From Microbispora sp. H13382 (GTDB taxonomy: Bacteria; Actinomycetota; Actinomycetes; Streptosporangiales; Streptosporangiaceae), in the NCBI RefSeq assembly GCF_014161445.1, contig NZ_JABBXA010000015.1, forward strand, positions 1-64,000: a stretch of DNA of 64,000 bases, in the 5' to 3' direction. The translations under genes and the position numbers were made by a program. This document shows, piece by piece, positions 1-64,000 of this stretch. Each line of letters begins with the position of its first letter. The stretch's first letter is position 1. The notes beneath the pieces are model-generated. The model ran no database searches. It saw only the letters and a list, made by a program, of their open reading frames with translations, and was not told where the DNA came from.

Positions 1-83
1 CCAGCGTCTCCCCGTACTTCGACGGTGAGACCCTGGCCGTCTACCAGTACGCCGCGAAGTTCGCTTCCGGCAAGATCGTCTGA
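1..83 (+). CDS. C-terminal end of a secreted trypsin-fold protein (partial, paralog 0)
   Basis: Only the last 26 codons (reading from position 3) and the TGA are in the window. They encode SVSPYFDGETLAVYQYAAKF and the terminal ASGKIV, identical to the ends of the two complete paralogs that follow. The gene therefore belongs to the same tandem family of secreted trypsin-fold proteins. The first 127 bases of the window, including about 44 bases after the stop, are identical to 4246-4372, which points to recent duplication or gene conversion. Nothing can be said about its catalytic residues because they lie outside the window. Confidence 0.9.
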   Translation, partial: SVSPYFDGETLAVYQYAAKFASGKIV

Positions 84-115
84 GACTCCCTCTGACGCTC
101 TGACTGGACCACAGG

Positions 116-145
116 AAAGGGCCCGGCTTCCAGCCGGGCCCTTTT
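116..145 (+). terminator. Intrinsic terminator after paralog 0
   Basis: A perfect 13-bp stem (AAAGGGCCCGGCT and its complement) with a 3-nt loop is followed by a short T run. It lies 33 nt after the stop. The same hairpin follows the next two paralogs, so each copy appears to be its own transcription unit. Confidence 0.9.
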
Positions 146-335
146 CGCATGCCCGGACAGTCTCCGCGAGCCACCCGTCCCGACGGCGATGTCCGATCGA
201 CGCGGGTGAAACTGCGCGTGAAGGCGGTGCCTCTCGCTCCCGATCGTGACGCATCGACCTATGCGGAGGCGACCGAGGCGAAGGAAGAGTGACCGTTTTG
301 ACGGTATTGGAACCCTTCCTGGTTTCATCTAAAAC

Positions 336-351
336 TGTGATTTGCGTCACA
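336..351. promoter_or_regulatory. Crp-type palindrome upstream of paralog 1
   Basis: The sequence TGTGATTTGCGTCACA is a perfect TGTGA-N6-TCACA box, the consensus of Crp/GlxR-type cAMP-receptor regulators of actinobacteria. The same box occurs at 2506-2521 and 10933-10948, each upstream of another paralog. It lies about 180 nt before the predicted transcription start, which is far for a classical activator site. Binding is inferred, not shown. Confidence 0.7.
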
Positions 352-362
352 TTCAACATGAA

Positions 363-398
363 CCGTTCCATCACCCAAGGTGATCACCCATGGAACGG
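363..398. repeat. Nested inverted repeat upstream of paralog 1
   Basis: CCGTTCCAT at 363-371 is answered by ATGGAACGG at 390-398. Inside lies a second inverted repeat, TCACC-CAA-GGTGA (372-384). The CGTTCCAT element recurs 13 nt after the Crp-type box of paralog 2 (2535-2542), so it may be a second operator shared by the family. Confidence 0.55.
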
Positions 399-488
399 GC
401 CATAGATGATCAGCCAAAACGCCACCGAGGCCTCTGAGCGCGGCCGCGCGTGGGGCTTGGCGGCCGGAGAACGAAGGCCGCGGAACCA

Positions 489-516
489 CTTACACCACCC
501 TTATTCCTCCTATACC
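489..516 (+). promoter_or_regulatory. Predicted promoter of paralog 1
   Basis: CTTACA (489-494), a 16-nt spacer and TATACC (511-516). The same CTTACA-N16-TATANC arrangement occurs at 2661-2688, and a related CTTACG-N17-GATAAC at 4435-4463. Conservation between paralogs whose intergenic DNA otherwise differs supports it. The start of transcription would be near 523, placing the leader hairpin at 543-563 within the first 40 nt of the RNA. Confidence 0.55.
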
Positions 517-542
517 TTTCTCCTCGTTCCTTCACTGACGCA

Positions 543-563
543 TGGGGCGCAAGTGACGTCCCA
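543..563 (+). promoter_or_regulatory. Conserved 21-nt leader hairpin, paralog 1
   Basis: TGGGGCG and CGTCCCA can pair around a 7-nt loop, with one G-U pair. The element is present at the same distance from the ribosome site in all four complete paralogs, and the G-U pair becomes G-C in copies 3 and 4, which is consistent with selection for structure. It also embeds a tiny ORF (ATG at 542, then GRK and a stop). It may be an RNA regulatory element or stabiliser; its function is unknown. Confidence 0.6.
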
Positions 564-584
564 CGACAGACCAGGGAGAAATCC

Positions 585-2132
585 ATGAAGCGCACTCTCG
601 CCCTCGGCGGGATCGCGGCGGGCCTGCTGGCCGCTGCCGCCGTCGCCGCGCCGGCTCAGGCCGACTCGGACGTCGCCCCGCCGGTCAACCTCGCCAACAC
701 GAACTTCGCCGCCAAGCAGGTGGCGGCGTTCTGGTTCGGCGAGTCCCGGGCAAACCTGATCAACGCGACGCCGTACAACGTCGAGACCACGCTGCCCGCC
801 AAGCACGTCTCGACCGGTGGCGCTTCCGCCGACAGCAAGGCCGGCGTTGTCGGCTCCAGCGGCGACCAGAAGCCCGCCACGGCGAACCTGAAGAACATCA
901 ACCTGCCGAAGACCACCGGCAAGGTGTTCTTCATCGGTGCGGACAACAAGCCGCACTGGTGCTCGGCGACCTCGGTCCAGAGCCAGTGGAAGAACCTGGT
1001 CGCGACCGCTGGTCACTGTGTCTACGACACGGTGAGCAACAAGGCCACGCTGGACAAGTGGGTCTTCATCCCCGGTTACTACGAGGGCAAGACCCCGTGG
1101 GGCATCTACGTGGGTAAGACCGCGTACACCCACTACGACTTCGACAACTACGAGGACGGCGACCGCAACTACGCGTTCGTCACCGTCTACAACGGTGTCC
1201 AGGTCACCGACGTGTCGGCCGACAAGGTCAGGAACTGGGTCAAGGACCGCTACTTCGACAACCGCGCGGACGCCGAGAAGGCTCGCAAGGACCTCGAGCT
1301 CAAGACCACCGGCTGGGCCGGCGAGATCGTGGCCTTCGGCCCGAACGACGTGAAGTACCCGTGGTCGGAGCGGTGGGACTGGGAGCTGGCCAGGCACGGC
1401 CAGGAGTCCCAGAAGGTCTACGTCCCGGTCACCGACTGGTGCACGTGGACCAAGCTCGACCCCGCGCAGGTCGGGCCGCTGGTTCGCGGCGGAAAGACGG
1501 ACAACTCGTGGCACGGCAAGGCCGGCTACGAGGTCACCCGGATCTCCAAGGAAGAGTTCAAGAAGGCCACCGGCGCCTACGACGGCGACGCCGTCGTGGA
1601 CGGTGTCTACTACTACGCCGAGAACAACGGCTGGTACAAGGCCAAGTTCTGGGTGAACATCGCCAAGAAGTTCAAGCTGACCGGCAAGATCGTGGACATC
1701 GCCCTCAAGGACGTCGGCACCCTGGGTGCCAACGTCGGCGGGCAGGGCCTGGCCTACAACCAGAAGATCGGTTCCGCGGTCTTCGTCTTCGGTTACCCGA
1801 GCGGGTCGCACCCCGACGGCAACTACGCCTTCACGGGCAAGACCCTCAAGTGGGCCTACGGCAAGACCTTCAAGGCGGCTGCTCCGGCTGTCAAGGCCGA
1901 GGAGCTGGTGGGCGTCAAGGCCTCCTTCACCGGCGAGGGCTCGATCGGTTCCTCGTGGATCTACCGCTACAGCAACACCAAGCGGCTCGGCTACCTCAAC
2001 GGTGTGACCATCGGGGTCTCCGACACCGACGGCAACAAGCGCATCGACACCAGCGTCTCCCCGTACTTCGACGGTGAGACCCTGGCCGTCTACCAGTACG
2101 CCGCGAAGTTCGCTTCCGGCAAGATCGTCTGA
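585..2132 (+). CDS. Secreted trypsin-fold protein, paralog 1; probable pseudoprotease
   Basis: 515 aa with a Sec signal peptide (MKRT, hydrophobic core, cleavage after AQA at residue 26). The fold is recognised from WCSAT...TAGHC (residues 125-145), with catalytic His144 and the usual Cys pair of trypsin-like peptidases. The position of the catalytic Asp (residue 195, in RNYAF) is Asn here. The serine region reads GEGSIGSSW; aligned on the Trp of GxSGGPW homologs, the nucleophile position (454) is Ile, and the only Ser shared by all copies is 456. I therefore infer a weak or inactive enzyme. ATG 585 is chosen because it follows AGGGAGA and begins the signal peptide. It is flanked by its own promoter and terminator. 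A role in the cell envelope or as a binding protein is possible but not shown. Confidence 0.9.
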   Translation: MKRTLALGGIAAGLLAAAAVAAPAQADSDVAPPVNLANTNFAAKQVAAFWFGESRANLINATPYNVETTLPAKHVSTGGASADSKAGVVGSSGDQKPATANLKNINLPKTTGKVFFIGADNKPHWCSATSVQSQWKNLVATAGHCVYDTVSNKATLDKWVFIPGYYEGKTPWGIYVGKTAYTHYDFDNYEDGDRNYAFVTVYNGVQVTDVSADKVRNWVKDRYFDNRADAEKARKDLELKTTGWAGEIVAFGPNDVKYPWSERWDWELARHGQESQKVYVPVTDWCTWTKLDPAQVGPLVRGGKTDNSWHGKAGYEVTRISKEEFKKATGAYDGDAVVDGVYYYAENNGWYKAKFWVNIAKKFKLTGKIVDIALKDVGTLGANVGGQGLAYNQKIGSAVFVFGYPSGSHPDGNYAFTGKTLKWAYGKTFKAAAPAVKAEELVGVKASFTGEGSIGSSWIYRYSNTKRLGYLNGVTIGVSDTDGNKRIDTSVSPYFDGETLAVYQYAAKFASGKIV

Positions 2133-2164
2133 GACTCCCTCTGACGTTCTAACTGGACCAAAGG

Positions 2165-2194
2165 AAAGGGCCCGGCTTCCAGCCGGGCCCTTTT
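2165..2194 (+). terminator. Intrinsic terminator after paralog 1
   Basis: Same 13-bp stem as at 116-145 (AAAGGGCCCGGCT), 3-nt loop and T run, 32 nt after the stop. Confidence 0.9.
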
Positions 2195-2505
2195 CCTATT
2201 TTCGTCCCTTTTGCCGCATGACTATGCGGAAAGCGCAGTCACGAGAACGTCACCGAGCCCCCGAACGGCCCTGCCGGCGCCGTGCCACCCGCCCGCACAG
2301 AAGCGCCCGAGAACCCACCTCCCGGCCGGCCTCTCGCCTGCCACCCCGGCCCACGGCCCGCGCCCTGAGCACTCGTACTCCTCCCCTGCGGACCTGCCAG
2401 GATCCACCTCCCCCAGGCACGGTGCGGAGCGTCCCTCAGGGGCGCACGGCAGGAGCGAGCCCGACTTTGACGCGGCTCGACCTCCCCTCGGTTTCACCCA
2501 CGCAG

Positions 2506-2521
2506 TGTGATTCGCATCACA
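2506..2521. promoter_or_regulatory. Crp-type palindrome upstream of paralog 2
   Basis: TGTGATTCGCATCACA, a perfect TGTGA-N6-TCACA box followed after 13 nt by CGTTCCAT. It sits at nearly the same distance (about 180 nt) from the predicted start of transcription as the box of paralog 1, which supports a shared function. Confidence 0.7.
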
Positions 2522-2660
2522 CAGATGCCTGAACCGTTCCATGACTGAGGGTGACAAAAACCGAACAAGGCCACCCTTGATCAGCGGAAATACGGTCAGC
2601 ACCGCCAGATCGGAACCTCTAACTGTCATTGGTGCCTTACTGGCATACCTCATGAATCGC

Positions 2661-2688
2661 CTTACATACCCCTTCTTTCTCCTATAGC
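2661..2688 (+). promoter_or_regulatory. Predicted promoter of paralog 2
   Basis: CTTACA (2661-2666), 16-nt spacer, TATAGC (2683-2688). It matches the promoter of paralog 1 in both hexamers and in spacing. Confidence 0.55.
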
Positions 2689-2714
2689 TTTTTCCTCGAT
2701 CCTTCACTGACGCA

Positions 2715-2735
2715 TGGGGCGCAAGTGGCGTCCCA
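2715..2735 (+). promoter_or_regulatory. Conserved leader hairpin, paralog 2
   Basis: TGGGGCG / CGTCCCA stem with a 7-nt loop, identical stem to copy 1 and one loop change. The ribosome site and ATG follow at the same distance. Confidence 0.6.
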
Positions 2736-2756
2736 CGACAGACCTGGGAGAAATCC

Positions 2757-4328
2757 ATGAAGCGCACCCTCGCTCTGGGCGGGATCGCGGCGGGCCTGCT
2801 GGCCGCCGCCGCCGTCGCCGCGCCGGCTCAGGCCGACTCGGACGTCGCCCCTCCGGTCAACCTGGCCAACACGAACTTCGCCGCCAAGCAGGTCGCGGCG
2901 TTCTGGTACGGCCAGGGCAAGGCCAACCTGATCAACGCGACGCCGTACAACGTCGAGACCACGCTGCCCACCAAGCACGTCTCCACGGGTGGCGCTTCGG
3001 CCGACAGCAAGGCCGGCGTCGTGGGCTCCAGCGGTGACCAGAAGGCCGCCACGGCGAACCTGAAGAACATCAACCTGCCGAAGACCACCGGCAAGGTGTT
3101 CTTCATCGGTGCGGACAACAAGCCGCACTGGTGCTCGGCGACCTCGGTGCAGAGCCAGTGGAAGAACCTGGTCGCCACCGCCGGTCACTGCGTCTACGAC
3201 ACGGTGAGCAACAAGGCCACCCTCGACAAGTGGGTCTTCATCCCCGGTTACTACCAGGGCAAGACCCCGTGGGGCATCTACGTGGGTAAGACCGCGTACA
3301 CCCACTACGACTTCGACAACTACGAGGACGGCGACCGCAACTACGCGTTCGTCACCGTCTACAACGGTGTCCAGGTCACCGACGTGGCCGTCGACAAGGT
3401 CAAGAACTGGGTGGACAACCGCAAGTTCGAGACCAAGGCGGACGCGGAGAAGGCCCGCAAGGAGCTGGAGCTCAAGACCACCGGCTGGGCCGGCGAGATC
3501 AAGCCCGTCGTGGACTACCGCACGGTGGTTCGCAACCGGCACGACGAGTCCCAGAAGGAGTACGTCAACATCCTCTGGTGGGCGTACGCCCAGGGCTGGG
3601 GTGACAACTACACCACCCTCAGCAGCCCGTCCGAGCAGGACATCAAGGACATCGCGTCCAAGATCAACACCCAGCGCGGCGGCACCACGGAGTTCAAGGT
3701 GTCCCGGGGCACCGGCGTCACCGTGACCCGCGTCAGCAAGGAAGAGTTCAACGGCGCCAAGTACGGCGACGACGAGATTCGCGTCTCCGCGGACTACAAG
3801 ACCGTGTACTTCGCCTACAACAACGGCTGGTACAAGGTCACCTTCTGGGTGAACTTCGACATCGACTACATCCTCAAGGGCAAGATCGTCGACATCGCCC
3901 TGAAGGACGTCGGCACCCTCGGCGCCAACGTCGGTGGCCAGGGCCTGGCCTACAACCAGAAGATCGGGACCTCGGTCTTCGTCTTCGGTTACCCGAGCGG
4001 GTCGCACCCCGACGGCAACTACGCCTTCACCGGCAAGACCCTCAAGTGGGCCTACGGCAAGACCTTCAAGGCCGCTGCCCCGGCGCTCAAGGCCGAGGAG
4101 CTCGTCGGCATCAAGTCCTCCTTCACCGGCGAGGGCTCGATCGGCTCGTCCTGGCTGTACCGCTACAGCAACACCAAGCGGCTCGGCTACCTCAACGGTG
4201 TGACCATCGCGGTCTCCGACACCGACGGCAACAAGCGCATCGACACCAGCGTCTCCCCGTACTTCGACGGTGAGACCCTGGCCGTCTACCAGTACGCCGC
4301 GAAGTTCGCTTCCGGCAAGATCGTCTGA
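2757..4328 (+). CDS. Secreted trypsin-fold protein, paralog 2; probable pseudoprotease
   Basis: 523 aa, 26-residue signal peptide identical in design to paralog 1. His144 of TAGHC is kept, the catalytic Asp position is Asn195 (RNYAF), and the serine loop reads GEGSIGSSW with Ile where the nucleophile normally lies. The N-terminal 200 residues and the last 130 are nearly identical to paralog 1, whereas the middle (roughly residues 235-355) diverges strongly and differs in length. This pattern suggests a constant frame with a variable, perhaps ligand-binding, insert. The ATG follows GGGAGA at good spacing. Own promoter, leader hairpin and terminator. Confidence 0.9.
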   Translation: MKRTLALGGIAAGLLAAAAVAAPAQADSDVAPPVNLANTNFAAKQVAAFWYGQGKANLINATPYNVETTLPTKHVSTGGASADSKAGVVGSSGDQKAATANLKNINLPKTTGKVFFIGADNKPHWCSATSVQSQWKNLVATAGHCVYDTVSNKATLDKWVFIPGYYQGKTPWGIYVGKTAYTHYDFDNYEDGDRNYAFVTVYNGVQVTDVAVDKVKNWVDNRKFETKADAEKARKELELKTTGWAGEIKPVVDYRTVVRNRHDESQKEYVNILWWAYAQGWGDNYTTLSSPSEQDIKDIASKINTQRGGTTEFKVSRGTGVTVTRVSKEEFNGAKYGDDEIRVSADYKTVYFAYNNGWYKVTFWVNFDIDYILKGKIVDIALKDVGTLGANVGGQGLAYNQKIGTSVFVFGYPSGSHPDGNYAFTGKTLKWAYGKTFKAAAPALKAEELVGIKSSFTGEGSIGSSWLYRYSNTKRLGYLNGVTIAVSDTDGNKRIDTSVSPYFDGETLAVYQYAAKFASGKIV

Positions 4329-4360
4329 GACTCCCTCTGACGCTCTGACTGGACCACAGG

Positions 4361-4390
4361 AAAGGGCCCGGCCTTGAGCCGGGCCCTTTT
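4361..4390 (+). terminator. Intrinsic terminator after paralog 2
   Basis: 12-bp stem (AAAGGGCCCGGC and complement), 5-nt loop, T run. Its left arm belongs to the block identical to the window start; only the loop differs. Confidence 0.9.
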
Positions 4391-4434
4391 CTTATATCCC
4401 GGGACGGCTGTCACGCATCGCTCCAGTAACGGCC

Positions 4435-4463
4435 CTTACGTCCCACTGATCTTCTCCGATAAC
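4435..4463 (+). promoter_or_regulatory. Predicted promoter of paralog 3
   Basis: CTTACG (4435-4440), 17-nt spacer, GATAAC (4458-4463). Weaker than the promoters of paralogs 1 and 2. There is no Crp-type box in the short gap (139 nt) between the terminator of paralog 2 and the start, so this copy may be regulated differently. Confidence 0.4.
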
Positions 4464-4488
4464 TTTATTTTCATCCTTTACTGACGCA

Positions 4489-4509
4489 TGGGGCAAATGT
4501 CACGCCCCA
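4489..4509 (+). promoter_or_regulatory. Conserved leader hairpin, paralog 3
   Basis: TGGGGC pairs with GCCCCA. The sequence differs from copies 1 and 2 but pairing and total length (21 nt) are kept; the G-U pair of copies 1 and 2 is G-C here. Confidence 0.55.
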
Positions 4510-4529
4510 CGCCAGACCTGGGAGAACAA

Positions 4530-6110
4530 GTGAAGCGCACCCTCGCTATCGGCGGCGTGGCGGCCGGCCTGCTGGCTTCCGCACTCGTCGCCTCCCCCGC
4601 ACAGGCGGAGAAGGTTCCGGTCGTGCCCCTGGCCGATACGAACTTCGCCGCCAAGCAGGTGGCCGCGTTCTGGTACGGCCAGAAGATGGCCAACCTGATC
4701 AACGCCACGCCGTACAACGTCGAGACCAAGGTCTCCTCCAAGGTCGTCGCCCACCTGCCGAAGGAGCCCGCCTCCGTCAAGGCGGGTGTCGTCGGGTCCA
4801 GCGGCGACCAGAAGCCCACCGGCACCTCGAAGAACGTCAACCTGCCCCGGTCCTCCGGCAAGGTGTTCTTCGTCGGCGCCGACAACAAGCCGCACTGGTG
4901 CTCCGCCACGGCCATCCAGAGCGGGCACAAGAACCTCGTGGCGACCGCCGGGCACTGTGTCTTCAGCACGGCGAAAGAGAAGGCCACGATGAACAAGTGG
5001 GTCTTCGTCCCCGGCTACTACCAGGGCAAGACTCCGTGGGGCATCTACGTCGGCAAGACGGCCTTCACCCACTTCGACTACGAGGTCTACGCCGACGGCG
5101 ACTACGACTACGCGTTCGTCGCCGTCTACAACGGTGTCCAGGTCACCGACGTGAAGACCGACAGCGTCAAGAACTGGGTCGACAAGCGGGTCTTCAAGAC
5201 CCTGGCCGAGGCCGAGAAGGCGCAGCAGGACGTCGAGATCAAGCAGACCGGCTGGGCCGGCAAGATCGTGCCGTTCGTGTCGAAGCCCGAGACGGTCGTC
5301 AGGGACAAGAAGAACAAGGAATACCAGCAGACGTGGATCGACGTCTGCAGCTGGGCGCACTGGCAGAACCTCCAGGCGCCGGCTCTCACCGCCGAGAACA
5401 AGGCCCCCGTGACCAAGGACGCCGTGGAGATCCTGAACAAGGGCCGCGGTCAGACGACGGACTTCAAGACCGCGCCCGGCACCGGGATCAAGGTCACCCG
5501 CGTCTCGCTGACCGAGTACAACTCGGCCAAGGACGAGGTGAAGATCGGCGACGTCGTGTTCCGCGTCTCGGAGGACGGCAAGAGCGTCTACTTCATCTAC
5601 GACAACGGCTACTACAAGGTCAACTTCTGGGCCAAGTACGACCTGGACTACAAGCTGACCGGCAAGATCGTGGACATCACGCTGAAGGACGTCGGCCGCC
5701 TTGGCGACAACGTCCCCGGCCAGGGCCTCGCCTACAACCAGAAGGTCGGCCAGCCGACCTTCGTGTTCGGCTACCCGAGCGGGTCGCACCCGGACGGCAA
5801 CTACGCCTTCACCGGCAAGACCCTCAAGTACAGCTACGGCAAGACCTTCCCCGCCGTGGCGCCGTCCATCAAGGGCGAGGCCCTGCAGGGCATCAAGTCG
5901 TCCTTCACGGGTGAGGGCGCCCTCGGCTCCGGCTGGCTGTTCAAGTACGACAACAACAAGCGGTTCGGCTACCTGAACGGCGTCACCATCGGCGTCTCGG
6001 ACACCGACGGCAACGACCGGTACGACACCAGCATCTCGCCGTACTTCGACGGCGAGACCCTGGGCGTCTACAAGGTCGCCGCGGCCACCGCGTCCGGCAA
6101 GATCGTCTAG
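4530..6110 (+). CDS. Secreted trypsin-fold protein, paralog 3
   Basis: 526 aa. The GTG start is chosen because it aligns with the ATG of paralogs 1 and 2, follows GGGAGAA and begins the signal peptide (cleavage after AQA, residue 26); an in-frame ATG at 4488 would place the leader hairpin inside the protein. His142 (TAGHC) and Asp193 (DYDYAF) are present, unlike paralogs 1 and 2, but the serine loop is GEGALGSGW, so the usual nucleophile position is Leu and the only candidate is the Ser two residues before Trp. It is the most divergent member. Activity is doubtful. Confidence 0.88.
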   Translation: MKRTLAIGGVAAGLLASALVASPAQAEKVPVVPLADTNFAAKQVAAFWYGQKMANLINATPYNVETKVSSKVVAHLPKEPASVKAGVVGSSGDQKPTGTSKNVNLPRSSGKVFFVGADNKPHWCSATAIQSGHKNLVATAGHCVFSTAKEKATMNKWVFVPGYYQGKTPWGIYVGKTAFTHFDYEVYADGDYDYAFVAVYNGVQVTDVKTDSVKNWVDKRVFKTLAEAEKAQQDVEIKQTGWAGKIVPFVSKPETVVRDKKNKEYQQTWIDVCSWAHWQNLQAPALTAENKAPVTKDAVEILNKGRGQTTDFKTAPGTGIKVTRVSLTEYNSAKDEVKIGDVVFRVSEDGKSVYFIYDNGYYKVNFWAKYDLDYKLTGKIVDITLKDVGRLGDNVPGQGLAYNQKVGQPTFVFGYPSGSHPDGNYAFTGKTLKYSYGKTFPAVAPSIKGEALQGIKSSFTGEGALGSGWLFKYDNNKRFGYLNGVTIGVSDTDGNDRYDTSISPYFDGETLGVYKVAAATASGKIV

Positions 6111-6126
6111 TCGCCGATCGCATGCG

Positions 6127-6160
6127 AAGGGCCCGGCAGCCTGCCGGGCCCTTTCCTTTT
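6127..6160 (+). terminator. Intrinsic terminator between paralog 3 and abcF
   Basis: 12-bp perfect stem (AAGGGCCCGGCA and complement) with a 3-nt loop and a T-rich tail. It lies between convergent genes and ends 8 nt before the stop codon of the ABC-F gene, so it may serve both directions. Confidence 0.85.
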
Positions 6161-6167
6161 CATCCGC

Positions 6168-7973
6168 CTACTGGTCGAGACGTTCGGCGAGCGTCATCCA
6201 CTCCAGCTCGGCCGCCTCCTTCTGCGCGGCGATGTCGCGCAGCTCGGCGTCGAGCTTGGCCAGGCGCTCGAAGTCGCTCGCCGCCTCCGCCATCTCGGCG
6301 TGCAGCTTCGCCTCGCGCTCGCCGAACTTGTCGATCTGCCGTTCCAGCCGGTTGAGCTCCTTCTGCAGCTCGCGCAGCTCCTTGGCGGACAGCCCACCGG
6401 CCTGCACCGGCTGACTGTCCGGCGGCGCCAGCTCGGGAGCGCCGGCGCCGGAGGCCGCGCGGGCCGACAGGGCCTGGCCCGCCGCGCGGCGCTCCAGGTA
6501 TTCGTCCACTCCGCCCGGCAGCATCGACAGCGTGCCGTCTCCGAGGAGCGCGACGCAGCGGTCGGCCACCCTCTCCAGGAAGTACCGGTCGTGGCTGACC
6601 AGCACGAGCGTTCCCGGCCACGCGTCGAGCAGGTCCTCCAGCTCGGTGAGCGTCTCGATGTCGAGGTCGTTGGTCGGCTCGTCGAGCAGCAGCACGTTCG
6701 GCTCATCCATGATCAGCCGTAGGAGCTGCAGCCGCCGGCGCTCGCCGCCGGACAGGTCGCCGACGACCTTCCACTGCGCCTCGCCCCGGAAGCCGAGACG
6801 TTCCAGCAGCTGGGAGGCCGACCACTCCTTCTTGCCCACCTGGACGTACTTGCGGATCTCCTCGACCGTCTCCAGCACCCGCCGCGTGGGGTCCAGCTCG
6901 ACGAGCTCCTGCGACAGGTGCGCGAGCCGCACGGTCCTGCCGCGTACGACGCGGCCGGAGTCGGGCTCGACCGTGCCGGACAGCAGGCGCAGCACCGACG
7001 ACTTGCCCGAGCCGTTGACCCCGATCAGGCCGATCCGGTCCCCCGGCCCGAACTGGTACGTGCAGCGGTCGAGCACCAGCGGACCCGATCCCGGGCCACC
7101 GGCGTGGAGCGTCACGTCCTCCAGGTCCGCGACGGTCTTGCCGAGCCGCGCCGAGGCGAAGTTGAGCAACTCGACCGTCTCCCGCGGCGGCGGCTCGTTG
7201 GCGATGAGCGCCTCGGCGGCGTTGATCCGGAACTTGGGCTTGGAGGTCCGGGCCGGCGGTCCGCGCCGCAGCCACGCGATCTCCTTGCGCATGAGGTTCT
7301 GCCGGCGGTCCTCCGCGGCCTGCGCGATCCGCGCCCGCTCGGCCTTGGCCAGCACGTACGCCGCGTAGCCGCCCTCGTATCGCTCGACCGAGCCGTCGAC
7401 GACCTCCCACGTGCGGGTGGAGACCGCGTCGAGGAACCACCGGTCGTGGGTGACCACCAGCAGCGCGGACTTGCGCTGGACGAGATGCCCGGCGAGCCAG
7501 GCGATGGCCTCGATGTCGAGGTGGTTGGTGGGCTCGTCGAGGATCAGCAGGTCGTGCTCTTCGACCAGCAGCCGCGCCAGTGCCGTACGGCGGCGCTCAC
7601 CGCCGGACAGCGCGCCGGCGGGAGCCGCGAGGTCGATGTCGCCGAGCAGGTTGGCGAGGATCTCCCTGATCGCGGGATCGCCGGCCCACTCGTGCTCGGC
7701 CCGTCCGGCCAGCACGATGTCCTTCACGGCCGTGTCCGGATCGAACTGGTCACGCTGGGAGAGCGTGCCGACGCGCAGGCCGCGCGTATGCGTGACGCGG
7801 CCGCTGTCGGGCTTCAGCGTTCCCGCGATGATCGAGATGAGCGTGGTCTTGCCACCGCCGTTGCGGCCGACGACGCCGATCCGGTCGCCCTGCTCGAGCC
7901 CGAGCGAGATGTCGGCGAGCAGCGGCTTGGGCCCGAAGGCGTGGGAGACGGACTCCAGATTGACCAGATTCAT
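6168..7973 (-). CDS. ABC-F family ATPase (Uup-like)
   Basis: 601 aa with two ABC cassettes and no membrane segments. The first has Walker A GRNGGGKTT (residues 36-44), signature LSGGERRR and Walker B LLILDEPTNHLD; the second has GVNGSGKSS, LSGGERRR and LLLDEPTNDLD. A linker joins them, and the C-terminus is a charged coiled coil (from about residue 525), typical of Uup-type ABC-F proteins. Family members act on the ribosome or on DNA-related processes; some protect ribosomes from antibiotics. It starts 12 nt after the ispE stop, so the two are probably cotranscribed, an order widely conserved in actinobacteria. Confidence 0.93.
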   Translation of the reverse strand: MNLVNLESVSHAFGPKPLLADISLGLEQGDRIGVVGRNGGGKTTLISIIAGTLKPDSGRVTHTRGLRVGTLSQRDQFDPDTAVKDIVLAGRAEHEWAGDPAIREILANLLGDIDLAAPAGALSGGERRRTALARLLVEEHDLLILDEPTNHLDIEAIAWLAGHLVQRKSALLVVTHDRWFLDAVSTRTWEVVDGSVERYEGGYAAYVLAKAERARIAQAAEDRRQNLMRKEIAWLRRGPPARTSKPKFRINAAEALIANEPPPRETVELLNFASARLGKTVADLEDVTLHAGGPGSGPLVLDRCTYQFGPGDRIGLIGVNGSGKSSVLRLLSGTVEPDSGRVVRGRTVRLAHLSQELVELDPTRRVLETVEEIRKYVQVGKKEWSASQLLERLGFRGEAQWKVVGDLSGGERRRLQLLRLIMDEPNVLLLDEPTNDLDIETLTELEDLLDAWPGTLVLVSHDRYFLERVADRCVALLGDGTLSMLPGGVDEYLERRAAGQALSARAASGAGAPELAPPDSQPVQAGGLSAKELRELQKELNRLERQIDKFGEREAKLHAEMAEAASDFERLAKLDAELRDIAAQKEAAELEWMTLAERLDQ

Positions 7974-7985
7974 GGCCTGTAAAGC

Positions 7986-8924
7986 TTATCCGGCCCCCGC
8001 ACCGGCAACGGTCGCGCCGGGGACGGGACCATGCGCGGTGACGACGGCCCGGCAGCCGTCGACGTCCGTGATCAGGCCGGCCAGCTCGTGCGCGTGCTCG
8101 GCCGACTCGGCCAGGAACGCGCAGGTGGGGCCGGATCCGGAGACGAGCGCGCCGAGCGCGCCGCGCTCACGCCCGGCGGCGAGCGTGTCCGCGAGCGAGG
8201 GACGCAGCGCCAGCGCCGCGGGCTGAAGGTCGTTGGCCAGCGCCTGTCCCAGCGCCTTCGCGTCGCCCCGGCGCAGGGCGTCGAGCAGCGACTCGCTCAC
8301 CGCGGGACGCGGTGCGGCCACTCCCGCCTCCTCGCGCAGCCGGTCGCACTCGCCGTACACCCTCGGGGTCGACAGGCCGCCGTCGGCGAGCGCGAAGACC
8401 CAGTGGAAGACCCCCGCGGTCTCCAGCGGCGCGAGCCGCTCGCCGCGTCCGGTGCCCACGGCGGTGCCGCCGAGCAGCGCGAACGGCACGTCGCTGCCGA
8501 TGTCGGCGGCGATCTCCATCAGGTCCTCGACCGGCAGCCCGAGGCCCCACAGCTCGTTGCAGGCGACCAGGGCCGCGGCGGCGTCGGCGCTCCCCCCGGC
8601 CATGCCGCCCGCCACGGGAATCGACTTGCGGATCAGCAGATCGGCCCGGTACGTACGGCCCGCCCGCCCGGCCAGCGCCATGGCGGCCCGGACGGCGAGG
8701 TTGTCGTCGCTCACCGGAACCTCGCCGGTGTGGTCCCCCTCGACCCTGACCCTGAGCGGGGCGGCGGTGACGTCCCCGTCCGCCGGCTCGGCGGCGGTGA
8801 CCTCGTCGAACAGCGAGACCGCGTGGAAGACGTTCACCAGGTCGTGGTAGCCGTCCTCGCGCAGCGGGCCGACCGCGAGCTGGAGGTTGACCTTCGCCGG
8901 CACGCGCACCGTGATCGCGCTCAT
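7986..8924 (-). CDS. ispE: 4-diphosphocytidyl-2-C-methyl-D-erythritol kinase
   Basis: 312 aa GHMP kinase of the methylerythritol phosphate route to isoprenoids; it phosphorylates the 2-hydroxyl of CDP-methylerythritol. The N-terminal MSAITVRVPAKVNLQLAVG with the invariant Lys, and the glycine-rich ATP loop PVAGGMAGGSADAAAAL, identify it. ATG 8924 is preferred because it matches the family N-terminus; longer in-frame starts add an unrelated low-complexity leader. In most relatives ispE directly follows rsmA; here paralog 4 lies between them. The enzyme supplies precursors for polyprenyl carriers used by the glycosyltransferases elsewhere in the window. Confidence 0.93.
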   Translation of the reverse strand: MSAITVRVPAKVNLQLAVGPLREDGYHDLVNVFHAVSLFDEVTAAEPADGDVTAAPLRVRVEGDHTGEVPVSDDNLAVRAAMALAGRAGRTYRADLLIRKSIPVAGGMAGGSADAAAALVACNELWGLGLPVEDLMEIAADIGSDVPFALLGGTAVGTGRGERLAPLETAGVFHWVFALADGGLSTPRVYGECDRLREEAGVAAPRPAVSESLLDALRRGDAKALGQALANDLQPAALALRPSLADTLAAGRERGALGALVSGSGPTCAFLAESAEHAHELAGLITDVDGCRAVVTAHGPVPGATVAGAGAG

Positions 8925-9113
8925 CGCCCGCTCCCCCGCTCGTGTCGTCCTCGCGTGTGACGTCCTGGTGCGTGACGTCCTGGTTGTGGGCGACGGGCGA
9001 GGCCACGTCGTCTGTGCCTGACCATGGGACCCGAGCTTAGCGGCACCCGCCCATGGGGACATCGCACGGATTTCCGCTGGTCATCGGTTGGTCATCCGGG
9101 CCCGTACATGCGG

Positions 9114-9142
9114 AAAGGGCCCGGCTGGACGCCGAGCCCTTC
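9114..9142 (-). terminator. Terminator after paralog 4
   Basis: On the minus strand an 11-bp stem (AAGGGCTCGGC with one G-U pair) and 5-nt loop, 32 nt after the stop, related to the terminators of the other paralogs. Confidence 0.75.
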
Positions 9143-9173
9143 CCTCAGTTCACCCGATGGCCGCGGGAGAACC

Positions 9174-10685
9174 TCAGACGATCTTGCCGGAAGCGAACTT
9201 CGCGGCGTACTTGTAGACCGCCAGGGTCTCACCGTCGAAGTACGGGGAGACGCTGGTGTCGATGCGCTTGTTGCCGTCGGTGTCGGAGACCGCGATGGTC
9301 ACACCGTTCAGGTAACCGAGACGCTTGGTGCTGCTGTAGCGGTAGAGCCACGAGGAACCGATCGAGCCCTGGCCGGTGAAGGAGGACTTGATGCCGACGA
9401 GCTCCTCGGCCTTCATGGCCGGGGCGGCCGCCTTGAAGGTCTTGCCGTAGCTCCACTTGAGGGTCTTACCGGTGAAGGCGTAGCTGCCGTCCGGGTGCGA
9501 CCCGCTCGGGTAACCGAACACGAAGACGTTCGTGCCGATCTTCTGGTTGTAGGCCAGGCCCTGACCACCGACGTTGGCGCCGAGGGTGCCGACGTCCTTG
9601 AGGGCGATGTCGACCAGCTTGCCCTTGAGCTTGTAGTCGACGTCGAAGTTGCCCCAGAAGGTGGCCTTGTACCAGGCGTTGTCCTTGGCGAAGTAGTAGG
9701 CCTTGCCGTCGGACGACCAGCCGCCGGCGCCGAACTCCCGCTTGGAGACCCGGTTGACGACGACGCCCCACGTCTTGTCCGAGTAGGTGGAGGTGCCGTA
9801 CTTCTCAGCCTGCTCCGCCAGGGTCTTCTTGGCCGAGTCGATGGTGTTCGGGTCGACCGCGATCTGGGCGACGCTGGCCTCGACCTTCTTCGAGTCCGGG
9901 GTGCGCAGCGGCACCTTGTGGGCCCAGTCGATCCGGCTGACGATCTTGCCCGCGAAGCCGGTGCTCTTGAGCTCCAGCTCCTTGCGGGCCTTCTCCGCCT
10001 CGGCCAGGGTCTCGAAGTTGCGGTTGTCGACCCAGTTCTTGACCTTGTCGGTCTTGACGTCGGTGACCTGGACGCCGTTGTAGACCGTCACGAACGCGTA
10101 GTCGCGGTCGCCGTCCTCGTAGTTGTCGAAGTCGTAGTGGGTGTACGCGGTCTTACCCACGTAGATGCCCCACGGGGTCTTGCCCTGGTAGTAACCCGGG
10201 ATGAAGACCCACTTGTCGAGGGTGGCCTTGTTGCTCACCGTGTCGTAGACACAGTGACCAGCGGTCGCGACCAGGTTCTTGTACTGGCTCTGCACCGAGG
10301 TCGCCGAGCACCAGTGCGGCTTCTTGTCGGCGCCGATGAAGAACACCTTGCCGGTGGTCTTCGGCAGGTTGACGTTCTTCGACGTGCCGGTGGACGCCTT
10401 CTTGTCACCGCTGGAGCCGACGACGCCGGCCTTGCTGTCAGCGGAGGCACCGCCGGTCGACACGTGCTTGGTGGGCAGCGTGGTCTCGACGTTGTACGGC
10501 GTGGCGTTGACGAGGTTGGCCTTGCTCTGGCCGTACCAGAACGCGGCGACCTGCTTGGCGGCGAAGTTCGTGTTGGCCAGGTTGACCGGCGGGGCGACGT
10601 CGGTGTCGGCCTGGGCCGGGGTGGCGACAGCAGCGGCGGCCAGCATGCCGACCGCGATGCCGCCGAGGGTGAGGGTGCGCTTCAA
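9174..10685 (-). CDS. Secreted trypsin-fold protein, paralog 4 (inverted)
   Basis: 503 aa. The TTG start at 10685 aligns with the ATG/GTG of the other copies, follows CAGGGAG and starts the signal peptide (cleavage after AQA, residue 26); an ATG at 10730 would include the leader hairpin. His144 and Asp195 (RDYAF) are intact, but the serine loop is GQGSIGSSW with Ile at the normal nucleophile position. The central variable segment is shorter than in the others. The gene lies alone between rsmA and ispE, splitting a block that is contiguous in most actinobacteria, so it was probably inserted there. Confidence 0.88.
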   Translation of the reverse strand: MKRTLTLGGIAVGMLAAAAVATPAQADTDVAPPVNLANTNFAAKQVAAFWYGQSKANLVNATPYNVETTLPTKHVSTGGASADSKAGVVGSSGDKKASTGTSKNVNLPKTTGKVFFIGADKKPHWCSATSVQSQYKNLVATAGHCVYDTVSNKATLDKWVFIPGYYQGKTPWGIYVGKTAYTHYDFDNYEDGDRDYAFVTVYNGVQVTDVKTDKVKNWVDNRNFETLAEAEKARKELELKSTGFAGKIVSRIDWAHKVPLRTPDSKKVEASVAQIAVDPNTIDSAKKTLAEQAEKYGTSTYSDKTWGVVVNRVSKREFGAGGWSSDGKAYYFAKDNAWYKATFWGNFDVDYKLKGKLVDIALKDVGTLGANVGGQGLAYNQKIGTNVFVFGYPSGSHPDGSYAFTGKTLKWSYGKTFKAAAPAMKAEELVGIKSSFTGQGSIGSSWLYRYSSTKRLGYLNGVTIAVSDTDGNKRIDTSVSPYFDGETLAVYKYAAKFASGKIV

Positions 10686-10708
10686 CTTACTACTCCCTGG
10701 TCTGATCG

Positions 10709-10729
10709 TCGGGCGCCGATTGCGCCCCA
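10709..10729 (-). promoter_or_regulatory. Conserved leader hairpin, paralog 4
   Basis: GGGCG pairs with CGCCC around a 7-nt loop, within a 21-nt element aligned with those at 543, 2715 and 4489. The position that is G-U in copies 1 and 2 is G-C here. A GATAGC -10-like hexamer lies at 10755-10760. Confidence 0.55.
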
Positions 10730-10932
10730 TCCGTCAGTAAAGGACGGGTAAGAAGCTATCCGAGGTTTTGCCAGTTGTGACCCCGTCTAGTGGTTTCAGT
10801 CTGATCAGCTGGTCAAGATCGAACCCCTGGCCGCCGCTCGAATCGCCCTGCGCGCCGTCACGTTTTCGCTGATCACGGAGGCCGCCGTCGCGACGTCGTC
10901 ACTCAACGTCACTGATCCACGCACGCCACCAA

Positions 10933-10948
10933 TGTGACCCAAATCACA
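10933..10948. promoter_or_regulatory. Crp-type palindrome upstream of paralog 4
   Basis: TGTGACCCAAATCACA, perfect TGTGA-N6-TCACA, about 190 nt upstream of the predicted start of transcription of the inverted paralog. ATGGAACG, the complement of the CGTTCCAT element of the other copies, lies nearby at 10957-10964. Confidence 0.68.
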
Positions 10949-10985
10949 TTAATCTGATGGAACGAGATGGCTAGTTGATCACGTC

Positions 10986-11339
10986 AAAATCGGTCCGACA
11001 GAGCACCCGCGGGCCCCGGCGCGCGTATGCCCGGGACTCCGTCCAGCGCGCCCCGCCCGGAGCCCAGCCGCGCGGTCAGGGCCGCGGTCAGGGCCGCGCG
11101 GAACACGGCCACAGGGGTCCTGGGCGCTCACCCGCGCCACAGCGGGCCGAGGCCGGCGACCAGATCGCGTTCGCCGCGGCGATCACGGGTGGGCCATGAC
11201 CGGGACATCGCGACGGCCACCGAACAGCCCTCGCCGCTCACCCCGCAATGGCCCGGCCGCTGATAGAGGTCGCCGCCCGGCGCTCACGGCCTCACGGCGC
11301 GCTCCAGAAGATCCGCACGCCCTGGGAGATTCGCGCGGC
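10986..11339. other. Intergenic DNA without a supported gene
   Basis: No reading frame here has a ribosome site, codon pattern and product that I can support. A 12-nt unit, GCGGTCAGGGCC, is repeated twice in tandem at 11072-11095. The stretch separates paralog 4 from rsmA. Confidence 0.5.
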
Positions 11340-12194
11340 CTAGGCGATCGCGGCGGCCCGCTGCTCGGCGATGCGCGCGAAGTCCTCGATCCGCAGCTGC
11401 TCCCCGCGCGCGGAGGGGTCGATCCCCGCTCCGACCAGAGCCTTCTCGGCGGCGGCCGGCGTGCCGGCCCAGGAGGCGAGCGCGGCGCGCAGCGTCTTGC
11501 GGCGCTGCGCGAAGGCCGCGTCGACGGCGGCGAAGACCTCCTGGCGGGTCACCGTCGTCGCCGGCGGCTCCCGCCGTACGAGCGAGACGAGTCCGGAGTC
11601 GACGTTCGGCGCGGGCCAGAAGACGTTGCGCCCGACCGGTCCGGCCCGGCGCACGTCGGCGTACCAAGCCGCCTTCACCGAGGGAACCCCGTAGATGCGC
11701 GACCCCGGCGACGCGGCGAGCCGGTCGGCGACCTCCGACTGCACCATCACCAGCCCGCGCCGCAGCGACGGCAGCACCTCGAGCAGGTGCAGCACGACCG
11801 GCACGGACACGTTGTACGGCAGGTTGGCCACGAGCACGGTCGGCTCGGCCCCGAGGTCGGCGGGCCCGACCTTGAGCGCGTCGGCGTGCACCACCTTCAG
11901 CCGGTCGGCCACCTCGGGGGCCCGCTGCGCGACGGTCAGCGGCAACTGCTCCGCCAGCACCGGGTCGATCTCCACCGCGACGACCTCGGCGACCTCCGGG
12001 AGCAGGGCGAGGGTGAGCGAGCCGAGCCCCGGGCCGACCTCGATCGCCACGTCTTCCGGGGTGACCTCGGCGAGCCGGACGATCCGGCGGACGGTGCCGC
12101 CGTCGATCACGAAGTTCTGCCCCAGCTTCTTCGTCGGCCGGAGGTTCAGCTTCTCCGCCAGCACACGCACTTCGACCGGCCCGAGCAGACTCAT
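11340..12194 (-). CDS. rsmA: 16S rRNA dimethyladenosine transferase (KsgA)
   Basis: 284 aa S-adenosylmethionine-dependent methyltransferase that dimethylates the two adjacent adenines near the 3' end of 16S rRNA. It shows the family N-terminus [13 protein letters not shown], the AdoMet motif [14 protein letters not shown] and the catalytic motif [12 protein letters not shown] 12194 is chosen from the family start; an ATG six codons upstream (12212) is also possible, and neither has a strong ribosome site. It follows tatD closely and is probably in the metG-tatD-rsmA operon. No rpf gene lies between tatD and rsmA, unlike many actinobacteria. Confidence 0.93.
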
Positions 12195-12220
12195 GGCTCC
12201 AGTGTGGGGCATCGGCGCGA

Positions 12221-13078
12221 CTACCAGGCGCCGAAAACGGTCTCGCCGTTGGCCGTGATCCGGGCGGCGAGGTCGGCGACGTCCATGCTCTTGACCTCCG
12301 CGAGGCAGCGGAGCGTGAGCGGGATCAGGTAGGGCGCGTTGGGCTTGCCCCGGTGCGGCGTCGGCGGCAGGTAGGGCGCGTCGGTCTCGACCAGCATCAG
12401 CTCGGGCGGGGCCACCACCGCCGCCTCCCGCAGATATCCGGCGTTCTTGTACGTCACCGGGCCGGAGAACGACATGAAGTAACCGGCGTCGACGCACCGC
12501 TTGGCCATCTCGGCGTCACCGGAGAAGCTGTGGAAGACCACCACGTCGGGGGCGCCCTGGTCGGCGAGCACGGCGAGCACGTCGTCGTGCGCGTCGCGGT
12601 CGTGGATGACCAGCGCCCTGCCGGTCCGCTTGGCGATCTCGATGTGCGCGCGGAAGCTCGCGTGCTGGTCGTCCTTGGACGCCCAGTCGCGGAAGTAGTC
12701 GAGACCGGTCTCCCCCACCGCCCGCACGTGCGGCAGCCGCGCGAGATCCTCGATTTCGGCGAGGACCTCGGGTGTGGCGGCGTGCGCCTCGTTCGGGTGG
12801 ATGGCCACCGCCGCGTAGACGTCCCGGTGCTCACCGGCCACCGCGGCGTTCCACCGCGAGGACGGCAGGTCGTAGCCGACCGTCACCAGGCGCGTCACGC
12901 CGACCGACTTCGCCTCGCCGAGGATCGACTCGACGCTCGCCCCGGCCGCCTGGGCCGCCAGCGCGACCGGGTCGCCCGAGGACGCCTGCCGGTTGCCGAC
13001 CATGATGTCCAGGTGGCAGTGGCTGTCGAACACCTCACCCGGCAACGCCTCGGGCTTCACGGGACGCTCGCGCGACAT
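12221..13078 (-). CDS. TatD family metal-dependent hydrolase
   Basis: 285 aa TIM-barrel hydrolase of the TatD DNase family. Metal ligands are visible in FDSHCHLD near the N-terminus, [29 protein letters not shown] and LVETDAPYL. The family acts as 3'-5' exonuclease or deoxyribonuclease in DNA repair and turnover. The ATG lies 2 nt after the metG stop, so translation is probably coupled. A much longer frame running upstream overlaps metG in another phase and is not used. Confidence 0.9.
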
Positions 13079-13080
13079 GG

Positions 13081-14667
13081 TCAGGCGGTCTCCAGCCTCG
13101 GGAAGAGGATCTCGCCCTTGACGACCTGGGCGCCGGCGGGCAGCTTGCCCCAGGTGGCGACTTCGGCGATCCGCTGGTCCGCGAGCGCGCCGAGGTGCGG
13201 CTCCGCCCCGAGGGACGCCCACAGCTTCTCGCTGGTGGCGGGCATGACCGGGTGCAGCAGCACCGCGATCGCGCGCAGCGACTCGGCCGCCGTGTAGAGG
13301 ATCGTCGCGAGGCGCGCCTGCCCCTCCGGCGAGTCGTCCTTGGCCACCTTCCACGGCGCCTGGTCGCTCAGGTAGCCGTTGACCTGCTTGACGAAGTCGA
13401 AGATGGCGCCGATGCCGCCGGCGAAGTCGAGGTTGTCGCCGATCATCGTGTCCGCATGGGTCGCCGCGGCGGCGAGGCCGTCCGCGACCGCCTGCTCGGC
13501 CGGACCCGCGTCCTTGGCCTCGGGCAGCACTCCGTCGAAGTACTTGCCGATCATCGCCGCGACCCGGGACGCCAGGTTGCCGAAGTCGTTGGCGAGCTCG
13601 GAGGTGTAGCGGGCGGAGAAGTCCTCCCAGGAGAACGAGCCGTCCTGGCCGAACGGGATCGCCCGCAGGAAGTAGTAGCGGTAGGCGTCCACGCCGAAGT
13701 GGCTCGTCAGGTCGCGCGGCGAGATGCCGGTGAGGTTGGACTTGCTCATCTTCTCGCCGCCGACCATCAGCCAGCCGTTGGCGTAGACCTTGCGCGGCAG
13801 CGGCAGGTCGTTCGCCATCAGCATGGCCGGCCAGATCGCCGCGTGGAACCGGAGGATGTCCTTGCCGACCAGATGGACGTTCGCCGGCCAGGTGGCGTCG
13901 AACTTCGCCTGGTCGGAGCCGTACCCGACGGCCGTGGCGTAGTTGAGCAGCGCGTCGATCCACACGTAGATGACGTGCTTGGGGTCCCAGGGGATCGGGA
14001 CGCCCCAGTCGAACGTCGAGCGGGAGATCGACAGGTCCTGCAGGCCCTGCTTCACCAGCTGCACGATCTCGTTGCGGGCCGAAGCGGGCTGGATGAAGTC
14101 CGGGTTCTGCTCGTAGTGCTCGAGCAGGCGCGGGCCGTACGCGGAGAGCCTGAAGAAGTAGTTCTCCTCCTTCAGCCACTCGACCGGGCGCTTGTGGATC
14201 GGGCACAGGTCGCCCTCGAGCAGATCGCCGGGCGACTTGTACTCCTCGCACCCGACGCAGTAGGGGCCCTCGTACTCGCCCCTGTAGATCTCGCCCTTGT
14301 CGTACAGGTCCTGCACGAACTCCTGGACGCGGTCGGTGTGGCGCGGCTCGGTGGTGCGGATGAAGTCGTCGTTGGCGATCTGGAGGTGCTCCCAGAGCGG
14401 CTTCCAGGAGTCCTCGACGAGCTTGTCGCACCACTCCTGGGGCGTCACGCCGTTCGCCTCGGCCGTACGCATGATCTTCTGACCGTGCTCGTCCGTGCCG
14501 GTGAGGTACCACACCTTCTCGCCCCGCTGGCGGTGCCAGCGGGTGAGCACGTCGCCCGCGACGGTCGTGTAGGCGTGGCCCAGGTGCGGGGCGTCGTTGA
14601 CGTAGTAGATCGGCGTCGTCACGTAGAACGCCGACTCCCCTGATGCAGTCGTTCCTGTAGCCGCCAT
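13081..14667 (-). CDS. metG: Methionyl-tRNA synthetase
   Basis: 528 aa class I synthetase that charges tRNA-Met. It has the HIGH-type motif (HLGHAYTTV, near residue 22), the KMSKS loop (GEKMSKSNL), a connective-peptide zinc motif CVGCEEY...CPIHKR and the anticodon-binding helical domain at the C-terminus. No C-terminal EMAP-like extension is present, which is usual for this shorter bacterial form. First gene of metG-tatD-rsmA. Confidence 0.95.
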   Translation of the reverse strand: MAATGTTASGESAFYVTTPIYYVNDAPHLGHAYTTVAGDVLTRWHRQRGEKVWYLTGTDEHGQKIMRTAEANGVTPQEWCDKLVEDSWKPLWEHLQIANDDFIRTTEPRHTDRVQEFVQDLYDKGEIYRGEYEGPYCVGCEEYKSPGDLLEGDLCPIHKRPVEWLKEENYFFRLSAYGPRLLEHYEQNPDFIQPASARNEIVQLVKQGLQDLSISRSTFDWGVPIPWDPKHVIYVWIDALLNYATAVGYGSDQAKFDATWPANVHLVGKDILRFHAAIWPAMLMANDLPLPRKVYANGWLMVGGEKMSKSNLTGISPRDLTSHFGVDAYRYYFLRAIPFGQDGSFSWEDFSARYTSELANDFGNLASRVAAMIGKYFDGVLPEAKDAGPAEQAVADGLAAAATHADTMIGDNLDFAGGIGAIFDFVKQVNGYLSDQAPWKVAKDDSPEGQARLATILYTAAESLRAIAVLLHPVMPATSEKLWASLGAEPHLGALADQRIAEVATWGKLPAGAQVVKGEILFPRLETA

Positions 14668-14684
14668 GTGCGAATCCTATCGGC

Positions 14685-14706
14685 CCCGGGGAGGTGACTC
14701 CCCGGG
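14685..14706 (-). terminator. Hairpin after the GT2 gene
   Basis: Perfect 9-bp stem CCCGGGGAG with a 4-nt loop, 17 nt after the stop of the GT2 gene on the minus strand and just upstream of metG. No T run follows. Confidence 0.6.
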
Positions 14707-14722
14707 ATAAAACCGTGGTGTG

Positions 14723-15961
14723 TCAGGCCACGGACTCGCGGCCGGCGGTCTCGGACTCGCGGCTGACGGCCTCGGCGGCCTCCTCGGCGGCGGACGCCGC
14801 GATGTCGACCGGATTCTCCCGCGTACGGCGGATGCCGAGGATGCTGATGAACAGCGACGCGAAGATCGTCTGGAAGCTCATGACGAACGCGGTCGCCGAG
14901 GGCACGACGAGGCGCAGCGACTCGGCCGGGATCAGCTCGCCGAAGCCGCGGCCGCCCCAATGGGCGAGCGAGGCCACCAGGCCGACCAGACCGGCCACGG
15001 CCAGGGCGCCACCCGCGAGCAGGCCCTTCTCCAGCGTGACGACGTCCACCAGCCTGCGGATGCGCCGGTCCTCGGGGAGGAAGCCCTCCTCGGCCGCGTA
15101 CACCTTGGTGAACAGCGCGAACAGCACGGCCTGGAATCCGCTGATCACCATCGCGGACGCGCCGACCAGCGTGTCGACGTCGAAGGCGAGCTTGCCGATG
15201 TAGACCGGGCCGAACGTCAGCGCGGCCCCGACGACGAGGCCGAGGCTCATGAGCACCAGGCCCGGAATGAAGAACAGCCAGCGCGGGCTGTACAGCAGGA
15301 GGAAGCGCAGGTGGCGCCAGCCGTCCCGCCAGGAGCGCAGGTGCGGCGGGCGGGAGCGGCCGTCGGGCGACAGGGTGGTCGGCACCTCGCGGACGTCGAG
15401 CCCCTGCAGGGTCGCCTTCACGACCATCTCGGAGGCGAACTCCATGCCGCCGGTCTGCAGCCCCAGCCGCAGGATGGAGTCGCGGCGGAAGCCCCGCAGG
15501 CCGCAGTGGAAGTCGCCGATCGCGCTGGGGAAGAACAGCCGGCCGACGAACGACAGGACCGGGTTGCCCAGGTAGCGGTGCAGCGGGGGCATGGCCCCCG
15601 GAGCGATGCCGCCGCGGAACCGGTTGCCCATGACCAGCTCGGCGCCGTCCCGGAGCTGCTCGACGAAGGGCATCAGGTTCGTGAAGTCATAGGAGTCGTC
15701 GGCGTCGCCCATGATGACGTACTTGCCGCGCGCGGCGCGGATTCCGCCGATCAGGGCGTTGCCGTAGCCCTTCTCGTCAATGTGGACAACCCGGGCGCCC
15801 GCATCGCGGGCCAGTTGTTGCGAGCCGTCGGTGCTTCCGTTGTCGGCGATGACCACCTCGCCGTCGATCCCGTTCTCGCGCATGCACGTGAGAGCCTTGC
15901 GAACACAGATCTCCACGGTCTCGGCCTCATTGAGGCATGGCATGACAACGGTAAGTTCCAC
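14723..15961 (-). CDS. Membrane GT2 polyprenol-phosphate sugar transferase (DPM1-like)
   Basis: 412 aa. The N-terminal 240 residues form a GT-A domain: TVVMPCLNEAETV, IADNGSTDGS and the metal motif GDADDSYD. The DSYDF and FRGGI motifs are typical of dolichol/polyprenol-phosphate mannose or glucose synthases. The C-terminal 160 residues hold about four membrane segments. The likely reaction is transfer of a hexose from a nucleotide sugar to polyprenyl phosphate at the inner membrane face. The product could feed the GT-C protein next door or the Pmt protein at 18764, but substrate specificity cannot be read from sequence. Confidence 0.85.
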   Translation of the reverse strand: MELTVVMPCLNEAETVEICVRKALTCMRENGIDGEVVIADNGSTDGSQQLARDAGARVVHIDEKGYGNALIGGIRAARGKYVIMGDADDSYDFTNLMPFVEQLRDGAELVMGNRFRGGIAPGAMPPLHRYLGNPVLSFVGRLFFPSAIGDFHCGLRGFRRDSILRLGLQTGGMEFASEMVVKATLQGLDVREVPTTLSPDGRSRPPHLRSWRDGWRHLRFLLLYSPRWLFFIPGLVLMSLGLVVGAALTFGPVYIGKLAFDVDTLVGASAMVISGFQAVLFALFTKVYAAEEGFLPEDRRIRRLVDVVTLEKGLLAGGALAVAGLVGLVASLAHWGGRGFGELIPAESLRLVVPSATAFVMSFQTIFASLFISILGIRRTRENPVDIAASAAEEAAEAVSRESETAGRESVA

Positions 15962-16330
15962 GTCGCAACTCCTCGCATATGACGGCAGGACACCAATGAT
16001 GCCCGCTTCCCAGTAGCGTCCGAGTCAAGTCCGCGAAACGGCTGGCATTCTGTAACCGTGACTCCACCCACCGCTGGAGCGGCGGGCTTCCCGCGCCGCC
16101 GGCCGAGCGGCGACGCAGAGGACGAGCCCGGCCCGGACAATTCCCATCGCGCCGGCCACGTCGATGTGTACGGCATGCCCGCAGGTCACGCGCCGGATTT
16201 CGGCGCGGGCGGCGGAGTTCTCCTTCGCCCCATGCCCGCGGGTTTTCCGTGGCAGGCGCCGACAATCGAGGGGAGGAAGCGCGGAAACACCGGCCGGCCG
16301 ACGCGGGCCGTGCCCTCCGCGCGACTTTGA
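15962..16330. other. Divergent intergenic region
   Basis: Separates the minus-strand GT2 gene from the plus-strand GT-C gene and should hold both promoters. A plus-strand frame (16058-16330) abuts the next ATG, but its product is low-complexity and it has no ribosome site, so I do not call it. No clear hexamers or palindromes recognised. Confidence 0.5.
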
Positions 16331-17794
16331 ATGGTCGCGATCGCTGATCCTCCCTCCGTGGACGCCTCCCCCGCCGGCGGCTGGGGCCGTACGGTCGCCT
16401 TGCTGCGCCGGCACCGGGTCTTCGCGGTCGCGCTCGGCGTCGCCTTCGTGCTGCGGATCGTCACGATGCTGGGCTTCGGCCCGGCCATGTGGTTCAACGA
16501 CTCCTACGACTACGTGTCGGTGGCGCTGCGCCCGCGTCCGCACCCGATCCGCCCGGACGGGTACAGCTTCTGGCTGCTGCTGCTCAAGCCGTTCCACAGT
16601 TTCTCGCTGGTGGTGTTTACCCAGCACCTCATGGGCCTGGCGACGGCGTTCCTTATCTATGCGCTGCTGACCAGAAGATTTGGGATTCCAGGCTGGGGGG
16701 CGACGCTCGCCGCCGCCCCCGTGATGTTCGACGCCTACCAGATCCAGCTCGAACAGCTGATCATGTCGGACACCATGTTCATCCTGCTCGTGGTGGGCGT
16801 GGTGACGCTCGTGCTGTGGCGGGAGCGGCTGACCTGGCGCGGCGGCACCGTGGTCGGGCTGCTGCTCGCGCTGACGGCGCTGACCCGGAGCATCGGCCTG
16901 CCCATCCTCGCCCTGGTCGTGGCGTACCTGGTGATCAAACGGGCGGGCTGGAAGCCGATCGTCGCCATGGTCACCGCGTGCGCGCTGCCCGTGCTCGCGT
17001 ACATGGGCTGGTTCAAGGCGGTGAACGGCCAGTTCGCGATGACCAACAGCGACGGGGTGATCCTCTACATGAGGACGTCGCTGTTCGCCGACTGCCACAA
17101 GATGAACATCGACGAGCGCCGCGAGCTGGAGCTGGCGCTGCTGTGCATCAACGTCGCGCCCAAGGACCGCGGCCTGTCCGCGCAGGCGTATCTGTGGTGG
17201 GACGACCAGAACCAGCTCCACGTCTTCGGCTCGGGCATGAAGTTCACCCCGGAGATCAACGCCAACGCGAGCACGTTCGCGAAGAGGGCGATCCTGTCCC
17301 AGCCGGGTGACTACCTGGCCGCGGTGGCCAAGGACTTCTTCCGCGCCTTCCAGTGGGGCCGCCCCCGGTTCCCGGACGCCAAGACCTTCCTGCAGTACGA
17401 GTTCGACAACGAGTACACCCGCAAGCTGCCCAAGTGGAGCTCCTACCACAGCACCACGGACAAGGACGCCGAGGCGTACGAGAACGGCCCGGCCGCGACG
17501 CACGTGGTCTCGCCGTGGTCGGACATCATGATCGGATACCAGACGGTCGTACGGCTGCCGGGCCTCGTGCTGGGCCTGCTGCTGCTGGCCGGCCTGTACG
17601 GCGTGGCGCGCCGCTGGCGCGACCTCGGCGGGCCCGCGCTGCTGCCCTGGCTGGGGGCGGCGGGCCTGATCCTGGCCCCGGCGGCGACCGCCGAGTTCGA
17701 CTACCGCTATCTGCTGCCCGCGGCGCCGCTCGCCTGCCTCGCCGCCGCCCTCACCGCGCGTGATCTTGTAGTTGGCCGCAGGAGTGGCCGCTGA
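16331..17794 (+). CDS. Polytopic GT-C-fold glycosyltransferase-like membrane protein
   Basis: 487 aa with about ten hydrophobic segments. An acidic motif follows the first membrane helix (MWFNDSYDYVSVAL), as in GT-C enzymes that use polyprenyl-phosphate sugars; a long soluble loop (roughly residues 235-400) precedes the last membrane segments. It is likely to transfer sugars outside the membrane onto lipid, glycan or protein. The upstream GT2 gene is divergent and could supply the lipid-linked donor. No exact family is recognised. The 3' end overlaps an inverted repeat shared with the convergent rsmI gene. Confidence 0.7.
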   Translation: MVAIADPPSVDASPAGGWGRTVALLRRHRVFAVALGVAFVLRIVTMLGFGPAMWFNDSYDYVSVALRPRPHPIRPDGYSFWLLLLKPFHSFSLVVFTQHLMGLATAFLIYALLTRRFGIPGWGATLAAAPVMFDAYQIQLEQLIMSDTMFILLVVGVVTLVLWRERLTWRGGTVVGLLLALTALTRSIGLPILALVVAYLVIKRAGWKPIVAMVTACALPVLAYMGWFKAVNGQFAMTNSDGVILYMRTSLFADCHKMNIDERRELELALLCINVAPKDRGLSAQAYLWWDDQNQLHVFGSGMKFTPEINANASTFAKRAILSQPGDYLAAVAKDFFRAFQWGRPRFPDAKTFLQYEFDNEYTRKLPKWSSYHSTTDKDAEAYENGPAATHVVSPWSDIMIGYQTVVRLPGLVLGLLLLAGLYGVARRWRDLGGPALLPWLGAAGLILAPAATAEFDYRYLLPAAPLACLAAALTARDLVVGRRSGR

Positions 17795-17830
17795 CCCGGG
17801 CCACATCGGCGGGACGAACTACAAGGTCAC
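17760..17830. repeat. Inverted repeat spanning the convergent gene ends
   Basis: GTGATCTTGTAGTT (17760-17773) and AACTACAAGGTCAC (17817-17830) are complementary except for one G-T position, separated by 43 nt. The arms include the last codons of the GT-C gene and the stop of rsmI, so the structure could act as a terminator in both directions. Confidence 0.6.
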
Positions 17831-18657
17831 GGCGAGGGGGTGGCGTGGACGGCGTTGTAGAGGTCGCGTTTGGGGACGCCGGCGGACTTGGCCACGTCGG
17901 CGATGGCCTGCTTGCGCGGCACGCCCGCGCCCTCACGCCTGGCCACCTCCTCGACCAGTTCCTCGATGCTCGGCGCGGCCTCCTCGGCGGTCCGTCCCGC
18001 CACCACCAGCGTGATCTCGCCCCTGACCTCGCCGGCCGCCCAATCGGCCAGCTCGCCGAGGCCCCCGCGCCGCACCTCCTCGTACGTCTTGGTGAGCTCC
18101 CGGCAGACGGCGGCGGGCCGCTGGGCCCCGAATGCCTCCGCCATCGCCTCCAGCGTCGCGTGCAGGCGGTGCGGCGCCTCGAAGAACACCATCGTGCGCT
18201 CCTCGGCCGCCAGCGCCGCCAGGCGCCTGGCCCGCTCCCCGGGCTTGCGCGGCGGGAACCCCTCGAAGCAGAACCGGTCGCTCGGCAGGCCGGAGACGGC
18301 GAGGGCGGTCGTCACCGCCGACGGGCCGGGCAGCGCCGTCACGGGCAGGCCGGCCTCGACCGCGAGGCGGGTGAGCCGGTATCCGGGGTCGGAGACGCCC
18401 GGCATCCCGGCGTCGGTGATCACGACCACGGTCCGCCCCTCGCGCAGCGCCTCCAGCAACTCGGCGGCCCGCGCGCTCTCGTTGGCGTCGTAGTAGGACA
18501 CCACGCGGCCCCCGATGACGATCTCCAGGTCGGCGGCGAGCCGCCGCAGCCTGCGGGTGTCCTCCGCCGCGATCACGTCGGCGGCGGCGAGCAGGTCGCG
18601 CAGCCGTGGGGACGCGTCTTTGGGCTGGCCGATCGGGGCCGCGGCGAGAACGAGCAC
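17827..18657 (-). CDS. rsmI: 16S rRNA 2'-O-ribose C1402 methyltransferase
   Basis: 276 aa tetrapyrrole-methylase-fold enzyme that 2'-O-methylates C1402 in the decoding centre of 16S rRNA. Motifs: AAAPIGQPKDASPR at the N-terminus, AEDTRRLRR, VITDAGMPGVSDPG (AdoMet loop), GPSAVTTALAVSGLPSDRFCFEGF and FFEAPHRL. Divergent from the pmt gene, an arrangement common in actinobacteria. Confidence 0.94.
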   Translation of the reverse strand: MLVLAAAPIGQPKDASPRLRDLLAAADVIAAEDTRRLRRLAADLEIVIGGRVVSYYDANESARAAELLEALREGRTVVVITDAGMPGVSDPGYRLTRLAVEAGLPVTALPGPSAVTTALAVSGLPSDRFCFEGFPPRKPGERARRLAALAAEERTMVFFEAPHRLHATLEAMAEAFGAQRPAAVCRELTKTYEEVRRGGLGELADWAAGEVRGEITLVVAGRTAEEAAPSIEELVEEVARREGAGVPRKQAIADVAKSAGVPKRDLYNAVHATPSP

Positions 18658-18678
18658 CCGTCCACCCTATGACCGGTG

Positions 18679-18695
18679 TGAAACATTCATCGCCG
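18679..18695. promoter_or_regulatory. 17-nt motif shared with the cellulase upstream region
   Basis: TGAAACATTCATCGCCG occurs here, between rsmI and pmt, and again exactly at 44049-44065 between lgt and the cellulase gene. A related TGAAAGTTTCATCG lies at 46630 upstream of the xylanase gene. It may be a binding site of a shared regulator; the regulator is not known. Confidence 0.5.
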
Positions 18696-18763
18696 AAAGG
18701 CCTGTTGCCGCAATCCTCACGTGAGTCGTGTCCATGACGGGGACACACCAGTAATCTGTCGGC

Positions 18764-20371
18764 GTGACCGTGACCGACCATTCCCACAAGGCGTTCGAGC
18801 AGCCGGAAGAGGGAGCGCAGGACGAGGCTCCCACGGTGTCCCTGCGCGACCGGCTGGTGCCGCCCATGCCCGGCAGCGGCATGTGGGGCTGGCTCGGCCC
18901 CATCCTGGTCGCCCTGTTCGGCGGCTTCCTGCGGTTCTACCGGCTGGGCACGCCCCACTCGGTCGTCTTCGACGAGACGTACTACGCCAAGGACGCCTTC
19001 GCGACCATCAAGTACGGCGTCGAGCGGCAGTTCGTGGAGGGCGCGGACAAGCTCCTGCTCGCCGGCAACGAGAACATCTTCAAGCAGTGCGGCACGGTGG
19101 GCGAGTGCGCGTCCTACGTGGTGCACCCGCCGGTCGGCAAGTGGTTGATCGGCCTCGGCGAGCTGATCTTCGGCGCGAACCCCTTCGGCTGGCGCTTCGC
19201 CGCCGCGCTGCTCGGCTCGCTGTCCATCCTGATCCTCGCCCGCACGGCCCGCAGGATGACCCGCTCGACGCTGCTCGGCTGCGTGGCCGGCCTGCTGCTG
19301 TCCCTCGACGCCCTCCACTTCGTGCTGTCCCGTACGGCGCTGCTGGACATCTTCCTGATGTTCTGGGTGCTCGCCGGGTTCGCCTGCCTGGTGGCCGACC
19401 GCGACTGGTTCCGCAGCCGCCTGGCCGACTGGCACGAGGCGGGATCGCCGGCCGGCGGGGCGCGGCTGGGCCTGCGGCCCTGGCGCCTGGCCGCCGGGCT
19501 GTGCCTGGGCGCGGCCATGGCCACCAAGTGGACCGGCGGCCTCTACATCGCCGCTTTCGCGATCATGTCGCTGCTGTGGGACGCGGGCGCCCGGCGGGCC
19601 GTCGGGACCGGCCGGCCGTACGGCACGGTCGTCCGCCGCGACCTGCCGCTCGCCGCGGCGTGGATGGCGGTCGTCCCGGTCGTCACCTACATCGTCTCGT
19701 TCACGGGATGGTTCGTCACCGACAAGGGGTACGGCCGCAACTGGGACCAGGCCACCGCGAACGGGCCGGTCTTCTTCGTCATCGACTCGTTCCGGTCGTG
19801 GTTCGACTACCAGAAGCAGGTGCTCACCTTCCACACCGGCCTGGAGACGAGCCACCCGTACCAGTCCGAGCCCTGGCAGTGGCCGCTGCTGCTGCGCCCG
19901 GTGGCGTTCTTCTACGAGTCGCCGAAGAACTGCGGCGCCGCCTCCTGCTCCTGGGCGGTCCTCGGGACCGGGACGCCGATCATCTGGTTCGCCGGCGCCA
20001 TCGCGCTGATCGGCATGATCGCCTGGTACGTCGCGACCCGCGACTGGCGCGCCGGCGCGGTGCTGCTCGGCTACGCCGCCGGGTGGCTGCCCTGGTTCTA
20101 CTTCGCCATCGCGGACAACCGGACGATGTTCATGTTCTACGCGATGCCGATGGTGCCGTTCATGATCTTGGCGCTCGTGCTGGTCTGCGGGCTGATCATC
20201 GGGAGAGAGAGCCCGGCCCGGCCCAACCGGCGCGTGGTCGGCTCGGCCGTGGTCGGCGCGTTCGTGCTCCTGGCCCTGGTCAACTTCGGCTGGCTCTATC
20301 CCGTCATCGCCGCCGAGGTCATCCCCTACGACTCCTGGCACGCGAGGATGCTGTTCGACCGGTGGATCTGA
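18764..20371 (+). CDS. pmt: Polyprenol-phosphate-mannose protein mannosyltransferase (PMT family, GT39)
   Basis: 535 aa polytopic membrane protein. The first extracellular loop has the invariant acidic pair (VVFDETYYAKDAF) and VHPPVGKWLIGLGE, both hallmarks of bacterial Pmt homologs (the M. tuberculosis Rv1002c group). It transfers mannose from polyprenyl-phosphate mannose to Ser/Thr of exported proteins during Sec translocation. The start is GTG at 18764. Secreted hydrolases with Pro/Ser/Thr linkers in this window (44342 and 46970) are plausible clients. Confidence 0.93.
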   Translation: MTVTDHSHKAFEQPEEGAQDEAPTVSLRDRLVPPMPGSGMWGWLGPILVALFGGFLRFYRLGTPHSVVFDETYYAKDAFATIKYGVERQFVEGADKLLLAGNENIFKQCGTVGECASYVVHPPVGKWLIGLGELIFGANPFGWRFAAALLGSLSILILARTARRMTRSTLLGCVAGLLLSLDALHFVLSRTALLDIFLMFWVLAGFACLVADRDWFRSRLADWHEAGSPAGGARLGLRPWRLAAGLCLGAAMATKWTGGLYIAAFAIMSLLWDAGARRAVGTGRPYGTVVRRDLPLAAAWMAVVPVVTYIVSFTGWFVTDKGYGRNWDQATANGPVFFVIDSFRSWFDYQKQVLTFHTGLETSHPYQSEPWQWPLLLRPVAFFYESPKNCGAASCSWAVLGTGTPIIWFAGAIALIGMIAWYVATRDWRAGAVLLGYAAGWLPWFYFAIADNRTMFMFYAMPMVPFMILALVLVCGLIIGRESPARPNRRVVGSAVVGAFVLLALVNFGWLYPVIAAEVIPYDSWHARMLFDRWI

Positions 20372-20423
20372 GACCCCCGTATCGTTGGGCGCATAGCGTT
20401 GCGCTCAGAGGGGGTGGTCGCGA

Positions 20424-21827
20424 GTGATACCGGGTCGTCGTCAACGATGGGGTCGATACGGCAGACTGCGGGTCATGCCCGCACCTGACGTCGCCGCGCT
20501 CCTCGCCCAGCTGGAGCGCTCCGATCCGGACATCGCCGAGCCCGCCCGCGTCGCGGTCGAGTGGCTCGCCGGTGGCGAGGCGCTGGAGACCATCAGCCAG
20601 TTCGACGTGTGCGAGTTCCTCTGGTACACGCTGCCGATCAAGGTGCCGGGCGACCAGGCGACCATCGCGCGCGCCCTCGGCGTGCTGCTGAGGCTCGCCG
20701 GCATGGAGCGCTACGCCGCCCTGTGCGACTCCCCCGCCACCGCCCGGATCCTGCTGACGTACGCCAGGGAGGGCGAGGAGGCCGGGGCCGCGGCCTACCA
20801 CCGGGAGCTGGAGGCCACCGGCGTGGTCCCCCCGGACATCGCCGAGCTGTCGTGGAGCTCGATCATGGGGCCGGAGGAGCTCGGGGCGCACGTCGCCTGC
20901 GCGGCCGCCCTGGAGCTGGCCATCGTCGCCGGAGACCCGGTGGACCGCGAGGAGCTGACCCGCCGCTGGCTCACCACCCCCCGTCCCGAGCTGGGCGGCG
21001 ACTGCTGGCTGCACCGGGTCCACGGCGAGCGGCTGAACCGCTGGGTGCTCGGGCGCGGCACCGCCCGCCGCGAGCTCGCCCAGCCCTTCGAGGTGCGGCT
21101 GCACGCGCCGATCGCGGCTCCGGACGAGCCACACCTGGAACCGCTGCGCTGGCTGCTCGGCCTGGCCCGCACGGGGGTCCGCCTCACCGAGCGGCTCAAC
21201 GTCGGGCGGGCCGTGGCCGTCGAGGCGGCCGGCCGGTTCGGCTGGGCGGATCGGACGGTGCGCGGCGAGAACGACGTACCGGCCCTCACCGAACTACGGC
21301 AGATCGCCGTGGACGACCTCGGGGCGCTGCGGCGCAGCGGGCGGAGGCTGGTGCTCACCACCACGGGCAGGAACCTGCTGGACGACCGCGCCGCCCTGTG
21401 GGAGGCGGCCACGACCACGTTGCTCGTCCCCGCCCCCGGAGAGCACGACTTCGAGGTCTCCATCCGCGAGTCGGCGCTGATGATCCTGGTGGACGGCGGC
21501 GTGGTGCGGGACGACGAGCTGCGCGACCGGGTCGCCGAGGTGGTCAACGGCGAGGGCTGGCGCACGACGGACGGCGGCCGGGTCGGCGGCGCCGACCTCA
21601 CCGGCCCGCTCGCCCGGCTCCGCCACCGCCTCGACGCCCTGGGCCTGGGGGCCGCGACCCACACACCCGAGGCCGCGTCCCAGGAGCCCGGGGCGGCGGG
21701 ACGGGAACCCGTGCGGCGTGCCGGGGGCGCGGAGACCTGGGGGCTCACGACCGCCGGGCGCCGCGCCGCGCTGGCCGCGCTGCGCGCCCAGGCGCTGCGC
21801 CCCCGGCAGTACGCCGGCCTCGGCTGA
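20424..21827 (+). CDS. Conserved actinobacterial protein of unknown function
   Basis: 467 aa from GTG 20424, or 450 aa from ATG 20475; the GTG follows a GGGGG-rich stretch (AGAGGGGGTGG) that could act as a ribosome site, so the longer form is listed. It is soluble, rich in Arg, Glu and Leu, with no signal peptide, membrane segment or catalytic motif that I recognise. Mostly alpha-helical in appearance, with a poorly conserved Ala/Pro/Glu-rich stretch near residues 415-440. It lies 52 nt after pmt and could be cotranscribed. I do not assign a function. Confidence 0.75.
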   Translation: MIPGRRQRWGRYGRLRVMPAPDVAALLAQLERSDPDIAEPARVAVEWLAGGEALETISQFDVCEFLWYTLPIKVPGDQATIARALGVLLRLAGMERYAALCDSPATARILLTYAREGEEAGAAAYHRELEATGVVPPDIAELSWSSIMGPEELGAHVACAAALELAIVAGDPVDREELTRRWLTTPRPELGGDCWLHRVHGERLNRWVLGRGTARRELAQPFEVRLHAPIAAPDEPHLEPLRWLLGLARTGVRLTERLNVGRAVAVEAAGRFGWADRTVRGENDVPALTELRQIAVDDLGALRRSGRRLVLTTTGRNLLDDRAALWEAATTTLLVPAPGEHDFEVSIRESALMILVDGGVVRDDELRDRVAEVVNGEGWRTTDGGRVGGADLTGPLARLRHRLDALGLGAATHTPEAASQEPGAAGREPVRRAGGAETWGLTTAGRRAALAALRAQALRPRQYAGLG

Positions 21828-21881
21828 ACCGGCCGGGCCCCCGCGTGCTGTACGGGGACGCCCCCGACGCGGTTGAGGGCC

Positions 21882-22733
21882 TCAGCTGGTGACGATCTTC
21901 CTGGTGCAGGGCTCGCCGTTGAGATGCCACTGCACGGGGTTGGAGTCGCCCCCGGAGTAGGAGCCGTTGAAGCCGAGGTGCACCGTCTGATGGGGACCGA
22001 TGTCGGTAGCCCAGGAGGGGGCCGCCGCCGTCACCTCGGAACCGGTCTGGGACCAGGTGGCGGACCATCCCGAGGTCACCGCCTGGCCGGGGTCGGTGAA
22101 GAGGAACGTGAGCCGCCAGTCCCTTACGGGCGTCGTGCTCGTGTTGGTGACCTCGATGGTCGCGGTCATCCCGCCCGTCCAGGTGACGGGCCGGTACACC
22201 ACCTGGCAGTGGATCGTCTGCGGGAAGGACGGCGACGCCGACGGCGAGGCGATGATGTCGTTGTAGATCCTCACGGTCACGGATCCCGACGCGGGTGAGA
22301 CTGCCCCCTCTGTGTCCACGGCCACGACGTGCAGCACGCGGTCCTCGTATGCGACACCGCTGGGCGGCCAGCCCAGGGCGAAGGAGCCACCGGTGGCGTT
22401 GGGCCCGAAGGTCGCTTTGAGGGAGGTGACGCCGCCCCGCGTCTCCTGCACGCGGTAACAGGCGATGCCGTCCTCGTCGGTGGCAGGCGCCCAGCGCAGG
22501 CTGACCGTGTTCAGGAACACGTTGACGATCTCCGGCGTCCCCGGCGCGGTCGGCGGCGTGCCCGACGGCGACGTGCTCGGCTCGCACGGGATGGGCGTGG
22601 GCGGCGGCGGCGCCGTCGTGAGGGCGTAGGCCGTGGCCCCCGACTCGGTCTCGACCACCGCCGGTACGACGAGCGCGGCGGCCGCCAGGAGCACCGCCGT
22701 CATCCAGGCGCTCATCTCCGTCTTCGATCTCAT
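21882..22733 (-). CDS. Secreted FN3-CBM2 protein without a catalytic domain
   Basis: 283 aa. ATG 22733 starts a signal peptide (MRSKTEMSAWMTAVLL and hydrophobic core). A Pro/Ser-rich stretch is followed by a fibronectin type III domain (about residues 60-155) and a C-terminal family 2 cellulose-binding module (about 175-283) with the usual surface Trp residues (WTGG, DWRLTF, GWSATW, PSWAT, VQWHLNG) and a Cys pair. No hydrolase domain is present, so it may be a cellulose-binding or adhesion protein. Upstream frames are longer but lack a signal peptide at their start. Confidence 0.85.
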   Translation of the reverse strand: MRSKTEMSAWMTAVLLAAAALVVPAVVETESGATAYALTTAPPPPTPIPCEPSTSPSGTPPTAPGTPEIVNVFLNTVSLRWAPATDEDGIACYRVQETRGGVTSLKATFGPNATGGSFALGWPPSGVAYEDRVLHVVAVDTEGAVSPASGSVTVRIYNDIIASPSASPSFPQTIHCQVVYRPVTWTGGMTATIEVTNTSTTPVRDWRLTFLFTDPGQAVTSGWSATWSQTGSEVTAAAPSWATDIGPHQTVHLGFNGSYSGGDSNPVQWHLNGEPCTRKIVTS

Positions 22734-22862
22734 CGTCGACGCTCCTCGTCTCGGTCGACAGCCCCGGTGACGGTGATCGTCTGCGCCGGACGGCGGCCGG
22801 TCAACGGACGCCGGCATGGCAGGCCCTACGCGCCTGGTAGGCCGCGCACGGCTCTGCAACTT

Positions 22863-23273
22863 TCATCCGCGGCCTCCGAGCACCTCCAGGTAGTGGGCGT
22901 TGTACATGATCCCCAGGACGTTGCCGAACGGGTCGGTCACCGAGGCGGTCACGAAGCCCGGGCCGCGCTCCGTCGGCGCCTCGTGCTGCTTCGCGCCCAT
23001 CGACAGCAGTCTGCCGAGGCTCGCCGCCACGTCGTCGACGTGCCAGTAGACGACGGCCCCGGCCGGTTCGGTGGCCGGGTGCGGCGCGTAACGCCGGTCG
23101 ATGAAACCGAGTTCGTGCTGGTGGTCACCGAGGCGGAACTCGGCGTAGGCGAGCCGCCCGTCCGGCCCCCGGCGCTCGAAGTAGGCCTCCACGCCGAGCA
23201 CCTCCGCGTACCACCTCGTCGCCTCCTCGACGTCGTCGGCCCAGAAACTCACGGTCGTCAGTCCACGCAACAT
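22863..23273 (-). CDS. VOC (glyoxalase/bleomycin-resistance fold) protein
   Basis: 136 aa with two beta-alpha-beta-beta-beta modules: LTTVSFWADDVEEATRWYAEVLGVE at the N-terminus and YWHVDDVAASLGRLLSMGA followed by DPFGNVLGIMYN in the second half. The family includes dioxygenases, isomerases and resistance proteins, and the substrate is unknown. Divergent from a WYL regulator with a perfect palindrome between them, so it is probably that regulator's target. Confidence 0.88.
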   Translation of the reverse strand: MLRGLTTVSFWADDVEEATRWYAEVLGVEAYFERRGPDGRLAYAEFRLGDHQHELGFIDRRYAPHPATEPAGAVVYWHVDDVAASLGRLLSMGAKQHEAPTERGPGFVTASVTDPFGNVLGIMYNAHYLEVLGGRG

Positions 23274-23311
23274 CGGTTGCTCCCTTCGTCGATGACGTGA
23301 ACGTTAGAAGG

Positions 23312-23338
23312 CATTGAGGAACGTGCCGTTCCTCAATG
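23312..23338. promoter_or_regulatory. Palindromic operator between VOC and WYL genes
   Basis: Half-site CATTGAGGAACG (23312-23323), a 3-nt spacer, then its exact reverse complement (23327-23338). It lies 38 nt upstream of the VOC start and 18 nt upstream of the WYL start at 23357. An ATG at 23336 falls inside the right arm, one reason to prefer the later start. Confidence 0.8.
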
Positions 23339-23356
23339 AACGGGATACTGCTCGGC

Positions 23357-24319
23357 ATGCTGGAAACCTCCGTACGGCTGCTTCGGCTGCTGGCGCTGCT
23401 CCAGACCCGGCCCGGCTGGTCGGGCGCCGATCTGGCGGACCGGCTCGGCGTGACCACGAGGACCGTGCGCAACGACGTCGAACGGCTGCGCCACCTGGGG
23501 TACGAGATCCGCTCGACCACCGGCGCGGCCGGCGGATACCGGCTGGGAGCGGGGTCCTCCCTGCCCCCGCTGCTGCTCGACGACGAGGAGGTCGTCGCGG
23601 TGGTCGTCAGCCTGCAGGCCGCCGCGGGCAGCACCGTGACCGGCATCGAGGAGACCTCGCTGCGCGCGCTCACCAAGCTCCAGCGGATGCTGCCGTCCCG
23701 GCTGCGCCACCGGATCGAGGCCGTGCGCGCCGCGACGGTCGCGGTGCCGGGGCACGGTCCCACGGTGGACCCGGAGACGCTGACCTCGATCGCCGCGGCC
23801 ATCCGCGACCACGAGACGCTGCGCTTCGACTACCTCGACCACCGGGGGCACGAGGGGCGCCGCACGGCCGAGCCGCACCGGCTCGTCTTCACCGGGCGGC
23901 GCTGGTATCTGCTGGCCTGGGACGTCGACCGCCGCGACTGGCGGACCTTCCGCGCCGACCGGGTGCGGCCGCGCGTCCCGAACGGCCCCCGGTTCACCCC
24001 GCGCGAACCGCCCGAGGGCGACGCCGCCGCCCACGTCGTACGCGGGACAGGCTCGGCCGCCTGGAGGCACCGGGCCGTCGTACGGCTGCACGCCCCCGTC
24101 GACGTCATGGGCGCGCGGCTCACCGCCGCGGCCGGGCTGCTGCGTGCCGACGGGGCGGACGCCTGCGTGCTGGAGACCGGCGGCGACTCACTGCACAACC
24201 TGACGACCTTCCTCACCTCGCTCGACGTGCCCTTCACCGTGCTCGACCCGCCCGGCCTGCGCGCCCACCTGCGTACGCTCGCCGGGCGCTACCTGGCCGC
24301 GGGGGCGGATAACGTGTGA
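23357..24319 (+). CDS. WYL-domain transcriptional regulator
   Basis: 320 aa. N-terminal HTH_11-type winged helix (GADLADRLGVTTRTVRNDVERLRHLGYEI), then a WYL domain with RRWYLLAWDVDRRDWRTFRADRV (about residues 175-205) and a C-terminal extension (WCX). Such proteins bind ligands or nucleic acid through the WYL domain and usually regulate the neighbouring gene. ATG 23357 (MLETSVRL) is chosen because the upstream ATG overlaps the palindrome. It probably represses itself and the divergent VOC gene. Confidence 0.9.
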   Translation: MLETSVRLLRLLALLQTRPGWSGADLADRLGVTTRTVRNDVERLRHLGYEIRSTTGAAGGYRLGAGSSLPPLLLDDEEVVAVVVSLQAAAGSTVTGIEETSLRALTKLQRMLPSRLRHRIEAVRAATVAVPGHGPTVDPETLTSIAAAIRDHETLRFDYLDHRGHEGRRTAEPHRLVFTGRRWYLLAWDVDRRDWRTFRADRVRPRVPNGPRFTPREPPEGDAAAHVVRGTGSAAWRHRAVVRLHAPVDVMGARLTAAAGLLRADGADACVLETGGDSLHNLTTFLTSLDVPFTVLDPPGLRAHLRTLAGRYLAAGADNV

Positions 24320-24323
24320 GGTC

Positions 24324-25241
24324 ATGCCGGACGAGACGATCGCCAAGGAAGACGACATCCGGAGCGTGAACGCGTTCTGGCGGAGCCTGGGCCTGCCCGG
24401 CCTCGTCGACGTGCACACCCATTTCATGCCGCACCGCGTCCTGACCAAGGTGTGGGCCTACTTCGACTCCGCCGGGCCGCTGGTCGGCCGGGCCTGGCCC
24501 ATCACGTACCGGCTGCCCGAGGACGACCGCGTCGAACGGCTCAGGGCCTTCGGCGTGCGGGCGTTCACCTCCATGCTCTATCCCCACAAGCCCGGCATGG
24601 CCGAGTGGCTGAACGACTGGGCCGCCGGCTTCGCCGCCCGGGTCCCCGGCTGCCTGCACACGGCGACGTTCTTCCCCGAGCCCGGCGCCTCGCGGTACGT
24701 CGCGCGGGCGATCGAGGCGGGCGCCCGGGTGTTCAAGGCGCATCTCCAGGTCGGCGCGTACGACCCGAACGACCCGCTGCTCGACGGGGTCTGGGGGCTG
24801 CTGGAGGACCACGGCGTCCCGGTGGTCACGCACTGCGGGTCGGGCCCGGTTCCCGGGCCCCACACCGGGCCGGAACCGATCGCGGCCCTGCTCTCCCGGT
24901 ATCCCCGGCTGCGGCTCGTGATCGCCCACATGGGCACTCCCGAGTACGCCGAGTTCCTCGCGCTGGCCCTGCGTCATCCGTCGGTCTGCCTGGACACGAC
25001 GATGGCCTTCACCCGCTTCACCGAGGAGACCGCGCCCTTCCCCCGGGATGCCGTGCCGCTCCTGCTGGATCTTCAGGACCGCGTCCTGCTCGGCACCGAC
25101 TTCCCCAACATCCCCTACCCGTACGCCGAGGCGCTGTCGGCCCTGGCCGACCTGGACCTCGGGGACGGGTGGCTGCGCGCCGTCTGCCACGACAACGCCG
25201 CCGGGGTCTTCGGCCTCCGGTCGGTCACGCCGGGGACATGA
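24324..25241 (+). CDS. Amidohydrolase-2 family metal-dependent hydrolase
   Basis: 305 aa TIM barrel. Metal and catalytic motifs: DVHTHFMP near residue 30, KAHLQVGAYDP, VVTHCGSGP, IAHMGTPEYAEF and LLGTDFPN. The group includes decarboxylases and lactonases as well as hydrolases, so the reaction is not assigned. It starts 4 nt after the WYL stop and is probably in the same transcript. Its 3' end overlaps the convergent VOC gene by 17 nt. Confidence 0.87.
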   Translation: MPDETIAKEDDIRSVNAFWRSLGLPGLVDVHTHFMPHRVLTKVWAYFDSAGPLVGRAWPITYRLPEDDRVERLRAFGVRAFTSMLYPHKPGMAEWLNDWAAGFAARVPGCLHTATFFPEPGASRYVARAIEAGARVFKAHLQVGAYDPNDPLLDGVWGLLEDHGVPVVTHCGSGPVPGPHTGPEPIAALLSRYPRLRLVIAHMGTPEYAEFLALALRHPSVCLDTTMAFTRFTEETAPFPRDAVPLLLDLQDRVLLGTDFPNIPYPYAEALSALADLDLGDGWLRAVCHDNAAGVFGLRSVTPGT

Positions 25242-25599
25242 CCTCGTAGAGGTTGCGCGCCGCGTCGACGAAGAACAGCCCGCGCGGACACAGCGGATGG
25301 TCGATCCGGCCGTTGTCGGGCTCGGCAGGATCGTTGCCGTAGGGCACCCCGGCCTCCCGCAGGCGGGCCAGGATCCCGTCGAACGTGACCGGGTCCACGT
25401 CGAAGGCCAGATGCACGCCGACGGGGTCCGCCACGGTCATGAAGTCCAGGGTCAGCGTGTCGTTCACCCGTACGGGCGCGAAGTGGCCGTCCCGTCCGGC
25501 GGGCGGGAGCTCCGGCAGACCCATGACCGAGGCGAAGAACCGGGCCGCCTCGCGGTTGTCCACGGCGGGGACGATGGTGTGGTTGAGCGTGACGGTCAT
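25225..25599 (-). CDS. VOC-fold protein
   Basis: 124 aa, vicinal oxygen chelate fold: MTVTLNHTIVPAVDNREAA at the start, HLAFDVD in the middle and FFVDAARNLYEVM at the end. The ATG overlaps the TetR stop by 4 nt (ATGA), so it is translationally coupled to that regulator and probably controlled by it. Substrate unknown. Confidence 0.87.
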   Translation of the reverse strand: MTVTLNHTIVPAVDNREAARFFASVMGLPELPPAGRDGHFAPVRVNDTLTLDFMTVADPVGVHLAFDVDPVTFDGILARLREAGVPYGNDPAEPDNGRIDHPLCPRGLFFVDAARNLYEVMSPA

Positions 25600-26246
25600 G
25601 CCGCGCTCTCCCGGCTCTTGAGGGTGCCGTGCAGGAGGATGTCGACGAGTTCCTCCGGGGACGGCCCCTGGGAACGGGTGAAGAGCATCCCCAGGAAGAC
25701 CGAGGCGATCTTCTCGGGTTCCAGGCGCAGCGCCGAGCGGTCGGGTTCGATCAGTTCGACGATCGCCTCCCGGGTCGCCTTCATCGAGGCCTCCCTGCTT
25801 CCCGGGGACGGCTGGTCACCTTCCCGGTCACCTTCGCGGTCGCCTTCGCGGGCACCGTCCCGATCGCCGCGGCCTCGCTCGCGGCGGTGACCGGTACCGT
25901 GCAGGGCCCCGATCACGGTCCCCATGCGTCCCAGGTGGGCGCGCAGTGCCTCGGCCGCCTGTGTCAGCCGATCGGGAAGCGGTTCGTCGAGGGAGATCGA
26001 GGCCAGCTCGCGCAGCACGTGGCCGGGGTTCATCGCCTCGGTCAGGCACGCGTCGAGCAGTTCGTCCTTGTCGCCGAAGGCCCGGAAGACGGTGCCCTCG
26101 CCGATGCCGGCGGCCCGGGCGATCTGACCGGTGGTGACTGCGGCGCCGTGCTCGGCGACCAGCGGAAGCGCCGCGGCGACGATCATCGCCCGGCGCTGCT
26201 CGGTGCTCATCGCCGGCGCGCGCCGGCGTGTGGGGGAATCTGTCAT
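25596..26246 (-). CDS. TetR family regulator
   Basis: 216 aa. The DNA-binding helix-turn-helix is AAVTTGQIARAAGIGEGTVFRAFGDKDEL; the C-terminal half is the ligand and dimer domain. A linker near residues 127-150 carries tandem GDRE units (GDREGDREGDQ), an unusual polar expansion. A perfect 22-nt palindrome lies 13 nt upstream of the start, so autoregulation is likely. Forms an operon with the VOC gene. Confidence 0.92.
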   Translation of the reverse strand: MTDSPTRRRAPAMSTEQRRAMIVAAALPLVAEHGAAVTTGQIARAAGIGEGTVFRAFGDKDELLDACLTEAMNPGHVLRELASISLDEPLPDRLTQAAEALRAHLGRMGTVIGALHGTGHRRERGRGDRDGAREGDREGDREGDQPSPGSREASMKATREAIVELIEPDRSALRLEPEKIASVFLGMLFTRSQGPSPEELVDILLHGTLKSRESAA

Positions 26247-26258
26247 GCCTCCGACAGT

Positions 26259-26280
26259 ACGGAGTGAGTACTCACTCCGT
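26259..26280. promoter_or_regulatory. Perfect 22-nt palindromic TetR operator
   Basis: ACGGAGTGAGT (26259-26269) is followed directly by its reverse complement (26270-26280), giving a spacerless palindrome with core GAGTACTC. It lies just upstream of the tetR start and contains the stop codon of the sensor kinase gene (26272-26274), so binding could also interfere with transcription arriving from the kinase gene. Confidence 0.85.
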
Positions 26281-27705
26281 CAATGGATTTGTGGGAAGGC
26301 TGTCGTCGGCCGGAGCCGCCGCCGTGGCGGGAACGGCCGTGAGGCGCAGGACGAAGCGGGCGCCGACGGGGCTGTCCTCGATTCCCAGGCTGCCTCCGTG
26401 GGTCTCCGCGATCTGCCTGGCTATCGCTAGACCCAGCCCCGCGCCCCCCGCGTCCCTGCTGCGCGCCGCGTCCAGCCGGATGAACCGGTCGAACACCAAC
26501 TCGCGCTTGTCCCGGTCGATGCCCGGCCCGTCGTCGACCACTTCCAGCACGGCCGCGCCGTGATCCTCGCCGGGTTCGTGCCGTACGGACACGGTGATCG
26601 TCGTCTTGGCGTGCCGTTCGGCGTTGTCGAGGAGGTTGGTCAGCAGCCGAGCGAGACCCACCCTGTCGCCGACCACGACGACCCCCGGCTCGAGCGCGCA
26701 CTCGACACGCTTGGCCGGGTGACGGCGGTTGCGCAGCTCCGCGGACACGAGCTCGGCCAGATCGAGCCTGCACTGCTCGCCGCACACGCCGTGATCCAGC
26801 CGATCGAGGGTCAGCAGGTCGTGCACGATCGCCTGCAGCCGGTCGAGGCTGGGCAGGAGGACCGAACCCAGCTCGGGCACGCTGGTCTCCTCCGGCGCGA
26901 GAAGGCCGTCCTCCACCTCGGCACGCATGGCGGCTATCGGGGTGCGCAGATCGTGGGAGGCGTTGGAGACGAACTGACGCTGGTGCCGCAGCGCGCTCTG
27001 CACCTGCTGCAGCGCGCCGTCCAACCGGCTCAGCGTGCGGTTGACGCTGTCGGCCATCGCCCGGATCTCGTCATTTGTGGGCGGCACCGGCACCCGGCGG
27101 CCGGGGCAGTTTCCGTTGATCTCGTCCAGCTCCGTGCGAATGGCGTTCACCGGTCTGAGCGATGCCCGCACGTTCCGGAAGCCGACATAGGTGATGGCCG
27201 CGGCCAGCGCCGCCGCACTCGCCCCCACCAGCCCGGCCAGCCAGGTATCGACCCAGGGCGGCACCACCGGGGAGGCGCTGTAGACCATCCATCTCTCGCC
27301 CATGCGGTGCGCCCACTGCGCCACGACGATGTTGCATTCGGCGGCCGGGAAGTCGCCGCCGCACACGACGCAGGTGGTGCTGTTCCTGGTGTCCGGCGGA
27401 ACGAAGCGCGCCATTCTCGGCTTGCCCTGCATCTTCGTGGTCGACGCGACCACGCGGCCGGACGGGTCGACCACCTGGAGATCGCGGGACTTGTATTCGA
27501 CGAGAGGGTAGGTCAGTTGCCCCCGCTCGAGCTCGACGGCCACCCGGCCACCCGCTGCCGCGACCTCCCTGGTGACGGTGTCGCTGGCGTAACGATGAAA
27601 GCCCATCATGACGGACGTGGCCAGCAGCGCGCACAGCAGGATGGCCGTCGCCCCGGTGAACAGGGTGATCCGGCGCGTGATGGAGAAGCGGTCGTGCAGG
27701 CGCAT
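26272..27705 (-). CDS. Orphan membrane sensor histidine kinase
   Basis: 477 aa. ATG 27705 follows a strong AGGAGG-type site. TM1 is at about 13-34, an extracytoplasmic sensor at 35-150 contains Cys112, Cys115 and Cys124 (CVVCGGDFPAAEC), and TM2 is at about 153-173, then HAMP, HisKA with phospho-acceptor His251 (SNASHDLRTP) and HATPase motifs LLTNLLDNAERHA, DDGPGID and GGAGLGLAIA. No response regulator lies on either side. The paired cysteines suggest redox or metal sensing, which is inference. Confidence 0.9.
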   Translation of the reverse strand: MRLHDRFSITRRITLFTGATAILLCALLATSVMMGFHRYASDTVTREVAAAGGRVAVELERGQLTYPLVEYKSRDLQVVDPSGRVVASTTKMQGKPRMARFVPPDTRNSTTCVVCGGDFPAAECNIVVAQWAHRMGERWMVYSASPVVPPWVDTWLAGLVGASAAALAAAITYVGFRNVRASLRPVNAIRTELDEINGNCPGRRVPVPPTNDEIRAMADSVNRTLSRLDGALQQVQSALRHQRQFVSNASHDLRTPIAAMRAEVEDGLLAPEETSVPELGSVLLPSLDRLQAIVHDLLTLDRLDHGVCGEQCRLDLAELVSAELRNRRHPAKRVECALEPGVVVVGDRVGLARLLTNLLDNAERHAKTTITVSVRHEPGEDHGAAVLEVVDDGPGIDRDKRELVFDRFIRLDAARSRDAGGAGLGLAIARQIAETHGGSLGIEDSPVGARFVLRLTAVPATAAAPADDSLPTNPLTE

Positions 27706-27902
27706 CCTCCCCCCTCCTGGCCAGTGGACCACATGAGGCGGAAAGAGCCGGAAAAGAAGTAGCCGTCCGAACCCGACAGGTCGCCACGGTCCCATCCGTA
27801 TGTCCGGCGGAACACCAAGGGTTCCCCGGCTCTCGTCCTCGTACGCTCACGACGGCGGGGTGGGACACGCGTGGCCGCTCAGACGGTCGCGCGGAGAAGC
27901 AG

Positions 27903-27935
27903 AGAGGCCGGTCCCGCTGGGCGGAACCGGCCTCT
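27903..27935 (-). terminator. Hairpin after tRNA-Ala
   Basis: Perfect 10-bp stem (AGAGGCCGGT and complement) with a 13-nt loop, starting 4 nt after the tRNA 3' end on the minus strand. No T run. Confidence 0.6.
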
Positions 27936-27939
27936 GTCG

Positions 27940-28016
27940 TGGTGGAGCTATGGGGATTTGAACCCCAGACCCCTTCGATGCGAACGAAGTGCGCTACCGG
28001 ACTGCGCTATAGCCCC
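27940..28016 (-). tRNA. tRNA-Ala (CGC anticodon)
   Basis: Minus-strand cloverleaf: acceptor GGGGCTA pairs with TAGCTCC and includes the G3-U70 pair that marks alanine tRNAs. The anticodon stem CTTCG/CGAAG encloses TTCGCAT, giving anticodon CGC for codon GCG. The T arm is GGTTCAAATCC, and the terminal CCA is encoded (27940-27942). Confidence 0.95.
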
Positions 28017-28066
28017 AACGACCTCGACTAGATTAGCAAACTCTGCGGGGTGTTCGCGCCACCGAA

Positions 28067-28771
28067 TCAGTCTCCTGCCGCGCGGCGTCCGTCGGCGTAC
28101 TGGTCGAAGACCTGGACGCGCCTGCGCGCCTCGAACTTGATGATCTCCGCCTCGCGGGCCAGCGCGGCCAGAGCGCGGCGGCGTTCCCGCTGGCGGCGCA
28201 GGTGCTCGGCCCGCGCCTGGGCGGCCTTCTCCCGCTGCTCCCTGTCCACGCGTACGGCCACGCGCAGCACGGCGAGGTAGCCGACGATGAGCACGCCCGA
28301 GGGCGCGACGGCCCACCAGGGCATCACGCGGACGGCCGCGGTGACCACGGAGGCCAGCACGAGCAGGATGCTCCACAGGAGCCGCCGCCGGCGCCGGGCG
28401 AGGATCCGGGCGCGGCGGTGGGCGGCGACGCGGCGGGCCCGCGCGTGCCGCTCCGCCGCGACCTGCTCCGCCGTGACGGTCTCGGCCTGGTCCGCGGTGA
28501 CGATCTCGGCGCCCGGCGCGACCTCTGCGGAGGCCACGGCCGGCGGTGTGACGACCGTGTCGGCGTCGCCGCCGGCGTCGTCGGAGCCGGCCTCCGAGAA
28601 GTCCTCGGCGGAGACGGCGGGGTCGGCGGCGGGCGGCTCGGACAGCGTGGACGCCTCCGCCTGCTCCTCGAACAGGTCGTCGTCGATGTGCCGGTCCCTA
28701 CGCAGCCACATGGGCAGCAGGACGCTGAGCCACATGACGACGATGGCGAGGTAGAGGACGGCGCTACCCAT
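28067..28771 (-). CDS. glpR: Gephyrin-like molybdotransferase receptor GlpR
   Basis: 234 aa. ATG 28771 starts an N-terminal membrane segment (MGSAVLYLAIVVMWLSVLLP), then a long acidic disordered region (about 30-105), a basic stretch, two membrane segments (about 133-173) and a basic C-terminal helix. This layout and its place after galU-glp-rimJ match GlpR, the membrane receptor that in corynebacteria binds Glp and links it to FtsZ and polar growth. Assignment rests on synteny and topology as much as on sequence. Confidence 0.85.
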   Translation of the reverse strand: MGSAVLYLAIVVMWLSVLLPMWLRRDRHIDDDLFEEQAEASTLSEPPAADPAVSAEDFSEAGSDDAGGDADTVVTPPAVASAEVAPGAEIVTADQAETVTAEQVAAERHARARRVAAHRRARILARRRRRLLWSILLVLASVVTAAVRVMPWWAVAPSGVLIVGYLAVLRVAVRVDREQREKAAQARAEHLRRQRERRRALAALAREAEIIKFEARRRVQVFDQYADGRRAAGD

Positions 28772-29141
28772 GCGCCCACCCCCACACCCCCGGACGAAGG
28801 GCATGGTGAACACGTCCGTGGACCTGTGTCGGCGGAGAGGTGTTCACGTCACGCACCGTAGGACTGCGTGTCACTGAATGACGAGCATTCGGTCCGGTGT
28901 GTCGCGAGATCGTCAAAGCTCTTCATGTAATTCGATCCCGTGCGAGCGCGTGATCCTCACAGGCCAGACCCGTCATCGCGAGGACGGGCCACCCGGGTGC
29001 GATGGACGGAGCCTGCGTGCATGCGGACGTCTCCCGTGAGGCGGTTTCACCTTTCGTCAGGCAGCATCACAGCGCACGCTGGTGATCGGTTTGCTCTTCG
29101 ATTGCAGCGGCGCCCGCCCAGGAGTGCCGGGGCGAATCCGC
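28772..29141. other. Gap between rimJ and glpR
   Basis: 370 nt without a supported gene. It probably holds a separate glpR promoter. An imperfect hairpin with arms ATCAC/GTGAT and AGCG/CGCT lies near 29065-29085, after the rimJ stop. Confidence 0.45.
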
Positions 29142-29783
29142 CTAGCCGGGGCTGGACTCGCTGCGGCGGGCGGCGGAGTTCATCGTTCGGCGCCACTGGA
29201 CGAGCAGTCCGCGCGGCACGTCCTCGACGGTCAGCGCGTAACAGATGTGATCGCGCCACGCGCCGTCGATGTGCAGTTGACGCCGGCGGATGCCCTCCTC
29301 GCGGAACCCGAGCTTCTCCACGACCCTGCGGCTGGCGTGGTTCTCCGGCCGGATGTTGGCCTCCAGACGGTGTAAACCGGTCGTGAAGAAGCAGTGGTCG
29401 ACGGCCATGGCGAGCGCGGTCGGAATGATGCCCCGCCCCGCCAGCGCGCCGTCGACCCAGTAGCCCACCTGTGCCGAGCGGGCCGACCCCCACACGATCG
29501 CCCCCACGGTGAGCTGCCCGGCGAACCGTCCCTCGTACGTGACGACCCAGGGCATGGCCATCCCCTGGCGGGCCTCGCGGCGCAGCGTGCCGACCATCGA
29601 GACGTACGGCCCGAGGCCGGTGCGGAACAGCGGGGTCTCGGGGTTGCTCGGTTCCCAGGGACGCAGCCATTCGGCGTTGCGCAGCCGGGTGTCGCGCCAG
29701 TCACGGACGTCACGCAGGCGCAGCGGCCGCAGCCCGACGGGCCCCTCGGCCATGGACGCCGGCCAGCCGCGAAGTCGATCCAT
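29142..29783 (-). CDS. rimJ: GNAT acetyltransferase, RimJ type
   Basis: 213 aa. GNAT motif A lies around VGYWVDGALAGRGIIPTA, and RLEANIRPENHASRRVVEKLGFREEG is the conserved C-terminal part of RimJ/RimL acetyltransferases, which acetylate protein N-termini. It is a standard member of the galU-glp-rimJ-glpR block. Confidence 0.88.
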   Translation of the reverse strand: MDRLRGWPASMAEGPVGLRPLRLRDVRDWRDTRLRNAEWLRPWEPSNPETPLFRTGLGPYVSMVGTLRREARQGMAMPWVVTYEGRFAGQLTVGAIVWGSARSAQVGYWVDGALAGRGIIPTALAMAVDHCFFTTGLHRLEANIRPENHASRRVVEKLGFREEGIRRRQLHIDGAWRDHICYALTVEDVPRGLLVQWRRTMNSAARRSESSPG

Positions 29784-29838
29784 TCGTCAATCATCCACCG
29801 GAACACGGTCAACGCGCCACGCGGGACGCCTCGCGTCC

Positions 29839-30315
29839 TCAGCGCGCATGGTCGCCGCCGTGCATCTGGTCGACGACATGAGCCAGGATCGGGGTCAGCA
29901 CGGCCATGCCGTCCCGTACGCCGCCGGAGGAGCCGGGCAGGTTGACCACCAGCGTCCTGCCCGCCTGCCCGGCGAGACCGCGGGACAGGATCGACGTCGG
30001 CACCTTCTCCCTGTTGACCTGGCGTACGGCCTCGGCGATGCCCGGGATCTCCCGGTCCAGCACCCGGGCGGTCATCTCCGGAGTGAGGTCGAGAGGCGTC
30101 ACCCCGGTCCCGCCCGTGGTGACGATCACGTCGTAGCCCGCGGCGACGCCCTCGCGCAGCGCGGCCTCGACGGCGTCCCCGTCGGGGACCACCTGGGGCC
30201 CGTCCACCCGGTCGCAGCCCGCCTCCGTCAGGAGGGAGGCCAGCAGCGGCCCGGAGCGGTCCTCGTAGACGCCCGCCGACGCCCTGTTGGAGACGGTCAC
30301 CACCAACGCGCGCAC
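29839..30315 (-). CDS. mog: Molybdopterin adenylyltransferase-type protein (MogA/MoaB family)
   Basis: 158 aa. GTG start 30315, 3 nt after the moaC stop. The motifs VTVSNRASAGVYEDRSGP, TTGGTGVTPLDLTPE and VNLPGSSGGVRDG form the MPT-binding fold. It activates molybdopterin by adenylylation before molybdenum insertion by a MoeA-type enzyme. Cotranscribed with glp and moaC. Confidence 0.92.
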   Translation of the reverse strand: MRALVVTVSNRASAGVYEDRSGPLLASLLTEAGCDRVDGPQVVPDGDAVEAALREGVAAGYDVIVTTGGTGVTPLDLTPEMTARVLDREIPGIAEAVRQVNREKVPTSILSRGLAGQAGRTLVVNLPGSSGGVRDGMAVLTPILAHVVDQMHGGDHAR

Positions 30316-30318
30316 GCC

Positions 30319-30810
30319 TTACTCCTGTCCGGAACGGGTCCAGTGGCCCTTCTTGCCGCCCGTCTTCTCCTCCACCCGGACGTCGGTGATCACCGCCGCC
30401 GGATCGACCGCCTTCACCATGTCCACCAGAGCGAGCGCCGCGACGGTGACGGCCGTGAGCGCCTCCATCTCGACGCCCGTCCTGTCGGCCGTACGGACCC
30501 GGGCGGTGATCTCCACCCCCTCGTCCACGACGGCCAGGTCGACCTTCACCCCGGTCAGGGCGATCGGATGGCACAGCGGCACGAGATCGGGGGTGCGCTT
30601 GGCGCCCATGATCCCGGCGATCCGCGCCACGCCGAGCGCGTCGCCCTTCGGCACGTCCCCCGCGCGCAGCACGGCCACCGCCTCGGGCGACAGCAGCACC
30701 CGGCCCGTCGCGACGGAGGTACGCGCGCTCACGTCCTTCTCGGAGACGTCCACCATCCGGGCGGCGCCCGACTCGTCCACGTGAGTCAGCTTCGCAGTGC
30801 CGTCATTCAC
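30319..30810 (-). CDS. moaC: Cyclic pyranopterin monophosphate synthase
   Basis: 163 aa. It converts the MoaA product to cyclic pyranopterin monophosphate in molybdenum cofactor synthesis. Conserved motifs: LTHVDESGAARMVDVS, IMGAKRTPDLVPLCHPIAL, TGVEMEALTAVTVAALALVDM and EEKTGGKKG. The GTG start overlaps the glp stop (GTGA). The longer frame upstream is a shadow of glp. Insertion of moaC and mog between glp and rimJ distinguishes this locus from the corynebacterial one. Confidence 0.94.
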   Translation of the reverse strand: MNDGTAKLTHVDESGAARMVDVSEKDVSARTSVATGRVLLSPEAVAVLRAGDVPKGDALGVARIAGIMGAKRTPDLVPLCHPIALTGVKVDLAVVDEGVEITARVRTADRTGVEMEALTAVTVAALALVDMVKAVDPAAVITDVRVEEKTGGKKGHWTRSGQE

Positions 30811-31991
30811 AGGGGTATCACCTCCACCTCGGTGCCCTCGGGCAGCGAGGTCACGTCCTCGGGCACCACGATCAGCGCGTTCGCCCCGGCCAGCGCCGCG
30901 AGCTGGTGCGAGCCCTGCCTGGTCACCGGCGCGACGCTCTCGCCGGTCAGCATGGCCCGCAGGTACGACCGCTTCCCGGCGGGAGAGCGCAGCGGCGCGG
31001 TGACGGTCGCGCGTACGGTCGCGGGCGGCCCGGCCGGGAGGCCCTGCATCACCCGCAGGGCCGGCTTCACGAAGAGGACGAACGAGACGAACGACGAGAC
31101 CGGGTTGCCCGGCAGCGTGAAGATCGGCACCCGGTCCGGCCCCACGACGCCGAAGCCCTGCGGCATGCCCGGCTGCATGGCGACCTTCTCGAAGGTGACC
31201 GTGCCCAGCGGCGACAGTGCCTCCTTGACCGGCTCGTATGCCCCCATCGAGACGCCGCCGCTGGTGATCACGGCGTCGGCCCGCAGGAGCTGGGCGTCCA
31301 GGGTGTCCAGGAACTCCTTGGGGTCGTCGGTCACCGAACCGGCCCGGAACCCCTCCGCCCCCGCCTCGCGCACGGCCGCGGCCAGCATGAAGCTGTTGGA
31401 CTCCCAGATCCGCCCGGCGCCCAGCGGGGTGCCGGGCTCGGCGAGCTCGGCACCCGTGGACAGCACGACGACCCTCGGCCGGGGCCGCACCCGCACCCGG
31501 CGGCGGCCGACCCCGGCGAGGATGCCGATCTGGGCGGGCCCGATCCTGGTTCCCTCGCGGAGCACCACGTCGCCCGCCAGGACGTCCTCGCCCGCCCGCC
31601 GGATCGCGTTGCCGAGCGGGGCCGGCCTGTCGATCCGTACGCGGGCGGTGCCGCCGTCGGTCCACTCCACCGGGACGACGGCGTCGGCGCCCGCGGGCAT
31701 GGGCGCGCCGGTCATGATGCGGGTGACCAGGCCGGGGCCGAGGGCGTTCAGCCCGCCGTCGCCGGCCGCCACGTCCCCGATCACGGGCAGCGTGACGGGC
31801 GCGGCGGCCACGTCCTCGGCCCGTACGGCGTAGCCGTCCATCGCCGAGTTGTCGAACGGCGGCAACGGGACGGGCGAGGCGACGTCCTCGGCCAGCACGG
31901 CACCGAGGGCGGCGTCGATCTCGACCTCGAGCGGCGCGAGCGGACGCACCGCCGCGAGGATGTCGGCGAGATGGCGGTCGACGGGCTTCAT
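30807..31991 (-). CDS. glp: Gephyrin-like molybdotransferase Glp (MoeA family)
   Basis: 394 aa. N-terminal MoeA domain with LPPFDNSAMDGYAVRA, central MoCF domain with VVVLSTGAEL, TSGGVSMGAYE and TLPGNPVSS, and a C-terminal beta-domain. It inserts molybdate into adenylylated molybdopterin, and in corynebacteria the Glp paralog also scaffolds the divisome through FtsZ and GlpR. The presence of glpR downstream suggests the scaffold role, and the catalytic motifs are intact. Starts 4 nt after the galU stop. Confidence 0.92.
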   Translation of the reverse strand: MKPVDRHLADILAAVRPLAPLEVEIDAALGAVLAEDVASPVPLPPFDNSAMDGYAVRAEDVAAAPVTLPVIGDVAAGDGGLNALGPGLVTRIMTGAPMPAGADAVVPVEWTDGGTARVRIDRPAPLGNAIRRAGEDVLAGDVVLREGTRIGPAQIGILAGVGRRRVRVRPRPRVVVLSTGAELAEPGTPLGAGRIWESNSFMLAAAVREAGAEGFRAGSVTDDPKEFLDTLDAQLLRADAVITSGGVSMGAYEPVKEALSPLGTVTFEKVAMQPGMPQGFGVVGPDRVPIFTLPGNPVSSFVSFVLFVKPALRVMQGLPAGPPATVRATVTAPLRSPAGKRSYLRAMLTGESVAPVTRQGSHQLAALAGANALIVVPEDVTSLPEGTEVEVIPL

Positions 31992-31995
31992 CGGC

Positions 31996-32901
31996 TCACT
32001 GTCCGGACTTGTCGAGGAACTCCCGCAGCCACGGCATGAACTCGGGGGCGAGGTCGTCCCGGTTCGCGGCGAACTGCACCACGGTCTGCAGATACTCCAG
32101 CTTGTTGCCGGTGTCGTAGCGACGGCCGCGGAACAGCACGCCGTGCACCGGACCGCCCTCCTCCGGGCCCGTCGAGGCCAGCGTACGCAGGGCGTCGGTG
32201 AGCTGGATCTCGCCGCCGCGCCCGGGCGGGGTCCGCTCCAGCACACCGAACACGGCCGGGTCGATCACGTAGCGGCCGATGATGGCCCAGTTCGAGGGCG
32301 CCTCGTCGGCCGGGGGCTTCTCCACGAGGTCGGTGACGCGGACGACGTCGTCCTCGTCGGTCGGCTCGATGGCGGCGGCGCCGTACAGGGAGACGTGCTC
32401 GCGCGGCACCTCCATCAGCGCGACGACGCTGCCGCCGTAGGTCGCGCGCACCTCGATCATGCGCCTGAGCAGCGGGTCACGCGGGTCGATGAGGTCGTCG
32501 CCGAGCAGGCAGGCGAACGGCTCGTGGCCGACGTGCTGCTTGGCGCACAGGACGGCGTGGCCGAGGCCCTTGGGCTCCCCCTGCCGCACGTAGTGCATGG
32601 TGGCGAGGTCGACGGGCTCCTTCACCTGGTTGAGCCGCTCTTCGTCGCCCTTGGCGCGAAGAGCGTCCTCAAGCTCGTACGCTACGTCGAAGTGGTCCTC
32701 GATCGAGCGCTTGTTGCGGCCGGTCACCATGAGGACGTCCAGCAGTCCGGCGGAGACGGCCTCCTCCACCACGTACTGGATGGCCGGCTTGTCGACGATG
32801 GGCAACATCTCCTTGGGGGTCGCCTTCGTCGCGGGAAGGAAGCGGGTGCCGAGACCCGCGGCGGGCACGACGGCTTTGGTCACGGGATCGAAGTCAGCCA
32901 T
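31996..32901 (-). CDS. galU: UTP-glucose-1-phosphate uridylyltransferase
   Basis: 301 aa nucleotidyltransferase making UDP-glucose. Motifs: AVVPAAGLGTRFLPATKATPKE, VDKPAIQYVVEEA and VTGRNKRSIEDHFD. First gene of the minus-strand block and divergent from fthC, the order typical of actinobacteria. UDP-glucose can feed the glycosyltransferases in this window. Confidence 0.95.
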   Translation of the reverse strand: MADFDPVTKAVVPAAGLGTRFLPATKATPKEMLPIVDKPAIQYVVEEAVSAGLLDVLMVTGRNKRSIEDHFDVAYELEDALRAKGDEERLNQVKEPVDLATMHYVRQGEPKGLGHAVLCAKQHVGHEPFACLLGDDLIDPRDPLLRRMIEVRATYGGSVVALMEVPREHVSLYGAAAIEPTDEDDVVRVTDLVEKPPADEAPSNWAIIGRYVIDPAVFGVLERTPPGRGGEIQLTDALRTLASTGPEEGGPVHGVLFRGRRYDTGNKLEYLQTVVQFAANRDDLAPEFMPWLREFLDKSGQ

Positions 32902-32925
32902 GAGTAGACACTAACGGAGCGGTCT

Positions 32926-33501
32926 TTGGACAAGATGAACCTGCGTCGGCGTATCCTTCGCGGCCGATCGGAACTCGATGCCAGGACGCTGCGCGAGTCG
33001 TCGGCGTCCATCCGGGAGTTACTCCTCGACCAGCCGTGGGTGCAGATGGCGGGCCTGGTGGCCTGCTACTGGTCGACCGGCACCGAGCCGTCCACACAGG
33101 GGCTGATCCTGGCCCTGTGGAAGCACGGCGCCACGGTGATCCTGCCGGTCCAGCGCCCGGACGGCGACCTCGACTGGGCGGTGTACGACGGCCCCGACTC
33201 GCTGGCGCCCGGCCCCAACGGGATCATGGAGCCCGTGGACGTCCGGCGCGGCGTCGACGCGATCCGCACCGCCGCGCTGGTCATTGCGCCGGCCCTGGCG
33301 GTGGACCGGGTCACCGGCGTACGGCTCGGCCGCGGCGGCGGGTTCTACGACCGCGCGCTCGCCCGCGTCGGGCCGAACGTGCCGACGGTGGCGCTCCTGC
33401 ACGAGGGCGAGTTGATGGAAGGGGTTCCGGCCGAGCCGCATGACCAGCGCGTACGCTTCGCCGCCCTCCCGAGTGGAATCGCCCGTTTGGTACAAATGTG
33501 A
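32926..33501 (+). CDS. fthC: 5-formyltetrahydrofolate cyclo-ligase
   Basis: 191 aa. ATP-dependent conversion of 5-formyl-THF to 5,10-methenyl-THF. The C-terminal motif GVRLGRGGGFYDRALAR is diagnostic. TTG 32926 is preferred over ATG 32935 because GGAG lies at ideal spacing from the TTG. Divergent from galU. Confidence 0.9.
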   Translation: MDKMNLRRRILRGRSELDARTLRESSASIRELLLDQPWVQMAGLVACYWSTGTEPSTQGLILALWKHGATVILPVQRPDGDLDWAVYDGPDSLAPGPNGIMEPVDVRRGVDAIRTAALVIAPALAVDRVTGVRLGRGGGFYDRALARVGPNVPTVALLHEGELMEGVPAEPHDQRVRFAALPSGIARLVQM

Positions 33502-33534
33502 CAAGATTGACGTGACGGACGGCGAAGGGAGCGG

Positions 33535-35040
33535 GTGGGTCTGAACGTCTGGCTGCTCCTGTCCGCCGTCGTCGTCATCGCGGCCATCGCGTCCGTACGG
33601 ATCGCGCATCGCACCGGCCTTCCCACGCTGCTCCTCTATCTCGGCCTCGGACTGCTGCTCGGTGAGGGCGGCATCGTCGGCATCAACTTCGACAACGCCC
33701 AGACGGCCCAGCAACTCGGCATGGTCGCGCTCGCCGTGATCCTCGCCGAGGGTGGTCTCACCACCAACTGGAACCACGTACGCGCCGCCGTGCCGACAGC
33801 GCTCGTGCTCGCCACGGCCGGGATCGCGGTCAGCGTCGTCGTGCTCGCGGCGAGCGTCGCGGTCCTGCTCGGCATGGAGTGGCGGATGGCGCTGCTGCTC
33901 GGCGCGTTCCTGGCGTCGACCGACGCGGCGGCCGTGTTCTCCGTGCTGAGACGGCTGCCGCTGCCGCCCCGGCTCGCCGGGATCCTGGAGGCCGAGTCGG
34001 GCTTCAACGACGCCCCGACCGTCATCCTCGTGATCATGCTGAGCGCGGGCTCGTCGCTCACCCTCTCGCTGCCGCACGTCCTGCTGGACACCACCGTCGA
34101 ACTGGTCATCGGCGCGGCCGTCGGTCTCGCCGTGGGCCCGGCGGGGGTGTACGCGCTGCGCCGGGTCGCCCTGCCCGCCTCCGGCCTCTACCCGATCGCG
34201 GTGCTGGCGCTCGCGTTCGTCACCTACAGCGGGGCGACCCTGCTGCACGGCAGCGGGTTCCTCGCGGTCTACCTGACGACGCTGATCCTGGGCAACGCCA
34301 AGCTCCCCCACCGCGCCGCCACGCGCGGCTTCGCGGAGGGCGCCGCCTGGCTCGCCCAGATCGGGCTGTTCGTCATGCTCGGCATGCTCGCGGATCCGCG
34401 CGAACTGCCGGGCGTGCTCGTCCCGGCCCTGGTGTCGGGCCTGCTGCTGGTCCTGCTCGCCCGGCCGGCGTCCGTGCTGGTGTCCGCGGCGATCGCGCGG
34501 CTCCTGCGCCTCGGTTCGCTGACGTGGCGCGAGCAGGTGTTCCTGTCGTGGGCGGGGCTGCGCGGCGCGGTGCCCATCGTGCTGGCCGCGATCCCCTGGG
34601 CCGCCGGCCTGCCGGGAGCGAAGGGCCTGTTCAACGACGTCTTCATCATCGTCATCGTGTTCACGATCCTGCAGGGGCCCACGCTGCCGTACCTCGCCCG
34701 GGTGCTCGGCCTGGCGGCGGAGGGCGAGGCCCGCGACCTCGACGTGGAGGCCGCGCCGCTGGAGGAGTTGAACGCCGACCTGCTGCAGGTCCGCATCCCG
34801 TCCGGCTCGCTCATGCACGGCGTGGAGATCTTCGAGCTCCGGCTGCCCGCGAACACCATGGTCACGCTCGTCGTACGGAAGGGGCAGTCGTTCGTGCCCA
34901 CGCAGACGACCCGGCTGCTGGCGGGCGACCAGCTTCTCGTGGTCACCACGGCCGCCCAGCGGGAGACGGTCGAACGCCGCCTGCGCGCCGTGAGCCGCCG
35001 CGGCAAGCTCGCCGGTTGGTACGGCGAACGCGGCAACTGA
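33535..35040 (+). CDS. Monovalent cation/proton antiporter (CPA, NhaP2/CvrA-like)
   Basis: 501 aa. About 12 membrane segments (residues 1-395) with ASTDAAAVFSVLRR and AESGFNDAPTVILV, the acidic transport sites of CPA antiporters. A C-terminal TrkA-C-type regulatory domain (about 405-485) resembles potassium/proton antiporters. GTG start 33535. Likely exchanges K+ or Na+ for H+ at the cell membrane. Confidence 0.88.
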   Translation: MGLNVWLLLSAVVVIAAIASVRIAHRTGLPTLLLYLGLGLLLGEGGIVGINFDNAQTAQQLGMVALAVILAEGGLTTNWNHVRAAVPTALVLATAGIAVSVVVLAASVAVLLGMEWRMALLLGAFLASTDAAAVFSVLRRLPLPPRLAGILEAESGFNDAPTVILVIMLSAGSSLTLSLPHVLLDTTVELVIGAAVGLAVGPAGVYALRRVALPASGLYPIAVLALAFVTYSGATLLHGSGFLAVYLTTLILGNAKLPHRAATRGFAEGAAWLAQIGLFVMLGMLADPRELPGVLVPALVSGLLLVLLARPASVLVSAAIARLLRLGSLTWREQVFLSWAGLRGAVPIVLAAIPWAAGLPGAKGLFNDVFIIVIVFTILQGPTLPYLARVLGLAAEGEARDLDVEAAPLEELNADLLQVRIPSGSLMHGVEIFELRLPANTMVTLVVRKGQSFVPTQTTRLLAGDQLLVVTTAAQRETVERRLRAVSRRGKLAGWYGERGN

Positions 35041-35173
35041 ACGGGGCTGTCCAACGGGCCTTGAGCGAAAGGGACGCCCCGGGGCAATAAACATGGCTGG
35101 AGTGGCGTTTGCGCTTGTTGGTTGCGTACGATTAGCAATCGACCCGGTCGAGTGCCAGTCTCAGGAGGAGCGA

Positions 35174-35515
35174 GTGCCTACCTACCAGTACGCCTGTACC
35201 GCTTGCGGTGAGCAGCTGGAGGCCGTCCAGAAGTTCTCTGACGACCCGCTCACGGAGTGCCCGGCCTGCCAGGGCAAGCTGCGCAAGGTCTTCTCCGCCG
35301 TTGGCATCGTGTTCAAGGGCTCCGGCTTCTACCGGACCGACAGCCGTTCGTCGAGCACGTCGTCGACTCCGGCCGCCACCACGCCGTCCTCCTCCACGAA
35401 GTCGTCCGGCGACTCGGGCAAGAAGGAGGCCGCCGCGGCCTCCACGAGCTCGTCGAGCTCGTCGAGCACCTCCTCGTCCAGCACGTCGTCGTCCGGCTCC
35501 ACCGCCGCCGCCTGA
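35174..35515 (+). CDS. FmdB-type zinc ribbon protein with Ser-rich tail
   Basis: 113 aa. CxxC pairs in YACTACGEQ and TECPACQG form a zinc ribbon, followed by VGIVFKGSGFYRTD, typical of FmdB. The last 55 residues are a low-complexity Ser/Thr/Ala tail. GTG 35174 follows AGGAGGAG; an ATG at 35093 lacks a ribosome site. Proposed regulatory role is unproven. Confidence 0.88.
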   Translation: MPTYQYACTACGEQLEAVQKFSDDPLTECPACQGKLRKVFSAVGIVFKGSGFYRTDSRSSSTSSTPAATTPSSSTKSSGDSGKKEAAAASTSSSSSSSTSSSSTSSSGSTAAA

Positions 35516-35577
35516 GGTTATCCACAGGGGTCGGTGGGACGCGCCGGGTGGGCGGCGGCGTTCGCTAGTGTCGGCCC

Positions 35578-36381
35578 ATGGTCAATCGCGCAGACATCGG
35601 GGTCATCGGCGGTTCGGGGTTCTACTCGCTGCTGGAGGACGCCGAAGAGATCGACGTGACGACGCCGTACGGCCCGCCGAGTGACTCGATCACCGTGGGC
35701 CGCATCGGCGAGCGGACCGTCGCGTTCGTCCCCCGGCACGGCCGCGGCCACACTTTTCCTCCCCACCACATCCCCTATCGGGCGAACATGTGGGCTCTGC
35801 GGTCCCTCGGCGTCCGCCAGGTGCTCGCGCCCAGCGCGGTCGGGTCCCTGCGCCCGGAGATCGGCCCGGGCGCCCTCGTGATCCCCGACCAGCTCGTGGA
35901 CCGCACCCAGGGCCGCGAGCAGACCTACTACGACAGCGGGGCCGTCCACGTGTCGTTCTCCGACCCGTACTGCCCCGTGGGCAGGGCCGCCGCCGTCGCG
36001 ACGGCGCGCGAGACGGACTGGGGCACGGTCGACGGCGGCACCCTGGTCGTGGTCCAGGGGCCCCGCTTCTCCACCCGGGCCGAGTCGAAGTGGTTCGCGA
36101 GCGCGGGGTGGTCGATCATCGGCATGACCGGGCACCCCGAGGCCGTCCTCGCCCGTGAGCTCGCCCTCTGCTACACGACGCTCGCCCTCGTGACCGACCA
36201 CGACGCCGGCGTGGAGGCCGGTGAGGGGGTCACCCACGAAGAGGTCCTGGCCTTCTTCGCCGCCAACGTCGAGCGGATGCGCGCTCTGGTCGGCCAGGTC
36301 GTCGAGGCCCTGCCGGAGGAGCGCGCCTGCCCCTGCGGCAGCGCGCTCGACGGCGTCAAACTGCCGATCGAGCTTCCCTGA
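35578..36381 (+). CDS. mtnP: S-methyl-5'-thioadenosine phosphorylase
   Basis: 267 aa PNP/MTAP family. Motifs GVIGGSGFYSL, VPRHGRGHTFPPHHIPYRANMWAL, VQGPRFSTRAES and GMTGHPEAVLARELALCY. It phosphorolyses methylthioadenosine to adenine and methylthioribose-1-phosphate. The sequence GMTGHPE matches bacterial MTAP-like enzymes, which may accept other purine nucleosides. Confidence 0.92.
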   Translation: MVNRADIGVIGGSGFYSLLEDAEEIDVTTPYGPPSDSITVGRIGERTVAFVPRHGRGHTFPPHHIPYRANMWALRSLGVRQVLAPSAVGSLRPEIGPGALVIPDQLVDRTQGREQTYYDSGAVHVSFSDPYCPVGRAAAVATARETDWGTVDGGTLVVVQGPRFSTRAESKWFASAGWSIIGMTGHPEAVLARELALCYTTLALVTDHDAGVEAGEGVTHEEVLAFFAANVERMRALVGQVVEALPEERACPCGSALDGVKLPIELP

Positions 36382-36508
36382 GACCACCGATGCGTGCCAC
36401 GACCCGTCGGCGGCGGCCCTCCGCCCATCGGCTCCTCCTGATCGCGCCCGGCCGACGGTGTGAGGCCGCTCGTGGAACAGCCGGAGCCCGTTTCGGGGCG
36501 GTGCGGCC

Positions 36509-37117
36509 ATGCGCGACGTGAGGCGCCTGGCGGTGCGGCGTCGCCGTCCGATCGCCGCCGTCCTCGCCGGTCTGGCGGTGGCCTGCGTGCTGCTGGCCGT
36601 CCGGACCCCTGACGGGGTGGAGGTCCTCGCCGCCGCCCGGGACCTCCCCGGAGGCCGGCTGGCCCCCTCCGACGTCATGGTCGTACGGCTGCCGCCCGAC
36701 GCGGTGCCCGCCGGGGCGTACGTGCCCGGCACCCCGGTGACGGGCCGCGTGGTCGCCGGTGCGCTGCGCCGGGGTGAGCCGCTCACCGACGCGCGCCTGC
36801 TCGGCCCCGGCCTGTTCCGCCAGGCCCTTGCCGGGCAGGCGCCCGCCGGACAGGTGGTCGCGACGCCGATACGGATCGCCGATCCCGACGCCGCCCGGCT
36901 GCTGTCCCCGGGTGACGTGATCGACGTCCTCGCGGCCTTCGAGGACGGGCCCTTCCAGGCCCGGGTCATCGCCCAGGAGGCGCGGGTGATCGCACGACCG
37001 CCCGGCCGTACGGACGGCGGGGCGCTGCTCGTGCTCGCCACGACCCCCGGCCAGGCCGCGCAACTCGCCCAGGCCCAGGCGCAGGGCAGGCTCTTCGTCA
37101 CCATCCACCCGCGCTGA
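36509..37117 (+). CDS. SAF-domain membrane-anchored protein (CpaB-like)
   Basis: 202 aa. One N-terminal membrane segment (about 14-31), then a SAF domain (VLAAARDLPGGRLAPSDVMVVRLP) and a C-terminal RcpC/CpaB-like region. Similar proteins lie next to fmdB and mtnP in many actinobacteria. Pilus-assembly role of CpaB should not be assumed: no tad genes are nearby. Confidence 0.8.
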   Translation: MRDVRRLAVRRRRPIAAVLAGLAVACVLLAVRTPDGVEVLAAARDLPGGRLAPSDVMVVRLPPDAVPAGAYVPGTPVTGRVVAGALRRGEPLTDARLLGPGLFRQALAGQAPAGQVVATPIRIADPDAARLLSPGDVIDVLAAFEDGPFQARVIAQEARVIARPPGRTDGGALLVLATTPGQAAQLAQAQAQGRLFVTIHPR

Positions 37118-37141
37118 GACCCGGCCGTCAGCGCGTGCTCG

Positions 37142-38266
37142 TCACAGGAGTGAGCCGAGCTTGGGGTCGTACTCCCAGTGCCAGGGCTCGAAGGGGCTGC
37201 TGTAAGCCCAGGCGGGGTGGAACCAGCCGAACCGCTTGCCGTTGGCCTCCAGCCAGTTGAACTGCGCCGAACGGAAGTTCTGCACTCCGCCGCACAGGTC
37301 GACGGCGAGCCCCAGCCCGTGGTTGCTCTTACCGGGAGTGGCCGCGAAACCGGGCCGCCGGTAGTAGACCGACTGCTGCTCGCTGAGGCTGCGGTAGCTG
37401 TCGGAGATGCAGATCGAGGTGCCGAACCGCTTCTTGTAGGCGATGTTGAGATCGGCGAAGGCGATCGCCGCGTCCGCCCGCAGCGTCTCCCCATCCTGCG
37501 GCAGGGGGCACAGGATGTTCTTGGGCAGCAGGCCGTTCGGGTACTGCTCCGCCTGGGTGATCCTGGTGGGGTCGCATCCCCCCGCCCCCTGTGTCCCGTC
37601 GCCGATCTTCACGCCGAGCTTGATCAGCGCTCTGGTCAGCGATCGGACCAGAGTGGACGAGCGCTTGCGCAGAGCGGTCACCTGGGCGCTCAGCTGCGCC
37701 TCCTGCAGAAGGCTCGCCGCCCGGAGCTCCTGGGCCTCCTGGGCGAGCTGCTGCTGCCGCTCCAGCAATTTGATCGCGTCGCCGAGCACGTTGTTCCGCC
37801 CGGCGACCAGGTGATCGAGGTCGGCGATCCTCCGGAGCGTGTCCGTGCCGTTTCCCACCCTGAAGAACGGGCTGAGCCCGTCGACGGACGGGTCCTGATA
37901 CAGCGACGACGCCAGGTCGGACAGCGGTTTACGCATCTTGTTGAGCTCCGCCGTGGCCTGCTGGAGGCTTTCGAGCTTGGCCACCAGCTCCTTCTCCACG
38001 GCGCCGAACTTCTTCTGGCGCGCCACCAGCGCCCTGTTCGCGTCCTCGATGGACTTGTACGCCTTCTGGGCCTCTCGCCGCAGCTCGGTCAGCGAGGTGG
38101 GCTCCTTGCCGAGCTCACCGGTCCAGGCGGTCGCGGTCGTCGAATCTCTCGCGGTGACCGTGGCGTCTGCCGAGGCGGCCGTGGCCGTGTCGTACGGCGC
38201 GGAGACGGCCAGCGAAGTCATCACCGTGGCGACCGCGATCAGCCTGGCTGATCGAGGAGATGACAC
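37142..38266 (-). CDS. Secreted M15 (VanY-type) D-Ala-D-Ala carboxypeptidase with coiled coil
   Basis: 374 aa. GTG start after GGGGGAG, signal peptide, long coiled-coil region (about 60-215) and a C-terminal M15B domain. Zinc ligands are His316 and Asp323 (SNHGLGLAVD) and His363, with catalytic Glu360 (EPWHW). It probably trims peptidoglycan stem peptides. The coiled coil resembles those of actinobacterial NlpC/P60 and Csd-type hydrolases and may recruit partners. Confidence 0.88.
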   Translation of the reverse strand: MSSPRSARLIAVATVMTSLAVSAPYDTATAASADATVTARDSTTATAWTGELGKEPTSLTELRREAQKAYKSIEDANRALVARQKKFGAVEKELVAKLESLQQATAELNKMRKPLSDLASSLYQDPSVDGLSPFFRVGNGTDTLRRIADLDHLVAGRNNVLGDAIKLLERQQQLAQEAQELRAASLLQEAQLSAQVTALRKRSSTLVRSLTRALIKLGVKIGDGTQGAGGCDPTRITQAEQYPNGLLPKNILCPLPQDGETLRADAAIAFADLNIAYKKRFGTSICISDSYRSLSEQQSVYYRRPGFAATPGKSNHGLGLAVDLCGGVQNFRSAQFNWLEANGKRFGWFHPAWAYSSPFEPWHWEYDPKLGSLL

Positions 38267-38396
38267 GATCGACTCCCCCGTTTTGCGAACTCGTGACCTG
38301 GGTCAGGGACGCACGTTACTACAGCGCCCTGTGTGCCCGAGCCCCGGTTCGCATAAGCGCTATCGACCGGTCACGTCGCATTTGCGCGTTTCCAGC

Positions 38397-39035
38397 TCAT
38401 CGCCCGCCTTCCGGGTGAGCCTCTTGTTCCCGGCAGAGCTCCCACAACCATGTGTCCCGCCACTCGGGCGCGCACCTGAAGGTCGTCTCCTCGCGAGGTT
38501 CCGGCTTCGCCTCCGCCGGACGCCGCACCACCGGGGCATCCCTGGGGACGACCTCACGCACGGGCCGGACGATCGGAAGGATCCGTACGATCCCCCCGTA
38601 GAGACGCGCTGGACCAGTCGGCTCGGGCACCGGAGTCGGATCCAGCAGGGGCTCCCGCACCGCCCCCGCCATCGGAACCACGGCGATCCTCCGGGCTTCC
38701 GGGGCGTCCCCAGCGGGCGGCACGGTCGGCCGCGCGCCGGGCATCCCGGCGGGCACCCGGTCTCCCGCGGTCGCGGCGGGCGCTCCGGCACGCCCCTCAC
38801 GCGCCGTCCCGGCCGGTTCCGCCCGTACGGCCGCGTCCGATGCGGAATCGCTGCGCGCCCGCTCCCCGTAGCCGGTGAAGTCGGCCATGAGCATGCCCGA
38901 GGCCAGGATCGCCGGCGCGATCAGCGCCACGACGAGCACCGCCGATCGCAGCCCGCGCGCGGCTCCACGTCGCGTTACGGTCACGGCCAGCGACGGTAAC
39001 CGCCCCACCCACGCCGCCGTACGGGGACTTGCCAT
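38397..39035 (-). CDS. Single-span membrane protein of unknown function
   Basis: 212 aa. One membrane segment near residues 31-50 (LRSAVLVVALIAPAILASG), then an Ala/Pro/Arg-rich extracytoplasmic region and two Cys near the C-terminus (RCAPEWRD...LCREQE). No family recognised. Coding is supported by its length and ATG, though codon bias alone makes this moderate. Confidence 0.6.
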   Translation of the reverse strand: MASPRTAAWVGRLPSLAVTVTRRGAARGLRSAVLVVALIAPAILASGMLMADFTGYGERARSDSASDAAVRAEPAGTAREGRAGAPAATAGDRVPAGMPGARPTVPPAGDAPEARRIAVVPMAGAVREPLLDPTPVPEPTGPARLYGGIVRILPIVRPVREVVPRDAPVVRRPAEAKPEPREETTFRCAPEWRDTWLWELCREQEAHPEGGR

Positions 39036-39142
39036 GCCTTTACCGCAGGTCAGCCTGCCGGTGACCGGGGAACTCGAAACGACACCCCCGGTGGAGGCGC
39101 GAGCGGGCCCAACCTTTCGCTAGGCTTACTGATGCACATCAT

Positions 39143-39215
39143 GCCTCCGTAGCTCAGGGGATAGAGCACCGCTCTCCTAAAGCGGGTGCCGCAGGTTCGA
39201 ATCCTGCCGGGGGCA
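39143..39215 (+). tRNA. tRNA-Arg (CCT anticodon)
   Basis: GCCTCCG pairs with CGGGGGC. The anticodon stem CCGCT/AGCGG encloses CTCCTAA, giving CCT for codon AGG. The T arm is CAGGTTCGAATCCTG. CCA is not encoded. A recombinase remnant follows it, so it is a candidate attachment site. Confidence 0.95.
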
Positions 39216-39233
39216 CTCACCAAATCTTCGGCA

Positions 39234-39264
39234 CAGGCGCCTGCCTCCGGCAGGTGCCTGTTTT
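39234..39264 (+). terminator. Terminator after tRNA-Arg
   Basis: 12-bp stem (CAGGCGCCTGCC and complement with one G-U pair), 3-nt loop, TTTT. Starts 18 nt after the tRNA. Confidence 0.8.
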
Positions 39265-39268
39265 CGTT

Positions 39269-39472
39269 TCCGGGAAGTTCCTCTGCCATCTCCGCGACTC
39301 CTTCGATCGTTTCGTAGTCCAGAGTGATTCGGATCAACGCCACCCCAAGGCGGACGTCATAGCGGATCTCCAGGCGGAAGGCTGTGAACAGCTCGCGCTG
39401 GAGCTCTTCGGGCAGCTCAGCGAGCTTCGCCTGGAGCATCGGGATCTTGCGGAGCAGATCGGATTGGTGGTC
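39269..39472 (-). pseudogene. C-terminal remnant of a large serine recombinase
   Basis: In the minus frame the peptide DHQSDLLRKIPMLQAKLAEL continues with PEELQRELFTAFRLEIRYD and IRITLDYETIEGV. This looks like the C-terminal end of large serine recombinases, which have a predicted LLxxLPxL...LPxxLxxxLFxAFxLxIRYD pattern. The rest of the gene is missing, and the frame runs on through the tRNA as antisense. I read it as a decayed integrase left beside its tRNA target. Confidence 0.6.
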
Positions 39473-39498
39473 ACGAGCGGGCCTGCGAAGATCGCCGC

Positions 39499-40416
39499 GT
39501 GCCGATCTTCCGTGTCGCCCTGGTCACCGTCGCGGTGCTGACCGCCGCCGTCCTGGCCTTCCCTCAGTTGATGCCGAACGGGATCGGTAATCTCGGCAGC
39601 CTGGTCGAGACGTTCCTGCCGTGGCTCGCGCTGGCCGTTCCCGCGCTGCTCGGCCTGGCCTGGTGGCGGCGCTCCGCGGCGGGTGCGCTGGCCGCGCTGC
39701 TGCCGGTCGCCGCCTGGTTCGCCCAGTTCGGCGCACACCTACTACCCCGAGGAGAACAGCCACATCACCTGGTCGCCGTGCAGCACAACGTCAGTGACGA
39801 AAACACCGACCCGGCCGGGACGGCGCGCACGCTGATCGCGGCCCGGCCGGATGTGATCGGCCTGGAGGAACTCCTGCCGGCAGCCCTGCCGGCCTGGGAG
39901 GCCGCGCTGCACGCCGAGTACCCGTATCGGACGGTGCACGGCACCGTCGGCCTCTGGTCCCGCTTCCCTCTCACCGAGACGGCCACGGTGGACATCCGCC
40001 CGCACGACGTCGGCCCGGACTGGAACCGCGGGCTGCGCGCCGTCGCCCGCACCCCGCACGGCGACCTCGCCGTCTACGTCGCCCACCTGCCCTCGGTACG
40101 CATCGGTGCAGGGGGATTCGACGCCGTACGCCGCGACGAAAGCGCCCACCGGCTCGGCGCGGTGCTGGCCGCCGAACCGCTCGACCGCATCCTTCTGCTG
40201 GGCGACCTCAACAGCACCGTCGACGACCGCGGGCTGCGCCCGGTCCTCTCGCTGATGGCAGCCCCACCCCGCGATTTCGCCTTCAGTTGGCCGGCCCGCG
40301 CCCCGCTGGCACGTATCGACCAGATCCTGACCCGCGCGATGACGGTGACCGAGATCCACCCGCTGCCGAGAACGGGCAGCGACCACCTGCCGATCACCGC
40401 CCACATCCGCCTCTGA
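39499..40416 (+). CDS. EEP-superfamily membrane phosphatase-like protein (VanJ-like)
   Basis: 305 aa. GTG start, three N-terminal membrane segments (about 5-85), then an endonuclease/exonuclease/phosphatase domain with QHNVSDEN, GLEELLP, LLGDLNSTVDD and GSDHLPITA. VanJ-type relatives act on polyprenyl pyrophosphate outside the membrane and can give teicoplanin resistance. One of three such proteins in the window, and shorter than the two in the glycosyltransferase locus. Confidence 0.82.
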   Translation: MPIFRVALVTVAVLTAAVLAFPQLMPNGIGNLGSLVETFLPWLALAVPALLGLAWWRRSAAGALAALLPVAAWFAQFGAHLLPRGEQPHHLVAVQHNVSDENTDPAGTARTLIAARPDVIGLEELLPAALPAWEAALHAEYPYRTVHGTVGLWSRFPLTETATVDIRPHDVGPDWNRGLRAVARTPHGDLAVYVAHLPSVRIGAGGFDAVRRDESAHRLGAVLAAEPLDRILLLGDLNSTVDDRGLRPVLSLMAAPPRDFAFSWPARAPLARIDQILTRAMTVTEIHPLPRTGSDHLPITAHIRL

Positions 40417-40557
40417 CCGATACGGCAGGTCGCACCTGAGCGCCGCCGACATCGCACTGGGCTAAAGCACGCAGCAGGAAGTCCACTTCTCGGCAGAGCC
40501 AGACGGGTCCCGCACTCGGATCTCCGACGCCCGCCCAGCGGCGTCAGCGGATGGTGT

Positions 40558-41361
40558 TCACCACGTGACAAGCTCGGCCAGTGCGGCGCCGGTCGCTTCG
40601 TCGGCCGGTAGGAATGCTTCCAGTCGCAGTTCGGCGATGGTGACGTCGGTGGCGGTACCGAAGTGGGTGAGTGTGGTGATGAGCCGGAGTTCCCGGCTGT
40701 CCGGGTCGCTCGTGCGGAGTTGCAGCGGCACCGCGAAGCCGAGGTGATGTGGCGGCAGGTGCCGTGGACGCGGTGGCGCCAGGTCGACAAGTTCCGCGGC
40801 GAGGCGGCGGAGCCGGTCGCTCGGGTTACGCAGGCTCTCGGCTTGGACGCGGTGGATGATGTGCCATGCCCACTCGTCGAGGTTGACGATGCGCGGCGCG
40901 AGACCTCGTGGATGCAGCAGGACCTTGGGGACGCTCACCGGTGGGGCGAGCAGGTCCGGGTCGACGTCGCGAGTGATCACGTGGAACCCGGCGTTGGCCG
41001 AGATGAGGTCGCCGTGCCGGTCGACGATCACAGCCGGGTACGGCAGGTGGCCGTGGAGGACGCGATCAAGGGCGGTCCGGACTGGCGCCAACTGGGGGTC
41101 GTCCAGGTCGGTATGTGGGTACGCGGGCGCGAATCCCGCGGCGAGGAGCAGTTCGTTGCGTTCGCGGATCGGCACCTCCAGCGACTCGGCCAGCCGTATG
41201 ATCATCGACCGGCCAGGGGTCGAGCGTCCGCTCTCGATGAAGCTGACGTGCCGTTGCGTGGTGCCGGCGCGCACCGCCAGTTCGAGTTGGCTGACGCGTC
41301 GGCGGGTGCGCCACGTGCGCAACGCGCCCGCGAGTCCGCCGCTCGCCGATTCGCTGATCAT
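40558..41361 (-). CDS. XRE/MmyB-type transcription regulator
   Basis: 267 aa. N-terminal helix-turn-helix (VSQLELAVRAGTTQRHVSFIESGRSTPGRSMIIRLAESL) and C-terminal MmyB ligand-binding domain (NPSDRLRRLAAEL, LRLITTLTHFGTATDVT). Such regulators usually control a divergent oxidoreductase or resistance gene, here the NTF2-like and MDR genes. Confidence 0.9.
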   Translation of the reverse strand: MISESASGGLAGALRTWRTRRRVSQLELAVRAGTTQRHVSFIESGRSTPGRSMIIRLAESLEVPIRERNELLLAAGFAPAYPHTDLDDPQLAPVRTALDRVLHGHLPYPAVIVDRHGDLISANAGFHVITRDVDPDLLAPPVSVPKVLLHPRGLAPRIVNLDEWAWHIIHRVQAESLRNPSDRLRRLAAELVDLAPPRPRHLPPHHLGFAVPLQLRTSDPDSRELRLITTLTHFGTATDVTIAELRLEAFLPADEATGAALAELVTW

Positions 41362-41477
41362 TCCTCCTGTGTACCGGGTTCAGTGCCGGCAGGCGATTCC
41401 CTGCGGGGAATTGTGGCGGCTCGCCGGGCGCAGCACAGTCGTGGTCGCAAACGACTATCCACGACCAAAGGATCACC

Positions 41478-41900
41478 ATGGCCGACATCGACCTGAAGGA
41501 CCTCACAGACCGCTACGTCGCCGTGTGGAGTGAACCCGACCCGGAACGTCGCCGCGCCGCCATCCGCGCACTGTGGTCCCCCGACGCGGTCCACGTCCTG
41601 CAGCCCCCTCAGGAGATGCGCCAGGCAGCTGAAGGGCTGGGGTTCGATCGTCTCGTCCTGGAGGCGCGCGGCCATGACGCACTGGAGGTGCGGGTGACGC
41701 GAGCCTACGAAGAATTCGTCGCCCCGGGCACCTTCGTTTTCCGGCCCTGCGGCGATGCCGAACAGCTCCACGACGTGGTCAAGTTCCACTGGGAGATGGT
41801 GGCTCGTGCCGGTGGCGATGTGACCGGTATCGGGCTGGAGATCCTCATGCTCGGCGCGGGCGGTCGCATCGTCAGCGACTACCAGTTCATCGAGGGATGA
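41478..41900 (+). CDS. NTF2/SnoaL-like fold protein
   Basis: 140 aa. Alpha+beta barrel pattern: LTDRYVAVWSEPDPERRRAAIRALWSPDA, then the beta-strands ending VSDYQFIEG. Family members are isomerases, hydrolases or binding proteins. Its stop overlaps the start of the MDR gene (ATGA), so they form one operon. Substrate unknown. Confidence 0.85.
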   Translation: MADIDLKDLTDRYVAVWSEPDPERRRAAIRALWSPDAVHVLQPPQEMRQAAEGLGFDRLVLEARGHDALEVRVTRAYEEFVAPGTFVFRPCGDAEQLHDVVKFHWEMVARAGGDVTGIGLEILMLGAGGRIVSDYQFIEG

Positions 41901-42937
41901 CCGCGATGACGGCGGCACTGCCATCGTCCGTCCGGAGCTACCACGTCAACAGCGGCGACGGCATCGATGGGCTGTCGCTGCGGACCCGCCAACCGCGCAC
42001 GCCGGGCGTCGGCGAGGTGGCGGTCATGGTCCACGCCGTCTCGCTCAGCTTCCGCGATCTGCTGGTGCTGCGCGGGCAGTACGTGCTGCCGGTGAAGCCG
42101 GACGTCATCCCTGTTTCCGACGGTGCCGGGCAGGTCGTCGCCGTGGGACCGGGTGTCCAGCGGGTGCGTCCGGGCGACCGGGTCACGGCCACGGTGTTCC
42201 CACAGTGGCTGGACGGCCCCCTGCAGCCGTCATCCCTGCCACAACTGGGAGGCTCCCTCGACGGCATGCTCACCGAACTCGCCGTCATGCCGGAGCAGGC
42301 CCTCGTCCCCATCCCCGAGCACCTTTCCTACGCCGAGGCAGCGACGTTGCCGTGTGCCGCGGTCACGGCGTGGAACTCGCTGACCGGGGACGGTCCTGGG
42401 ATCCGGCCAGGGCACACGGTGCTGACCACCGGATCGGGCGGCGTATCGCTGTTCGCGGTACAACTGGGCAAGCTGCTCGGCGCGAAGGTGATCGCCACGA
42501 CCGGCCAGGCGGACAAGGAGCAGCGCCTTCGTGAGCTGGGCGCCGACGAGGTCGTCAACTACCGTGCCGTTCCCGACTGGCACACCGCGGTCCGCGACAT
42601 CACCGGCGGTCGCGGCGTCGACCGGGTAGTCGACACCGCCGGAACCCTGGAACAGTCGCTGAAGTCGCTTGCCATCAACGGGCACGTCGCCTTCGTGGGG
42701 TCCGTTTCCGGTAATTGGCCTCCCCTCGACCCTCGCCTGTTGTTCGGTGTCGCCGGGACGGTCCGGGCGTTGGCCGTCGGCAGCTACGCGCAGTTCACCC
42801 GGCTGAACGAGATCATCGCCGCGCACCGGCTTCGGCCCGTCATCGACCGGGTGTTCCCGTTCGAGGAAGCCGGCGCGGCGCTCCGCTACTACGAATCGAC
42901 CAACCAGTTCGGAAAGGTCGTCATCGGAATCCGATAA
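41897..42937 (+). CDS. MDR-family oxidoreductase, quinone-reductase-like
   Basis: 346 aa. N-terminal GroES-like domain and Rossmann domain (TTGSGGVSLFAVQLGKLLGAKVIATT). The position of the catalytic zinc Cys/His of alcohol dehydrogenases reads SFRDLLVLRG, and the structural zinc cysteines are absent, so a zinc-independent NAD(P)H reductase is likely. Coupled to the NTF2-like gene and divergent from the MmyB regulator. Confidence 0.87.
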   Translation: MTAMTAALPSSVRSYHVNSGDGIDGLSLRTRQPRTPGVGEVAVMVHAVSLSFRDLLVLRGQYVLPVKPDVIPVSDGAGQVVAVGPGVQRVRPGDRVTATVFPQWLDGPLQPSSLPQLGGSLDGMLTELAVMPEQALVPIPEHLSYAEAATLPCAAVTAWNSLTGDGPGIRPGHTVLTTGSGGVSLFAVQLGKLLGAKVIATTGQADKEQRLRELGADEVVNYRAVPDWHTAVRDITGGRGVDRVVDTAGTLEQSLKSLAINGHVAFVGSVSGNWPPLDPRLLFGVAGTVRALAVGSYAQFTRLNEIIAAHRLRPVIDRVFPFEEAGAALRYYESTNQFGKVVIGIR

Positions 42938-43173
42938 CCGGCGTGCGTGGCGGCGCAATCCGCCACGCACGCGCCGCCGGGCGCTCCGTTGCCGTCGAAC
43001 AACCGGTTCGCCGCCCGGTACGACGCCTCGCTCAGCGCCGTGAAGCTCGCAGTCGGGATTTCGAGGACCAAGGGCCGCAACTCGCGGTTTTCTCCGAATT
43101 CTCTGAAACCTGATTTTTTGCGGTCAGGTCACGAAGGCGCCCTGCCGGCCTCGCGTTGACTAGCCTCACCGGC

Positions 43174-44010
43174 ATGCCCCTTGCCTCGATACCCAGCCCT
43201 TCCGAAGGGGTCTGGTATCTCGGATTCATCCCGATCCGGGCCTACGCATTGTGCTTCGTCGTCGCGATCGTCTTCGGCACCTGGCTCAGCGAACGCCGCT
43301 GGCGCGCCCGCGGCGGCGAGAAGAGCGCGATCAGCGACATCGCGGTTCCCGGAGTGATTTTCGGCCTGATCGGCGCCCGTCTCTACCACGTCATCACCGA
43401 CTGGCAGACCTACTTCGGCCCGCGCGCGATCAAGGAGCCGTACCGGGCGCTGTTCATCTGGGAAGGCGGGCTCAGCATCTGGGGCGCGGTCGCCCTGGGA
43501 GGCGTGGGTGTGTGGCTGGCCTGCCGCCGCCGGGGGCTGCCTCTGGGCGCCGTGGCCGACGCGATCGCGCCCGGCCTCGCGTTCGGGCAGGCCATCGCCC
43601 GGTGGGGCAACTGGTTCAACCAGGAGCTGTACGGCGGGCCGACGACGCTGCCGTGGGGCCTGGAGATCGACCAGGCGCACGGCGGCGAGCCGGGCGTGCT
43701 CTACCACCCGACGTTCCTGTACGAGTCGCTGTGGGACGCGGCTCTCGGTTTCGGACTGATCCTGGCCGGCAGGCGGTTCACGCTGCGCCACGGCCGCCTG
43801 TTCGCCCTCTACGTCGCCGGCTACACGTTCGGGCGTTTCTGGATCGAAGGGCTGCGGGTCGACCCGGTGGGCGGAGTGGATCACGCGGTGACGCTCCTGG
43901 GGCTGCGGATCAACCAGTGGACCTCGATCGCGCTGTTCGCCGGCGCGCTGGTCTACCTCTGGATGACCCGTAACAAGGAAGACGAACGGATCCCGGCACC
44001 GGCCCCCTGA
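43174..44010 (+). CDS. lgt: Prolipoprotein diacylglyceryl transferase
   Basis: 278 aa polytopic enzyme that adds diacylglycerol to the lipobox Cys of prelipoproteins. Signature motifs: IPSPSEGVWYLG, IRAYALCF, GLIGARLYHV, EGGLSIWGA, RWGNWFNQELYG and GRFWIEGLR. ATG 43174 matches the family start; a TTG at 43156 is possible. The trp genes often found upstream are replaced by the accessory genes. Confidence 0.93.
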   Translation: MPLASIPSPSEGVWYLGFIPIRAYALCFVVAIVFGTWLSERRWRARGGEKSAISDIAVPGVIFGLIGARLYHVITDWQTYFGPRAIKEPYRALFIWEGGLSIWGAVALGGVGVWLACRRRGLPLGAVADAIAPGLAFGQAIARWGNWFNQELYGGPTTLPWGLEIDQAHGGEPGVLYHPTFLYESLWDAALGFGLILAGRRFTLRHGRLFALYVAGYTFGRFWIEGLRVDPVGGVDHAVTLLGLRINQWTSIALFAGALVYLWMTRNKEDERIPAPAP

Positions 44011-44048
44011 TCGCCGTATCCGCCCGTCCTTGCGGGAAGCAGGAGGGC

Positions 44049-44065
44049 TGAAACATTCATCGCCG
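44049..44065. promoter_or_regulatory. Second copy of the 17-nt motif
   Basis: TGAAACATTCATCGCCG, identical to 18679-18695. It lies 39 nt after lgt and 277 nt before the cellulase start. Confidence 0.5.
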
Positions 44066-44341
44066 TTGTGACGGCCGGTCTTCCCCATGCTTCCGCGAAG
44101 CGCCTGTTCGAACGGCATTCCACGCGGCGAGGCGAGAACAGGGCAAACCCTCACCTCGTTGACTCGCCCCTCCTCGCCGGGATTGGCTCACCGCGGCAGA
44201 GCACCATCCGCGGACATCGGCGTCGCGAAACGTCAGCGCCAGGACACCGCTCCGCGCCGGCGCCGGTCCTCAACTGGTGTTCCACCAGGGCGTATTCGTC
44301 GCCCCGAGGAAACGTCACATCTCGGAAAGTGGAAAACATCT

Positions 44342-45766
44342 ATGCGACAAGTCAGCTCTTTGCGCCGCCGGTTGAGCCTGTCGGCCGCCGCCGTCGCCGC
44401 GCTGGTGGCGGCCGGTACCGGTGTGGCCGGCACGCACGCCGCGTCGGCCGCCGCGGCCGGGTGCCAGGTCAGCTACACGGTCACCAACCAGTGGCAAGGC
44501 GGCTTCGGCGCGAGCGTCAGCGTCCGCAACCTCGGTGACCCGATCAACGGCTGGAAGCTGACCTGGTCGTTCCCCGCCGGGCAGACCATCACCCAGCTGT
44601 GGAACGGCACCCACACCCAGTCCGGCTCCCAGGTCACGGTGACCAACCTCTCCTACAACGGCGGCCTCCCCACCGGAGGCAGCACGGAATTCGGGTTCAA
44701 CGGCAGCTGGAACGGCTCCAACCCGGTCCCGTCCAGCTTCGCCCTGAACGGCGTGACCTGCACCGGCGGCGTCACGTCCGCCAGCCCGTCTCCCTCTCCT
44801 TCGTCCTCTCCCACGCGCTCGCCCTCGCCCTCGCCCTCGCCGAGCCCCAGCGTCACGCCGGGCACCGGCACTCCCGTCGAACGGCACGGCCAGCTGCACG
44901 TCTGCGGCACCACCATGTGCGACAAGAACAACGCGAAGGTCCAGCTTCGCGGCGTGAGCAGCATGTGGCTCAACTGGGAGACCGCGCCGTACGCCGAGAA
45001 CCTGTCCGCGCTGAAGTGGATGCGGGACAACTGGAACCTGCAGGTGTTCCGGGCCGCGATGGGCGTGGAGCCGGCCGGCGCCTACCTGAGCGACCCGAAC
45101 AAGGCCCGCTCGCAGGTGGAAACGATCATCAACAACGCCGTCGCCGCCGGGGTGTACGTGATCGTGGACTTCCACGCGCATGAGGCCCACAAGGAGCAGG
45201 CGCAGGCGGTGGCGTTCTTCTCCGACCTGGCCAAGCGCTACGGTCACCTGCCCAACGTCATCTGGGAGGACTGGAACGAGCCGCTGCAGCTCAGCTGGAC
45301 CGGCGTGCTGAAGCCGTACCACCAGGCGGTCGTGTCCGCGATCCGCGCCGCCGACCCGGACAACATCATCGTGCTGGGCACCCCGACCTGGTCGCAGGAC
45401 GTGGACACCGCGGCGACCAGCCCGGTCTCCGGCACCAACCTGATGTACACGCTGCACTTCTACTCGTGCACGCACGGCGCCTCCCTGCGCGCCAAGGGCG
45501 ACGCGGCGATCAGGGCGGGACTGCCGCTGTTCGTCACCGAGTGGGGCGCGAGCAACGCGGACGGCGGCCTCGACGGCAGGGTCTGCCTCGACGAGGCGCA
45601 GACCTGGATCAACTGGATGAAGGCGAACGGCATCTCCTGGGCCGCCTGGAAGCTCGACGTCGGCACCGACTCCACCAACATCCTCTCCCCCGGCGCGCCG
45701 GTCACCGGGGGGTGGAACAACTACCTGCACGGCCACGCACCGTTCGTCGTCGCCAACATGAAGTAA
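44342..45766 (+). CDS. Secreted GH5 endoglucanase with N-terminal CBM2
   Basis: 474 aa. Signal peptide, CBM2 (about 40-140, Cys41 and Cys140, Trp51, Trp71, Trp123), Pro/Ser linker (about 147-175) and a GH5 catalytic domain with acid/base Glu313 (EDWNEP) and nucleophile Glu400 (VTEWGAS). It cleaves beta-1,4-glucan internally outside the cell; the linker is a plausible Pmt target. ATG 44342 is chosen because it opens the signal peptide, although GGAAA is a weak ribosome site. Confidence 0.93.
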   Translation: MRQVSSLRRRLSLSAAAVAALVAAGTGVAGTHAASAAAAGCQVSYTVTNQWQGGFGASVSVRNLGDPINGWKLTWSFPAGQTITQLWNGTHTQSGSQVTVTNLSYNGGLPTGGSTEFGFNGSWNGSNPVPSSFALNGVTCTGGVTSASPSPSPSSSPTRSPSPSPSPSPSVTPGTGTPVERHGQLHVCGTTMCDKNNAKVQLRGVSSMWLNWETAPYAENLSALKWMRDNWNLQVFRAAMGVEPAGAYLSDPNKARSQVETIINNAVAAGVYVIVDFHAHEAHKEQAQAVAFFSDLAKRYGHLPNVIWEDWNEPLQLSWTGVLKPYHQAVVSAIRAADPDNIIVLGTPTWSQDVDTAATSPVSGTNLMYTLHFYSCTHGASLRAKGDAAIRAGLPLFVTEWGASNADGGLDGRVCLDEAQTWINWMKANGISWAAWKLDVGTDSTNILSPGAPVTGGWNNYLHGHAPFVVANMK

Positions 45767-45788
45767 GGCGACGTTCCCCCAACGCTGT

Positions 45789-45814
45789 CGGCCCCGCCCT
45801 CACAGGCGGGGCCG
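45789..45814 (+). terminator. Hairpin after the cellulase gene
   Basis: Perfect 10-bp stem CGGCCCCGCC, 6-nt loop, starting 23 nt after the stop. No T run. Confidence 0.65.
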
Positions 45815-45884
45815 ATCGGCACGTGTCACGGCTGCCCGCGGTGGACAACGGATCTCGCCCGCTTGTGACCGCTGAGGTGTGGGC

Positions 45885-46208
45885 TCAGTGCAGGGTCTCC
45901 GCTATCCACCGGACGATGCCCGTGAACTCGGTGACGGCGCTCACCAGATCGTTCTCGGCGGTCGGCCGATCGGTCTGGGGGTCGTAACCTTCCAGCCCGG
46001 TCTCCTCCTCGACCACGCGCGCGAGCCGGTACGCCTTGGTCAGTACGGCGACCGCCTCCTCGGCGGCGTAGTGATACGGGATGAAGACCTGGGCGGACTC
46101 CCCGTCGTAGTCGAGCTGGAAGGCGTGCGGCCCCTGCGGGCGGAGCGTGAGACCGGACGGGAACTCCTCCACGTCGACCGGCCCCATCTCCTCTGCGGCC
46201 CGTCGCAC
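45885..46208 (-). CDS. Small acidic protein of unknown function
   Basis: 107 aa, pI acidic, no membrane segment. Contains FPSGLTLRPQGPHAFQLDYDG and a helical C-terminus (ENDLVSAVTEFTGIVRWIAETL). No family recognised and the start (GTG at 46208) is uncertain because no ribosome site is clear. It is convergent with the cellulase. Confidence 0.6.
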   Translation of the reverse strand: MRRAAEEMGPVDVEEFPSGLTLRPQGPHAFQLDYDGESAQVFIPYHYAAEEAVAVLTKAYRLARVVEEETGLEGYDPQTDRPTAENDLVSAVTEFTGIVRWIAETLH

Positions 46209-48475
<2,267 letters not shown>

Positions 48476-48523
48476 CCAGGCCCTGACGGGCGAGCCGACC
48501 CGGCACGTCACCTGGTCCACGGC

Positions 48524-48553
48524 CCGCCACGCCGGCCCCTGCCGGCGTGGCGG
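48524..48553 (+). terminator. Perfect 13-bp hairpin after the xylanase gene
   Basis: CCGCCACGCCGGC pairs with its exact complement around a 4-nt loop. No T run. It lies 48 nt after the stop. Confidence 0.7.
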
Positions 48554-48595
48554 ACGACCCGACGATCCGGATCGATCTCACCCCTGACATCTCCC

Positions 48596-48634
48596 CGGCC
48601 TCCGGTGCGGCGCGATCCGCCGCACCGGAGGCCG
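48596..48634. repeat. Perfect 17-bp hairpin downstream of the xylanase gene
   Basis: The arm at 48596-48612 (CGGCCTCCGGTGCGGCG) is exactly complementary to 48618-48634, with a 5-nt loop. It may be a second terminator or an mRNA-stabilising structure. Confidence 0.7.
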
Positions 48635-48804
48635 TGTCATTGCCAGGAACCCGGCCCGCATTGCTCCACCCGGCCCGAGTCGAATTAAACGCCGGCTCTT
48701 TCCCGGCGCCGGCACCGCAGTCGACCCCTAGAATGCGGGCCGATCCCCGCGCCGATATGAATAAGGAAAGCCCGTAACACCACATGCCCACATACTGCTC
48801 ACAC

Positions 48805-48825
48805 AATTCCGGCGGGCCCGGAATT
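48805..48825. promoter_or_regulatory. Inverted repeat upstream of the SARP-NB-ARC gene
   Basis: AATTCCGG (48805-48812), 5-nt spacer, CCGGAATT (48818-48825). It lies in an AT-richer stretch about 140 nt before the start and could be an operator. Confidence 0.45.
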
Positions 48826-48966
48826 CGTACGACGTAATAGCATTATTCCTTTTACGTGAGTACCGCCCGCAGGCCGATTCTCTCGATCATAGTTCCCAAC
48901 AAATCAGCCTTTATCGGCATTTGTACGGTTCCTGTCGGTGAACGTCGGGCACTGCAGGGTGATCAC

Positions 48967-50892
48967 ATGGATTTCAAGATCCTCGGACCGATCGAAGTCC
49001 GTACCTCCCACGGGACGCCGATCCCGCTCGGGCGGCGCAAACAGCGGGTTCTGCTCGCCGCCCTGCTGCTCAACGCCGGCAGGGCAATCCCGAGCAAACG
49101 GATGCTCGACTGGCTGTGGGGCGAACGGGCTCCCGCCGCCGCCGAGTCGAACCTGTACACCTACATCTCCGCGCTGCGCAGGGTGCTCGGCACCCCGTCC
49201 CGCATCGAGGCGGGCTGTAACGGGTACGTGCTGCGGGTCACGCCCGGCGAGATCGACGTGACGTTGTTCGAGGACCTTGCCGAGCAGGGCCTGCGCGCGC
49301 TGTCCGAGGGGCGGCACGACACCGCGCTCGAACGGCTGACCCGGGCCCTCGGCCTGTGGCGCGGCGAGTCCGTCCTGGAGGGGTTGCCCCTGCCCGCACC
49401 GCTGCGCGGCGAGGCGGCGCGCCTGGAGCGGCTGAGGGCCGTCGTCGTGGACGCCTCGCTGGAGGCCCGGCTCGCGCTCGGCCGGCACGGCGAGATGCTC
49501 GCCGATCTGGAGACCCTCACCAGCAGGGACCCGTTGAACGAGCGCCTCCGGGCGCACCTCATGCTGGCCCTGTACCGCTCCGGACGCCGGGCGGACGCGC
49601 TGGCGGCGTACCAGCGCGCGCGGGGGGTGCTCGCCGCCGAGCTCGGCATCGACCCCGGCCCGGACCTGCGGCGCATGCACCAGCGCATCCTCGCGGACGA
49701 CCCCGCCCTGGCGCCGCCCGAGGCGAGCGCCGCCCTCAGATCCCCCGCCCCGGCCGAGCTGCCCATCGACTGCCGGGCCTTCACCGGCAGGACCGCCGAG
49801 ATCGCCCGCCTGCGGGCGGCGCTGACCTCGGCCGGCCCGGGCGCGGTCGCGGTCTCGGCGATCACGGGCGCGGCGGGAGCGGGCAAGTCCGCGCTGGCCG
49901 TACACGTCGCCCACCAGGTCGCGGACCACTTCCCGGACGGGCAGCTCTACGTGGACCTGCACGGCTGCACACCGGACGTCGCACCGCTGAACCCCGCCGA
50001 CGTGCTGGCCCGCCTGCTGCGCTCCCTCGGCGACGACAGGGCCGTCCGGCCCGACGTGGACGAGGTGGCGGCGCGGTTCCGTTCGCTGACCGGCGGCAGG
50101 CACCTGCTGCTCCTGCTCGACAACGCCTGCGACGCCGCGCAGGTTCGCCCGCTGTTGCCGGCGAGTCCCACCTGCCGGGTGCTGATCACGGCCCGCAGGA
50201 CGCTCACCTCGTTGGACGCCGTGTCGCATTTTCCCCTCGGCGTCATGACCGAGGACGAGACCTGCATGCTGCTCGGGCGCCTGATCGGGCCGGAACGCGT
50301 CGCCGCCGACCCGCGGGCGGCGCGCGCCATCGTGCGGCTGTGCGGAGGGCTGCCGCTGGCGGTCCGGATCGCCGCCGCCCGGCTGATCGCCCGGCCGGGC
50401 CTGTCGCTGCGCGCCCTGGCGGACCGGCTCGCGGTGGAGGACCACCGCCTGTCCGAACTCCAGACCGACGACCGGGCCGTGCGGCCGTGCTTCATGACGA
50501 GCTACCGGAGGCTCGATCCCGAGTCCTCCCGCATGTTCCGGCTGCTCAGCCTGGCCGGCGGCTCTGCCGTCAGCGTCGCGGCCGCCGCGGCCCTGGCCGA
50601 CCGCACGGAGCCGCGCACCGCCGACCTGCTGGACCGCCTCGCCGACGCGCACCTTCTCGAGGCGTGTGACCAGGACTGGTACGGCATGCACGACCTGCTC
50701 CGCCTGTTCGCGCGCGAGCGGGCCCGGGAGGAGGAGACCGAGGAGGACCAGGCGCAGGCCGTGCGGCGGTTGCTGCGCAGCATCTGGTCGTCGTCCGGCC
50801 CGCCGGCCCGCGGCGACCGCGAGCGGCTGAGACCGGTGAGTCACCCGGCCCACGGGAAATCCTCCGCGGGAACCCTGAGATCCGACCGATAA
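48967..50892 (+). CDS. AfsR-type SARP regulator with NB-ARC domain
   Basis: 641 aa. N-terminal OmpR-type winged helix (about 1-95, MDFKILGPIEV), BTAD domain (about 98-245) and NB-ARC ATPase domain with Walker A GAAGAGKS (301-308) and LLLLLDNAC. The TPR domain of full AfsR is missing. ATG 48967 begins the SARP fold; the frame is open upstream from GTG 48856. It precedes the aminotransferase operon and is a candidate master regulator of the glycosyltransferase locus. A terminator follows it. Confidence 0.9.
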   Translation: MDFKILGPIEVRTSHGTPIPLGRRKQRVLLAALLLNAGRAIPSKRMLDWLWGERAPAAAESNLYTYISALRRVLGTPSRIEAGCNGYVLRVTPGEIDVTLFEDLAEQGLRALSEGRHDTALERLTRALGLWRGESVLEGLPLPAPLRGEAARLERLRAVVVDASLEARLALGRHGEMLADLETLTSRDPLNERLRAHLMLALYRSGRRADALAAYQRARGVLAAELGIDPGPDLRRMHQRILADDPALAPPEASAALRSPAPAELPIDCRAFTGRTAEIARLRAALTSAGPGAVAVSAITGAAGAGKSALAVHVAHQVADHFPDGQLYVDLHGCTPDVAPLNPADVLARLLRSLGDDRAVRPDVDEVAARFRSLTGGRHLLLLLDNACDAAQVRPLLPASPTCRVLITARRTLTSLDAVSHFPLGVMTEDETCMLLGRLIGPERVAADPRAARAIVRLCGGLPLAVRIAAARLIARPGLSLRALADRLAVEDHRLSELQTDDRAVRPCFMTSYRRLDPESSRMFRLLSLAGGSAVSVAAAAALADRTEPRTADLLDRLADAHLLEACDQDWYGMHDLLRLFARERAREEETEEDQAQAVRRLLRSIWSSSGPPARGDRERLRPVSHPAHGKSSAGTLRSDR

Positions 50893-50898
50893 TTCGCG

Positions 50899-50925
50899 GC
50901 GGCCGATTCCGGCCGCTTTTTCTTT
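50899..50925 (+). terminator. Intrinsic terminator after the SARP-NB-ARC gene
   Basis: GCGGCCG/CGGCCGC stem, 4-nt loop, TTTTTCTTT. It separates this gene from the aminotransferase operon. Confidence 0.85.
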
Positions 50926-51002
50926 CCGTCGTCCCGCTCCTCAACGCCGACCTACACGCGTTCGTATGGGGCGGGGTGTGGTCGCTTTCACCACCATTGA
51001 CC

Positions 51003-51023
51003 ACGTGCAATTTCCTAGCACGT
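51003..51023. promoter_or_regulatory. Inverted repeats in the aminotransferase promoter region
   Basis: ACGTGC (51003-51008) and GCACGT (51018-51023), spacer 9 nt, end 17 nt before the GTG. A second pair, GTGGTC (50978-50983) and GACCAC (50999-51004), overlaps it. No GACAAG repeats are seen here, so control may differ from the 60.4-kb promoter. Confidence 0.4.
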
Positions 51024-51040
51024 AAGGGGATGGGCGTAAC

Positions 51041-52474
51041 GTGTCTGAACTGATCGGCCTCGACGCGTGTGAGAACCTCACCGTGAAACAGGTCCAGGAC
51101 CTGTACAAGAAGTACGTCAGCCGCAGTCAGGTCAATCTCATGACCTCCTTCGGCTTCGGCCGGGAACTCGTCGAGCGCGCGGAGGGCGCCTGGATCTGGA
51201 CCCGCGACGGGCGAAAGGTCCTCGACGTCACCGGCGGGGTCGGGGTGCTCAACCACGGCCACAACCACCCCCGCATCCTGGAGGCGCGGCGCCGGTTCGC
51301 CGAGCGGCGGCGCATGGAGGTGCACAAGGCGTTCTTCTCGCCGTACGTGGCCGCGCTGAGCCACAACATGGCCGAAGTGCTGCCGGGCGACCTGAACATC
51401 TCCTACTTCCCGAACTCGGGCGCGGAGGCCAACGAGGGCGCCGTCAAGTTGGCGTACAAGTACCACGAGGGGCGGCGCAACACGATCCTGCGCTCCGACA
51501 TCAGCTTCCACGGCAAGACCCTCGGCGCGGGGAGCCTGACGGGCTCGGCCGAGAACTCCTTCCGCTTCCCCGGCCTTCCGGGCATCGCCGTGTACCCCTA
51601 CGGCGACGTCGCGGCCGTCCGCGAGCTGATCGAGAACGCCCGAACCCCGGACGGGAAGTGCGACGTCTACGCGATCATGGCCGAGCCGTACAGCGCGTCG
51701 AGCATGCGCTGCTGGTCCGAGGCGGACCTGTACGAGTTGCGACGGCTCTGCGACGCGAACGACATCATGCTCATCTTCGATGAGGTCTACACGGGATGGG
51801 GCAAGACGGGCAGCCTCTTCTACTTCATGCGCTACCCCGACCTGCTGCCCGACATCCTCGTGTACTCCAAGTCGCTCGGCGGCGGGAAGGCGTCGATCTC
51901 CGGATACACCGCGCGTGAGCCGATCTTCCGCAAGGCGTACGACCGCCTCTCCGACGTCATCCTGCACAGCACGACCTACTACGGGTTCGGCGAGGAGACC
52001 GTCACCGCCATCGAGGCGATCAACATCGCCATCGAGGAGGACTACCCCGCCAGGGCGCGGCAGATCGAGCGTGTCCTGGGACCCGGCCTGGAGAACATCG
52101 CCAAGCGCCATCCCGACGTGGTCGGCCGCGTGAGCGGCGTGGGCGCGCTGTGGGGGGTGTTCCTCGGCGGCGGCCCCAGGGTGCTCGACCTGGCCGGCAA
52201 GCTCGCGCCCGGCTTCTCCCACGATCCGCGGTTCCGCACCAAGTTGATCACTCTCTCGGTGATCGCGGACCTCTACCGCGAGCACGGGATCGTCTCCTAC
52301 TACAGCCCGAACGCCGACAATCCCCTCGTCGTCGCGCCGACCCTCGTCATCGAACCCGAAGAGGTCGAATTCTTCCTGGAGAGCCTCGACAAGACGCTGT
52401 CCAAGGGCCTGCCGCGGCTGCTCAGCCGGTTCGTACGAGAGAAGGTGGGGTCGCGGTGGTCCAGCGGGTCGTAG
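51041..52474 (+). CDS. Class III PLP-dependent aminotransferase
   Basis: 477 aa fold-type I enzyme. Visible are NSGAEANEGAVKLAY (PLP phosphate binding), IFDEVYTGWGKTG and the PLP lysine Lys277 (VYSKSLGGGK). GTG start after AAGGGG. The relatives transaminate omega-amino acids, aldehydes or sugar-like ketones, so an amino-sugar or amino-alcohol product for the glycolipid is plausible but unproven. It heads an operon with the epimerase (19-nt overlap), UbiA and small SARP genes. Confidence 0.88.
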   Translation: MSELIGLDACENLTVKQVQDLYKKYVSRSQVNLMTSFGFGRELVERAEGAWIWTRDGRKVLDVTGGVGVLNHGHNHPRILEARRRFAERRRMEVHKAFFSPYVAALSHNMAEVLPGDLNISYFPNSGAEANEGAVKLAYKYHEGRRNTILRSDISFHGKTLGAGSLTGSAENSFRFPGLPGIAVYPYGDVAAVRELIENARTPDGKCDVYAIMAEPYSASSMRCWSEADLYELRRLCDANDIMLIFDEVYTGWGKTGSLFYFMRYPDLLPDILVYSKSLGGGKASISGYTAREPIFRKAYDRLSDVILHSTTYYGFGEETVTAIEAINIAIEEDYPARARQIERVLGPGLENIAKRHPDVVGRVSGVGALWGVFLGGGPRVLDLAGKLAPGFSHDPRFRTKLITLSVIADLYREHGIVSYYSPNADNPLVVAPTLVIEPEEVEFFLESLDKTLSKGLPRLLSRFVREKVGSRWSSGS

Positions 52475-53496
52475 TCACCGGCAGCGCCGGAATGCTCGGC
52501 GGCAACCTGGCCCGCCGGCTCGTCATGGATGGACACGACGTGCTCGGGGTGGACCTGCGCCCGCAGGCCGACCCGCTGCTCGCGGCGCGGCACCGGTGCG
52601 GCGACGTACGCGACCTGGGGCTGTTGCGCGGGGCGATGACCGGGGCGGACGTGGTCGTCCACTGCGCCGGCGCGCTGCCGAGCTACCCCGCCGAGCAGAT
52701 CCACGACCTGATCGTCGGGGGCACCCACACCGTCCTGGAGGCGGCGCGCCTGGCCGGCGTGGAGCGGATGGTCCACATCTCCTCCACGGCCGTGTACGGG
52801 CTGCCGACGCTCGTGCCCACGCCCGAGGATCACCCGCGCGAGCCCGTCGACCCCTACACGAGGGCGAAGGCCGAGGCGGAGGAACTGGCCGAGAAGTACC
52901 GCGCCGGGGGGATGTGCCTGCCCATCCTGCGCCCCAAGACCTTCCTCGGCCCCGGCCGGATGGGCCTGTTCGCGATGCTCTTCGAATGGGCCGAGGAGGG
53001 GCGCAACTTCCCCGTCCTCGGCAGGGGCGACAAGCGCGTGCAGATGTTCGCCGTCGAGGACCTGGTGGACGCCATCGTCGGCGTCCTCGACGCGCCGGCC
53101 GACGTCGCCAACGACACCTACAACCTGGCGGCCGCCGAGTTCGGCACGCTGCGCGAGGACTTCCAGGCGGTGCTCGACGCGGCCGGCCACGGCAGGCGGG
53201 TCGTCTCGGTGCCCGCCGGCCCGGCCCTGGCCGGGCTCCGGCTGCTGGAACGCACCCGGCTGTCCCCGGTGTACGGACGGCTGGTGCGCAAGCTGCTCGC
53301 CGACTCCTACGTCAGCATCGACAAGGCCCGTGAACGGCTCGGTTTCCGTCCGCGGCTGTCCAACCGGGACGCCATCCTCCGTACGTACGCGTGGTGGCGG
53401 GAACAGCGCGCGGCCGGGTCGGCGCGCGGCGCGGGCCAGACGAGCCGCGACGCGTGGCGGCAGGGCGCGCTGGCGCTGGCGAAAGTCTTCTTCTGA
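52456..53496 (+). CDS. NAD(P)-dependent epimerase/dehydratase (SDR)
   Basis: 346 aa. The GTG start follows AAGGTGGGG and overlaps the aminotransferase gene by 19 nt, so translation is coupled. Motifs: VVVTGSAGMLGGNLARRL (NAD binding), STAVYG and YTRAK (catalytic Tyr-x3-Lys), with the Ser/Thr pair before them. An extended-SDR acting on a sugar or lipid-linked sugar is expected. The substrate is unknown. Confidence 0.87.
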   Translation: MVQRVVVTGSAGMLGGNLARRLVMDGHDVLGVDLRPQADPLLAARHRCGDVRDLGLLRGAMTGADVVVHCAGALPSYPAEQIHDLIVGGTHTVLEAARLAGVERMVHISSTAVYGLPTLVPTPEDHPREPVDPYTRAKAEAEELAEKYRAGGMCLPILRPKTFLGPGRMGLFAMLFEWAEEGRNFPVLGRGDKRVQMFAVEDLVDAIVGVLDAPADVANDTYNLAAAEFGTLREDFQAVLDAAGHGRRVVSVPAGPALAGLRLLERTRLSPVYGRLVRKLLADSYVSIDKARERLGFRPRLSNRDAILRTYAWWREQRAAGSARGAGQTSRDAWRQGALALAKVFF

Positions 53497-53511
53497 GCTG
53501 ACGGGGAGAGC

Positions 53512-54495
53512 ATGCGCGTCGTCGAATCGGCAGACCTTCCAGACAGCCCGGAGCGTCCGCAACAGGCGCAGGACCGGGTCGTGCGGACCCGGACCCGCCT
53601 GGTCGCGGACCTCGCCGGCCTGATCCGCCCGTCCCACGCGGCCAAGGCGATCCTCCTCGTCCCCGTGGCGCTCATCGGCGCACCCTCCTACGGCCTGGCC
53701 GAGGTGGCGGGCGTCGTCTCGGCCACGGTGGCCTTCATGGTCGCCTCGGCCGCCGTCTACATCGGCAACGACATCGCCGACCGGCACCGCGACCGGCACC
53801 ATCCCGTCAAGCGCCACCGCCCCATCGCGGCCGGCCGGGTGGGTGTGCTGACCGCGGGCGCCTGCTGCGCCGTCCTGCTGGCGCTGCTCGCCGTGATCGT
53901 CGCCCAGGCCCCGGCGTCGTACTGGCCGGTGCTGGTGTATCTCCTGCTCAACGTCGCCTACAGCCGCTTCCTCAAGCACCTGCCGCTCATCGACGTGGGG
54001 ACGGTGGCGGCCGGCTTCGTCCTGCGCGTCGTGCAGGGGTTCGAGGTGACCGGAGGCCGGGCGCCCGCCTGGCTGCTGATCACGGTGTTCTCGATGTCCC
54101 TGCTGCTGCTGCTCGGCAAGCGCCGCCAGGAGCTGCTGCACGGCGGATCCGTACACCGGCCCGCGCTGCGCGGCTACTCGATGGAGCTGACCAACTGGCT
54201 GCTCCAGATCGCCTCCGTGCTCGCCCTCGTCTCCGGCCTGATGTACCTGCGTGACGAGGGCCCGTTCGGACCCCAGCACGGTCAGACGGCGATGATGCTG
54301 TCCACGCCGTTCGCGCTGTTCGCGCTCTTCCGATATCTGCAGATCCAGCTGATGGACAAGGAGGGCGGTGACCCGGTCCGCATCCTGCTGCGCGACCGCG
54401 TCATGGTCGCGAACTCGATGGTGTGGGCCACGACCCTGGGTGTGACGCTCGTGCTCGTCCACCACCCGTCCCTGGCGGCCGCCCTCTCGTTGTGA
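53512..54495 (+). CDS. UbiA-family polyprenyl-phosphate phosphoribosyltransferase-like protein
   Basis: 327 aa polytopic protein. The first Asp-rich motif, NDIADRHRD starting near residue 86, followed by HHPVKRHRPIAAG, matches decaprenyl-phosphate phosphoribosyltransferase (Rv3806c type), rather than quinone or heme prenyltransferases. It would transfer phosphoribose from PRPP to polyprenyl phosphate, giving a lipid-linked pentose that the epimerase and aminotransferase could then modify. RBS GGGGAGA. The assignment is by motif only. Confidence 0.78.
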   Translation: MRVVESADLPDSPERPQQAQDRVVRTRTRLVADLAGLIRPSHAAKAILLVPVALIGAPSYGLAEVAGVVSATVAFMVASAAVYIGNDIADRHRDRHHPVKRHRPIAAGRVGVLTAGACCAVLLALLAVIVAQAPASYWPVLVYLLLNVAYSRFLKHLPLIDVGTVAAGFVLRVVQGFEVTGGRAPAWLLITVFSMSLLLLLGKRRQELLHGGSVHRPALRGYSMELTNWLLQIASVLALVSGLMYLRDEGPFGPQHGQTAMMLSTPFALFALFRYLQIQLMDKEGGDPVRILLRDRVMVANSMVWATTLGVTLVLVHHPSLAAALSL

Positions 54496-54516
54496 GAGCG
54501 ACATGGAAGGAAGCCG

Positions 54517-55314
54517 ATGGACGTCCGCTTGTTGGGACCGGTCGAGGTGACCCTGGACGGCCGCCGCGTCCCCCTGGGACCACCCCAGCGGCACGCGGTG
54601 CTGGCCGCCCTGGCGGTCGACGCCGACCGCCCCGTGTCGCTCCGTACGATGATCGAGCGGGTCTGGGACGACCCGCCGGACCGGGCGACCGACTCGGTGT
54701 ACGCCCACATAGCCCGGCTGCGGCAGGCGCTGACCGGGACCGGGGTCGCCATCGAGCGCCGCGGCGGCGGGTACGCGCTCGAGGTCGACCCCGAGCGGGT
54801 GGACGCCCATCGGTTCCGCCGGCTGACCAGGCAGGCGCAGAACGCCCGTGACGACGCCGTACGGGCCGCGCTGCTGGCCGAGGCCATGGAGCTGTGGCGC
54901 GGCGCGCCGCTGACCGGCGTTCCGGGCGACTGGGCCGCCCGCATGCGGTACAGCATCGAGCAGCAGTTCGTCGGCGCCCTCGCCACCTGGGCCCAGGCGC
55001 ACCTGCGCCAGGGCCGCCCCGACATGGTGGTCGCCGAGCTCACCCCGCTGGTGCCGCACTACCCGCTCGCGGAGCCCCTCGCGAACATGCTGATGCGCGG
55101 CCTGTGGGCCCTCGGCCGCACCGCGGAGGCGGTGGCCCTGTACGCCCGTCTTCGCGGGTATCTCGCCGACCGCCTGGGCGTCGAGCCGGGGCCCGAGCTG
55201 CGCGCGCTGCACCTGCGGATGCTGCGCGGCGACGCGGAACCGCTCGTGCGGACGGGCCTGCGGGCTCAGCCGCGCGACCTGCTGCTGGCCCAGGTCACCG
55301 AGTCAGTGAGATGA
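54517..55314 (+). CDS. Small SARP-family regulator
   Basis: 265 aa with only the winged helix (about 1-90, MDVRLLGPVEV) and BTAD domain (about 95-240), like pathway-specific SARPs. RBS GGAAGG, 21 nt after the UbiA gene. It is the best candidate activator for the divergent GACAAG-repeat promoters at 60.4 kb. Its 3' end overlaps the convergent EEP gene by 20 nt. Confidence 0.9.
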   Translation: MDVRLLGPVEVTLDGRRVPLGPPQRHAVLAALAVDADRPVSLRTMIERVWDDPPDRATDSVYAHIARLRQALTGTGVAIERRGGGYALEVDPERVDAHRFRRLTRQAQNARDDAVRAALLAEAMELWRGAPLTGVPGDWAARMRYSIEQQFVGALATWAQAHLRQGRPDMVVAELTPLVPHYPLAEPLANMLMRGLWALGRTAEAVALYARLRGYLADRLGVEPGPELRALHLRMLRGDAEPLVRTGLRAQPRDLLLAQVTESVR

Positions 55315-56455
55315 CCAGACGCTGGCCGCTGTGGTCGGACTGGCCCTGCGAGGGGACCAGCCGATACTCGTGTACGGCGACCTCCGGGGTGGTGAACGCC
55401 CAGTCGATCCGCCACAGGGGCCACCGGTCGTCCCAGGTGGCGGGGTAGAGCGAGTCGATCGCGGGGGCGGCGTCGGTCAGCCGCTGCGGCAGCAGGCGCA
55501 GGATGCCCATGGCCGGGGAGGCGTTGAAGTCCCCGGCCAGGAAGGCCGGCAGCGGGTTCGCCCGGACGTCGGCCGCGAGCGCGCGGAGGTTGGCCTTGCG
55601 CGCCTCGTGCTGGGTGCGGTTGAGGCGGCGGGGGTCCAGGCCCGGCGGCGACGAGTCGACGGGCGTGTTGATGTGCGTGTTGTAGAACGAGACGGTCCTG
55701 CCGCCGACGCGCAGGTCCGTGCGCAGCGTCTTCACCGTGTGGAAGCCGGGCCAGCCGGAGCCGGGCGGCACGGGCGTGTCCCGGCCGTCCTCCAGCCACG
55801 GGCGCAGGTCGAGGCCGCGCTGCGCGACGATCGGGAAGCGCGACAGCGTCACCAGCTCGCCCACGGTGGCGACGTGGTAGCCGGGGAACTCGCGGCGCAG
55901 CCTGTCGAGGTCGTTCACCCGGATCGGCCGGGAGTCGGCGCCGAAGTAGACGTACTCCTGCAGCAGGAGCACGTCGGCGTGCTGGGCCCGCAGATAGCGG
56001 TAGAAACCGTCGACGTCCCGCCGGGGCGTGCCGGTGGGCGGGGGCATCGGCTGTCCGCCCACCGCCGGCTGGTCCCAATACCAGGTGTTCCAGGAGAACA
56101 CGCTGATCGCGTCCGGCGGAGCCGGAGTTGCGCGGTGCCACAGCGAGGCGAGGTTGAGCCCACCGGCGCCCCCGCCCAGCACCAGTGACACCAGAGCCAT
56201 CGCGACGGCCGTACGGCGCGCGCGGCGCGCCACCGCGACCGCCGCGAGCAGCACGACGGGAACGGCCGCGAACGCCAGCGGGGGGACGAGCTCGGGGACC
56301 TGCCACCACCAGACCCGGCCCGACAGCGCGCGGTGCAGCCCGGCGAACATCAGCCAGGCCGCCGCCGCCGGCATCACCACCGGGATTCTCCGGCGGGCCC
56401 TCGGCGTGCCCAGGGATCCGCCGGGTCGCGTCGCGACCCGCGTGCCGTCGGTCAT
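55295..56455 (-). CDS. VanJ-like EEP membrane phosphatase
   Basis: 386 aa. About three N-terminal membrane segments (25-105), then an EEP domain with FSWNTWYWDQP, LLLQEYV, AGDFNASPAMG and QSDHSGQ, so the metal and catalytic Asp, Asn and His are kept. By analogy to VanJ it would dephosphorylate polyprenyl pyrophosphate outside the membrane and recycle the carrier. Last gene of the minus-strand GT2-sulfotransferase operon. Confidence 0.85.
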   Translation of the reverse strand: MTDGTRVATRPGGSLGTPRARRRIPVVMPAAAAWLMFAGLHRALSGRVWWWQVPELVPPLAFAAVPVVLLAAVAVARRARRTAVAMALVSLVLGGGAGGLNLASLWHRATPAPPDAISVFSWNTWYWDQPAVGGQPMPPPTGTPRRDVDGFYRYLRAQHADVLLLQEYVYFGADSRPIRVNDLDRLRREFPGYHVATVGELVTLSRFPIVAQRGLDLRPWLEDGRDTPVPPGSGWPGFHTVKTLRTDLRVGGRTVSFYNTHINTPVDSSPPGLDPRRLNRTQHEARKANLRALAADVRANPLPAFLAGDFNASPAMGILRLLPQRLTDAAPAIDSLYPATWDDRWPLWRIDWAFTTPEVAVHEYRLVPSQGQSDHSGQRLVISLTR

Positions 56456-56519
56456 GCGCCGCGCCCCGTCCTGTGTCGATCTGCTTCGGGGCGCGGCGGT
56501 GCGAGCGCGGCGAGCGCCG

Positions 56520-57560
56520 TCACATGGCCTCCCCGAGGGCCGAGGAGCGCATGGGCAGGTCGGGGTCGTAGAGCCGGCGGAACCTCGCCGAGCACAGCCA
56601 GCGCGCGGCCCCGGCCGCCACGCCGGCCGCGATGGTCACGTTCACCAGGAAGTGCACGGCGCCGAAGTAGAGCAGGAACAGCGGGCCGCGCCTGCGCAGC
56701 ACGAAGCGGTACATGCCGAGGTCGGCCGCGACCGACACGGCCAGGGCGAGGGCCGGGAGCGCGGCGCCGGCCGCCCCGAGCGGCACCGCCACCGGTATCG
56801 CGGCCAGCGCCGCCAGCGCGGCGAGGCTGCCGCCGGCCCTGTTGGAGGTCTCGAACCCGCGGGCGAACCGCCGCCGCCGCGCGTACAGCGGCACCCGGGC
56901 ACGGCCACGCCGGTACAGCTTGCGCAGCAGGCCGGGCAACTCGTGGTCGTGGTCGTGCCGCGAGCGGATCGCCGACGTGAGCACCATCCCGTATCGCTGG
57001 GTGAGGCGGTGGCCGTAGTCGACCTCCTCGGTCTCGCGCAGCCGGGTGTTGAACGGCCCGATCTCGTCGAACACGCGGCGGGGCATCGCCATCAGCGCCG
57101 AGAACAGGAACGAGATGGGCCCCTCGGAGCTCGCCGTCCAGTAGTAGTACTGCAGAGCGCGGTATTCCTCGACGAGGCTGTGACGGACCAGCGGCTCGGG
57201 GTCATGGATGCTGCACACCGCCCCCAGCCGCGGATCGGCGGCGAGCATGCCCACGGCGACCTCGACGGCGTCGGGGTAGGCGGCCACGTCGGAGTCCACG
57301 AACACCAGGATTTCACCACGGGCGTGCGCGGCGCCCAGGTTTCGCGCCGCCGCCACCCCCATGTTGTGTTCCGTACGGACGACTCGGACGCCGAGCCGCC
57401 GCGCGACCTCGACCGAGTCGTCGGTGCTGCCGTCGTCCACCACGATCAGCTCGATCGGCCGGTAGGTCTGCGCCTGCATCGCCCGCAGGCACAGCTCCAG
57501 GGAGGCGGCGTAGTTGTAGTTGGGCACGATCACGGACACCAGGGGCGAGTGTTCGGTCAT
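56520..57560 (-). CDS. GT2 glycosyltransferase a
   Basis: 346 aa. GT-A domain with VSVIVPNYNYAASLELCLRAM and VVDDGSTDDS, metal motif DSD (89-91) and the acceptor-side E-T-E-E-V-D-Y region. Two to three membrane segments lie in the last 100 residues, so it is membrane-associated. ATG 57560 is 1 nt before the stop of GT2 b. Paralogous to GT2 b, c and d. Confidence 0.88.
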   Translation of the reverse strand: MTEHSPLVSVIVPNYNYAASLELCLRAMQAQTYRPIELIVVDDGSTDDSVEVARRLGVRVVRTEHNMGVAAARNLGAAHARGEILVFVDSDVAAYPDAVEVAVGMLAADPRLGAVCSIHDPEPLVRHSLVEEYRALQYYYWTASSEGPISFLFSALMAMPRRVFDEIGPFNTRLRETEEVDYGHRLTQRYGMVLTSAIRSRHDHDHELPGLLRKLYRRGRARVPLYARRRRFARGFETSNRAGGSLAALAALAAIPVAVPLGAAGAALPALALAVSVAADLGMYRFVLRRRGPLFLLYFGAVHFLVNVTIAAGVAAGAARWLCSARFRRLYDPDLPMRSSALGEAM

Positions 57561-57561
57561 G

Positions 57562-58593
57562 TCACGCCTCCACCGACGCGGAGCGGGCGGGGATGTCGTA
57601 GGTACGCCGGAACCGGCTGGACAGCGCACACTGGGCGACGCCGGCGAACACCGCCACCGCGACGGTCACGTTCACCAGGAAGTGCACCGCGGCGAAATAG
57701 AGGGTGAACCGGATGCCGGCGTAGCCCAGGACGAAGCGGTACATGCCGAGGTCCGCCGCGATCGACGCGGCCAGCAGCGCGACCGGCGCCATCAGCCAGA
57801 CCGGCCCGAGCAGCATCGGCAGCGGCGCGCAGAGCACGGCGAACAGGGCGGCGAGCGAGCCCCAGCCGCGGCTGCTCTGGGCCGGGCCGCCGTTGAAGTC
57901 CGGGCGGCGCAGGTACAGCGGGATGTGCAGGCGGGCGCGGTGGAAGAACTTCGACAGCACCACGCCGAGCCTGTCGTCGTGGTCGTGCCTGCCCCTGATC
58001 CGGTTGTCCAGCACGATGCGGTACCGCTGCGTGACCCGGTGGCCGTACTCCGCGTTCTCGCTGTGCCGCAGCGCGGGGTTGAGCGGGCCCACCTCGCGGA
58101 AGACCTCCGCCCGCATGGCGAACAGCGCGGAGTAGATCGTGGTGATCTCGCCCTCGTCGCCGGAGATCCAGTAGTGCAGCTGGAGGCTGCGATACCGCTC
58201 CACCCGGCTGTCCGGGATCAGCGGCTCCGGGTCGTAGGTGCCGCACACCACTCCCAGGGTGGGGTCGGAGGTGAGCAGGTCCACCGTGTGCTCGACCACG
58301 TCCTCGGCCAGGGCGAGGTCGGAGTCGAGGAAGAACAGCACGTCCCCGCGCGCGTACTGCACGCCGAGGTTGCGCGCCGCCGGAGCGCCGATGTTGATCT
58401 CGGTCTCCACGACCCGCACCCCGTGCCGGTGCGCGATCTCCACCGAGTCGTCGGTGCTGCGGTCGTCGACGACGATCACTTCGATGTGCGGATAGGTCTG
58501 CCGCTCCAGGGCGCTCAGGCACAGGTCGAGCGTGCGGGCGTAGTTGTAGTTCGGCACGATGACCGAGACCAGCGGGCGTACCTGCGACGTCAT
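57562..58593 (-). CDS. GT2 glycosyltransferase b
   Basis: 343 aa, same architecture as GT2 a: LVSVIVPNYNYARTLDLCLSAL, VDDRSTDDS, FLDSDLA, and C-terminal hydrophobic segments. ATG 58593 overlaps the sulfotransferase stop by 4 nt. Conserved RYRIVLDNRIRGRHDHD motif, shared with GT2 a, suggests related acceptors. Confidence 0.88.
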   Translation of the reverse strand: MTSQVRPLVSVIVPNYNYARTLDLCLSALERQTYPHIEVIVVDDRSTDDSVEIAHRHGVRVVETEINIGAPAARNLGVQYARGDVLFFLDSDLALAEDVVEHTVDLLTSDPTLGVVCGTYDPEPLIPDSRVERYRSLQLHYWISGDEGEITTIYSALFAMRAEVFREVGPLNPALRHSENAEYGHRVTQRYRIVLDNRIRGRHDHDDRLGVVLSKFFHRARLHIPLYLRRPDFNGGPAQSSRGWGSLAALFAVLCAPLPMLLGPVWLMAPVALLAASIAADLGMYRFVLGYAGIRFTLYFAAVHFLVNVTVAVAVFAGVAQCALSSRFRRTYDIPARSASVEA

Positions 58594-59291
58594 CGATGTC
58601 CTCCTCGCCTCGTACGGCGCAGCAGCAACGGCAGGGGCCGGCTGAGGCCGCTCCTGGTGAAGTCCGTGGCGCCGTTCACCCGGGGGAACGGCTCGTCCGG
58701 AACCGGGACCCCGAGGAACTCGCACAGTGGGTTCCAGCCGTCGGCGGCGTCGAAGACGAGCAGCCGCTCGGCCGGGATGGCGGCGATCACCCTGGCCGCG
58801 TGCTCCTCGAACAGCCGGATGGCCCGTTCGGGTTCGCGGTCGGCGGGTGTCGCGAAGGTCCGCGCGTCGAGGGTCGTGTCGACCATCCTGACGAACGCGG
58901 CGAGGTCGGTGCGGAGCAGCGACGACAGCAGGACGGCGGCCCGGCCCGGCAGCGAATTTATGCGCCGCCGCTGAGCGAACAGCGTCCGCCGCATGCTCTC
59001 CAGCCAGCGGTCCGGGTCGCGTGTGGTGAGGATGACCTTGGCCTTCGGGTAGTACTCGGCGAGCTGCCGCCAGTAGATCGAGGTCGGGCCGTCCACGCAC
59101 GACTCGTAGCCGACGAGCAGATGGTCCCAGTCCACCTCGCGGGCCGTGGCGGCGGCGAGCCAGCTTCTGATCTGCCAGGGGTGGGTGAACACGTCCACCA
59201 TGTGGTGGCACGGCCCGAAGCCGAGCCGTTCCAGCGCCGTCTTGAGGGAGAGCGTTCCCGTCCGGCCGAAGCCGGTTCCGATGACCTGCAT
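58590..59291 (-). CDS. Sulfotransferase-like protein
   Basis: 233 aa. The N-terminal P-loop-like GFGRTGTLSLKTAL binds the 5'-phosphosulfate of PAPS in this family; the motif TRDPDRWLESMRR would bind its 3'-phosphate. It would sulfate a hydroxyl of the glycolipid built by its neighbours, which is inference. No PAPS synthesis genes are in the window. Between GT2 c (6-nt gap) and GT2 b (ATGA overlap). Confidence 0.82.
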   Translation of the reverse strand: MQVIGTGFGRTGTLSLKTALERLGFGPCHHMVDVFTHPWQIRSWLAAATAREVDWDHLLVGYESCVDGPTSIYWRQLAEYYPKAKVILTTRDPDRWLESMRRTLFAQRRRINSLPGRAAVLLSSLLRTDLAAFVRMVDTTLDARTFATPADREPERAIRLFEEHAARVIAAIPAERLLVFDAADGWNPLCEFLGVPVPDEPFPRVNGATDFTRSGLSRPLPLLLRRTRRGGHR

Positions 59292-59297
59292 CGCCGG

Positions 59298-60305
59298 TCA
59301 GTCCTGGGCCGCGAGCATCTGGGCGGGCTTCTCCAGGCGGGACAGCGCGAGACGCTGCAGGACGCCCACCGCTCCGCCGAGGGCGCCGGTGAAGGTGACA
59401 GCGAGGTGCACGCCGGAGAAGTAGACGCCGAACGCGGCCCCCCGCCGGGCGAAGGCGAAGCGGTGGGTGCCGGCGTCCAGGGCCGCGGCGGCGACGACGA
59501 GCGCGGGTGACACGAGTGCCCCGGCCCGGCCCGCCACCATGGGCAGGGCGAGCGCCGGGACCGCGGCGAGCAGCAGGACGCCGCCGACCGCGCGGGGCAC
59601 CGAGTCACCGGGCGTCTCGCCCTGCTGCCAGTCCAGGGCGCTCAGGCGGGCGCGGCGGAACACCTTGCGCAGGATCGTCCGTACGGTCGGGTCGTGGTCC
59701 TTCCTGCCGCGGATCGCGTCGCTCAGCTTCACCTGGTGGGACCGCGTCACCCGGATGCGGTAGTCGGAGGAGACGGTCTCGCGCAGGCGGGGGTCGAAGG
59801 GACCGACCTCGGCGAACACCTTGGCCGGGACGGCGAGCACGGACGCGTGCAGCTCCAGGGTGGGCCGGTGGGCGGGCATCCACCAGCGGTGCATCTGCAC
59901 GGCGCGATACTGGGAGGCCAGGCTCTGGGACACCAGCGACTCGGGCCGCAGGACGCCGCCCAGCGCGCCGATCTCCGGGTGGGACTCCAGTATCCGCACC
60001 GCGTTCTCCACGGCGTCGGGGTCGAGCGCGATGTCGGCGTCGAGGAAGAACAGGATGTCTCCGGTGGCGTGCTCGGCGCCGAGGTTGCGCGCGGGGGTCG
60101 GGCCGCCGTTGACGTGGGTGCGCACCACCGCGGCGCCCTTCGCCTCGGCCACCCGTGCCGCGTCCTCGGTGCCGCAGTCGTCCACCACGATGACCTCGAT
60201 GTGCGGATAGGTCTGCTCCTTCACCGCGTCGAGGCAGAGTCGCAGTACGTCGGACCGGTTGTAGCTGGGGATGATCACCGAGACGAGCGGGTGCTCCTGA
60301 CTCAT
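59298..60305 (-). CDS. GT2 glycosyltransferase c
   Basis: 335 aa. VSVIIPSYNRSDVLRLCLDAV, VDDCGTEDA, FLDADIA, and C-terminal hydrophobic segments. First gene of the minus operon, with its promoter in the GACAAG-repeat region. It differs from a and b in the acceptor part. Confidence 0.87.
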   Translation of the reverse strand: MSQEHPLVSVIIPSYNRSDVLRLCLDAVKEQTYPHIEVIVVDDCGTEDAARVAEAKGAAVVRTHVNGGPTPARNLGAEHATGDILFFLDADIALDPDAVENAVRILESHPEIGALGGVLRPESLVSQSLASQYRAVQMHRWWMPAHRPTLELHASVLAVPAKVFAEVGPFDPRLRETVSSDYRIRVTRSHQVKLSDAIRGRKDHDPTVRTILRKVFRRARLSALDWQQGETPGDSVPRAVGGVLLLAAVPALALPMVAGRAGALVSPALVVAAAALDAGTHRFAFARRGAAFGVYFSGVHLAVTFTGALGGAVGVLQRLALSRLEKPAQMLAAQD

Positions 60306-60386
60306 GATGTGCTCCAGAGGCCGGAGGTCGTCGGTTTCGAAACGTGCATGTCAGACCTCGTGTTCGGCCCACGCTAGGCACGGCGG

Positions 60387-60461
60387 CTTGTCCCAATCTT
60401 GTCGCGTACGTGCGGGCCGGCCGCGCCTCCCGCCGTCGGCGGCCGACAAGGATGCGACAAG
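60387..60461. promoter_or_regulatory. Mirror-image SARP-type operators of the divergent promoters
   Basis: Plus-strand CTTGTC at 60387-60392 and 60398-60403 (minus-strand GACAAG repeats) and GACAAG at 60445-60450 and 60456-60461 form two pairs of direct repeats, each with an 11-bp period. On each side exactly 10 nt separate the last GACAAG from a TANNNT hexamer: TAGCGT (minus strand, 60376-60371) and TACGTT (60472-60477). Heptameric repeats with 4-bp spacing close to a -10 are the known layout of SARP sites. Confidence 0.75.
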
Positions 60462-60513
60462 GAGCGCTCAGTACGTTCGACGCCGGTCCACCCACCGAGG
60501 ATGGTGTCGATTG

Positions 60514-61725
60514 ATGAGCGATCGGGACGCCCTGGTCGAGGAGCAGTCCATCACCGCCCCGCCCGAGCCGGCGGCGAGCTGGGCGGCAAGCGTCCGCCGT
60601 TTCGTGCGTCCCCGGCGTCGCTGGTGCCTGGGCACCAGGCTGGTCGTGACCGCCACGGTGGCGTGGCTGCTCTTCGTGGTCTGCCACCTGCTGGCGAGCG
60701 GGCGGACGTCGCTGTGGGCGCCGCTCGAGCTGATCCCGCCGCTGCTGTTCCTGGCGGTCCCCGCGTTGCTGATGGTCGTGGCGCCACTGGCCCGGCCGGT
60801 CCGCTGGCGGATCATGTCGCTGCTGGTGGTCGCCGCGGTGCTCGGCGCCGGGCGGAGCGGGGTCAACTACGCCGCCCTCTGGTACACCCCGCCGCCCGCG
60901 CGCCCCGGAGCCATCACCGTCGTCGCCTGGAACACCGAGTTCTGGGACCAGGACCTGCGCGGCTCCGACCGCACCGGGTTCTCACCCGGGTTCTACGACT
61001 ACCTCCACAAGCTGGACGCCGACGTCTACCTGCTGACGGAATACCTGCATATGGACGTGCGCCCGGCGCAGCGCTGGACGGGTGACCTGGCGCTACGCAT
61101 CGACAAGCTGGCGGAGCTGCGCCGCGAGTTCCCCGGCTACCACGTCGCGGTCTCCGGCGAGCAGATCACGCTCTCGCGGTTCCCCATCACCGGGCACCGC
61201 GGCCTCGACATGCGCCCGTGGTTGCCGGCCGACCAGAAGGAGATCCCCGAAGTCCTCCGGCACTGGCCGGAGGGGTACACGGTCGAGACGCTGCGCACCG
61301 ACATCGACGTGAACGGCACCGTCGTCTCCTTCTACGACGCGCAGGTCTCCCAGCCCCCGCTCGAATGGCGGCTGTACGACGCCGAGTCCCGCGACGTCAA
61401 CCGGAGCAAGACTCTCCGGCGTGAGGCGAGCTACCACGCCATCAGCGCGGACATCGCGGCCAACCCCAACCCCGTGGTGCTCGCCGGCGACCTGAACACC
61501 TCCCCGGCCATGGGCATCCGCCGCCTGCTCCCCGAAGGGCTGGTCGACTGGACGCCCGCGCTCTCGTCCCTCTACCCGGCGACCTACCTTGCGGGGACCG
61601 CCGAGCTGTGGCGGATCGACTGGCTCTACACCACCCCCGACGTGACGGTGCACGACTACGAGCTGCCCGGCGCCGAGGGGCAGTCCGATCACCGGGCCCA
61701 GCGCATGCTCATGTCGGTGTCCTGA
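60514..61725 (+). CDS. VanJ-like EEP membrane phosphatase
   Basis: 403 aa. About three membrane segments (45-120), EEP domain with VVAWNTEFWDQD, LLTEYLHM, AGDLNTSPAMG (Asp326) and QSDHRAQ (His393). Aligns throughout with the protein at 55295 but has an Asp-Gln pair where that one has Asn-His (YDAQVS/YNTHIN), so the two may differ in activity. ATG 60514; no strong ribosome site is seen. First gene of the plus operon. Confidence 0.85.
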   Translation: MSDRDALVEEQSITAPPEPAASWAASVRRFVRPRRRWCLGTRLVVTATVAWLLFVVCHLLASGRTSLWAPLELIPPLLFLAVPALLMVVAPLARPVRWRIMSLLVVAAVLGAGRSGVNYAALWYTPPPARPGAITVVAWNTEFWDQDLRGSDRTGFSPGFYDYLHKLDADVYLLTEYLHMDVRPAQRWTGDLALRIDKLAELRREFPGYHVAVSGEQITLSRFPITGHRGLDMRPWLPADQKEIPEVLRHWPEGYTVETLRTDIDVNGTVVSFYDAQVSQPPLEWRLYDAESRDVNRSKTLRREASYHAISADIAANPNPVVLAGDLNTSPAMGIRRLLPEGLVDWTPALSSLYPATYLAGTAELWRIDWLYTTPDVTVHDYELPGAEGQSDHRAQRMLMSVS

Positions 61726-61782
61726 CCGGCGCGGGCCCCGCAGACGACCCTGCCGACGACCTGACCGACGAGAGGAACGGAC

Positions 61783-62865
61783 ATGCCTGACGAGCCGATG
61801 TGGCGTGATGACGTCGCGGTCATCGTGCCGAACTACAACAAGAGGAAGACCCTGCGCGCCTGCCTGGAGTCGGTGTACGCGCAGACCTACCGCCCCGCCG
61901 AGGTCATCGTCGTCGACGACGTCAGCACCGACGGCTCGCTGGAGATAGCGCGGGACTTCCCGTGCACGATCGTCGAGTCGCCGTACAACGGGGGGCCCGC
62001 GGTGGCCCGCAACCTCGGGGTGGCGAGGAGCTCGGCACCGCTGCTGTTCTTCGTCGACTCCGACACGGCCCTCGCGCCGGACGCGATCCGCAACGCGGTC
62101 CAGGCGTACCGGAACACTCCGGACTGCGGCATGGTGCAGGGCATCTACGACGCCGATCCGCTGTACGACGACGGCCCGGTCGAGCGCTACCGGGTGCTGT
62201 GCGAGCACTACGAGCGCAGCCAGACCACGGCGACGTTCCTGTCCTGCACGCTGATCCCGCGCCATGTCTTCGAGGAGGCGGGACGGCTCGACGAGCGGCT
62301 GCGCGACGGCGAGGACTTCGAGTTCGGCACGCGTGTCCCGGCCCGCTACCGGCTGGTGGTGAGCACCTCGGTGGTGACGAAGGCCGACGACGAGGACCGG
62401 TTCTGGGGATGCCTCGTGGAGCGGTTCGTCCGGTCCACCACGCTACCGGTGATCATGGTGCGCGCCCGGCGGCTGCGCGACGAGGGGAAGGTGGGCTTCC
62501 AGCTCAACATGATCGGAACGGGCCAGCACAAACGACGCAAGCCCCCCAGCATCTCCTCGGCGTCCGCCACGGTCACCTTCCTCACCCTGCCGCTCGCGCT
62601 GGTCAGCCCCTGGATGCTGGCCGTGCCGGCGGCGACGCTCGGGGTGTTCCTGTGGAAGAACCGCAGATTCATCGGGTTCGCCCGCCGTCACGGGGGCGCC
62701 CGCTTCGCCTCGTGGGTCGCCTGGATGCAGCTCTGCTTCCACACCGCGTTCTTCCTCGGCGCCTGCGTGGGGCTCGTACGCGTCGCCTACGAACTGGGCC
62801 GCAGACAGGGAGAGCCGGTCAGGACGGGCCTGTCCCCGGTGCCGTCGAGCGGTGCGCCCGAGTGA
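61783..62865 (+). CDS. GT2 glycosyltransferase d
   Basis: 360 aa. VAVIVPNYNKRKTLRACLESV, VVDDVSTDGS, FVDSDTA, then DGEDFEFGTRV and hydrophobic segments. RBS GAGAGGAA. Most divergent of the four GT2s. Its stop overlaps the start of the next gene (GTGA). Confidence 0.88.
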   Translation: MPDEPMWRDDVAVIVPNYNKRKTLRACLESVYAQTYRPAEVIVVDDVSTDGSLEIARDFPCTIVESPYNGGPAVARNLGVARSSAPLLFFVDSDTALAPDAIRNAVQAYRNTPDCGMVQGIYDADPLYDDGPVERYRVLCEHYERSQTTATFLSCTLIPRHVFEEAGRLDERLRDGEDFEFGTRVPARYRLVVSTSVVTKADDEDRFWGCLVERFVRSTTLPVIMVRARRLRDEGKVGFQLNMIGTGQHKRRKPPSISSASATVTFLTLPLALVSPWMLAVPAATLGVFLWKNRRFIGFARRHGGARFASWVAWMQLCFHTAFFLGACVGLVRVAYELGRRQGEPVRTGLSPVPSSGAPE

Positions 62866-63857
62866 GGGCGATCAGGCTCCCCCGGCTGCCGCGCCCGGTC
62901 CGGCGGGCGCTGGTGGCCGCCTTCGTCCTCGTCGCCGTGGGCGCGATCGCGCTGACACTGAGCCGGCTGGACTGGGGCGTGGTGGCCGTCCTGTTCGCCC
63001 GGCGCGACGCCGGGCAGATCGGTCTCCTGCTGGGCGGCGCGCTGCTGGCGAGCATGGCGGGACTGTCGTTCGGGTTCCTCGCCTGGCGTGTCGTGCTGCT
63101 GGAGAGCGGCCCCCCGGTCAGCGAGCCGCGGGTGGTGCGGATCTTCTTCGTCGGCTTCCTGTCCAAGTACGTCCCCGGGCGGGTGCCCGGCATGATCGCG
63201 ATCACCAAGGTGGCCACGGCCAACGGCGTCGGCTTCGGCCGGCTGATGAGCACGGCCGCGCTCGTCATGAGCCTGGTGCTGCTGAGCGGGTTCACGGTCG
63301 GGCTGCTCGCGGGCGTGCAGATGCTGGGCGCCCGGGCGGCGTGGCTCGCGGGCGCCGCCGTGCTGATCGTGCTCGTCCTGGTGCGCCCGCAGATCGTCAA
63401 CCGGGGCTCGGCGCTGCTGCTGCGACTGCTGCGCCGTCCCTCGGCGGCCCAGGCCGTCTCGGTCCGGGGAGTGCGGCTCGCGGTCGCCTGGCAGAGTCTG
63501 TCCTGGGTGGTCACCGGGCTGCACCTGTGGCCCCTGGCCATCGCGGTGGGCGCGCCCCCGTCGCGCTCGCTCGCCCTGTGCGTCGGCGCGTTCACGCTCG
63601 CCACGACGATCGGCATCGCCAGCGTGTTCATCCCCGACGGCATCGGCGTCCGCGAGGCGGTGCTGGCGGCCGCGCTGGCCCTGGTGCTCCCCGCCCCCGC
63701 CGCCGCGGTGGTGGCCCTGGCGAGCCGCCTGGTCTCCACCGTCAGCGAGGTCGTCCTCGGCGCGGCCGCCCTCACGGCCGCCGAATATTTCATCCGCCGC
63801 AAGCCGCGGAGTTTCTCTGGACTCCAAACTATTGACGGCGAATCCGCTGGTGTGTGA
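62862..63857 (+). CDS. LPG-synthase-TM/AglD-type flippase-like membrane protein
   Basis: 331 aa, about eight membrane segments, with SKYVPGRVPGMIAI and IPDGIGVREAVL, which are typical of the LPG_synthase_TM family. Members with only this domain are linked to translocation or lipid glycosylation. GTG 62862 overlaps the GT2 d stop. It would export the lipid-linked glycan, which is inference. Confidence 0.85.
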   Translation: MRAIRLPRLPRPVRRALVAAFVLVAVGAIALTLSRLDWGVVAVLFARRDAGQIGLLLGGALLASMAGLSFGFLAWRVVLLESGPPVSEPRVVRIFFVGFLSKYVPGRVPGMIAITKVATANGVGFGRLMSTAALVMSLVLLSGFTVGLLAGVQMLGARAAWLAGAAVLIVLVLVRPQIVNRGSALLLRLLRRPSAAQAVSVRGVRLAVAWQSLSWVVTGLHLWPLAIAVGAPPSRSLALCVGAFTLATTIGIASVFIPDGIGVREAVLAAALALVLPAPAAAVVALASRLVSTVSEVVLGAAALTAAEYFIRRKPRSFSGLQTIDGESAGV

Positions 63858-63921
63858 GCCTTCCCTTTCAGATTTCCATGCACACGGGAGAAGGACGGTC
63901 AGGGTCCCCGCCTGATCGTGC

Positions 63922-64000
63922 ATGGCCGCGCCCAACTGGGGCCAGGACTGGCAGTACGTCATGCGCGACAACGGCCAGACGATCCTGGACGCCGACAGCC
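63922..64000 (+). CDS. Possible N-terminal end of a further gene (partial)
   Basis: ATG 63922 opens a frame without stop to the window edge (begins MAAPNWGQDWQYVMRDN, continues GQTILDADS). No ribosome site is close to the ATG. Too short to recognise. Confidence 0.4.
   Translation, partial: MAAPNWGQDWQYVMRDNGQTILDADS

Follow-up and report, generated by a model that had tools for sequence, protein, structure and literature searches.

A stretch of the Microbispora sp. H13382 genome spanning 48967-63857 of the window (GCF_014161445.1, contig NZ_JABBXA010000015.1, positions 1 to 64,000, forward strand; the window is the whole 64,000-nt sequence analysed) is an undescribed but recurring actinobacterial gene set. 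We read it, with a probability of roughly 0.5, as a SARP-controlled specialised-metabolite cluster that would assemble a glycan on polyprenyl phosphate, the aminopentose, the chain and the product being the inferred parts. No paper on this cluster was found in the literature searched, where coverage of subscription papers is limited. The sequence-only reading had failed to recognise the gene set, and indeed no already known product was found for it. Every gene type which that reading had named was recovered with Pfam across 48967-63857:

48967..50892, plus strand: SARP1, large SARP regulator with BTAD and NB-ARC domains (Pfam BTAD E 4.6e-44, NB-ARC E 3e-9)
51041..52474, plus strand: AMT, class-III PLP aminotransferase (Pfam E 1.7e-60)
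52456..53496, plus strand: EPI, GalE-type extended SDR (Pfam E 1e-36)
53512..54495, plus strand: UbiA, polyprenyl-phosphate phosphoribosyltransferase, PPPRS/DPPR-synthase-like (Pfam E 1.6e-16; 8j8j E 3.3e-28)
54517..55314, plus strand: SARP2, small SARP regulator (Pfam BTAD E 1.2e-31)
55295..56455, minus strand: EEP1, membrane-anchored EEP phosphoesterase (Pfam E 5e-17; membrane segments)
56520..57560, minus strand: GT2a, GT-A catalytic domain with C-terminal membrane helices (Pfam E 2.8e-33)
57562..58593, minus strand: GT2b, membrane GT2 (NCBIfam GT2 matches)
58590..59291, minus strand: sulfotransferase, Sulfotransfer_4 (Pfam E 1e-64)
59298..60305, minus strand: GT2c, membrane GT2 (Pfam E 2.8e-30)
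60514..61725, plus strand: EEP2, membrane-anchored EEP (Pfam E 1.6e-9)
61783..62865, plus strand: GT2d, membrane GT2 (Pfam E 7.8e-29)
62862..63857, plus strand: LPG_TM, LPG_synthase_TM protein, predicted flippase (Pfam E 2.3e-15)

The starts and stops of these genes point to three transcription units, in keeping with the two or three tight operons proposed earlier. The first (plus strand) runs AMT-EPI-UbiA-SARP2, with EPI starting 19 nt within AMT and subsequent gaps of 15 and 21 nt. The second (minus strand) comprises GT2c, the sulfotransferase, GT2b, GT2a and EEP1, where sulfotransferase and GT2b overlap by 4 nt and GT2b abuts GT2a, and the third (plus strand) consists of EEP2, GT2d and the flippase gene, the last two overlapping by 4 nt. 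Both SARPs ascribed to the cluster are present, but SARP1 lies just left of the 51041 start originally given; its position upstream of AMT is kept in syntenic clusters. The cluster as delimited here excludes the GH10 xylanase and cellulase genes upstream and an RTX-type protein gene downstream, none of which is conserved along with it.

The gene set occurs in more than 50 actinobacterial loci. Across 57 loci, AMT and EPI are each found in 54, the EEP in 53 and UbiA in 51, which bears out the aminotransferase/epimerase core. Its presence is patchy (4/15 Microbispora, 5/395 genomes of the class) and in this resembles specialised metabolism. A search for the same gene order in other genomes, suggested by the sequence-only reading, recovered it in other Microbispora, Thermocatellispora, Nonomuraea and Sphaerisporangium, while in Streptosporangium the right half is rearranged; identities across this syntenic set are roughly 67-98%. 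An order common to several genera at such identities indicates that the clustering is not due to chance. AMT, EPI and UbiA, adjacent in almost all loci, also show correlated distances (r 0.70-0.81, Mantel p 0.001, 49 loci).

Exceptions to this core are few. Three clusters (L138-L140) retain EPI in the absence of AMT, two of them (L139, L140) combining EPI with UbiA, and three others (L062, L064, L136) carry AMT and EPI without UbiA. Two Amycolatopsis genomes with UbiA-less clusters possess another DPPR synthase, encoded beside GLF, PAP2 and GlfT2 genes. The idea that these clusters dispense with UbiA as the host makes DPPR is weak, because most other clusters of the same family (that of G441) carry their own UbiA. 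Aldo/keto reductases are present in AMT-free clusters, yet they also occur alongside AMT, so there is no clean swap between the two.

The first enzyme offers the firmest view of the chemistry. UbiA shares 28% identity with Rv3806c, and its only PDB sequence matches are 8j8j and 8j8k (8j8j over residues 20-313); against NCBIfam NF008977 it scores 184.9 bits, under the cut-off of 234. The window protein retains R39, K45, Y83, N86, D90, D94, K100, R103, Y150 and K155 of the PRPP, Mg and phosphate site. Rv3806c residues K28, Y70, N73, D77, D81, R90, Y138 and K143 are conserved in all cluster homologs covering them, and a ninth retained site residue, K87, is K or R (functional roles of the site residues are given in PMC10994848). 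Three positions differ in the window protein (Q135 to N147, Y157 to F169, K208 to P217), and Q135 and K208 are not conserved among the cluster homologs. Four further UbiA proteins encoded in this genome do not keep the site as a set. Assignment of UbiA as a polyprenyl-phosphate phosphoribosyltransferase, predicted to join PRPP to polyprenyl phosphate, is thus well supported by its sequence and agrees with the lipid-linked pentose start anticipated earlier.

This ribose start is probably converted to an amino sugar. The catalytic Lys277 of AMT is invariant in the alignment of homologs. Its nearest solved relatives are YgjG, a putrescine aminotransferase, and PigE, rather than sugar aminotransferases; SapH (7qzj), a class-III transaminase known to act on a ribose aldehyde (PMC10127198), is among the structural matches. 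EPI displays the TGxxGxxG and YxxxK motifs, and its structure model (pLDDT 82) matches UDP-galactose 4-epimerases; SDR epimerases working on polyprenyl-P-ribose are known (PMC11127046). No specific NCBIfam family was found for AMT, EPI, EEP, sulfotransferase or flippase.

Elongation by membrane glycosyltransferases, also expected earlier, is consistent with the four GT2 paralogs (26-55% identity, GT2b being 55% identical to GT2a) and with the one to four GT2/GT4 genes nearly always found per cluster locus. The DD, DSD and EE motifs are intact in GT2a; GT2b has DD, DSD and EN, and GT2d has DD, DSD and ED. GT2c lacks the catalytic-base Glu (motif VS), a substitution shared by nearly all 14 close homologs examined. 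Pfam recognised no GT-C gene in the window cluster, and among the genes inspected across some 50 loci the only one recognised was a GT87, which lies beside three Micromonosporaceae clusters. Sulfation fared less evenly: the Sulfotransfer_4 gene is there, but this step appears optional, as the gene is missing from several otherwise syntenic clusters and present in others.

The last gene of the cluster displays a replacement pattern. LPG_TM is encoded in 43 loci, whereas six others have a 9-11-TM protein instead; the two never co-occur and, in untruncated clusters, are never both missing. The 9-11-TM protein has no matches in Pfam, PDB or NCBIfam and was placed by profile-profile comparison only, in which Polysacc_synt flippases match it from end to end (hhalign 97.7%, E 1.6e-12; 0.1% for unrelated membrane families), pointing at a Wzx/MOP-like flippase. 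Given this perfect complementarity, LPG_TM is very probably the flippase for the lipid-linked glycan, which fits the flipping step proposed earlier. Replacement by a Wzx-like protein further suggests that the cargo is an oligosaccharide and not a single sugar.

VanJ is an undecaprenyl-PP phosphatase, and the two EEPs presumably resemble membrane phosphatases of this type in combining N-terminal membrane helices with an EEP domain. Three N-terminal helices and the pattern of positive charges fit a domain facing outside, as predicted from hydropathy and charge only (EEP2 N-in). EEP1 has the complete catalytic set N-E-H-D-N-D-D-H, and in EEP2 the catalytic His is replaced by Gln, as in 15 of 21 EEP2-like proteins including that of the window. 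Every cluster whose EEP gene was called completely has at least one copy with a full or nearly full set; at L138 the EEP is replaced by a membrane-anchored calcineurin-like phosphoesterase. Release of the glycan by the EEP is as possible as the carrier recycling first suggested, and the end product may be the glycolipid expected earlier or an oligosaccharide set free from its lipid. The losses of Glu in GT2c and His in EEP2 indicate that active enzymes may be fewer than genes.

Taken together, these features, which bear out most of the outline first drawn, can be arranged into a pathway. UbiA would convert polyprenyl phosphate and PRPP to polyprenyl-P-ribose-5-P. The 5-phosphate would then be taken off by an enzyme not assigned to a cluster gene (no dedicated PAP2 or HAD 5-phosphatase was seen in the clusters), EPI would oxidise the ribose to a ketone or an aldehyde, which AMT would aminate to polyprenyl-P-aminopentose; in AMT-free clusters EPI would only epimerise ribose. 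Membrane GT2s, or GT4s in some relatives, would extend the chain in the cytoplasm from nucleotide sugars, and the sulfotransferase may decorate it. LPG_TM would flip the lipid-linked glycan, a step favoured by the gene replacement, and the outward EEP would cut a phosphodiester or pyrophosphate, releasing the glycan, regenerating the carrier, or both. Counting against this scheme are the proximity of AMT to putrescine aminotransferase and PigE, the missing UbiA in L062, L064 and L136, the non-conserved Q135 and K208 positions, and the want of a dedicated 5-phosphatase among the cluster genes seen.

The related systems already known have no aminotransferase, and their glycosyltransferases are of the GT-C type. 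The three-component pentofuranose systems of Citrobacter youngae O1/O2 consist of a PPPRS, a MATE flippase and GT136 (PMC11127046). They share with the cluster a UbiA-type PPPRS, a dedicated flippase and, in O2, an SDR epimerase on lipid-linked pentose. The Microbispora cluster adds an aminotransferase, several GT2s, EEPs, an optional sulfotransferase and SARPs. No counterpart of their PRP phosphatase domain or of their GT-C was recognised in it, and LPG_TM (Wzx/MOP-like in six loci) stands in place of their MATE/SMR-type (ArnE-like) flippase. The mycobacterial DPA pathway (Rv3806c, Rv3807c, DprE1/DprE2) shares the first enzyme with its PRPP site, but its DprE1/DprE2, PAP2 phosphatase and arabinosyltransferases are absent from the window cluster, DprE1/E2-like genes lying at the separate L107. 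The Arn pathway aminates at the UDP-sugar stage, and its final polyprenyl-P-linked aminopentose (Und-P-4-amino-4-deoxy-L-arabinose) is flipped. The end form is alike, whereas in the cluster a class-III enzyme would aminate the pentose while it is lipid-bound. The Arn flippase is mentioned in PMC11127046. In pseudouridimycin formation, SapB/SapH accomplish 5'-amination of a ribosyl aldehyde by a class-III transaminase (PMC10127198); there the partner is a flavin oxidase and the substrate a free nucleoside, in contrast to an NAD-type SDR and a probably lipid-linked substrate here. As to Wzx/Wzy-type assembly, a Wzx-like flippase occurs in six relatives only, the window having LPG_TM there, and Pfam found no polymerase/ligase or polyprenyl-PP initiating transferase among genes 48967-63857.

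UbiA, an SDR epimerase and a flippase make up the three-component anatomy (PMC11127046), so the cluster might supply just a lipid-linked (amino)pentose donor, with the GT2s building other parts and a GT-C elsewhere moving the pentose to a surface glycan; a GT87 does adjoin three Micromonosporaceae clusters. The absence of any other GT-C from the window cluster and the genes examined, the near-constant GT2/GT4 genes and the oligosaccharide cargo suggested by the Wzx-like replacement make this unlikely. An everyday cell-envelope pathway, for instance decaprenyl-phospho-arabinose for the wall, would share its first enzyme family, but it is very improbable: the genome has a separate set at C44 (L107) with UbiA (40% to Rv3806c), DprE1-like and DprE2-like genes, the cluster is missing from 11/15 Microbispora and 390/395 class genomes, and it includes two SARPs.

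It is also conceivable, if doubtful, that AMT and EPI make a separate amino block (an amino-lipid or a nucleotide-linked amino sugar) joined later to a ribose-containing product. AMT is similar to aldehyde/putrescine transaminases, a 59% identical homolog at L036 has different surroundings, which include a GMC oxidoreductase and a flavin amine oxidase, and the pair occurs without UbiA in L062, L064 and L136. Yet EPI accompanies UbiA without AMT in L139 and L140, all three genes are adjacent in almost all other clusters, and SDR modification of polyprenyl-P-ribose has precedent (PMC11127046).

Returning to glycan assembly on polyprenyl phosphate, we tentatively suggest, at somewhat below even odds, a new natural-product class: a secreted or lipid-anchored amino-oligosaccharide built on this platform, with the aminopentose as its first sugar arising by on-lipid transamination of polyprenyl-P-ribose. 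Exchanges of the glycosyltransferases, the flippase and the outside phosphoesterase from one species to another would diversify the product. Polyprenyl-phospho-pentose chemistry has been described for cell-wall arabinan and O-antigen side chains; a SARP-controlled cluster family of patchy occurrence that combines it with an aminotransferase would carry it into specialised metabolism and to aminopentoses arising on the lipid. Because EPI marks these clusters specifically in genomes, the product becomes a practical target. The exchange between LPG_TM and the Wzx-like protein also favours flipping as the task of a membrane family whose function is uncertain.

The window starts contig C7 of the 8.7-Mb Microbispora genome. 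Its cluster contains every gene type named in the sequence-only reading, and overlapping or almost adjoining gene ends point to three operons. SARP1 lies outside the stretch which that reading had delimited.

Genes of the cluster (window coordinates, strand)
48967-50892, +, SARP regulator with NB-ARC (SARP1)
51041-52474, +, class-III aminotransferase (AMT)
52456-53496, +, GalE-type SDR (EPI)
53512-54495, +, predicted phosphoribosyltransferase (UbiA)
54517-55314, +, SARP regulator (SARP2)
55295-56455, -, EEP phosphoesterase (EEP1)
56520-57560, -, membrane GT2 (GT2a)
57562-58593, -, membrane GT2 (GT2b)
58590-59291, -, sulfotransferase
59298-60305, -, membrane GT2 (GT2c)
60514-61725, +, EEP phosphoesterase (EEP2)
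61783-62865, +, membrane GT2 (GT2d)
62862-63857, +, LPG_synthase_TM protein (LPG_TM)

The proposed pathway, in which a lipid-linked pentose or amino sugar is made, elongated, sulfated and flipped and its carrier recycled, is mostly supported. For the pentose start, the support comes from UbiA. Its only matches among PDB sequences are to decaprenyl-phosphate phosphoribosyltransferase (8j8j, 8j8k; Rv3806c, 28% identity). Measured against the Rv3806c residues that bind PRPP, Mg and phosphates (PMC10994848), residue mapping finds R22, K28, Y70, N73, D77, D81, K87, R90, Y138 and K143 retained and Q135 (to N), Y157 (to F) and K208 (to P) altered. Retention is 16/16 among UbiA homologs, or 14-15 where the start is missing or K is replaced by R; in four other UbiA proteins of this genome, the set is not retained. 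UbiA is firmly placed by sequence in this enzyme family, with the corresponding activity predicted.

EPI belongs to the GalE-type extended SDRs and its motifs are intact; AMT is a class-III transaminase with an invariant Lys277 and YgjG and PigE as closest relatives. Precedents exist in ORF13, an SDR epimerising polyprenyl-P-ribose (PMC11127046), and SapH, a class-III transaminase aminating a ribosyl aldehyde (PMC10127198). AMT is absent from three clusters that carry EPI (L138-L140), and two of these also have UbiA. This pattern fits a predicted action of EPI on lipid-linked ribose with AMT as an add-on. AMT would presumably use the lipid-linked sugar and aminate one of its carbons.

The flipping step gains support from an exchange between loci. 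Every untruncated cluster carries one of two proteins, and none has both: LPG_TM in 43 loci, and in 6 loci a protein for which 9-11 membrane segments are predicted. The latter aligns over its full length with Polysacc_synt (Wzx/MOP) flippases of the same order (hhalign 97.7%, E 1.6e-12; LPG, UbiA and GT2 controls, 0.1%). Both Thermobispora-like loci and loci of the Amycolatopsis family have it, and the replacement therefore spans two lineages. This exclusive exchange is good evidence for LPG_TM as the predicted flippase.

EEP2 has three predicted N-terminal membrane helices (EEP1, two over threshold and one weaker), and its charge pattern places the domain outside. One EEP copy per cluster retains the catalytic set; the second has His replaced by Gln in Streptosporangiaceae-type clusters and L053. 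In L138, which lacks AMT and UbiA, a membrane-anchored calcineurin-like phosphoesterase (10580-11833) stands in place of EEP. Together, these features point to a need for a phosphoesterase on the outer face, for which carrier recycling, glycan release and removal of ribose 5-phosphate are candidate roles. The divergent neighbours GT2c (Glu to Val) and EEP2 (His to Gln) have each lost a catalytic residue, and both substitutions are conserved across about 14-15 genomes. They may be pseudo-enzymes with a retained role.

The gene set recurs elsewhere, as the sequence-only reading had suggested checking. An AMT scan of the genome collection gathered 34 loci from Microbispora, Nonomuraea, Sphaerisporangium, Streptosporangium, Thermocatellispora, Micromonospora, Actinoplanes, Dactylosporangium and Amycolatopsis. 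With loci from further genome searches, 57 were annotated with home-made profiles: AMT 54, EPI 54, EEP 53, UbiA 51, GT2 46 (most remaining loci carry GT4), LPG_TM 41 at the profile threshold, SARP 37, methyltransferase 9 and sulfotransferase 8 (9 by tblastn). The family is patchy. Only 4 of 15 Microbispora genomes carry AMT and UbiA; EPI matches number 17 among 297 genomes of the Amycolatopsis family and, above 570 bits, occur in 5 of 395 genomes of a class sample (window included), all inside such clusters. AMT, EPI and UbiA distances are correlated across 49 loci, which shows shared history, not function. Predicted sulfation is a variable trait of the family: some clusters have a sulfotransferase gene between GT2b and GT2c, and syntenic clusters of Microbispora H11081, three Nonomuraea and Sphaerisporangium album have none. 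Elsewhere, at L036:5791-14438, an aminotransferase 59% identical to AMT accompanies a GMC oxidoreductase, flavin amine oxidase, GT2, MFS transporter and GH35; this is a different pathway, possibly for an amino sugar.

Two known systems were considered and rejected. Three-component pentofuranose systems as defined (PMC11127046) share the first enzyme and SDR, but the cluster has another flippase type and no GT-C was recognized. The decaprenylphosphoryl-arabinose pathway involves DprE1, DprE2 and PAP2, which are missing from the cluster, and a separate set resembling it lies on contig C44 (~321-325 kb; L107:8185-12221). There, a PorA-like gene, a UbiA, a DprE1-like flavoprotein and a DprE2-like SDR adjoin, and by sequence they are a predicted decaprenyl-phospho-arabinose set. 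This UbiA is the second DPPR-synthase-like one of the genome (40% to Rv3806c). To our knowledge, Microbispora is not usually credited with arabinan.

We found no paper describing the cluster in the open-licence literature searched. New here are the PRPP-site test, the family's size and patchiness, the exchange of one flippase type for another, the variants that lack AMT, and EEP2 and GT2c as degenerate copies that are nevertheless conserved.

Two adjacent proteins of 560 and 523 aa (window 450-2132 and 2757-4328) have no Pfam match. To the right of the cluster, at a distance of about 6 kb, a 3097-aa protein (L079:8192-17485) bears 14 RTX calcium-binding repeat stretches; its neighbours are a MatE transporter and a protein of 745 aa that has no Pfam match.
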